DNA from: Chloroflexota bacterium
GTDB lineage: Bacteria > Chloroflexota > Anaerolineae > Aggregatilineales > Ch27
Length of the DNA stretch: 32,400 nucleotides
Reading direction: 5' to 3'
NCBI GenBank assembly: GCA_019873685.1
Contig: JAIOAT010000044.1
Coordinates: 1-32,400, forward strand
The position numbers and the translations under genes were made by a program. Under the pieces are notes generated by a model. The model was given only the letters and a program-made list of their open reading frames with translations. It did no database searches and was not told the origin of the DNA. The number at the start of each line of letters is the position of its first letter. Within the stretch, counting starts at the first letter, position 1. Shown in pieces: positions 1-32,400 of the stretch.

Positions 1-27
1 TTCTAGGGATTCTTGGGTACAGTTCAT
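1..27 (-). CDS. Transposase, first nine codons only (partial)
   Basis: The minus strand reads ATG at 27-25 and then encodes MNCTQESLE before leaving the window. A Shine-Dalgarno-like AGGAAAG lies at 41-35, about ten bases upstream of the ATG. Its position just inside an IS terminus is what suggests a transposase. Nine residues are too few for a family assignment, so the product is inferred from context only. Confidence 0.5.
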
Positions 28-30
28 GTC

Positions 31-86
31 AGGTCTTTCCTGGGGGTTGTCGAGTTGGCGCTTAACAACTTACCCTAGAAAGACCT
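31..86 (-). promoter_or_regulatory. Inverted repeat that buries the transposase ribosome-binding site
   Basis: AGGTCTTTC at 31-39 is the exact reverse complement of GAAAGACCT at 78-86. The pairing can extend through a G-U pair and one mismatch to three more G-C pairs (42-44 with 73-75). On a minus-strand transcript entering from outside the element, the Shine-Dalgarno-like AGGAAAG (41-35) would lie in the stem. Such hairpins are known in several IS elements to block translation of read-through transcripts. The function here is inferred. Confidence 0.5.
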
Positions 87-109
87 TTTTCACGACTTTG
101 CAACAGCCC

Positions 110-329
110 TGATGTGCCAGTGAGGGGCTTTGTCCGGGCGCAGATGGCGGCTCACCCGCGCCCGCAGCCCGCCGGGGCCGTGGGCGCTGCCGGTATAGAC
201 GTACCAGCCCCGCTCCAGCGCCACTGTTCCCAGCCGTCCCGCGTGGATGACCAGCGGCGCATCGACGCGAATCAGCAGGGCATAGGTCCCCGGCGCGGAA
301 GGCAGGGCGGCGACTGGCGAAACGATCAT
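110..329 (-). pseudogene. GIY-YIG nuclease-like (DUF123/COG1833 type) gene, 3' part removed by IS
   Basis: The first 73 residues have the hallmarks of the DUF123 group of GIY-YIG-like proteins: PGTYALLIR near residue 13, GRLGTVAL near 31, GWYVYTGSAHGPGGLRAR at 41-58, and RHL...HWHI at 61-73. Family members are normally about 130-150 residues, so roughly the C-terminal half is missing. The frame continues into IS sequence to a stop at 90-92. The start at 329 is preceded by a good ribosome-binding site (GGAGG complement around 336-340). The upstream region is intact, so a truncated peptide might still be made, but a working protein is unlikely. The family call is firm from motif pattern; the biological role of this group is poorly known. 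Confidence 0.75.
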
Positions 330-395
330 GGCGCATCCTCCACAGGGTAAGTGTGCGCCCTGCCGCCGGGCGGGTCAAGCGCCCCCTGGCTGAGA

Positions 396-492
396 GGCCG
401 GGAGGCCAGGAAACTAAAAGCCCGTGGTGGCGAGCGGGGATAGGGGCCAAAATGACCGGGCTACGGCCTCCTGACCACCTGGCCTCCCGGCC
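396..492. repeat. 15-bp perfect inverted repeat in intergenic region, related to repeats near 15.1 kb
   Basis: GGCCGGGAGGCCAGG at 396-410 is the exact reverse complement of 478-492. A smaller inner pair is AGCCCG (419-424) with CGGGCT (457-462). The left arm and its upstream bases (GGCTGAGAGGCCGGGA, 388-403) closely resemble sequence at about 15079-15094 and the GAGGCCGGGAGGCC cores at 15043 and 15119, so this looks like a dispersed intergenic repeat. It fills most of the gap between the truncated GIY-YIG gene and the first secreted-protein gene. No T-run follows, so it is not a standard terminator. Confidence 0.6.
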
Positions 493-526
493 CCTCCTCT
501 GCACCGCCTGCTGTGGAAAGTGGGCC

Positions 527-532
527 TATAAT
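527..532 (+). promoter_or_regulatory. Probable -10 box of the secreted-protein gene cluster
   Basis: A perfect TATAAT sits about 38 bases before the start codon at 570, in an otherwise GC-rich stretch. No convincing -35 hexamer is seen at 16-18 bases upstream, so the promoter would be weak or activator dependent. A ribosome-binding site GAGGGGGA follows at 553-560. Confidence 0.5.
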
Positions 533-569
533 AGAACTGTCAAGACCGTTCAGAGGGGGAAAAACCGCT

Positions 570-1799
570 ATGCGTCGCTGCCTGGTATTTGGCGTGTTGT
601 CCGCCTTGCTGCTGACCGCCGCCCGGCCCATCCTGGCCCAGGGCGGCGTGGACGCCTGTCCGGCGCTGGTTGACGCCGCGCTGGACGCCCTGGATCAGGT
701 ATGCAGCCACCTGGGACGGGATACCGCCTGTTACGGCCACCGCCAGGTGGAAGCCACGTTCCGGGAGCCGGGCCAGCTCCCGGCGTTCGCCAGTCCGGCG
801 GACACCGTCCCCCTGGGGGTGCTGCGAACCATCGCCACCTCCCCGCTGGATAGCGCCCGCGAGCAATGGGGCCTGGCCGTATTGCACGCCCAGGCTAACG
901 TACCGGAGAGCCTGCCCGGCCAGGCGATCACCTTTCTGCTGATGGGCGAGGCCGCGCTGGAAGATGAAACGCCAGCGGAGGCTGGCCCGCCCCCGATGCA
1001 GGCCTTCTACTTCAGCGCCAGTCTGGGCGAACCGACCTGCCGTCAGGCCCCTAACGCCCTGATCATCCACAATCCCACCGGCATCGAAGCCACCCTGACG
1101 ATCAACGGCCTGGAGTTCTCGCTGGCTTCGACCGTCGTTTTCACCCTCAGCGCCGTGCCCGATCAGCCGGGCGCGACCGCCCTGGTGGTGATGCTGGTCG
1201 AAGGGACGTTCACCGCCCGCCATCCGGCCTTCACCATCCCGCTGACCCGGCCCGGCGACGCCCTGGCGCTCGCCCTGAACGCGCAGGGACGGGTGGACGC
1301 CGATTCGCAGCCAGTCGACCCCGGCCCTAACCCGGCGCTGGAGGGCATCTTCGGCGGCGCATGCGAAGACTGGGTTGCCGCTCACCTGTGGACGGCTGCG
1401 CCGCGCCGCGATGCCTGCACCCACCCGCCGGTCTTCCACCTGCCGCCCGACTTCGCCAGCGCGACCGCCTATGAGATCGGTGGATTCGGCTCTCGTTGCC
1501 GGGAGATGAATCGCATCCGGCCCGGCGACTCGGTCGTCTTCCAGAAGGGCGTGGGGCGCTGGGCATCGCCGCAGGCCGCGCTGGCGGCGCTGGCCGGGCA
1601 CTACGCCACGATCACCCTCGATGGCCAGCCGCTGCCGGTGTACTACGAAGGCCCGACCTGGCATGTCGGCGGCCAACCGCCCGGCTATGGCGACCGCGCT
1701 CGCGCTAACTGGATCGCCACGGCAGGCCAGCACACCGTCACCTCCACCTGGACAATCACCGGCGAGACCGATACCTGCACCTTCACCGTCTCGCCCTGA
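570..1799 (+). CDS. Secreted protein, tandem paralogue 1 (three-Cys module, FecR-like module)
   Basis: The 409-residue product opens with a signal peptide (MRR, hydrophobic core to about residue 18, likely cleavage after ILAQ at 24). Residues 26-130 form a module shared with the next two genes: CPAL at 30, then cysteines at 45 and 54 in the pattern CPALx3ALx6CxxLxRDxACYG, and a SLPGQAITFLLMG segment near 114-126. Residues about 143-245 (MQAFYF...NALII...LNAQGRVD) resemble a FecR-like beta domain, with a TINGLEFSLASTVVF strand pair and an EGTF turn. The C-terminal domain (about 300-409) contains ITLDGQPLPV and ends CTFTVSP; it is shared only with paralogue 2. A TATAAT precedes the gene. Function is not known; the protein is probably cell-surface or periplasmic-side. 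The start is set by the ribosome-binding site and signal peptide. Confidence 0.85.
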   Translation: MRRCLVFGVLSALLLTAARPILAQGGVDACPALVDAALDALDQVCSHLGRDTACYGHRQVEATFREPGQLPAFASPADTVPLGVLRTIATSPLDSAREQWGLAVLHAQANVPESLPGQAITFLLMGEAALEDETPAEAGPPPMQAFYFSASLGEPTCRQAPNALIIHNPTGIEATLTINGLEFSLASTVVFTLSAVPDQPGATALVVMLVEGTFTARHPAFTIPLTRPGDALALALNAQGRVDADSQPVDPGPNPALEGIFGGACEDWVAAHLWTAAPRRDACTHPPVFHLPPDFASATAYEIGGFGSRCREMNRIRPGDSVVFQKGVGRWASPQAALAALAGHYATITLDGQPLPVYYEGPTWHVGGQPPGYGDRARANWIATAGQHTVTSTWTITGETDTCTFTVSP

Positions 1800-1875
1800 G
1801 GGGCAGCCGCCAGTCCGGCCTGCGCCCGCGGGGAATGCTGTAAGACCATAGCATTTATCAGGAGGTTGAAGAGAG

Positions 1876-3186
1876 ATGAGTCGTCGAATCGCGCTCTGTG
1901 CCGCGCTGGCGCTGGCTTTCCTCGCGGCTGGCGTGGTCGTCACGGCCCAGGGCGCCGATCCTGTGGCCTGCCCGGCGCTGGCAGAACAGGCGCTGCAACT
2001 GGCCAGCGATTCCTGCGCCGGGCTGGGGCGGGACACCGCCTGCTACGGCCACTCGCTGGTGAACGCCACCTTCCGCGAGGGGCGGACGGGCCTGGTCTTT
2101 GCCGCCCCGGCGGACCGGGTGGCCCTGACCGACCTGCATACCCTGACTACCGCTCCGCTTGATCGCCAGGCCCGCACCTGGGGCGTGGCCCTGCTGCATG
2201 TCCGGGCTGACCTGCCAGAAACCCTGCCCGGCCAGGCAGTGATGCTCCTGCTGATGGGCGACGCGACGCTGGAAGACGCCGCAGCGCCGGGCGCCGCCCC
2301 GCTGCAGGCCCTTTACCTCAGAACCGGCCTGGGCGCGCCGGAGTGCGCCGAGACCCCCAACGCGCTGGTGATCCAGAGTCCGGCGGGTGCGCCGGTGACC
2401 ATGACCATCAACGACCTGGCGGTGCAACTCAGTTCAACGGCGGTCTTCACCCTGGCTGAAGTGCCGACGGAGGACGGCGCGGCGGCAGCGATGGTGATCA
2501 CCCTGCTGGAAGGCCACCTGAATACCGCCATCGCCGCCGGTTCCATCTCCCTGGAACAGCCGGATGCCGCCGGGCCGGTCGCCCTGCCGGCCATCGCTGT
2601 CACGCTCAACGACCGGGGACGGGTGGACGAGACCTCAACGCTGGTCGCGCCGCCGGTGGAGGCGGTGGCGTCGACAGTGGCCAATGCCTGCCTGGATGCG
2701 CGCCTGGCCGGGATGGCGGCTCTGAGCGCCGTCGGTTGCGCCGCCCCGCTGGTGCCCTACACCCCGCTGCTGACGGGGACCGCCGCCGGTCAGGTGGTCA
2801 TCACCGCCGAAGCCCCCGCTGAAGACTCCGCCCCCACCGAGCGCCTCTTTGACGTGGGCACCTGTGAAGCCGGGCGCGACCGGGTTGAAGGCATCCGCCC
2901 CGGCGACAGGGTCACCATCATGCAGGCTTGCCGCTGGCCGACCGAGGCTGAAGCGCAGGCCTCAGCCGCCGCCGCCAACGGCTACATCATCGTCGATGGC
3001 GTCTTGCTGCCCGTTCAGCACGGGTGGATACGCTGGCTGGAAGCTGAACCGGAATATGACATCCCGGCTGGCTGGGAAGTCTCCGTGCGGACAGTGTGGA
3101 CGGCCACCGCTGGCGGCCATACCGCCATGGGCATTATGCCGCCCTGCAGCCTGCATACCTGTATCTTCACAGTGTCGGATGAATAG
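1876..3186 (+). CDS. Secreted protein, tandem paralogue 2 (three-Cys module, FecR-like module)
   Basis: The 436-residue product has a signal peptide (MSRR, hydrophobic stretch to about 22, TAQG at the cleavage region). It then has the same cysteine module as its neighbours (ACPAL at 31, cysteines near 47 and 56, RDTACYGH), followed by TLPGQAVMLLLMGDATL. A FecR-like central part runs from about 143 to 260 (LQALYL...NALVIQSP...MTINDLAVQLSSTAVF...LLEGHL). The C-terminal domain carries IRPGD, a YIIVDGVLLPV strand and WTATAGGHTA, and ends CIFTVSDE, matching paralogue 1. An AGGAGG ribosome-binding site lies about 11 bases before the ATG. The 76-base gap to paralogue 1 has no clear terminator, so the genes are probably co-transcribed. 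Function is unknown. Confidence 0.85.
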   Translation: MSRRIALCAALALAFLAAGVVVTAQGADPVACPALAEQALQLASDSCAGLGRDTACYGHSLVNATFREGRTGLVFAAPADRVALTDLHTLTTAPLDRQARTWGVALLHVRADLPETLPGQAVMLLLMGDATLEDAAAPGAAPLQALYLRTGLGAPECAETPNALVIQSPAGAPVTMTINDLAVQLSSTAVFTLAEVPTEDGAAAAMVITLLEGHLNTAIAAGSISLEQPDAAGPVALPAIAVTLNDRGRVDETSTLVAPPVEAVASTVANACLDARLAGMAALSAVGCAAPLVPYTPLLTGTAAGQVVITAEAPAEDSAPTERLFDVGTCEAGRDRVEGIRPGDRVTIMQACRWPTEAEAQASAAAANGYIIVDGVLLPVQHGWIRWLEAEPEYDIPAGWEVSVRTVWTATAGGHTAMGIMPPCSLHTCIFTVSDE

Positions 3187-3234
3187 CCCCGGCGGCCAGG
3201 CGCACGCATGACAGCGCCGGGGAGGAGCAAGCCA

Positions 3235-4863
3235 ATGAAAAAGATTCTTGTGATCGCGCTTCTAATCCTGGCTCTGGCGGCCCTGACCGGCCCGGCCAGC
3301 GGCCAGGGTACAGACGTCTGCCCGGCGCTGGTAACCGACGCGCTGCAATCGCTGGACTCCGTCTGCGCCGGGCTGGAACGGGACGCCGCCTGTTACGGCT
3401 ACAACCGTGTAGACGCCATCTTCTGGCGGCCACAGGTCGAAGCGCGCTTCAGCCGGCCCTCCGACCGCACCGCCCTGCTTGACCTGCAGACGATCGCCAC
3501 TGCGCCGCTGGACCTGGCCAGCAATCAGTGGGGGCTGGTCCTGCTCAACCTGCAGGCCGATGTGCCGGAGACCCTGCCCGGCCAGGCCGTGACCTTCCTG
3601 CTGATGGGCGACGTCACGCTGCAAAACGCCGTCCCCCCGGAGCAGGCCGCCGGGGCCGTAGCGCCGGTCAGCGGTGTGACGATCACCGCGTCCAACATCC
3701 GCAGCCGTCCAACCACCGCCGCCAATATCCTGACCAGCGTCCCCGCCGGGACGCCGCTCACCATCACCGGAGTCAGCGAGTGGCGCGACTGGTACGAGTT
3801 GCTGCTGGCGGATGGCGGGCGCGGCTGGATCTTCGGGCAGCTGGTGCGCGTCAGTGATGCCGCCGCCCTCAGCCGCCTGCCGGTGGGCAGCGGCCCACGC
3901 TACGGCCCGATGCAGGCCTTCTACTTCACCACCGGCTTTGGCGGCCCGGTCTGCGCCGAAGCCCCCAACGCCCTGATCATCCAGAGCACGGAACTGGCCG
4001 AAGTGCGCCTGAACGTCAACGCCCTGGAAATCCGGCTCGGCTCGACGATCGCCCTGATGACGGCTCCGACCGGCGACGGCGCGGGTCAGGCGCTGGTGAT
4101 CGCCCTGCTGGATGGCCGCCTGCAGACGCGGGTCGGCGGCTACCCGGTAACCCTGACCCGCCCCGGCCAGGCGATCGCTGTCTCGCTCAACGCGGCAGGA
4201 CTGGTTGACACCGGCTCGCGGCTGCTCCGCCTGCGCGATCCGGCGGTGGGGGAGCAGATCGCGGCGGCGGCCCGCTTTGCCGCCCGATCGTCGCTGTTCG
4301 GCAGACCGATCGCGCCGCCCGCCAGCCTGCCAGCGCTGGCGTACTACATCCCGCCGCCCCCGCCGACACCGGTTCCGGCCACGGCAACACCGATCGGGCC
4401 AACCATTAACTTCGTCGCCGACCGGACGACGATCAACCTGCGCGAATGCGTCACCCTGAGCTGGGCGGTGGAGAACGTTCGGGAGGTCTACTTCCAGGGT
4501 CAGGGCGTGACCGGGCAGGGTTCCCGCCAGGAATGCCCGCCCTACAACATGACCTACACCCTGACCGTCGTCCTGCAGAATGGCGAGCGGGTCAGCCGTT
4601 CGATCCCGATCACCGTGCTGGGCGGTTACTACATCTCCTTCACGGCGGACCGCACCAACATCAAGCTGGGCGAGTGTGTGACGCTGACCTGGGCGACCGA
4701 GGGCGTGCGCGAAGTCTACTACCAGAACCGCGGCGTGGTCGGCAATGGCTCACAGCAGGAATGCCCGTCCGTCTACCCGCCGGCGGATGTGACGTATACG
4801 CTGAATGTCGTCCTGCAGAACGGGGAAAGCACCACGCGGACGGTGACCGTCCGGGTGAACTGA
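3235..4863 (+). CDS. Secreted protein, tandem paralogue 3 with SH3 and two Ig-like repeats
   Basis: The 542-residue product starts with a clear signal peptide (MKKILVIALLILALAALTG, cleavage near GQG). The shared cysteine module follows (CPAL at 29, cysteines near 44 and 53). A bacterial SH3 domain (about 145-207: ITASNIRSRPTTAANIL...WYELLLADGGRGWIFGQLV) sits in the linker that joins the first two modules in paralogues 1 and 2. The FecR-like part spans about 226-325. A proline-rich linker (PPPPPTPVPATATP, 373-386) leads to two Ig-like repeats of about 75 residues (389-462 and 466-541), each beginning xFxADRTxIxLxECVTLxWA. The C-terminal domain of paralogues 1 and 2 is absent. The start at 3235 has GGAGGAG eight bases upstream; an in-frame ATG at 3208 lacks this and would spoil the signal peptide. 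A wall- or surface-binding role is inferred from SH3 and Ig-like modules. Confidence 0.87.
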   Translation: MKKILVIALLILALAALTGPASGQGTDVCPALVTDALQSLDSVCAGLERDAACYGYNRVDAIFWRPQVEARFSRPSDRTALLDLQTIATAPLDLASNQWGLVLLNLQADVPETLPGQAVTFLLMGDVTLQNAVPPEQAAGAVAPVSGVTITASNIRSRPTTAANILTSVPAGTPLTITGVSEWRDWYELLLADGGRGWIFGQLVRVSDAAALSRLPVGSGPRYGPMQAFYFTTGFGGPVCAEAPNALIIQSTELAEVRLNVNALEIRLGSTIALMTAPTGDGAGQALVIALLDGRLQTRVGGYPVTLTRPGQAIAVSLNAAGLVDTGSRLLRLRDPAVGEQIAAAARFAARSSLFGRPIAPPASLPALAYYIPPPPPTPVPATATPIGPTINFVADRTTINLRECVTLSWAVENVREVYFQGQGVTGQGSRQECPPYNMTYTLTVVLQNGERVSRSIPITVLGGYYISFTADRTNIKLGECVTLTWATEGVREVYYQNRGVVGNGSQQECPSVYPPADVTYTLNVVLQNGESTTRTVTVRVN

Positions 4864-4870
4864 AGCGCTA

Positions 4871-4920
4871 CGGGGCCGCGCCGCCCTCACTTCACCCGCC
4901 GCCAGAGGGCCGCGGCCCCG
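4871..4920. terminator. Inverted repeat between convergent genes, possible bidirectional terminator
   Basis: CGGGGCCGCG (4871-4880) pairs perfectly with CGCGGCCCCG (4911-4920) around a 30-base loop. It begins eight bases after the stop of the secreted-protein cluster and overlaps the 3' end of the converging minus-strand gene. No T-run is present on either side, so a terminator role rests on position and stem strength only. Confidence 0.35.
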
Positions 4921-5186
4921 GTATGGCCGAAGATGTCCACGCTCGGCTCGTCGCCGACATAGCGCACCAGATCGGGGAAGCGGGCCAGCGCCCGCGCCAG
5001 GCGAGCATGGGCGATCATGAAGGGATGATCGCTATCGGCGTACTGGGCCAGCGCCCGGATGTACAACCCCTGATGCTCGTAGGCCAGGCGCAGGATGAAT
5101 TCGTGGGAGTTAAAGCGGGGCGGCATCTGGGCGATCAGGGCCGGGTACAGCTGCTCCAGCGCGGCGTAGGGGTCGCTCTCGCTCAT
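4887..5186 (-). CDS. Small protein (99 aa) coupled to the restriction-modification gene
   Basis: The start codon overlaps the stop of the upstream restriction-modification gene in an ATGA (5183-5186), so the two are translationally coupled and form an operon. The product MSESDPYAALEQLYPALIAQ... is rich in aromatic and Arg residues, looks soluble and mostly helical, and has no signal peptide or membrane segment. A recognisable stretch is RFNSHEFILRLAYEHQGLYI (about 24-43). The C-terminus contains VDIFGHTG and WRR. I do not recognise a named domain. Tight coupling suggests an accessory to the enzyme, such as a DNA-binding or control subunit, but nothing in the sequence shows which. Confidence 0.75.
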   Translation of the reverse strand: MSESDPYAALEQLYPALIAQMPPRFNSHEFILRLAYEHQGLYIRALAQYADSDHPFMIAHARLARALARFPDLVRYVGDEPSVDIFGHTGAAALWRRVK

Positions 5187-8100
5187 GGGGGGCCTCCGGC
5201 TTGCGTACGCGGCCAGTCACGGGTGACCGGCCCAAAGGCGTCGTAGGTCTGCAGCAGGGCCTCCCGCCGGGCGCGGCCTTCCGGCGTATCCGGGAAGACC
5301 AGCGGGAAGGTGCCCAGGATGTGGTCAAAGTCGGCGCGGCTGAGGCCGTAGAGATGGGCGACGAGGGCGTCGATCTCATCGCGGAGGCGCTGGCGCTCCG
5401 CCGGGTCGGTTGCGCCGCAGGATTCGTCCCAGTCACCGCCCATGACCTCCCGCCACAGGTCGGCGAACTCAGGGCGGGTGCAGGTGAGCCGCGCCGCACG
5501 CGGCACGATCGCGTCGAAGTACGGGTTGCCGGGGGTAAGGCGGGGAACGGGTAGTGACTCCATGTAGAAAAAGTTAAGCGTAGTGCTTATCTTCTGCCGG
5601 ATGACGGTATCTAAAGCAAAACTATTCAGCATGGCTTGCAGGTAAAGCAATGTCGGATTCTTGTGTAATCCAAGCAGATTGATCAGGGGAGCTTTATTCC
5701 CACAGAAGGTGAGTTTGGGAATGACTGCACTGATCAATGTACGTTCATCTGTGCCACGGGCAATATCCCGAAATACTAAACGATAGTTCTTATAATCCTG
5801 TCCGGTGCCATTCTTGGCTTCAAGGCGGGCGCTGGCGGCCTTTTCTTCCACCCAGAACCGCGGTTCGCCATAGAAGGCATCGAACTGGTGGATCATCTTG
5901 CCTTCGTAAAGCGGCAGGCCGCGCCCCTGCGTATTGAACAAATCCCGATCATTGGTCATGTCAAATTCGCGCGTGAACTTGACATTCCACGTATCTGGCA
6001 CTTCTTCGCCCAGTAGCGGCCAGCCGTTGTAGATGCGCTCGGCGATGTCATAGTCGCGCTGGCTACGGAATTCCATGAGGCTGAGGCTATCCGGGCTGAA
6101 GCGTGTGATCGCATCAGTGTCCATTTCGAAAATGTAGGCATCATCGGAAAGAATCTGACGCAGGATAACCGACGTATCACGCTCTTCTGTAAGTTCAGGC
6201 CACTCGGCATGGCTGATTAGAAACAAGGCGCGGAAGCGGTGTGTCTTGCCGCCTTTACGCACACCGAGCAGGGTGAACTTGAACCGTGAATCAATATCCG
6301 GAAAGACCGCCCGGACATTGGCAAGGCCATAGAGATAATCGACCGTGCCTTCATAGAAAAGCATCTCGCGCAGCTCCTTTGTGCCCAGATCGGTGTAGAT
6401 TCCCGACGGCACCACGTAGCCGATCCGCCCGCCATCCTGCAACAGGTAGCGGTACATCCGCTCCAGGAACAGCTTGTGGGTGGCCGTATCGCCGCGCCCC
6501 TGGCGGGTGTAGTCGCCGCAGGCGCGCACGTAAGCGGCGGTTTCCTCGATAATGCGCGTCGTGGCCGCCCACAGTTCAGCGCGGCGCGGGTCTTCCGCGT
6601 TCAGTTCGTCAATGCGCCGTTCCACCTGCCGCCGGTTGAGCTTGCTTTCGATGTCCGGGTCAAACTGGGCGTAGAACTCGCGCAGGTCGGGCTTGAGAAT
6701 CTCCCAGGGGGGATTGCCGACGATGATCGTGAAACCGGGCCTTTCCAGCGGTCGCCCGGCTTCGTCAAAGAACACTTCCGGGAACTCAATCCCCCAGTGG
6801 AAGGGGTGCACACGCGCCAGATCGGAGAAGTACGGGGCAAAGTCCACGTTCAGCGCCGCGTTGAGATCGGCGAGGGCTGCCTCCAGGTCGGCCATGATCT
6901 GCTGGTGCGCCGGGCCGTTGGGGGTGCGGATGAGGTCCAGGCGCAGCCGCCGGATGCGGGCGATAGCCTCCGCGTGTGCGGCCAGACGCGGGTCATCCGG
7001 GCGCAACCCGATCAGGCTGTTGCCCACCTTGACGTTCTGGTTGAGGATTTGCGGCAGGCGCTTTTCGTGCTGGCGGCGCTCCATGGCGCGCATAATCAGG
7101 TTGACAACGGCGATCTCCGCCGCCTGCGGGTCCAGGTCCACCCCGTAGAGGTGGGTTTCAAGGATCAGGCGCGGGTAATCGCGGATGCGCTCCAGTTCCA
7201 CGGTGTAATCGGCCAGCGCCATGCGCCGCTCCAGCGGGCTGACTCCCTGGGCGGCCAGTTCGCGGTTGCGGGCTTCCATCTCCGCTTCCAGCCGCCTGAT
7301 CTCACTTTCATAGAAATCGGCCAGCACGCTGTAGGCGTAGATCAGGAAGGAACCGCTGCCACAGGCGCTATCCAGTACACGCAGGTCGCGGATCTCGCGG
7401 CTGGTCTTGCGCGTCTCGCCGGTGACGGGCTGGCCATCCGGCTGGCCGTCCGCCGTACCGTACAGGTAACGGCCCAGGGTGGTATCGACCAGATAGCGCA
7501 CGATCACCTGCGGGGTGTAATAGCTGCCCTGCTTCTTGCGCGTTTCCAGGTTGTCGCGCGTGATCACGCTGCCGTTGGTGAGCGCCAGCGTCTTGCCCAG
7601 GTACTGCTCGTAGGTGTTGCCGATGATATCGGCGGGCATCGAACGGTAGCGCGCCTCGTAGAGCTTGCCGATCAACGGCAGCAGCACCGTATCACTGAAC
7701 GAGGCCCGATCAGCCAGCCCTTCCGCAAACAGCGCCGAGTTGTGATCCTGGTCAAAGCGCCGGAAGAAGCGGTCGAGAAACTCGTCCATGGTGAAGGTGT
7801 AGGGATTGCTCAGGCAGAGATCGTAGTACTGGCGCAGCGTGCCGGGCGTGATGACCAGGTGATCTTCGGCGAAACGGACGACCACCAGACGATCCAGAAA
7901 ACGCTGCACCACTGCCCTCAGCGCGGGCAGGTCAATACTGCCATCGGCGCGAAACGCCCAGGGATTCTCCGCGCGGCGCTGCACGATATCCTGAGCCAGT
8001 TTCTCCCGCCACTCGTTGATGAAGTCCAGGTACTGCGTATCGACGTCGCGCGTGTAACGCTGGTTGCTCAGCCGGTCCAGGCTGCCGGTGAGGATGTTGT

Positions 8101-8635
8101 GGTAAGCCAGCTGCCAGAGCTGCTCGAATTCCTGCAGGTAAGCGGCAGGCCGCTCAAAGGAGAGCACCAGCCAGTCGCGCCGGGCGTTGAACAGGCGCAG
8201 CTTCTCGAAGTTAGTCAGGATGGCCCAGGTGCCGCCGTTAGCAAAGGCGTAGTTGATCGCCTGCTGTTCTTCTTCCGTGCGGTCAATCGCCATACCGGGC
8301 AGGGACATCTGCCCCGGCGTGATCACGCCGGCGATGGTGAGCCGGGCTTGTTTGAGTTCTTTGATCGCCCCGAACCGCTTGGCTTCGACAAAGATCTTCC
8401 CCCCGGACTCGGGGATCAGGGTGATGTCGGGGCGTCCGGCCTGAGTTGCCAGTTCGTACTTATAGCGAGCCGGGTCTTCGATTGGCCAGCCCAGCACATC
8501 GCGCAGGAGCCGGTCAATGAACTGGCGCACGACGCTGGCTTCGGTCATTTGCGCGCGGTCGTCTGCCGAAAGGTTTTTGTATGCCTCCAGCAGCCCCCGC
8601 AGATTGTGGCGGGCCTGTTCTTCCGTCAAGTGCAT
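5183..8635 (-). CDS. Single-chain restriction-modification enzyme (Eco57I/type IIG-like)
   Basis: A 1150-residue protein combining nuclease and DNA methyltransferase. The N-terminus has a PD-(D/E)xK nuclease signature: RPD at 68-70, then IFVEAKRF with E84 and K86. The methyltransferase part carries KKQGSYYTPQVIVRYLV (368-384, motif X region), the AdoMet-binding SACGSGSF (423-430, motif I), VDLDP near 499-503, and the N6-adenine catalytic motif NPPW (641-644). The last 300 or so residues include LYLQAMLNSFALDTVIRQ and FYMESLPVPRL, resembling TaqI-type target-recognition regions. Length and order match type IIG/Eco57I-like enzymes that cut and modify with one chain. All key residues seen are intact. 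A good promoter sits at 8669-8697. The gene is likely part of a self-contained defence unit with the coupled 99-residue protein; recognition sequence cannot be predicted. Confidence 0.9.
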   Translation of the reverse strand: MHLTEEQARHNLRGLLEAYKNLSADDRAQMTEASVVRQFIDRLLRDVLGWPIEDPARYKYELATQAGRPDITLIPESGGKIFVEAKRFGAIKELKQARLTIAGVITPGQMSLPGMAIDRTEEEQQAINYAFANGGTWAILTNFEKLRLFNARRDWLVLSFERPAAYLQEFEQLWQLAYHNILTGSLDRLSNQRYTRDVDTQYLDFINEWREKLAQDIVQRRAENPWAFRADGSIDLPALRAVVQRFLDRLVVVRFAEDHLVITPGTLRQYYDLCLSNPYTFTMDEFLDRFFRRFDQDHNSALFAEGLADRASFSDTVLLPLIGKLYEARYRSMPADIIGNTYEQYLGKTLALTNGSVITRDNLETRKKQGSYYTPQVIVRYLVDTTLGRYLYGTADGQPDGQPVTGETRKTSREIRDLRVLDSACGSGSFLIYAYSVLADFYESEIRRLEAEMEARNRELAAQGVSPLERRMALADYTVELERIRDYPRLILETHLYGVDLDPQAAEIAVVNLIMRAMERRQHEKRLPQILNQNVKVGNSLIGLRPDDPRLAAHAEAIARIRRLRLDLIRTPNGPAHQQIMADLEAALADLNAALNVDFAPYFSDLARVHPFHWGIEFPEVFFDEAGRPLERPGFTIIVGNPPWEILKPDLREFYAQFDPDIESKLNRRQVERRIDELNAEDPRRAELWAATTRIIEETAAYVRACGDYTRQGRGDTATHKLFLERMYRYLLQDGGRIGYVVPSGIYTDLGTKELREMLFYEGTVDYLYGLANVRAVFPDIDSRFKFTLLGVRKGGKTHRFRALFLISHAEWPELTEERDTSVILRQILSDDAYIFEMDTDAITRFSPDSLSLMEFRSQRDYDIAERIYNGWPLLGEEVPDTWNVKFTREFDMTNDRDLFNTQGRGLPLYEGKMIHQFDAFYGEPRFWVEEKAASARLEAKNGTGQDYKNYRLVFRDIARGTDERTLISAVIPKLTFCGNKAPLINLLGLHKNPTLLYLQAMLNSFALDTVIRQKISTTLNFFYMESLPVPRLTPGNPYFDAIVPRAARLTCTRPEFADLWREVMGGDWDESCGATDPAERQRLRDEIDALVAHLYGLSRADFDHILGTFPLVFPDTPEGRARREALLQTYDAFGPVTRDWPRTQAGGPP

Positions 8636-8668
8636 CGCATCCCCTGCCTGGTGAGCCTTCCTGCCGCC

Positions 8669-8697
8669 AGTATAAGCGCGGCGCTGGCCGGGGGCAA
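8669..8697 (-). promoter_or_regulatory. Sigma-70-type promoter of the restriction-modification operon
   Basis: On the minus strand, TTGCCC (8697-8692) and TATACT (8674-8669) are separated by 17 bases. Transcription would begin near 8660, giving a leader of about 25 bases before the ATG at 8635. The same -35 word and spacing occur in front of the glycosyltransferase gene at 15249-15277, which supports it as a real promoter. Confidence 0.6.
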
Positions 8698-8711
8698 CCG
8701 GTCCTGATCCC

Positions 8712-10916
8712 TCAGCCCAGCGGCTCCAGGAAGTTGCCGTCGATGCGCTTGCGCCCGGCCCGGTCGAACTGCACGTCCACCTCTTCGGCGTCGTGGTAAC
8801 GCCTGGCGGCGATGACCACCCCCTCGCCGAAATGCGGGTTGATCACGCGCATGCCGGGCTGGAAGCGCGGCGGGGACGGGGTGTTGCGGGCCGCGTGCGA
8901 GCGCGGCAGGTCGTCCATCCAGGCCGTCATCCGGGCGAAGCTATCCTGCGCGGCGCGCGAGGCTCCCGCCAGCGGCGCGCCTTCCAGCAGCGCCGGCGGC
9001 ACATCCTGCAGGAAGCGGCTGGGCAGGCTTGGCTCTGAATCGCCGAAGCGCGTCCGGCGGAAGGCGTAAGAGAGGTACAGGCGGTCTTTGGCCCGCGTGA
9101 TGCCCACATACAGCAGGCGGCGCTCCTCCGCCAGGGCGTCCGGATCGCCCTCGGCGTCGGCCTCCAGGCTGCGCAGGTGCGGGAGCGTGCCTTCCTCCAG
9201 CCCGCACAGGAAGACCACCGGGAACTCCAGCCCTTTGGCGCTGTGTAGGGTCAACAGGGCGGGCGCATCGACATTGTCATCGCGCACGTCCACGTCGCTG
9301 ACCAGGGCGACCTGGGTGAGGAACTCGGCCAGGTCAGCGTGCTCATAGTCAGCGGCGCTTTCCCGCAGGGAAAGCACGTTCTCCCAGCGATCTTCGCCCT
9401 CACGGGAGCCATCGCGCAGGTAGGCGGCCAGGCCGGTATCATCGATCACGGCGTCCAGGATGGGCAGCGGTGGGCGACCGGCGGCGGCCAGCGCCTGCCA
9501 GTGGGCCAGCAGCCCGGCGAAGACTTCCAGCGCGCGGCGGGAGCGCGGGCTGAAGGGCGCATCCGCGCCTTCCAGCAGGGCCAGCAGCGCCCGCCCCGGC
9601 GAGAGGCGGATGCTTTCGGCCCAGGCGCGTAGCTCGCCCAGCGTCCGCTCGCCGATGCCGCGCGTAGGCACGTTGATGATCCGCTCCAGGCTGACGCTGT
9701 CATCGGGGTTGTGGATCAGGCGCAGGTAGGCGAGCAGGTCGCGGATCTCGCGCCGGTCGTAGAAGCGCGTCGCCCCGATCAGGCGGTAGGGCACCCCGGC
9801 CCGGCGGAAGGCTTCCTCCAGCGGGCGGGACTGGGCGTTGGTGCGGTACATGATGGCGCACTCGCCGGGGTTGTAGCGGCCCTCCTCATTCAGGCGCAGG
9901 ATGGTGTTGAGGATGTGCCGGGCTTCGTCGTCCTCGTCGTAAGCCTCATAGAGGGCGATTCGCTCCCCCTTGCCGCGCCCGGTGAAGAGCCGCTTGGGCA
10001 CGCGGTTGGTGTTGACGTTGATCACCGCGGTGGCGGCGTCCAGGATCGTCTGCGTTGAGCGATAGTTTTGCTCCAGCAGGATCACCCGAGCATCGGGGAA
10101 GTCCTTCTGGAAGCGCAGCACATTGCGGTAATCCGCGCCCCGGAAAGCGTAGATGCTCTGGTCGGGGTCTCCGACGGCAAAGAGGTTGTTTTGCGGCGCG
10201 GCCAGGGCGTGGATCAGCTTGTACTGGGCGTAGTTGGTGTCCTGGAATTCGTCGACCAGCACATGCTCGTAGCGGCGCTGGTACTTGGCGGCCACATCCG
10301 CATACTGCTGGAACAGCAGGACGGTCTGCATCAGCAGATCGTCAAAGTCCATGGCGTTGCTGCCCAGCAGGATCTCCTGGTAGGCGAAGTAAACGCGGCT
10401 GACGATCTCGGCGAAGTAGCTATCCACCCGGTCGGCAAAGACCTCCGGGGTCAGCATCTCATTCTTGGCGGCGGAGATGCCATCCAGCAGGCTGCGCGGG
10501 GTGAAGCGCTTGATGTCAATATTGAGCTGGGTGGCGGCCTGCTTGATGGCGGTGAGCTGGTCGCGCGTATCGAAGATCACATAGTCCCGGGTGTAGGGGG
10601 TGTTCTCCGCCTCAACGCGCAGGATACGGGCGCACAGGGCATGGAACGTGCCCAGCGAAAGCCCGCTCAGTTCCTGTCCGCCGAGCATCCGCTCGACGCG
10701 CTGCTGCATTTCCCGCGCGGCCTTGTTGGTGAAGGTCACGGCCATGATCCGGTAGGGGGCGACGCCCATCTCCTGCACCAGGTAGGCGACCCGGTGAGTC
10801 AGGACGCGCGTCTTGCCGCTGCCCGGCCCGGCCAGGATCAGGTGCGGGCCTGTCCCGGCGGAGACGGCATCGCGCTGCTGGGGATTGAGACCCTCCAGAA
10901 GGGGCGATTCAGGCAT
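8712..10916 (-). CDS. pcrA: ATP-dependent DNA helicase, UvrD/PcrA family
   Basis: The 734-residue protein is a superfamily 1A 3'-5' DNA helicase of repair and replication restart. It has the Q motif (LNPQQRDAV, 10-18), Walker A (AGPGSGKT, 29-36), TFTNKAAREM (61-70), Walker B DEFQD (222-226), motif III GDPDQSIYAFRG (249-260), QNYRST, and the later motifs LTLHSAKGLEF and VGITRAK. The C-terminal RVINPHFGEGVV...VQFDRAGRKRI segment is the Tudor-like RNA-polymerase-binding domain typical of PcrA/UvrD. Length is normal for the family. It is followed after 76 bases by the restriction-modification operon, which has its own promoter. A weak TACAAT at 10970-10965 may be its -10 box. Confidence 0.95.
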   Translation of the reverse strand: MPESPLLEGLNPQQRDAVSAGTGPHLILAGPGSGKTRVLTHRVAYLVQEMGVAPYRIMAVTFTNKAAREMQQRVERMLGGQELSGLSLGTFHALCARILRVEAENTPYTRDYVIFDTRDQLTAIKQAATQLNIDIKRFTPRSLLDGISAAKNEMLTPEVFADRVDSYFAEIVSRVYFAYQEILLGSNAMDFDDLLMQTVLLFQQYADVAAKYQRRYEHVLVDEFQDTNYAQYKLIHALAAPQNNLFAVGDPDQSIYAFRGADYRNVLRFQKDFPDARVILLEQNYRSTQTILDAATAVINVNTNRVPKRLFTGRGKGERIALYEAYDEDDEARHILNTILRLNEEGRYNPGECAIMYRTNAQSRPLEEAFRRAGVPYRLIGATRFYDRREIRDLLAYLRLIHNPDDSVSLERIINVPTRGIGERTLGELRAWAESIRLSPGRALLALLEGADAPFSPRSRRALEVFAGLLAHWQALAAAGRPPLPILDAVIDDTGLAAYLRDGSREGEDRWENVLSLRESAADYEHADLAEFLTQVALVSDVDVRDDNVDAPALLTLHSAKGLEFPVVFLCGLEEGTLPHLRSLEADAEGDPDALAEERRLLYVGITRAKDRLYLSYAFRRTRFGDSEPSLPSRFLQDVPPALLEGAPLAGASRAAQDSFARMTAWMDDLPRSHAARNTPSPPRFQPGMRVINPHFGEGVVIAARRYHDAEEVDVQFDRAGRKRIDGNFLEPLG

Positions 10917-11003
10917 GACTCTGGCCTTCCCGTTGCTGGCTCGTTTGTTCGATGGCAGGAGGGTATTGTAGCCGATTTTGAGCGGAGGGTGTAGGGCGAT
11001 GAC

Positions 11004-11041
11004 CGGGGGCGCCAGCGATCCGCTGCCTGCCGGCGCCCCCG
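11004..11041 (-). terminator. Strong GC hairpin after the Spinster-like MFS gene
   Basis: CGGGGGCGCC (11004-11013) pairs with GGCGCCCCCG (11032-11041), ten base pairs, and the loop can fold further through AGCG/CGCT. It begins nine bases past the stop codon of the minus-strand transporter gene. There is no T-run, so it would be a non-canonical terminator or an mRNA-stabilising end. Confidence 0.4.
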
Positions 11042-11049
11042 CCCTCTGT

Positions 11050-12345
11050 TCAGCGGTCAGCGGAAGCAGCCAGCGCCGCCGCCCGGCGGCTCATCTCCGC
11101 CCGCAGCGCGGCGATATCCCGCGGGGCGATGATCACGGCGATAGCCAGGAATACCGCGCAGAACGCCCAGGCAATCACGCAGATGGTCAGTATGGCGTTC
11201 CCCAGCGTGGATTGCTCGGCCATCGCTCCGGCCATCAGCGGGGCCAGCGCCGCGCCGCCATTCTCGATGAAATACTGCACGGCCAGCGCGGTGCTGCGCA
11301 CTTCCGGCACAGTGATGTCGTAGACGGTCGAAATCACATTGGGCGACGAGAACGGGATCAGCAGGGCGGTCAGGCATAGCAGGGCCAGGAACAGCCCTTT
11401 CTGTTCCAGCGGCACCTGCAGCGTCAGGTAGAGCATGATCGCGCCGCTGATCACGCCAAAGAGGCAGACCATCAGCCGCCCGCGCTGGGTCCGCCGGAAC
11501 AGCCAGTCGCCAAGCGCACCGCCGATGAAGTAGCCGGAAGCCAGCACCAGCACGGCGATGGCCATGGTCGGCAGCACTTCGTCCGATGTGTAGCCGCGTT
11601 CCGTCTCCAGGTAGTTGAAGAACCAGAAGGAGATCACCGTCCAGGGGAAGACGCCGAAGAACCCCTGCAGGAACAGCGGGATCAGCGTCCGGCGGCGGAA
11701 CAGGCCGCGGGCCGTCTTCCAGTCGAAGCGGTAGACGCCGATCTCGGCCAGTTCGGCCAGCTCCGGCTCAGCCCGGCCACGCGGCGCTTCCCGGACGAAC
11801 AGGGCGATCAGGACGGCGATGATCAGCCCGACCGTCCCGGTGATGATGAACACGTTGCGCCAGCCGATGATCGGGCCGAGCACCAGGGCCAGCACCAGCC
11901 CGACCATGTAGCCCATTGGCTGGGCCAGCTGCAGAATGCCATAAATCTTGCCGCGTACACGCGGGCCGAAGTAGTCGGCGATCAGGCTGTACAGGCCGGG
12001 ATAGCTGGAATCGTCGATGCCGGTGGAAGCGCGGGCCGCCAGGAACAGCGGATAAGTCGGGGCGATCGCCCCCAGCCAGGTGGTCACCCCCCAGATGGCC
12101 GAGGCCAGGGCCAGCAGCCTGGCCCGCGCATAGCGATCGTACAGGTAGCCCCACAGCGGGTACAGGGCTGCGGCAACAATCATCGCTCCCGTGCCGACCG
12201 CACCCATCGCCGTGCGGTCGATCTGGAAGGTCTCCATGATCTGGGTGGTCAGCGGGCCGATCAGCAGCTTGTCAGACTGGTGGAGAAGCATGAAGGCGAA
12301 GAAGATGACGACGACAACCCACCGACGACGATAGTACGTGGCCAT
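11050..12345 (-). CDS. Major facilitator superfamily transporter, Spinster-like
   Basis: A 431-residue integral membrane protein with about 12 transmembrane segments. After the first helix, HQSDKLLIGPLTTQIMETF and the loop-2 motif GYLYDRYARARLL (near 65-77) fit the MFS signature as seen in Spinster-type carriers. GIDDSSYPGLYSLIADYFGP (about 110-129) matches the helix-4 region of that group, and RGKIYGILQLAQPMGYMVG the helix-5 region. A cytoplasmic linker (REAPRGRAEPELAELAEI) separates the halves. The substrate is not predictable; relatives move lipids or organic anions. The start is supported by AAAGGA seven bases upstream. The gene is isolated, preceded by a clear terminator at 12444-12480. 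Confidence 0.85.
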   Translation of the reverse strand: MATYYRRRWVVVVIFFAFMLLHQSDKLLIGPLTTQIMETFQIDRTAMGAVGTGAMIVAAALYPLWGYLYDRYARARLLALASAIWGVTTWLGAIAPTYPLFLAARASTGIDDSSYPGLYSLIADYFGPRVRGKIYGILQLAQPMGYMVGLVLALVLGPIIGWRNVFIITGTVGLIIAVLIALFVREAPRGRAEPELAELAEIGVYRFDWKTARGLFRRRTLIPLFLQGFFGVFPWTVISFWFFNYLETERGYTSDEVLPTMAIAVLVLASGYFIGGALGDWLFRRTQRGRLMVCLFGVISGAIMLYLTLQVPLEQKGLFLALLCLTALLIPFSSPNVISTVYDITVPEVRSTALAVQYFIENGGAALAPLMAGAMAEQSTLGNAILTICVIAWAFCAVFLAIAVIIAPRDIAALRAEMSRRAAALAASADR

Positions 12346-12443
12346 GGCGTTGTCCTTTGCTAGGAGGCAGAGACATGCCCGGTCAGGATTCAGGCCAGCG
12401 AAGGCCAGCAGCCGCGCTGCCCGCCGCGGCCAGCGCCGGGATC

Positions 12444-12480
12444 AAAAAAAGGAGCCGGTCTGCCCCTGCAGGCCGACTCC
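12444..12480 (-). terminator. Rho-independent terminator of the 67-aa protein gene
   Basis: On the minus strand, GGAGTCGGCCTGC (12480-12468) pairs with GCAGACCGGCTCC (12463-12451), with two mismatches and a four-base loop, followed directly by seven T residues (12450-12444). It begins 14 bases beyond the stop codon at 12495. This is the best canonical terminator in the window. Confidence 0.88.
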
Positions 12481-12494
12481 CGCCGATTGGCGGA

Positions 12495-12698
12495 CTAGCC
12501 CTTAGCCTCAGGCACCTTCAGGGCGTCCCAGGTCGCCTTGTTGACGAACTTGGTCAGGTTGCGGCCATCGCTGGTCTTGCCGCGGATACCATAACGGATG
12601 CTGCCGCCTTTGGTCTTGAAGGTGACTTTGACGATGTTCTTCTCGTCAACCATGACCTTCTTCTTCAGCTTGACGTCAAAGAATTCGATTGAAGCCAT
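12495..12698 (-). CDS. Small basic protein (67 aa), single-gene unit
   Basis: Starting at 12698, the product MASIEFFDVKLKKKVMVDEK... has 67 residues, with about 12 Lys and three Arg, and alternating hydrophobic stretches that suggest a small beta barrel with one C-terminal helix (TKFVNKATWDAL). AAGGAG lies eight bases before this ATG; the longer in-frame start at 12767 has no such site and lies upstream of the likely promoter. The gene has its own promoter (TATACT, 12749-12744) and a textbook terminator, which suggests high independent expression. No signal peptide or cysteines are present. I do not recognise a named family; its size and charge recall small nucleic-acid-binding proteins, but that is only a resemblance. 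Confidence 0.8.
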   Translation of the reverse strand: MASIEFFDVKLKKKVMVDEKNIVKVTFKTKGGSIRYGIRGKTSDGRNLTKFVNKATWDALKVPEAKG

Positions 12699-12743
12699 TG
12701 TATTGAACTCCTTGTGAACAGATACACCAATGTTTGGAGCGGT

Positions 12744-12749
12744 AGTATA
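12744..12749 (-). promoter_or_regulatory. -10 box of the 67-aa protein gene
   Basis: The minus strand carries TATACT at 12749-12744, about 45 bases before the start codon at 12698. Upstream at -35 distance is only a poor match (around GTACAA, 12767-12772). The AT-rich leader up to the AAGGAG site contrasts with the surrounding GC-rich DNA. Confidence 0.5.
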
Positions 12750-12830
12750 CACTTCCCGCGTGATCATTGTACCGCATTCCCGCGGGACGCAATACTCACC
12801 CCACGCCCTGGCGGCGCGGCCATCATGATC

Positions 12831-12857
12831 GGGGGCGCGGCCATCTACCGCGCCCCC
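12831..12857 (-). terminator. Perfect GC hairpin after the UMF1-type transporter gene
   Basis: GGGGGCGCGG (12831-12840) pairs perfectly with CCGCGCCCCC (12848-12857) around a seven-base loop, about 19 bases after the stop at 12877 on the minus strand. No T-run follows. Its similarity in form to the hairpin at 11004-11041 suggests a shared type of transcript end. Confidence 0.45.
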
Positions 12858-12876
12858 GCAAGCTCTGCCCGATCAA

Positions 12877-14895
12877 TCAGGAAGCCGCGCCGAGTACGGC
12901 GGCGTCTTCCGCCTGGGCCACGCGCCGCCCTTCCTCCACATTCACCCGCGTCAGCAGGAAACCGCCGATGATGAACAGGGCAATCAGGCTCAGGATGGCC
13001 GGGCGGCTGCTATCGAAAATAGCCACCGCCGCCGCGAACAGCAGCGGGCCAATGATAGCCGAGAACTTCTCCATCACCCCGTACAGACCGAAGAACTCGC
13101 CGCTCTTGGCCGCCGGCGACATGCTGGCGTACAGACTGCGGCTAAGGGCCTGGCTGCCGCCCTGGACGATAGCCACCATCCAGGCCAGGAACCAGTACTC
13201 GATGGTGGAATCAAGTACGAAGCCCCAGATGGCGATCACGCTGTAGATCAGCAGGGCCAGCAGTACGCTCCGCTTGGTATCCAGCGCCTCCGCCAGCCGG
13301 GTGAACAGCGGGCGGCCCAGCAGCGCCGCAAAGACGATGCCCACGACCTGCACGCCCAGCAGCAGCCCGATGATCAGCCCCAGGTTGCTGCGGCGGGCCG
13401 GCGGCAGCACCTCGACGCCAACCAGGGTCAGGCGCGTGCCGCTGCTGGCAGGGTTGGCTTCAGCGCGGTTGACCAGCGTCAGGGTATGCTCGCCCGGCTC
13501 AGGGGCGCTGAACTTCTTGCTGACGTTGTAACGCACCGTGGCCTGGTAGGTATCCAGAACCACCGGCTCGCCAGCTTTGTCCAGCAGGGGCGCGCCATCG
13601 AGCAGGACGTCAGCCCTGCCGCCATCCGGCCCAGTGTTATAGGTCAGCACTACATCCTGACCGTTGAAGGTCAGCGTGTAACTGGCGCCGGGTTCGGTGG
13701 TCACGGCGTAGGGCACATCTGTCGCAGCGTCGATGTCAGCAGCGGGGATGGCCGCTGTCTCCCAGGCGCCCTCGCGGGTGATGGCCGGGGCATCCCAGGC
13801 ATACTGCCCCTGCCCGACTGCCGTCTCTGTGGCTGCGTAGGGCGCGGGCGGTGCGCCGCTCAGGTCGACCGGCAGCGCCGGTCGGGCAATGATGCCCACC
13901 AGCGGCAGAACGACCAGGTTGAACAGGATGAAAGCCAGGAATTGCGGGCGGCGCCTTTCCCCGACCCGCGGCAACCGCCCGAAGATCAGGCTGAAGGGGA
14001 TACCGACAAATTGCACCAGCAACAGGGCCAGCAGCAACTCGGTCGTGCCAAAGCCCAGTTCCGCGCCGTAGATCACGGCGACGCCAATGATGGTACCGAT
14101 GCCATCGTTATAGATGAAGAAGGCCACCAGCAACTTGAACAGCTCGCTGTATTGCTGCACCTGGCGGAAGGTGGTCGTCAGGCGGCGGAAGCTGACCCCG
14201 ATCACGGTCTCGCCGGGCTTGAGCCGGGCGGTAGCCGCCGGCGGCTCCGGAACCGCACGCAGCAAGGGGATGGTGAACACGGCCCACCAGAGTGCCACGC
14301 TGAGAAACGACAGGCGAATCCCGGCGTAATCGAACCAGCTATCGGGGATGAGCTGGATCATGGCGATGTTGATCGCCAGCAGCAGCCCGCCGCCCAGGTA
14401 GCCCATGGCATACCCGCGCGTAGAGACCTCGTCCTGGTCTTCCTCGCGGGCGACATGGGGCAGCAGCGAATCGTAGAAGACATTGGCGGCGGTGAACCCG
14501 ACGCGCCCCAGCACAAACAGCACCGAAGCCAGCAGCCAGTCGCCGGTGCTGACCAGCACCAGCAGGCCGGTAGCGACAATACCCAGACCGGCGAAGATCG
14601 AGAGCAGCGGTTTCTTGTTGCGCCGGATGTCGGAGATTGTGCCCAGGATAGGGGAAAGCAGCGCGCCGATGAGCAGCGAGATGCTCAGACCGACGCTCCA
14701 GTAAGCGGTGGCGGTGGCCTCGCTGGGCAGGGTAGCCCCGGCTACATTGCTGTAGTAGGCGGGCAGGACCGCCGCCAGGATGGTGGTGGCAAAGGCGGAG
14801 TTGCCCCAATCGTACATGGTCCAGGCCCAGATGCGGCGCCTGTAGGTGCGCTCGTCCAGCGGCGCTGATGCGGCGCTCAAGGCGGCTGTGGTCAT
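12877..14895 (-). CDS. UMF1-family MFS transporter with extracytoplasmic beta-domain insertion
   Basis: With the start at 14895 the product has 672 residues. The N-terminal half is typical UMF1 (Atg22-like) MFS: WAWTMYDWGNSAFATTI (23-39), GTISDIRRNKKPLL (85-98), GRVGFTAANVFYDSLLPHV (130-148) and FIYNDGIGTIIG (260-271). Between membrane segments, residues about 341-503 form a non-membrane insert rich in beta strands (SYTLTFNGQDVVLTYNTGPD, then DVLLDG, LDTYQATVRYN, GEHTLTLVNR, VGVEVLPPA). This pattern recalls galactose-binding-like beta-sandwich domains of secreted proteins. The second half resumes with GLIIGLLLGVQVVG and ends with the conserved GGSQALSRSLYASMSP (579-594) and EFFGLYGVMEKF (600-611). 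The carrier role and substrate are unknown. The longer upstream frame (to 15195) runs through repeats and is not used. Confidence 0.85.
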   Translation of the reverse strand: MTTAALSAASAPLDERTYRRRIWAWTMYDWGNSAFATTILAAVLPAYYSNVAGATLPSEATATAYWSVGLSISLLIGALLSPILGTISDIRRNKKPLLSIFAGLGIVATGLLVLVSTGDWLLASVLFVLGRVGFTAANVFYDSLLPHVAREEDQDEVSTRGYAMGYLGGGLLLAINIAMIQLIPDSWFDYAGIRLSFLSVALWWAVFTIPLLRAVPEPPAATARLKPGETVIGVSFRRLTTTFRQVQQYSELFKLLVAFFIYNDGIGTIIGVAVIYGAELGFGTTELLLALLLVQFVGIPFSLIFGRLPRVGERRRPQFLAFILFNLVVLPLVGIIARPALPVDLSGAPPAPYAATETAVGQGQYAWDAPAITREGAWETAAIPAADIDAATDVPYAVTTEPGASYTLTFNGQDVVLTYNTGPDGGRADVLLDGAPLLDKAGEPVVLDTYQATVRYNVSKKFSAPEPGEHTLTLVNRAEANPASSGTRLTLVGVEVLPPARRSNLGLIIGLLLGVQVVGIVFAALLGRPLFTRLAEALDTKRSVLLALLIYSVIAIWGFVLDSTIEYWFLAWMVAIVQGGSQALSRSLYASMSPAAKSGEFFGLYGVMEKFSAIIGPLLFAAAVAIFDSSRPAILSLIALFIIGGFLLTRVNVEEGRRVAQAEDAAVLGAAS

Positions 14896-14993
14896 AGGCG
14901 GGCTTCTTTCTTCTACCGGCAGGGCCGGGCAGAGGGAGAAGACGCAGGCAATTCTGCGGCTGATTGTAGTGCCGCCGCCGGGGAACGCAACCG

Positions 14994-15186
14994 CGAGGCC
15001 AGGAAAAGAGGCAGGAGACAAGAGTCCAGAGGCAAGAAAAAGAGGCCGGGAGGCCGGTGACGAGCGGCAAGAGATGGGTGGCTGAGAGGACGGGAAAAGA
15101 GGCAGGAGGCAGGAAAAAGAGGCCGGGAGGCCGGTGACAAGCGGCAAGAGGCAAGAGATGGAAACCGGGCAGGCTGCCCACTGCCT
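14994..15186. repeat. Heptamer-type and duplicated intergenic repeats
   Basis: This lies in a 414-base gene-free region between divergent genes. GGCAAGAAAA...GAGATGG at 15031-15077 recurs at 15108-15161 with few changes; the second copy has an extra seven-base GCAAGAG. Variants of a seven-base word (GGCAAGA, GGCAGGA) recur throughout, as in short tandem heptamer repeats known from some bacterial genomes. The core GAGGCCGGGAGGCCGG is repeated at about 15043 and 15119 and is related to the inverted repeat at 396-492. The remainder of the gap (14896-14993 and 15187-15248) shows nothing recognisable. No open frame here looks coding. Confidence 0.65.
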
Positions 15187-15248
15187 GCTCCCCACTCCCT
15201 ATTCCCTGTTTACGTCCGGGCGCGGCGCATCCCGGCCGCTGGCAGCCG

Positions 15249-15277
15249 TTGCCCTCTCCCCGCGCAGGCGGTATAGT
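15249..15277 (+). promoter_or_regulatory. Sigma-70-type promoter of the glycosyltransferase-kinase unit
   Basis: TTGCCC (15249-15254) and TATAGT (15272-15277) are separated by 17 bases. Transcription would begin near 15284, just ahead of the GGAGG (15295-15299) and the ATG at 15310. The -35 word and spacing match the promoter at 8669-8697. Confidence 0.6.
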
Positions 15278-15309
15278 TCCCGCGCTGAACGACTGGAGGT
15301 GCATAACGC

Positions 15310-17742
15310 ATGGTTGGCGATTGGTTGCTGCCCACTCTGGCGATCCTGCCCGTGATGATCGGCGTCCTGCTGGCGGTGGGCGTCCCCTGGGCGCTGGTTG
15401 TCCTGCCCCGCCAGGACTGGGCCGATCGGGTTATGGTCGGGACGGTTGGCCTGGCGCTGGGCGCGATGGGCCTGACTACCGCCATGTTCCTGCTGGGCAC
15501 TTTCGGGACGATCACGCTGGCCGGGAGTCTACTCAGCGGCGCGGCGCTGGCGCTGACCGGCGCGGCGGCAGCCCGCTGGCGGGCGCGGCGGGAGCCACTC
15601 CCGGAGGAGAGGGGCGGGCCGGGATTCCCGCTGGCGAACTGGGAACGGCTGATCCTGGCCGGTCTGCTTGTTGGCCTGATCCTGCGGGTAATCCGCGTGG
15701 CCTACTGGCCTTTCGCCGCCTATGACGCCCTGTGGGTCTATGGCTATAACGCCCGCGTCTTCACCCTCAGCGGCCAGATTCCGGCCAGCATGGACTACTA
15801 CCCGCAGCTGTTGCCGCTGCTTTACACCTTCGGGCAGATGCTCTGGGGCGGGATCAACGATCACGCCGCCCGCGCTGCCATCCCGATCATGGCGCTGGGC
15901 AGTTTTGGCGCGGCTTACCTGCTGGGGGCGCGGCTGGCGGGTCACCGCGCCGGGCTGTTGACCGCCGCCCTGTGGGCGTTCTTTCCGCCTCATGTTGACT
16001 GGTCGCGCTTTGGCGACCTGGAAGTTCCCCTGACGTTCTATTTCACACTGGCAGCGTTATTCATGTTGCTGGCCTGGCGGGCGGAAGGCGGGCGGGCCTG
16101 GCGCTACGCGGCGACCGCCGGGTTGATGCTGGCCGGCGGCATGTGGACCAAGCCCACCGCCGGGGCGCTTGTGTGGGGCTTCGGGCTGCTGTGGCTGCTG
16201 GACATCGCTCGCACCCGGCTGGATCGCGCCCGGCTGTGGCGGAACTTCCGCCTGATCGCTGTCGCCGGGGTCTTCAGCGCACCGATCGGGGGGATGTGGT
16301 ACATCCGCAACCTGTTGCTGGGCCACCCGGCGCTGGTCTTCCCCCCGGCCTACTGGCTAACCCAGGCCCAGCGCAGCGGACGACAGCTTACCCTGCCGTT
16401 GATCGCCCTGACCCTGCTAGCAGCGATCCTGCTGCTGAGCCGGGAAGGGCCGCGCGTCAGCAGGCGGCTGCTCATCCCCGGACTGTTGCTGATGATCGGC
16501 GGCGCCCTGCCTTCCGCGGGGCTGGGAGGGCTGCCAACGCACCGCCTGACGCTCCCGGAGATCGGCCTGCTGCTGGTCGGGCTGGCGCTCTACACAGCGG
16601 GCGTAATCCGCTGGTGGCGGGACGGGGGCGGCGCACTGGCTGACCGCGGGGCGCTGGCGCAGGCCGCCGAGGTGCTGGCGTTGCTGCTGCCCTACTGGGT
16701 GACCTGGTTCTGGTCGTATTCCTACCATCCGCGCCTGGCCTTTGCCATCACCGTGCTGCAGCTGTTCCTGATTGCGCGGCTGCTGCTGGCGCTGGCTGCG
16801 CGGCTGGCAGGGCGACTGACTCCGGCGCGGGGGCGGGCGCTGGCGAACGCGGCCCTGCTGGCGCTGATCGTGCCCGGCCTGGTCGGGACAATGAGCGATG
16901 TCGTGCCCTACTGGATTGAGGGCAGGCTCCAGACGGACGATGACAAACAACTGGCCTCCAACTATGCCCTGATGCGGACGGTCAATGTGCTGCGCCAGGA
17001 GATCGCGGCCAGCGAGCGCCCGGTCAAGATCGTGGCCCCCGGCAACCTGCGGCTGCCGTTCTTCTTCCCCGATCTGCCGGTGATCACCGATCCGGTCACC
17101 GACCTGCATGTCCTGGATGATGGCGTCACCCACTTCATTGATGGCTTTGAGGCGCAGAATGCCTACAACGCCAGCGGGCAGGGCGTGAACCCCGTGCGGG
17201 GGGCGATGGGCTTGCCCCGGCTGGCGCAGTTGCTGGCCCACGAATGGGATGGCGATTTCTATTACGACATCTATCGGGTTGACACCGCAGCCCGTTTTAG
17301 CGAGCCAGAGTATAATGGGGTGCTACCGGAACGCGTCGTCTACCCGGGGTTCGCGGAGGTGCTCGGCTTCGCGGTCACCGGGCGTGACTTCTGGCCGGGC
17401 CGCCGCATTGTTCTCAACATCTACTTCCATGTCCTGGGGCGTGTCGATACTGACTACACCATCTACCTGCACGTCACCGATGGCGAGCGCCTGTTAGCCA
17501 CCTGGGATCATATGCCCGGCCAGAACAAGTATGTCACCTCGCTGTGGGAGCCGGGCGAATACATCGAAGACCAGCTCTGGGTAGAACTGGGCGACGATGT
17601 GCCGGTCGGTACTTACTCGGTCGTCATGGGCCTGTATAATTACGAGACAGGCGAGCGTTTGCCGGTGCAGGTTGGCAACGAGACAACCGACGGTTTCGTG
17701 CTGATTGACATGATCCGCAAGCTGGCGGGGCCGCCGGGGTGA
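15310..17742 (+). CDS. GT39-like membrane glycosyltransferase
   Basis: An 810-residue polytopic protein of the dolichyl/polyprenyl-phosphate sugar transferase type (ArnT/PMT-like, GT-C fold). After three or four helices, the first extracytoplasmic loop has AAYDALWVYGYNARVF (136-151) with an Asp at 139, the position where GT-C enzymes carry their catalytic acidic residue, and YYPQLLPLLYTFGQ follows. DWSRFGDLEVPLTFY (230-244) fits the second acidic loop. About a dozen hydrophobic segments extend to roughly residue 525. The final 270 or so residues are soluble and should face outside; they contain beta-rich stretches such as IVLNIYFHVLG and YTIYLHVTDGE. The protein probably transfers a lipid-linked sugar to a surface acceptor; donor and acceptor are unknown. 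Start is supported by GGAGG ten bases upstream. The kinase gene follows with little space. Confidence 0.82.
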   Translation: MVGDWLLPTLAILPVMIGVLLAVGVPWALVVLPRQDWADRVMVGTVGLALGAMGLTTAMFLLGTFGTITLAGSLLSGAALALTGAAAARWRARREPLPEERGGPGFPLANWERLILAGLLVGLILRVIRVAYWPFAAYDALWVYGYNARVFTLSGQIPASMDYYPQLLPLLYTFGQMLWGGINDHAARAAIPIMALGSFGAAYLLGARLAGHRAGLLTAALWAFFPPHVDWSRFGDLEVPLTFYFTLAALFMLLAWRAEGGRAWRYAATAGLMLAGGMWTKPTAGALVWGFGLLWLLDIARTRLDRARLWRNFRLIAVAGVFSAPIGGMWYIRNLLLGHPALVFPPAYWLTQAQRSGRQLTLPLIALTLLAAILLLSREGPRVSRRLLIPGLLLMIGGALPSAGLGGLPTHRLTLPEIGLLLVGLALYTAGVIRWWRDGGGALADRGALAQAAEVLALLLPYWVTWFWSYSYHPRLAFAITVLQLFLIARLLLALAARLAGRLTPARGRALANAALLALIVPGLVGTMSDVVPYWIEGRLQTDDDKQLASNYALMRTVNVLRQEIAASERPVKIVAPGNLRLPFFFPDLPVITDPVTDLHVLDDGVTHFIDGFEAQNAYNASGQGVNPVRGAMGLPRLAQLLAHEWDGDFYYDIYRVDTAARFSEPEYNGVLPERVVYPGFAEVLGFAVTGRDFWPGRRIVLNIYFHVLGRVDTDYTIYLHVTDGERLLATWDHMPGQNKYVTSLWEPGEYIEDQLWVELGDDVPVGTYSVVMGLYNYETGERLPVQVGNETTDGFVLIDMIRKLAGPPG

Positions 17743-17808
17743 GTGCGGCGCGGCATTCCCGCCCGGTGTGCCATACGCCCTGGAGGCGGGATTACCGCCG
17801 GACAATTC

Positions 17809-20439
17809 ATGAGCCTGGATCACTATCTGCATCCCCATTCCCTGTCATTGCTGATCGGCGTTGGTTTGCTGCTGCTCAGCGCCGCCCTGACCTGGCGTCG
17901 CCGGGCGGGCGCCACCGGACGGACTTTTGTGGCGCTGATGCTGCTGGCCGCCGCCTGGCTGGCCAGCTACGCCCTGGAACTTGACGCTACCACAGCGGCA
18001 GCCGTCATAACATGGCACTCCGCCCGCGCAATCACGGCCATGCTGATGCTGGTCGTGTGGATGGTCTTTGTGCTGGCCTTCGCCGGGTACCGCATCTGGC
18101 GTCATCCGGCCATCTTGGGCGCGTTTCTGGCCTTTTCCGCGCTCACGCTGGCGCTGATGCTGACCAACGACCAGCACCACCTTTTTTGGGAATCCATTAC
18201 CGTCCAAGATAGCGGAAACGCGCAGATCATCGTCCACACGCCTGGCGTCTGGGTGTGGCTATGCACCACGCTCGGGCTGGGGCTGGGGGTGGTCTCCATC
18301 ACCATCCTGCTACAGACCTTTCGGCGCTCACCACAGATGACGCGGGGGCAACTCGCGGCCTTGCTGCTGATCTGGTTGCCGCCGACCGCCGTCATGGTGC
18401 TGCACATCCTGAACATCCCTGCCGGCGTCCTGGCTGAATTGACGCCTTATGTGCTGGGCGGCAGTGCGTTGTTGCTCGTCTGGAGCCTGTACGCGCAGGA
18501 CATCTTCGCCATCTCCCATACGACCTACGATCACATCGTCGCCAGCATGGACGACGGCGTGATCGTCCTGGATACCGACAACACCATAGTCAGCATCAAC
18601 CCCGCCGCGCTGGCCCTAGTTAATACCCTCACCCTGGATTCGGTTGGCCAGTCGATCGAATGTGTCTTCCAGGGCATGCCGGAACTGCTGGCCCGTTCCC
18701 GCGACGTGCGCAGTGTCCACACCGAGATCACCCTGCCGCTGGATACCGGTGTGCGTCACTTTGACCTGCGCATTTCGCCGCTGGAAGATCCGCGCGGGCG
18801 GCTGACCGGGCGGGTGATCGTCCTGCGCGACATCACCGCCCAGGTGGAGGCGGAGGCGCAACTGCGCACACTTTCCCGCGCTGTGGAGCAGAGCGGCAGC
18901 ATCATTATCATCACCAACACCCGCGGTGAAATCGAGTACGTCAACCCGGCGTTCACGGCGGTCACCGGCTATACTGCCGCCGAGGCCCTGCACCAGAATC
19001 CGCGCCTGTTACGCTCCGGCGAGTCGCCGCCGGAGGTTTACGAGGAGCTGTGGCGCAGGCTGACCAGCGGCCGGGAGTGGCGCGGTGAGTTCCATAACCG
19101 CAAGAAGAACGGCCAGCTTTACTGGGCGCAGGCCGTGATCTCTCCGGTGCTGGACGCTGAAGGGAACATCACCCACTTTGTGGCCGTCCAGGATGACATC
19201 ACCCGCCAGAAAGAAGTCGCCGAGCAGGAGCGCCGCCAGCGCCTGCTGGCTGAGGCGCTACGCGACAACGCCGAGGCGCTCAACAGCACGCTTGACGGCG
19301 AAGAGATGCTCAGGCATGTGCTGGAAAACGCCGTGCGGGCCGTCTTCACCACGTACGATCTGGCCAGCATCCTGCTGATCGAAAACGGAATCGCCCGCCT
19401 GGTGCGCCAGCATCGCGCTCCCGGCAGCGATGTCCCCCTCCGTGAAGTGACCACCTTCCCGGTCAGCGACCTGCCATCGCTGCAACAGGTCTGCGCAACT
19501 GGCCAGCCCGCGCTCATCGCGGATGCACACACCCATCCCGGCTGGCGGCGGTTGCCCGGCAGCGATTGGATCCGCTCCTGCGTCTGCGTGCCCATCCGCC
19601 TGGAGGATCGCGTCGTCGGCATCCTTAACCTGAGCGCCAGCCAGCCGGGCGCCTTTGACCAGGAAACAGTCGAGCACCTGCGGGCCTTTGCCAACCAGGC
19701 GGCCATCGCGCTCGCTAACGTCCGTTCCTTTGCCACCATCCAGCGATACGCGGCAGAACTGGAAGCCCGCAACCGCGAACTGGATTCCTTCGGCCATACG
19801 GTCGCCCACGATCTGCGCAGCCCGCTGGGCCTGATCCTGGGCTACCTGGGCCTGGCCGCCGAGGAAGACCTGACGCCGGATGTCCGCCAGTACATCGAAG
19901 AAGCGATCGGCGCGGCGCACAAGATGAATGGCATGATCGAGGCGCTGTTGCTGCTGGCGCAGGTGCGCAATGGGGCGGAAGTGCGCAGTGAAGTCAACCT
20001 GAATGATGTCGTCGGGGCAGCCATTGATCGCTTCCACATCCAGATCGCGGAGCGCGGCATCCAGGTTGATGTGCAGCCGGATCTGCCGAAGGCGCTCGGT
20101 TACGCCCCCTGGGTCGAAGAAGTGCTGGCCAACCTGATCAGCAACGCGATCAAGTACATCGGGCGAGAAAACACCGCCCCGCACATCACCGTGCGCGCCT
20201 TCCGCACCGGGGAGATGATCCGTTGCGAGGTACAGGACAACGGCGTGGGGATCAGCCCGGAAGACCAAAGGCGGTTGTTTGAGATGTTCGCCCGCTTTCA
20301 TAAGCGCGAAGCGCAGGGCTTTGGGCTGGGGCTATCCATTGTGCTGCGCATCGTGACCAAGATGGGTGGGCAGGTTGGCGTGGAAAGCGAGCCGGGTCAG
20401 GGCAGCACATTCTGGTTCACCCTGCCTGCGGCAGGGTAG
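17809..20439 (+). CDS. Hybrid-input sensor histidine kinase (7TM-PAS-PAS-GAF-HisKA-HATPase)
   Basis: An 876-residue membrane sensor. Residues 1-230 contain seven hydrophobic helices of the 7TM sensor type. PAS 1 covers about 240-345 (MDDGVIVLDTDNTIVSINPA) and PAS 2 about 354-465 (GEIEYVNPAFTAVTGYT, ending VQDDIT). GAF follows at about 490-640 (CVCVPIRLEDRVVGILNLSA). The dimerisation/phosphoacceptor motif is GHTVAHDLRSPLG (662-674) with His 667. The ATPase part has the N box VLANLISNAIKYI, DNGVGISPEDQRRLFEMF and GFGLGLSIV. All catalytic residues seen are intact. No response-regulator gene is adjacent, so the partner is elsewhere. A GTG at 17743, right after the preceding stop, would add 22 residues; the ATG at 17809 is preferred because its N-terminus leads straight into the first helix, although its ribosome-binding site is weak. 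Confidence 0.88.
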   Translation: MSLDHYLHPHSLSLLIGVGLLLLSAALTWRRRAGATGRTFVALMLLAAAWLASYALELDATTAAAVITWHSARAITAMLMLVVWMVFVLAFAGYRIWRHPAILGAFLAFSALTLALMLTNDQHHLFWESITVQDSGNAQIIVHTPGVWVWLCTTLGLGLGVVSITILLQTFRRSPQMTRGQLAALLLIWLPPTAVMVLHILNIPAGVLAELTPYVLGGSALLLVWSLYAQDIFAISHTTYDHIVASMDDGVIVLDTDNTIVSINPAALALVNTLTLDSVGQSIECVFQGMPELLARSRDVRSVHTEITLPLDTGVRHFDLRISPLEDPRGRLTGRVIVLRDITAQVEAEAQLRTLSRAVEQSGSIIIITNTRGEIEYVNPAFTAVTGYTAAEALHQNPRLLRSGESPPEVYEELWRRLTSGREWRGEFHNRKKNGQLYWAQAVISPVLDAEGNITHFVAVQDDITRQKEVAEQERRQRLLAEALRDNAEALNSTLDGEEMLRHVLENAVRAVFTTYDLASILLIENGIARLVRQHRAPGSDVPLREVTTFPVSDLPSLQQVCATGQPALIADAHTHPGWRRLPGSDWIRSCVCVPIRLEDRVVGILNLSASQPGAFDQETVEHLRAFANQAAIALANVRSFATIQRYAAELEARNRELDSFGHTVAHDLRSPLGLILGYLGLAAEEDLTPDVRQYIEEAIGAAHKMNGMIEALLLLAQVRNGAEVRSEVNLNDVVGAAIDRFHIQIAERGIQVDVQPDLPKALGYAPWVEEVLANLISNAIKYIGRENTAPHITVRAFRTGEMIRCEVQDNGVGISPEDQRRLFEMFARFHKREAQGFGLGLSIVLRIVTKMGGQVGVESEPGQGSTFWFTLPAAG
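20419..20437 (+). other. Perfect hairpin at the end of the kinase gene
   Basis: ACCCTGCC (20419-20426) and GGCAGGGT (20430-20437) pair over a three-base loop, spanning the last codons. No T-run follows, so it may mark a 3' end or slow read-through only; the role is uncertain. Confidence 0.3.
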
Positions 20440-20444
20440 ACGAA

Positions 20445-20473
20445 TCGACTCCGCCAGCGGTATTCGCTACAAT
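20445..20473 (+). promoter_or_regulatory. Candidate promoter upstream of the nuo cluster
   Basis: TCGACT (20445-20450) and TACAAT (20468-20473) lie 17 bases apart, a fair sigma-70-type match. A second, weaker candidate downstream is TCGGCA (20503-20508) with TAGAAT (20526-20531), also with 17 bases between. Both precede nuoG with leaders of about 95 to 150 bases. Confidence 0.45.
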
Positions 20474-20532
20474 GGTTGCCGGTGTTTGTTTTGGCATGAA
20501 TGTCGGCAAAAATGATGACATCCGTTAGAATA

Positions 20533-20558
20533 AAACCGGCTGGTGCACTGGCCGGTTT
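20533..20558. promoter_or_regulatory. Inverted repeat in the nuo leader, possible operator or leader hairpin
   Basis: AAACCGGC (20533-20540) is the reverse complement of GCCGGTTT (20551-20558), with a GTGCAC palindrome in the 10-base loop. It directly follows the second candidate -10 box, where a repressor site or a 5' mRNA hairpin could lie. No regulator is identified. Confidence 0.35.
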
Positions 20559-20630
20559 GTGTCGGGTGATGGCCGCCGGAGAATGTTCCGCCGGGGCGCC
20601 GCGACCGTTTGGGAAGCAAAAGGCTGACGC

Positions 20631-23213
20631 ATGACAGACAAGATCATCACCATTCATATTGACGGCGTCCCCTATGACGTGCCCGAGGGCATGAACCTGG
20701 TGGACGCAGCCCGTGTGTACGCGGGGGTGGAAATCCCGATCTTTTGCTACCACCCCAAGATGGACGCGGTAGGCATGTGCCGTATGTGCCTGGTGGAGGT
20801 CGGCTTTGAAGTCCGCGACCGGGCCACCGGCGAGCCAGTCCTTAACCCGGACGGCACCCCCCAGGTCCGCTGGGGTCGCAAGCTGGAAACCGGCTGCACC
20901 ACCCTGACCCGCGCCGGTCTGCACATCCGCACCACCACCCCCCAGGTTCAGGAAGCCCGCAAAGATGTCCTGGAATTCCTGCTCAGCAGCCACCCGCTGG
21001 ACTGCCCGATCTGCGACAAGGGCGGCGAGTGCCCGCTGCAGAACCTGACCATGCGCCACGGCCCCGGCACCAGCCGGATGGTCTTCGAAGAGAAGATGCA
21101 CCTGGCCAAGAATGTCCCGCTGGGCGACCTGATCGTGCTTGACCGCGAGCGGTGCATCCAGTGCGCCCGCTGTGTGCGCTTTCAGGCGGAAGTTGTGGGC
21201 GATGACGTGCTGGCCTTCCACGAGCGCGGGCGACGGCTGGAGATCATCACCGTCAGCAATCCGCCCTTTGACACCTACTTCAGCGGCAACACGACCGACA
21301 TCTGCCCGGTGGGCGCGCTGACCAGCGTGGACTTCCGCTTTGGCGCCCGCCCCTGGGAACTACAGGACGTGCCCAGCATCTCGCCGCATGGCCCGGTCGG
21401 CGAAAACATCGTCGCCAGCACGCGCCTGGACCGCGATTCTGGCGGCGTCAAAGTGATCAAGCGCATCCTGCCGCGCCAGAACGAAGCCGTCAACGAAATC
21501 TGGATTTCCGACAAAACCCGCTTTGGCCACCACTTCTCGATGAGTCCCAACCGGCTGCGCACGCCGTTGATCCGCAAGCGTGGCGAGCTGGTTGAAGCTG
21601 GCTGGGATGACGCGATCAAGGCGGCGGGCAAAGCCCTCAAAGAGGCTGGCAGCAGCGTGGGCTTCATCGGCGGGCCGATGATGACCAATGAGGACCTCTT
21701 CGCCCTGCGGGAGCTGGCCGAACTGGTCGGCAGCCAGCGGCTGGGCGTCTGGCCGCCTAACCTGGGCGATCCGCGCCCGGTGGCGGAAGTCGGGCTGGCC
21801 AGCGGCTCGCGGCTGGTGGAGCTGGGCAAAGGCGACGCCGTGCTGGTCATCGCCTCCGACCTGGAGGAAGAAGCCCCGATCTGGTACCTGCAGGCCAAGC
21901 AGGCCCACGATCGTGGGGCAGCGGTGATCGTGGCCAACATGCGCGTCACCAAGCTGGAGCATTACGCCAACGAAGTGATCCGCTTCGGTTTTGGCGGAGC
22001 GGTAGACGTCCTCAACGGTCTCACGGCGGCGGCGCTTGCCGATGACCTGGCCGATCCGGCGGCTCTGGAACGGGCCGAGGGGCTGGCTGCCCTGCGCAAA
22101 GCGCTCAAAGGCAAAGCCGCCCATCAGCAGGCCGCCGCAACACTGGCCAGGGCCAGCAACCTGGTGATCTTCGCCGGGGACGACGGCCTTGACCCGGCGG
22201 GGCACAGCGCCCTGTTGCAGGCGGCGGCTAACTTCCTGATCGTGACCGGGCACGCTGGCCGCCGCAACAACGGCCTGGTGCCGGTCTGGCCGGGGGCCAA
22301 CACCCAGGGCGCTTTTGACCTGGGCTTCAGCGCCGCCGAAACCCGCGCCATGCTGCAGGATCCGCCTGAGGTGCTGGTGATCGCCGGGGCTGATGTGGCG
22401 TACGATCCGGCCTGGGCCGGCGTGCTGAGCCGGAGCACGGTGATCGTGCTCAGCCTGTTCCCTGACGCCACGGTGGCCCGGGCAGCAGTGGCCCTGCCCA
22501 TCCAGAGCTTTGCCGAGCGTGAGGGCACCTTCACCAATGCCCTGCGCCGCGTCCAGCGTTTCTATACGCTGCATGGCCCGGTCGGGCAGAGCCTGCCCGC
22601 CTGGGAGGTGGCGGCCCTGATCGGCCAGCGGCTGGGCGGGCCAAAGCCACGCCATAGCGCCGCGCTGGTGATGAAGGCCATCACGGAAAGCGTCAGCCAG
22701 TACGCGGAGATGAGCTATCCCGCGCTGGCGCAGGTCGAAAAGCAGTTCCCGCCGGTCGGGGAAGCGCCGGGCTTTTATGGCGGTACGGCCAAAGCGCCGA
22801 CCGGCGGCACAGGGCGGCAGTGGCCGTGCCTGGCTGAAGGCGGCGGCAGGCTGCCGCTGCGCCCGGCAGCAGCGCCAGCGCCGGTCAGGGCAGGCGATGG
22901 CGAACTGGTGATCGTGCCGGTGCGCCGCCTGTACGACCGCGCGCCGGAGTTCTACGCCAGCACGCTGATGCATGGCCGCATCCCGCAGCCGTTTGCCGCG
23001 CTCAACAGCGCCGACGCTGCCCGGCTGGGCATCGCCGCCGGTGACTCGATCACGATCACGGTGGCCGGTTCCAGCCTGACCGTCGCTGCCGTGGTGGATG
23101 ATTACGCGCCGGCAGGGGTTGTCCTGGTCCCGCAGCGCCTGAGCGATGACCCGCTGCCGTTTGTCCCGACGGCGGGTGTAGTGGCCAGGGCAGCGATTGC
23201 AGAGGCGGTCTAG
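20631..23213 (+). CDS. nuoG: NADH-quinone oxidoreductase subunit G
   Basis: The 860-residue largest peripheral-arm subunit of complex I carries electrons through iron-sulfur clusters in the cytoplasm. The N-terminal ferredoxin domain supplies a [2Fe-2S] site (Cys 39, 50, 53, 89). His 121 with Cys 125, 128 and 134 forms the N5 motif (HPLDCPICDKGGEC). Cys 175, 178, 181 and 225 bind the next [4Fe-4S] cluster (CIQCARC and ICPVG). At residues 250-259 the sequence ISPHGPVGEN aligns with the place where some bacterial NuoG proteins have the CxxCxxxC motif of cluster N7; all its cysteines are gone. The rest is a molybdopterin-oxidoreductase-like fold without cofactor role, ending with an ADP-binding-like C-terminal part (LNSADAARLGIAAGDSITIT). 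No nuoA-F genes precede it. Confidence 0.95.
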   Translation: MTDKIITIHIDGVPYDVPEGMNLVDAARVYAGVEIPIFCYHPKMDAVGMCRMCLVEVGFEVRDRATGEPVLNPDGTPQVRWGRKLETGCTTLTRAGLHIRTTTPQVQEARKDVLEFLLSSHPLDCPICDKGGECPLQNLTMRHGPGTSRMVFEEKMHLAKNVPLGDLIVLDRERCIQCARCVRFQAEVVGDDVLAFHERGRRLEIITVSNPPFDTYFSGNTTDICPVGALTSVDFRFGARPWELQDVPSISPHGPVGENIVASTRLDRDSGGVKVIKRILPRQNEAVNEIWISDKTRFGHHFSMSPNRLRTPLIRKRGELVEAGWDDAIKAAGKALKEAGSSVGFIGGPMMTNEDLFALRELAELVGSQRLGVWPPNLGDPRPVAEVGLASGSRLVELGKGDAVLVIASDLEEEAPIWYLQAKQAHDRGAAVIVANMRVTKLEHYANEVIRFGFGGAVDVLNGLTAAALADDLADPAALERAEGLAALRKALKGKAAHQQAAATLARASNLVIFAGDDGLDPAGHSALLQAAANFLIVTGHAGRRNNGLVPVWPGANTQGAFDLGFSAAETRAMLQDPPEVLVIAGADVAYDPAWAGVLSRSTVIVLSLFPDATVARAAVALPIQSFAEREGTFTNALRRVQRFYTLHGPVGQSLPAWEVAALIGQRLGGPKPRHSAALVMKAITESVSQYAEMSYPALAQVEKQFPPVGEAPGFYGGTAKAPTGGTGRQWPCLAEGGGRLPLRPAAAPAPVRAGDGELVIVPVRRLYDRAPEFYASTLMHGRIPQPFAALNSADAARLGIAAGDSITITVAGSSLTVAAVVDDYAPAGVVLVPQRLSDDPLPFVPTAGVVARAAIAEAV

Positions 23214-23450
23214 CGACGCCGGACGGATGACCAGTGCGGCATCCGGCGCGGTCAGGCCCAACAGGGCATAGTCTGCCGGTCTTCGGCGTCGTCCGATGGC
23301 CGGTATAGTACATGAACAGGTGAACCGGGAATCCCCGGAGACAGGCGCCCGCTGGCGACGGCAAGCCAGCCGGTGCGCCGGAGCGGGCATTCGGCTTCCA
23401 GCCGGTGCGGAACGCTGGCTGCTGATCGCTTTTGCGAGAGGACTGCGCCC

Positions 23451-24839
23451 ATGATCGATCCGAGTCTGATTGTTTCCTGCAGCGCTAACGCCACCTGCAG
23501 CGTGGTGCATGCCGTTGTCATGAGCCTGCTGTTCTTCCTGGTGCTGATGGGCGGCTTCGCCTATACCACCTGGCTGGAGCGCCGCCTGGTGGCGCGTTTC
23601 CAGCATCGCCTTGGCCCTGATCGGGTCGGCCCGGCGGGGTTGCTGCAGCCGATCGCAGACGGCATCAAACTGATCTTCAAGGAAGATGTCACGCCGCTGG
23701 ACGCGGACAAAATCATGTACTGGCTGGCGCCGATGATCAAGGCCGTCCCGGCCCTGATCGTCCTGGCGGTGGTGCCGCTGGGGTCAACCATGCTGGTTCC
23801 CTGGTTTGACGGCCGGTGGTACGAGGTGCGGCTGGGCCTGACCGACGTCAACGTCGGCGTGCTCTGGTTGCTGGCCATCACCAGTCTGGGCACGTACGGC
23901 GTGGTGCTGGCCGGGTGGGCCAGCGGCAGCAAGTACTCGATGTACGGCGGTCTGCGTTCCAGCGCCCAGATGATCAGCTACGAGCTGAGCATGGGCATCT
24001 CCATGCTCGTCCCGATCATGATCGCCGGGAGCCTGTCGGTGGTGAAAGTGATTGAAACGCAGGCTGAACCGGCGCTGATGCTGGGATGGTTCTTCTGGCA
24101 AAACCCGCTGGCCGCCGTCATCCTGATGACCGCCCTGCTGGCGGAGGTCAATCGCTCGCCGTTCGACATGCCAGAAGCGGAATCGGAGCTGGTGGGCGGC
24201 TACCACACCGAATACAGCGGCATGAAGTTCGCCCTGTTCTTCGCGGCGGAATACATCGGCATGATCGCGATGAGCGCCGTATTCGCGGCCATGTTCCTGG
24301 GTGGGTACCACTGGCCGCTGCCGGCGACCTGGTCGCCGCTGCTGGGGCCGGTCAACATGATCCTCAAGATCGTGGTGCTGCTCAGCAGCATGGTCTGGGT
24401 ACGGGCCACCCTGCCGCGCATCCGCTACGACCGGCTGATGGCCTTTGGCTGGAAGATCATGTTCCCGCTGGCGCTGCTATCAGTCGCCTGGCAGGCCATC
24501 GTCCTGACGCTGGCCGAAGACTCGACCGCCATGACGGTGTATACCGGCCTGGCGGGGACCGCTTTTGCGCTGGTGGTGCTGGCCGTCCTGATGGGCCTGT
24601 GGCGTTCCCGGCGGGCAGCCCCGGCCTACGACCTGACCGATTCGCGTTCCAGCCTGGGCTGGGCCATCGTGTACGGCATCGGGGCGGTCGTAGCCGCGCC
24701 GTTTGCGCTCTACGACTGGCTGAAGAAGCAGCGCGGGAGCTTTGAAGGCTTCTGGGAAGCAACCCGCCGCGAGCGCGAGGCCGCCCGCGCGGCCCGCGCC
24801 GCCGAACAACAGGCGGGATCTTCCGGCGACAGCCGCTAA
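23451..24839 (+). CDS. nuoH: NADH-quinone oxidoreductase subunit H, C-terminally extended
   Basis: The 462-residue membrane subunit forms most of the quinone chamber. It has the signatures WLERRLVARFQHRLGPDRVG (41-60), QPIADGIKLIFKED (66-79) and AEVNRSPFDMPEAESELVGG (231-250), followed by YHTEYSGMKFALFF, all close to consensus. The usual NuoH ends near residue 355; this one continues about 105 residues with two more hydrophobic segments (about 365-385 and 402-420) and a charged Arg/Ala/Glu-rich tail. The ATG at 23451 has GAGAGGA eight bases upstream; a longer frame back to 23373 gives an unlikely N-terminus. The 237-base gap from nuoG holds a weak TATAGT at 23304-23309 and a 12-base direct repeat (23366 and 23398). 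Confidence 0.94.
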   Translation: MIDPSLIVSCSANATCSVVHAVVMSLLFFLVLMGGFAYTTWLERRLVARFQHRLGPDRVGPAGLLQPIADGIKLIFKEDVTPLDADKIMYWLAPMIKAVPALIVLAVVPLGSTMLVPWFDGRWYEVRLGLTDVNVGVLWLLAITSLGTYGVVLAGWASGSKYSMYGGLRSSAQMISYELSMGISMLVPIMIAGSLSVVKVIETQAEPALMLGWFFWQNPLAAVILMTALLAEVNRSPFDMPEAESELVGGYHTEYSGMKFALFFAAEYIGMIAMSAVFAAMFLGGYHWPLPATWSPLLGPVNMILKIVVLLSSMVWVRATLPRIRYDRLMAFGWKIMFPLALLSVAWQAIVLTLAEDSTAMTVYTGLAGTAFALVVLAVLMGLWRSRRAAPAYDLTDSRSSLGWAIVYGIGAVVAAPFALYDWLKKQRGSFEGFWEATRREREAARAARAAEQQAGSSGDSR

Positions 24840-24958
24840 AACAAGCAGCAGGCCACAGGGCTTAAGCTCCTTGGCTGAGCAGACCGGGATAGTCCGCAGA
24901 GAGATTCAAAGGTACTGGCCGCTCAACAGGATAGGACGAGTCTGGAGGAAGTGAACCT

Positions 24959-25453
24959 GTGAACGTCATCCGTGGCTTTGCAACGACACTCAAGCATCTT
25001 TTCAAGGAGCCGGTGACCTACCAGTATCCGGAAGTGGAGCGGCCCTTTGCCGAACGCTACAAGGGACGCCACGCTCTCAAACGTTACGAAAACGGGCTGG
25101 AAAAATGCATCGGCTGCGCCCTGTGTGCAGCGGCCTGCCCGGCGGACGCCATCTGGGTGGAAGCAGCGGAAAACACCGATGACGAACGCTACAGCCCCGG
25201 CGAGCGGTATGCCAAGACCTACGAGATCAACATGCTGCGCTGCATCTTCTGTGGCTACTGCGAGGATGCCTGCCCGACCGAGGCCATCGTGCTGGAGCAC
25301 GAGCATCGCCTGAGTTTCACCAACCGCCGCGACGCCATCTACACCAAGGCCGAACTGCTGGATCCGCCGCCCCCCGGTGTGCCGGGCACGCCGCAGAAAG
25401 TCGCGCCGGGCAGTTTTGACCGCGCCATTCCCGATATGCGCGATCCCGATTAG
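24959..25453 (+). CDS. nuoI: NADH-quinone oxidoreductase subunit I
   Basis: The 164-residue protein has two [4Fe-4S] ferredoxin motifs, CIGCALCAAACP (Cys 50, 53, 56, 60) and CIFCGYCEDACP (Cys 95, 98, 101, 105). These are clusters N6a and N6b, which pass electrons towards NuoB and the quinone. The N-terminal FATTLKHLFKEPVTYQYPE and the YEINMLRC segment between the clusters are typical. The start is GTG, with GGAGGAAG about ten bases upstream. Length is normal. It lies 119 bases after nuoH and 107 bases before the ATP-grasp gene; the latter gap contains a GC hairpin (about 25465-25489) of unknown role. Confidence 0.95.
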   Translation: MNVIRGFATTLKHLFKEPVTYQYPEVERPFAERYKGRHALKRYENGLEKCIGCALCAAACPADAIWVEAAENTDDERYSPGERYAKTYEINMLRCIFCGYCEDACPTEAIVLEHEHRLSFTNRRDAIYTKAELLDPPPPGVPGTPQKVAPGSFDRAIPDMRDPD

Positions 25454-25560
25454 AATAGTTCTGACCCGCCGGGGTGTGCCCCCCGCGGGATTCTGTGCTT
25501 ACTTTCTGCGCAAGCAGAGCCTGTTCCATACCCAGCCGGGAGGAGGTCGGTAGAATCTCG

Positions 25561-26658
25561 ATGCGCGTTGCGGTTCTGGCGAACCTGAAGGAAAACGCCC
25601 CCACCTGGGAAGGCATGTCCGCCGACCAGTGGGATGATCTTGACAGTCCTAAAACTATCCACGCCATCTGTGAAGCGCTGCAGGCAGGGGGGCATGAGGC
25701 CGAATTCTTTGAGGCTCAAATCCGCCCGCCGTATAACCTGGTGCAGCGCCTGGAAGCCTACAAACCGGACATCTGCTTTAACATCGCCGAGAGTCATTTC
25801 GGCGATGGCCGCGAGGCGCAGGTGCCGGCCATCCTGGAGATGCTCCAGATCCCCTATACGGGCAGCCAGGTTCTGACCCTGGCCCTGGCCCTGGACAAGC
25901 CGATGACCAAACGCATCCTGTGGTATCACGGCCTGCCCACGCCGGAGTTTCAGGTCTTCGACCGGGCTGACGAACTGGTCGACGAAGACCTGCTCGACGA
26001 AAACGGCGAACTGCGCTTTCCAATGTTCGTCAAGCCCAGCCGGGAAGGCACCAGCATGGGCGTCAGCGCGGAAAGCATTGTCTACACCGTTGAGCAGTTG
26101 CACAAGCAAGTCGCCAAACAACTCCGGCTGTACAAACAGCCGATCCTGGTGGAACACTTCATCAAAGGCCGGGAGATGACGCTGGGCATGATCGGCAACA
26201 TCAAGCCCCCGGCGGCCCGCCGTCTGAGCGATCATACCCCGCCCAATGAGCTGCCCCAGGGTCTGACCTTCTTCCCGGTGCTGGAGGTAGACACCGGCGC
26301 CTATGCCTCAGAAGCCGGGGTGTACACCAACAGGATGAAGGTCGAGATGGCCGAAGACTTCTACTACTTCTGCCCGGCGCCGATCAGTGATGAGTTCGAG
26401 CAGCAGCTGCGCCTGCTGGCGGCGGCGGTCTTCCGGGTGACGGGCTGCAAGGATGTCGCCCGCGTGGACTTCCGCCTGGATGAGGAAAACGACAACAAGC
26501 CCTACATCCTGGAGGTCAACCCGCTGCCGGGCCTCAACCCCGGCTATAGCGACCTGTGCATCCAGGCGCGGGCCGCTGGCTGGACCTACGAGGAGCTGGT
26601 CAACGGCATCCTCGATCGGGCGGTTGCCCGTCACGGCCAGGCCGTCCAGGCTGGCTAA
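25561..26658 (+). CDS. ATP-grasp ligase, D-alanine--D-alanine ligase-like, inside the nuo cluster
   Basis: A 365-residue ATP-grasp protein of the Ddl superfamily (COG1181). It has FNIAES...GREAQVPAILEM (73-94), a Ddl-like N-domain signature, then IPYTGSQVLTLALALDKPMTK (the substrate-binding region), VKPSREGTSMGV (157-168), EHFIKGREMTLG (198-209), ARVDFRLDEEN (300-310) and EVNPLPGLNPGYSDL (318-332), where the Mg-binding Glu and Asn stand. Active-site motifs look intact. It ligates two small carboxylate/amino substrates at the cost of ATP, but the true substrate is uncertain: its active-site loop and insert (GNIKPPAARRLSDHTPP, 212-228) differ from housekeeping Ddl. GGGAGGAGG lies 14 bases upstream. 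Sitting between nuoI and nuoJ on the same strand, it is probably co-transcribed with complex I genes. Confidence 0.8.
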   Translation: MRVAVLANLKENAPTWEGMSADQWDDLDSPKTIHAICEALQAGGHEAEFFEAQIRPPYNLVQRLEAYKPDICFNIAESHFGDGREAQVPAILEMLQIPYTGSQVLTLALALDKPMTKRILWYHGLPTPEFQVFDRADELVDEDLLDENGELRFPMFVKPSREGTSMGVSAESIVYTVEQLHKQVAKQLRLYKQPILVEHFIKGREMTLGMIGNIKPPAARRLSDHTPPNELPQGLTFFPVLEVDTGAYASEAGVYTNRMKVEMAEDFYYFCPAPISDEFEQQLRLLAAAVFRVTGCKDVARVDFRLDEENDNKPYILEVNPLPGLNPGYSDLCIQARAAGWTYEELVNGILDRAVARHGQAVQAG

Positions 26659-26756
26659 TCGAACGGTGAGACGCGGGGCCTGAGGCCACTGACAGAGGCT
26701 GAAGGCCCCCGATGTTTCTACAGGAGTACGGAGCGGGACGGGACCCGAAACTGAAG

Positions 26757-26785
26757 TGGACTAATCGGGTCATTTGCGCTACACT
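26757..26785 (+). promoter_or_regulatory. Candidate internal promoter ahead of nuoJ
   Basis: TGGACT (26757-26762) and TACACT (26780-26785) are 17 bases apart, in a 164-base gap. Upstream a seven-base stem (GGGGCCT at 26675-26681 with AGGCCCC at 26703-26709) follows the ATP-grasp gene. The pairing of a hairpin and a promoter-like motif hints that nuoJ-M may also start separately. Confidence 0.35.
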
Positions 26786-26822
26786 GCACAAGCTGAATCC
26801 GTTTACCCACAGGATGAAGTGT

Positions 26823-28073
26823 ATGACGGAAGTCATCGTCTTTCTCATCGTCGGCAGCATCGCCATCCTGTCCGCCGCGTTCATGCTGGTCAGCAAGAAC
26901 GCGGTGCACAGCGCCGTCTTCCTGGTACTCAACTTCATGTGCGTGGCCTTTTTCTTCCTGACCCTCAGTGCGCCATTCATTGCCCTGGTGCAGGTAGCGG
27001 TCTACGCCGGCGCAATCATGGTGTTGTTCCTTTTTGTGATTATGCTGCTGGGGGCGGAGCGCGTGGTCGGGGGCGCCAGCAACATCTACAACTGGTTGCC
27101 ACGGGCGGCTCTGGTGCTGGTCACGATCTTCCTGATCACGGTAGGCTGGGCGCTGGCCAGCGGCGAGATCAACACCCACACCCCCCCGCCCGCCGCGCCG
27201 CAGGTGCGCGTCATCCATGCGGCGGAAGCGCCGCCGGTTGATGTTTACCTGAACAACCAGATTTTTGTGGAAGGCGTGAACTTCCGCGAGGCTACCGATT
27301 ACCATTCCCTGGCCGCCGGGACCTATGGCGTGACTGTCTTCCCGGCGGGCGCTGATCCGGCCACCGAATCGGCGGCTATCCTGGGCGAACTGGTTCTTTC
27401 GAACGGCGACGTGGTCACCATGGTGGCGGTCGGAGCCAATGGCGTCTTTCAACTGGTACGCCTGGAAGACAACCCCCTGCCGCCTGGCCCCAACCAGGCC
27501 CGCCTGACCATCCTTAACGCCCTGCCGGATGTCCCGGCCATCGATCTGGTTGATCCGGGGCTGCCCTCCGCTGACGATACCACTGTGCTGATCGCCAGCG
27601 CGGGCTTTGCCGAGCCGGTGGAAACCCTGCTGGTCGATGCCGCCGAAGCGCGCACGCTGGCGGTTCAGCAGACTGGCAGTGCCGGGGATCGCCCGCTGGC
27701 GACCTACCGTGACCTGCCGCTGATGGAAGGCACCAACAACCTGCTGATCGCGGCTCCGGAACAACTGCCCAGCGGCACACGCCGGATAGCACCGGTGCAC
27801 GTGGCGCAGGCGGCCCAGCCGCTCTTTGGCAGCCCGGATATGGTCGCTCAGGCGCTCTATACCGATTACCTGCTGCCTTTTGAGATGGTCTCGGTGCTGC
27901 TGCTGGCGGCCATGATCGGGGCGGTGGTGCTGGCCCGCCATGACCTGGTCCAGGAAAGCCGCCCGCGCCGCCCGGTGGTGCTGCGCCCGCTGATCGGCGC
28001 GCCAACAGCCACCCTGACCACGCCCACCCAGGAACCGACCCGCCCGGTCACCACGCCGAAGTCCGGCGACTGA
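26823..28073 (+). CDS. nuoJ: NADH-quinone oxidoreductase subunit J with inserted DUF4397-like domain
   Basis: A 416-residue protein where NuoJ is normally about 165-200. Helices 1-4 cover roughly 4-24, 27-48, 52-77 and 92-113 and include [20 protein letters not shown], the conserved helix-3 region (residues 56-75). Helix 5 is at about 348-371 with the conserved [20 protein letters not shown], then a cytoplasmic tail rich in Pro, Thr and Arg. Between helices 4 and 5, residues about 115-345 are soluble: [18 protein letters not shown] (128-145) with [17 protein letters not shown] is a clean DUF4397 pattern, and a diverged second unit begins [18 protein letters not shown] (226-243). By NuoJ topology this loop faces outside the cytoplasm, as expected for DUF4397 of secreted proteins. 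The start at 26823 has AGGA eight bases upstream. The frame is continuous, so this is a true single-gene fusion. Confidence 0.92.
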
Positions 28074-28104
28074 GCCTTGCCCGACGGAAGGAACACGCTG
28101 CCCT

Positions 28105-28422
28105 ATGGAACCGACCATCTTCGTCCCGACTGACCTGTACCTGATGCTGAGCGCGGTGCTCTTCGTGATGGGCACGCTCGGCGTGCTCATCCGCCGCAAT
28201 GCCATCGTGATCTTCATGTCGGTAGAGCTGATGCTTAACGCGGGCAACCTGGCCATGGTCGCTCTGGCCCGGCAGTGGGGCCAGGTGGACGGGCAGGTGT
28301 TTGTGTTCTTTGTGATGACGGTGGCCGCGGCGGAAGTGGCGGTGGGTCTGGCCCTGATCGTCTCCATCTTCCGCACGCGCAAAAGCATCAACATCGACGA
28401 CCTGCACAACCTGAAAGGTTAA
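28105..28422 (+). CDS. nuoK: NADH-quinone oxidoreductase subunit K
   Basis: The 105-residue, three-helix membrane subunit belongs to the proton channel region. It has the typical [20 protein letters not shown] with the conserved Glu of helix 2, then [13 protein letters not shown], and helix 3 with [19 protein letters not shown], carrying the second conserved Glu. It lies 31 bases after nuoJ with GGAAGGA about 12 bases before the ATG, and ends [11 protein letters not shown] as in many NuoK proteins. Length and residues are standard. Confidence 0.96.
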
Positions 28423-28524
28423 GCTGAGACAACAGGCCGAACTCCAACGGGTTTCTTGCGGCGATGGTTGCCCGACCAGCTTTGAACGCGCTTCCGACTG
28501 ACCTGATGTGATAGGCGTGTCCTT

Positions 28525-30882
28525 ATGGAAAACTTCCCACAACTCGTCCCGCTGGTGGTTTTTGTGCCGCTGATCGGCCTGCTGATCAACCTCTTCCTGG
28601 GCAAGTACCTGGGTGAACGGGGGGTCAGCATTGTCGCGGTAGGCGCGGCGGCGATCGCTTTTGCGGTAGCCATCCTGCTATGGATGGCCCTGGCCGCCAA
28701 CGGCTATGAGGCGGCGGTGATCGAGATTCGCCCGCTGGCTAACTGGATCACTATTCCGGAAGCGGCGCTGGACATCAAGTGGCAGTTCCGCGTGGATACG
28801 CTCAGCGTGACGATGATGCTGGTGGTGGCCGGGATCGGCTCTCTGATCCATCTGTACGCCACCGGCTACATGCACGGCGACCCGCTCTTCCCCCGCTTTT
28901 TCGTCTACCTCAACCTGTTCCTCGTCTTCATGATGATCCTGGTCACCGGCAACAACTTCCTGGTCATGTTTGTCGGCTGGGAGGGCGTAGGGCTGTGCTC
29001 CTACCTGTTGATCAGCTTCTGGTGGGATAAGCGCCAGCCGGACAGGAAGTTCGGGACAGTGGGCTGGAAGAATTCGCTGGCCGGGCGCAAGGCCATGATC
29101 GTCAACCGGATCGGGGACTTTGGCCTGCTGCTGGCGATCTTCCTGATCTTCTGGACCTTCGGCACGCTGGATTACTACAAACCGGGCGAGGTGCCCATCC
29201 TGCCCGCGCACGGCGAGGCGGCAACTCATGGCGAGGCAGAAGCCGCCCACAGCGAAGGCGAAGCGGGGACACCCGCTGCCGCTGAAGGCCTGCCGCTCTC
29301 GGCGACGATGGGCGTCTTCAACCAGGCGGAGATGATGCTGCAGCAGGGCGCGGAGGTGCACTTCGGGCCGTTCACGCTGCCGATTGGCACGGTGATCACG
29401 CTGGCGACGCTGCTCATGCTGCTGGGTGTGACCGGCAAGAGCGCCCAGATTCCGCTGTTTGTGTGGCTGCCAGACGCGATGGCCGGCCCGACGCCGGTCA
29501 GCGCCCTCATCCATGCCGCCACGATGGTCACGGCGGGCGTCTACCTGATCGTGCGCAGCAATGTACTGTTCCACGCCGCGCCGGTCAGCAGCGCGGTGGT
29601 GGCCCTGGTGGGCACTTTCACCGCTCTGGTTGGCGGCTTCATCGCCCTGGGTCAGTGGGACATCAAGCGCGTGCTGGCCTACAGCACGGTCAGCCAGCTT
29701 GGCTTCATGGTGGCGGCGGCAGGGCTGGGCGCGTACGCGGCAGCCATGTTCCACCTGGTAACCCACGCCTTCTTCAAGGCGCTGCTCTTCCTCGGTTCCG
29801 GCGCGGTGATCCACGCCATGGAACACGGCCATCATCACGCCCATGAGGTAGCCCACGAATACGGCGGCCACCACAGCGATGACCTGCCCGACCTGCCTTT
29901 TGATCCGCAGGATATGCGCTTTATGGGCGGGCTGAAGGAACGCATGCCGCGCACCTACCGCGCTTACCTGATCGGCATGCTGGCCCTGGCAGGCATCTTC
30001 CCCTTCGCCGGGTTCTGGTCCAAGGATGAGATTCTTCTTGACGCGCTGAAGGTCGGCTTTTTGAACGGGCGGCTGGAAGGGTATATTGCCTTTGGCCTGT
30101 TGCTGGTTTCGGCGCTCTTCACGGCCTTTTACATGGGCCGCCAGGTGTACATGATCTTCCACGGCGAGCCGCGCACGGAAGCCGCCAAGTACGCCGGGGA
30201 ACGCGGCGGCGGCATGAACGTGATGGTCAACGTCCTGATCGTGCTGGCCATCGGCTCAACCCTGATCGGCCTGATCAACGTCCCGACGGGCTTCTGGGTG
30301 GTCGACCGGATCGTCCCTAACCACGTTTTCACCGACTTTCTGGCGCACACGGTGGTCTACGCCCATGCGGGGTCGGCCAACATGCTGCTGGCTTTCATCG
30401 CCGTGTTCGGCGCGCTGGCCATGATCTACCTGGCGCGCATCCTCTACCGCCGACAGGCGGTGGTGCAGGGCACCCGCGACCCGCTGGAGGCCAACCCGCA
30501 AACGGCGGGCATCTTCACTCTGGCCAACGCCCGGCTATACTGGGACGAGACCTACGACCGCTACCTGGAGCAGCCGTTCAACCGGGCGGCGGCCTGGCTG
30601 GGCGACCGGCTGGACTGGGCCTTTTTGCATGACTTTGTGCACGACGTACTGATCCGCGACGCCTATAACGCGCTGGGCCGGGTGCTGGCCACGCCGGTTG
30701 ACCTGGGCCTGATCGATGGCGCGGTCAACGGGCTGGGGCGGCTGGTGCGTCGGGCCGGTGGCGCGGTGCGCCGCCTGCAGACCGGTTATGTGCGCGTGTA
30801 CGCGCTGAGTGTGTTGCTGGGCGCGTTACTGATTGTTGTCCTGCTGGTGGCGCCGCTGCTACAGCAGGCGCTGGGCGGATAG
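28525..30882 (+). CDS. nuoL: NADH-quinone oxidoreductase subunit L
   Basis: The 785-residue distal antiporter-like proton-pumping subunit. The key charged residues are present: the helix-5 Glu in FVGWEGVGLCSYLLI (Glu 153), the helix-7 Lys in GVTGKSAQIPLFVWLPDAMA (Lys 305), and the KRVLAYSTVSQLGFM segment (381-395). Two family-variable loops are long here: 225-262, with alternating His/Glu/Ala, and 430-450, with a His cluster (HGHHHAHEVAHEYGGHH), just before the typical DPQDMRFMGGLKERMP. The C-terminal part (about 640-785) holds the long lateral helix and a final membrane anchor (VYALSVLLGALLIVVLL). It is preceded by a 102-base gap with a weak ribosome-binding site. Confidence 0.95.
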   Translation: MENFPQLVPLVVFVPLIGLLINLFLGKYLGERGVSIVAVGAAAIAFAVAILLWMALAANGYEAAVIEIRPLANWITIPEAALDIKWQFRVDTLSVTMMLVVAGIGSLIHLYATGYMHGDPLFPRFFVYLNLFLVFMMILVTGNNFLVMFVGWEGVGLCSYLLISFWWDKRQPDRKFGTVGWKNSLAGRKAMIVNRIGDFGLLLAIFLIFWTFGTLDYYKPGEVPILPAHGEAATHGEAEAAHSEGEAGTPAAAEGLPLSATMGVFNQAEMMLQQGAEVHFGPFTLPIGTVITLATLLMLLGVTGKSAQIPLFVWLPDAMAGPTPVSALIHAATMVTAGVYLIVRSNVLFHAAPVSSAVVALVGTFTALVGGFIALGQWDIKRVLAYSTVSQLGFMVAAAGLGAYAAAMFHLVTHAFFKALLFLGSGAVIHAMEHGHHHAHEVAHEYGGHHSDDLPDLPFDPQDMRFMGGLKERMPRTYRAYLIGMLALAGIFPFAGFWSKDEILLDALKVGFLNGRLEGYIAFGLLLVSALFTAFYMGRQVYMIFHGEPRTEAAKYAGERGGGMNVMVNVLIVLAIGSTLIGLINVPTGFWVVDRIVPNHVFTDFLAHTVVYAHAGSANMLLAFIAVFGALAMIYLARILYRRQAVVQGTRDPLEANPQTAGIFTLANARLYWDETYDRYLEQPFNRAAAWLGDRLDWAFLHDFVHDVLIRDAYNALGRVLATPVDLGLIDGAVNGLGRLVRRAGGAVRRLQTGYVRVYALSVLLGALLIVVLLVAPLLQQALGG

Positions 30883-30907
30883 CGTTCTTGATACGGGAGA
30901 CCGATTG

Positions 30908-32400
30908 ATGATGGAAAACACCGCAATCTCGCTCACAACCGTGGCTCTGTTTGCGCCGCTGGTGGGGATGTTCGTGCTGCTCTTCATCCCCAGAGCGCGC
31001 GAGGAAGCTATCCGCTGGGTAGCGCTGGGTACCACACTGGTCACCTTCATCCTGACCATTCTGCTGGCGCTGGCCATGGATCACGCCAACCCTGATCTAC
31101 AACTGGTCACGTTCTACAACTGGGTCCCGGCGTGGGGCATCAGCTACTATGTCGGCGTAGACGGCCTGAGCATCCTGCTGGTGCTGCTCACAGCCTTCAT
31201 CATGCCCGCGTCGATCCTGGTGAGCTGGGACTCGATCAAGGATCGGGTCAAGCTGTACTACGTCTTCATGCTGCTGCTGGAATTCGCCATGATCGGCGTG
31301 TTCGTGGCCCAGGACCTCTTCCTGTTCTACATCTTCTGGGAGGTCACGCTGGTGCCGATGTACTTCCTGATCGGCATCTGGGGCGCGGAAAACCGGGTCT
31401 ACGCCGCCGTCAAGTTCTTCCTGTACACGATGGCCGGCTCCCTGTTGATGCTAATCGCCATCCTGTTCCTGGGCAATATGGGCGGGACATTCGCCCTGCC
31501 GGAGCTGATCGCGCAGGTGCGCAACGGGACGCTCGTCTACCCGGCGGGCGCGGAGATGCTGCTCTTCGCCGGTTTCGCCATCGCCTTCGCCATCAAGGTC
31601 CCGATGTGGCCGCTGCACTCCTGGTTGCCGGATGCGCATGTGCAGGCTCCGACGGCTGGCTCGGTCATCCTGGCTGGCGTCCTGCTGAAGATGGGCACCT
31701 ACGGCTTTGTGCGCTTTAACCTGCCGCTCTTCCCGCAGGCCAGCGTGCAGGCCGCGCCGTTGATCGCCGTCCTGGCTGTGATCGGGATCATTTACGGCGC
31801 ATGGGTCAGCTACGCGCAAAAAGACGCCAAGAAGCTGGTGGCCTATTCCTCGGTCAGCCACCTGGGCTTTGTCATGCTGGGCATCTTCGCCCTCAACGCG
31901 GCGGGCATCTCCGGCGGCATCCTGCAGATGGTCAACCACGGGATCAGCACGGGCGGGCTGTTTATCCTCGTCGGCATCCTCTATGAGCGCCGCCACACCA
32001 AGGCCCTGGACGCTTTCGGCGGGGTGTGGAAGGCGCTGCCGCTCTTCGGCGGGCTGAGCCTGATCATCGTCCTGAGCAGCATGGGTCTGCCGGGGATGAA
32101 CGGCTTTGTTGGCGAGTTCACGATCCTGCTTGGCTCGTTTGGCAGCCCGGTACTGGGTTTCTTCTTCACGTTCTTCGCCGCGTTCGGCGTGATCATGGCC
32201 GCCGTGTACCTGCTGTACATGTTCCAGAAGATCTTCATGGGGCCGCTGGACAAGCCAGAAAACGAGGCGCTGGCCGCCCAGCCGCTGACCTGGAAGGAAC
32301 TGGTGGCGCTGGTGCCGCTGATCGTCCTGATCTTCTGGATCGGTCTCTTCCCGCAGATGTTCTTCGGGATGATGGGCAGCAGCGTGAGCGAGCTGGTGGC
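30908..32400 (+). CDS. nuoM: NADH-quinone oxidoreductase subunit M, 3' end outside the window
   Basis: A frame opens at 30908 (a second ATG follows at 30911) and is still open at the window edge, giving about 497 residues of a subunit usually about 490-540 long, so only the end is missing. It has the helix-5 Glu in FYIFWEVTLVPMYFLIGIWG (Glu 145), the helix-7 Lys in AIKVPMWPLHSWLPDAHVQA (Lys 230), LLKMGTYGFVRF, and KLVAYSSVSHLGFVMLGIFA, all hallmarks of proton-pumping NuoM. GGGAGA lies about eight bases upstream, and the gap from nuoL is 25 bases. nuoN is expected next but is not seen. Confidence 0.95.
   Translation, partial: MMENTAISLTTVALFAPLVGMFVLLFIPRAREEAIRWVALGTTLVTFILTILLALAMDHANPDLQLVTFYNWVPAWGISYYVGVDGLSILLVLLTAFIMPASILVSWDSIKDRVKLYYVFMLLLEFAMIGVFVAQDLFLFYIFWEVTLVPMYFLIGIWGAENRVYAAVKFFLYTMAGSLLMLIAILFLGNMGGTFALPELIAQVRNGTLVYPAGAEMLLFAGFAIAFAIKVPMWPLHSWLPDAHVQAPTAGSVILAGVLLKMGTYGFVRFNLPLFPQASVQAAPLIAVLAVIGIIYGAWVSYAQKDAKKLVAYSSVSHLGFVMLGIFALNAAGISGGILQMVNHGISTGGLFILVGILYERRHTKALDAFGGVWKALPLFGGLSLIIVLSSMGLPGMNGFVGEFTILLGSFGSPVLGFFFTFFAAFGVIMAAVYLLYMFQKIFMGPLDKPENEALAAQPLTWKELVALVPLIVLIFWIGLFPQMFFGMMGSSVSELV

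Follow-up and report, generated by a model that had tools for sequence, protein, structure and literature searches.

The NuoJ subunit encoded in the window, by which is meant the whole stretch of 32,400 nucleotides of Chloroflexota DNA that was analysed, carries an additional folded part of about 205 residues between its transmembrane helices 4 and 5. At a probability of roughly 0.5, we read this insert as the result of a single capture of an exported two-unit DUF4397 protein, which would act as an outer docking module and is probably dispensable for catalysis and assembly. NuoJ belongs to the conserved membrane core of complex I, an enzyme whose additions are generally regarded as accessory subunits in their own right. 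In this case the core subunit itself would have gained an exported-looking two-domain module in a single event; five families have retained it, and one natural loss allows a comparison. The insert thus offers a testable case for the acquisition of outer surfaces by bacterial complex I, and a physiological context for DUF4397.

The nuoJ gene (26823-28073, + strand, as are the cluster genes and protein parts of the window given below) was identified from its open frame and from Pfam and NCBIfam matches. Its 416 codons are translated without an internal stop, and the 416-residue product is laid out in a single frame as helices 1-4, the extra residues and helix 5. Helices 1-4 occupy residues 1-113 (26823-27161) and include the conserved [18 protein letters not shown] helix; they were delimited by the PF00499 match, hydropathy and alignment to NuoJ chains in the Protein Data Bank (PDB). 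The helix 5 region, residues 338-376 (27834-27950), was recognised from a second PF00499 stretch, the structure model and a PDB NuoJ alignment covering residues 334-383. By charge count and alignment, a basic C-terminal tail that is presumably cytoplasmic follows (27951-28070). Helices 4 and 5 are connected by a loop of 224 residues (114-337), of which about 205 (127-331) form the folded part. Five hydrophobic helices were found by hydropathy and by alignment to solved NuoJ chains, the helices of the model being of low confidence.

The window protein scored 124.7 bits against PF00499, Oxidored_q3 (cut-off 33.2, E 3e-36, two stretches), and 86.4 bits against PF14344, DUF4397 (cut-off 30.6, E 3e-24, residues 127-242), and both families were matched in 27 of the 27 aligned relatives. 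An earlier note, made from the sequence without database searches, had described one unbroken frame with NuoJ helices 1-4, a DUF4397-like insert and helix 5, and the translation and the domain search that it proposed bear out the frame and the identity of the insert, with DUF4397 above its gathering score. The insert size of about 230 residues given there was too large and is nearer 205-210. Against the full-length NCBIfam equivalog for subunit J the best score was 114 bits, under the cut-off of 192, because the match is interrupted by the insert and falls into two parts; this shortfall concerns the automatic name, and the protein has the Pfam family, the helices and the gene order of a NuoJ. 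It resembles the NuoJ, Nqo10 and ND6 proteins of PF00499 in helices 1-4 and 5, in the helix 3 motif and in its position in the nuo cluster. No solved full-length NuoJ-type chain exceeds 252 residues or matches the insert, whereas the window NuoJ has its additional residues between helices 4 and 5.

Two units make up the insert. Unit 1 (residues 127-217, 27201-27473) is a DUF4397 beta-sandwich with a PF14344 match of E 2.8e-24 and a model pLDDT of mostly 89-97. Unit 2 (residues 223-331, 27489-27815) is a diverged beta-sandwich of the same kind, with a pLDDT of mostly 82-95, structural matches to the second lobe of the PepT extracellular domain and to the HGSNAT lumenal domain, and a conserved R227/N232 motif. 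The Pfam search of the window protein returned a single DUF4397 stretch and no PF14344 match for unit 2, which would be DUF4397-like only by its predicted fold and its motif. Hence the second diverged unit proposed in the earlier note is upheld as a predicted second beta-sandwich at about residues 223-331, but has no Pfam match in the window protein.

A structure prediction of the full-length NuoJ, based on 15 sequences, gave the insert as two beta-sandwiches with a pLDDT of about 75-93; the membrane part was poor (about 50-66), and its helices were too poor for placing the insert on complex I. Structure prediction, a check proposed in the same note, gave a confident tandem beta-sandwich for the insert alone, with a mean pLDDT of 90.2, a pTM of 0.87 and lobes at about residues 127-215 and 225-331. 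When this model was compared with solved structures, the top matches covering both lobes were the extracellular domains of PepT2 and PepT1 (Z 14.5-16.0). The best of them (Z 16.0 over 176 residues, rmsd 2.8) lies well above other families. Lobe 2 resembles the HGSNAT lumenal domain (Z about 11-12), single lobes match the N- and C-terminal domains of AlgF (Z 9-10), and all other matches had Z of 8 or less. The best Foldseek E value was 2e-8. For AlgF and HGSNAT the likeness is thus limited to one lobe (Z 9-12), and their host proteins and functions are unrelated. In a sequence search of the PDB, solved NuoJ and ND6 chains aligned on either side of the insert, and neither a solved NuoJ nor any other entry matched the insert itself.

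Sequence matches to the insert, with E values of 2e-17 to 2e-7, came from stand-alone two-unit DUF4397 proteins of the phylum, the best at 37% identity over 154 residues. These proteins are about 230-250 residues long in Chloroflexota and begin with a signal-like leader. Secreted proteins of PF14344 are thus homologous to the insert and have the same tandem two-unit layout, but they stand alone behind a leader, whereas in NuoJ the pair sits inside a polytopic subunit of a respiratory complex. The comparison makes secreted two-unit DUF4397 proteins of the phylum the likely source of the insert.

The long NuoJ was found in 135 of the 154 genomes of the order, across five families, a figure that is a tally of the listed rows over all 154. 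It includes 94 full single matches, three that are cut at contig ends, one split over two contigs (G025) and 37 whose open frames, of 467-519 residues, contain a diverged insert. In families f3, f5 and f6 the long form was absent from all twelve genomes, and six further genomes of the order gave no NuoJ from this cluster. In a 51-row tree of NuoI, NuoK and NuoM, from which G704 and six loci with nuoM missing or cut and a paralogue in its place were left out, one change with support 100/98 suffices to explain the insert. Judged from these sequences, the insert was gained once. In genome G704 of family f4, the nuoJ gene of this cluster encodes a clean short form (locus L228, about 5747-6352), whereas the other members of f4 have the insert. 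Because G704 is nested within f4 with support 100/99, its short NuoJ is taken as a loss. A wider taxonomic spread was rejected, as no long NuoJ was found outside the order in samples, not full censuses, of 396 genomes of the class and 301 of the phylum. Among the best 80 named loci there were 14 full-length carriers, all of them Chloroflexota records and mostly labelled Anaerolineae, including CFX5 and CFX9.

The rates of change were compared for separate parts of the protein. Between the window and G001, a genome of the same genus, dN/dS was 0.086 in helices 1-4, 0.079 in unit 1 and 0.108 in unit 2, and in three more close pairs dN was well below dS in both insert units. By these ratios the insert is under purifying selection. 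Between families it diverges faster than the core, with a mean column identity of 0.41-0.49 versus 0.73.

The insert sits probably outside the membrane, as the earlier note had proposed, and several features point there together. In the window protein it has a pI of 4.2 and contains neither lysine nor cysteine. Helix 5 is followed by a tail that is basic in this protein and strongly basic in many relatives, and the other DUF4397 proteins of the window genome start with signal-like or lipoprotein-like leaders. In E. coli NuoJ, Ser145 and Glu142 lie near the start of helix 5 according to established topology. These two residues have been described as belonging to a possible connection of E. coli complex I with the periplasmic surface (PMC8357420).

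According to the reading preferred here, the NuoJ of a NuoG-containing complex I would have captured an exported two-unit DUF4397 protein once, in its helix 4-5 loop. The insert is confidently predicted to fold independently as tandem beta-sandwiches, which would lie on the membrane arm's outer side and may hold complex I to a putative extracytoplasmic protein or an element of the cell envelope; the earlier note had considered binding of this kind, or a shielding of the membrane arm. This docking role is modelled on the outside domain of mammalian PepT1 and PepT2, which has the same fold and is proposed to dock. The PepT domain, a tandem of two immunoglobulin-like folds set into the transporter fold, has been found to bind trypsin (PMC4597091). 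Like the insert, it is a tandem of beta-sandwiches, matched in both lobes at Z 16, on the outer side of a membrane protein. However, the host protein is different, identity is 10-12%, no sequence homology was detected in the PDB sequence search, and the trypsin binding was observed with PepT. A common fold does not show a common function. Since the core of NuoJ is unaltered and the descendant genome G704 has cleanly lost the insert, catalysis and assembly probably do not depend on it.

Several results count against docking. The conserved residues of the insert mostly belong to the general DUF4397 fold signature (R129, H132, D140, Y142 and G166), and no clear binding patch or apparent ligand site was seen among them; the faster divergence than the core and the loss in G704 point the same way. 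Alternative complex III was rejected as a general partner, as its marker ActD occurs in only 26 of the 154 genomes of the order and is absent from the window genome. An enzymatic function was also rejected, given the lack of a PDB sequence match, the absence of cysteine and lysine from the window insert and the conservation of fold-signature positions.

Purifying selection without an evident binding patch would suit a passive cap, which would shield or stiffen the membrane arm on its outer side (NuoJ, NuoA, NuoH and NuoK) and bind nothing else. The loop between helices 6 and 7 of NuoL, measured from the NRIGD to the TGKSAQ motif, is likewise enlarged throughout the order (93-187 residues versus 49-68 in other orders), as if the outer face were generally covered. 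A precise tandem domain from a secreted family nevertheless seems elaborate for a cap, and its closest structural match has been shown to bind a protein. We consider such a cap unlikely, yet deserving of serious attention.

The same loss in G704, the divergence between families and the restriction of conserved residues to the fold signature could also be accommodated by a neutral insertion, that is, a secreted domain tolerated in a permissive loop, inherited and constrained only in its folding. Its retention through five families and in 135 of 154 genomes argues against this, as does a dN/dS close to 0.1 for the most similar pair, together with a dN well under dS for the three others. Little credence is given to this explanation. 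Still far less probable is a regulator of proton or quinone coupling, in which the lobes, by moving, would act on helices 4 and 5 close to the path of the protons; NuoJ is situated in the coupling region, and rotation of its TMH3 is associated with the active-deactive transition of mammalian complex I (PMC8357420), but the insert has no apparent ligand site and the NuoJ core is unchanged. An assembly or gene-calling artefact or a chimera, for which nothing speaks except the oddity of the protein, is ruled out for practical purposes by 135 separate species-level assemblies with the long form, in a single frame except at contig ends, and by the dN/dS values; the frameshift or chimera that the earlier note had named as fatal was sought in independent assemblies and not found, G001 having the same long NuoJ at 94% identity.

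A comparison with sister families bears on the proposed outer docking surface. In families f5 and f6, which are without the NuoJ insert, the NuoH of three out of three genomes (G008, G009 and G015; loci L180, L181 and L183) is longer by about 90-100 residues in the loop that joins helices 6 and 7. In the two tested, this added stretch matched Baseplate_J (E 2e-4 and 3e-7), a domain unrelated to the DUF4397 insert. The NuoH helix 6-7 loop is presumably on the outer side, in line with established topology. Like the NuoJ insert, the NuoH domain is an addition to a loop that presumably faces outwards, here in a neighbouring subunit of complex I, but it belongs to another domain family and another subunit and lies outside the window. 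No unbroken match to it was found in other genomes of the order among the matches listed. Because NuoH of the sister families carries an addition of another kind in a loop that is presumably outer, the comparison suggests that adding domains on the outer face of complex I has been repeatedly favoured. We propose tentatively, at odds short of even, that the lineage built a new outer docking surface on complex I by the NuoJ capture and that the sister lineage did so independently by way of NuoH; the outcome would be a supercomplex specific to the lineage, or a complex I attached to the cell envelope. In the literature searched, no description of a complex I with DUF4397 paired to NuoJ was found, in agreement with the earlier note, which knew of none, and with the solved NuoJ chains.

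The order nuoG-H-I-J-K-L-M is kept in most carriers, and so is the position of nuoJ in most relatives; in family f7, nuoG, nuoH and nuoI do not adjoin nuoJ in the stretches read. In the window, nuoG (20631-23213), nuoI (24959-25453) and nuoK (28105-28422) were assigned by the conserved cluster order. The protein encoded by nuoH (23451-24839, PF00146) is extended at its C-terminus by about 100 residues, which include additional hydrophobic stretches. Cluster order and loop comparison identified nuoL with its enlarged TM6-7 loop (28525-30882), and the matched part of nuoM, assigned by cluster order, spans 30908-32278, the gene continuing towards the window end. A D-Ala-D-Ala-ligase-like ATP-grasp gene (25561-26658, PF07478, E 5.8e-34) lies in the interval between nuoI and nuoJ and was seen in family f1 only. 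The NuoF and NuoD homologues of the window genome are on other contigs. Besides the long form, this genome encodes a second NuoJ, short and of ordinary length, which belongs to another nuo cluster with ATP-synthase-like genes after it. Chloroflexus aurantiacus is known to have two complex I clusters (PMC3150298).

Directly upstream of nuoG, a large open reading frame at 17743-20439 resembles a multi-domain sensor histidine kinase. Elsewhere in the window, a 1150-residue open reading frame on the - strand (5183-8635) resembles a restriction-modification enzyme, and three adjacent paralogous, exported-looking proteins at 513-4863 have the common N-terminal pattern CPALV..AL....LGRDTACYG.
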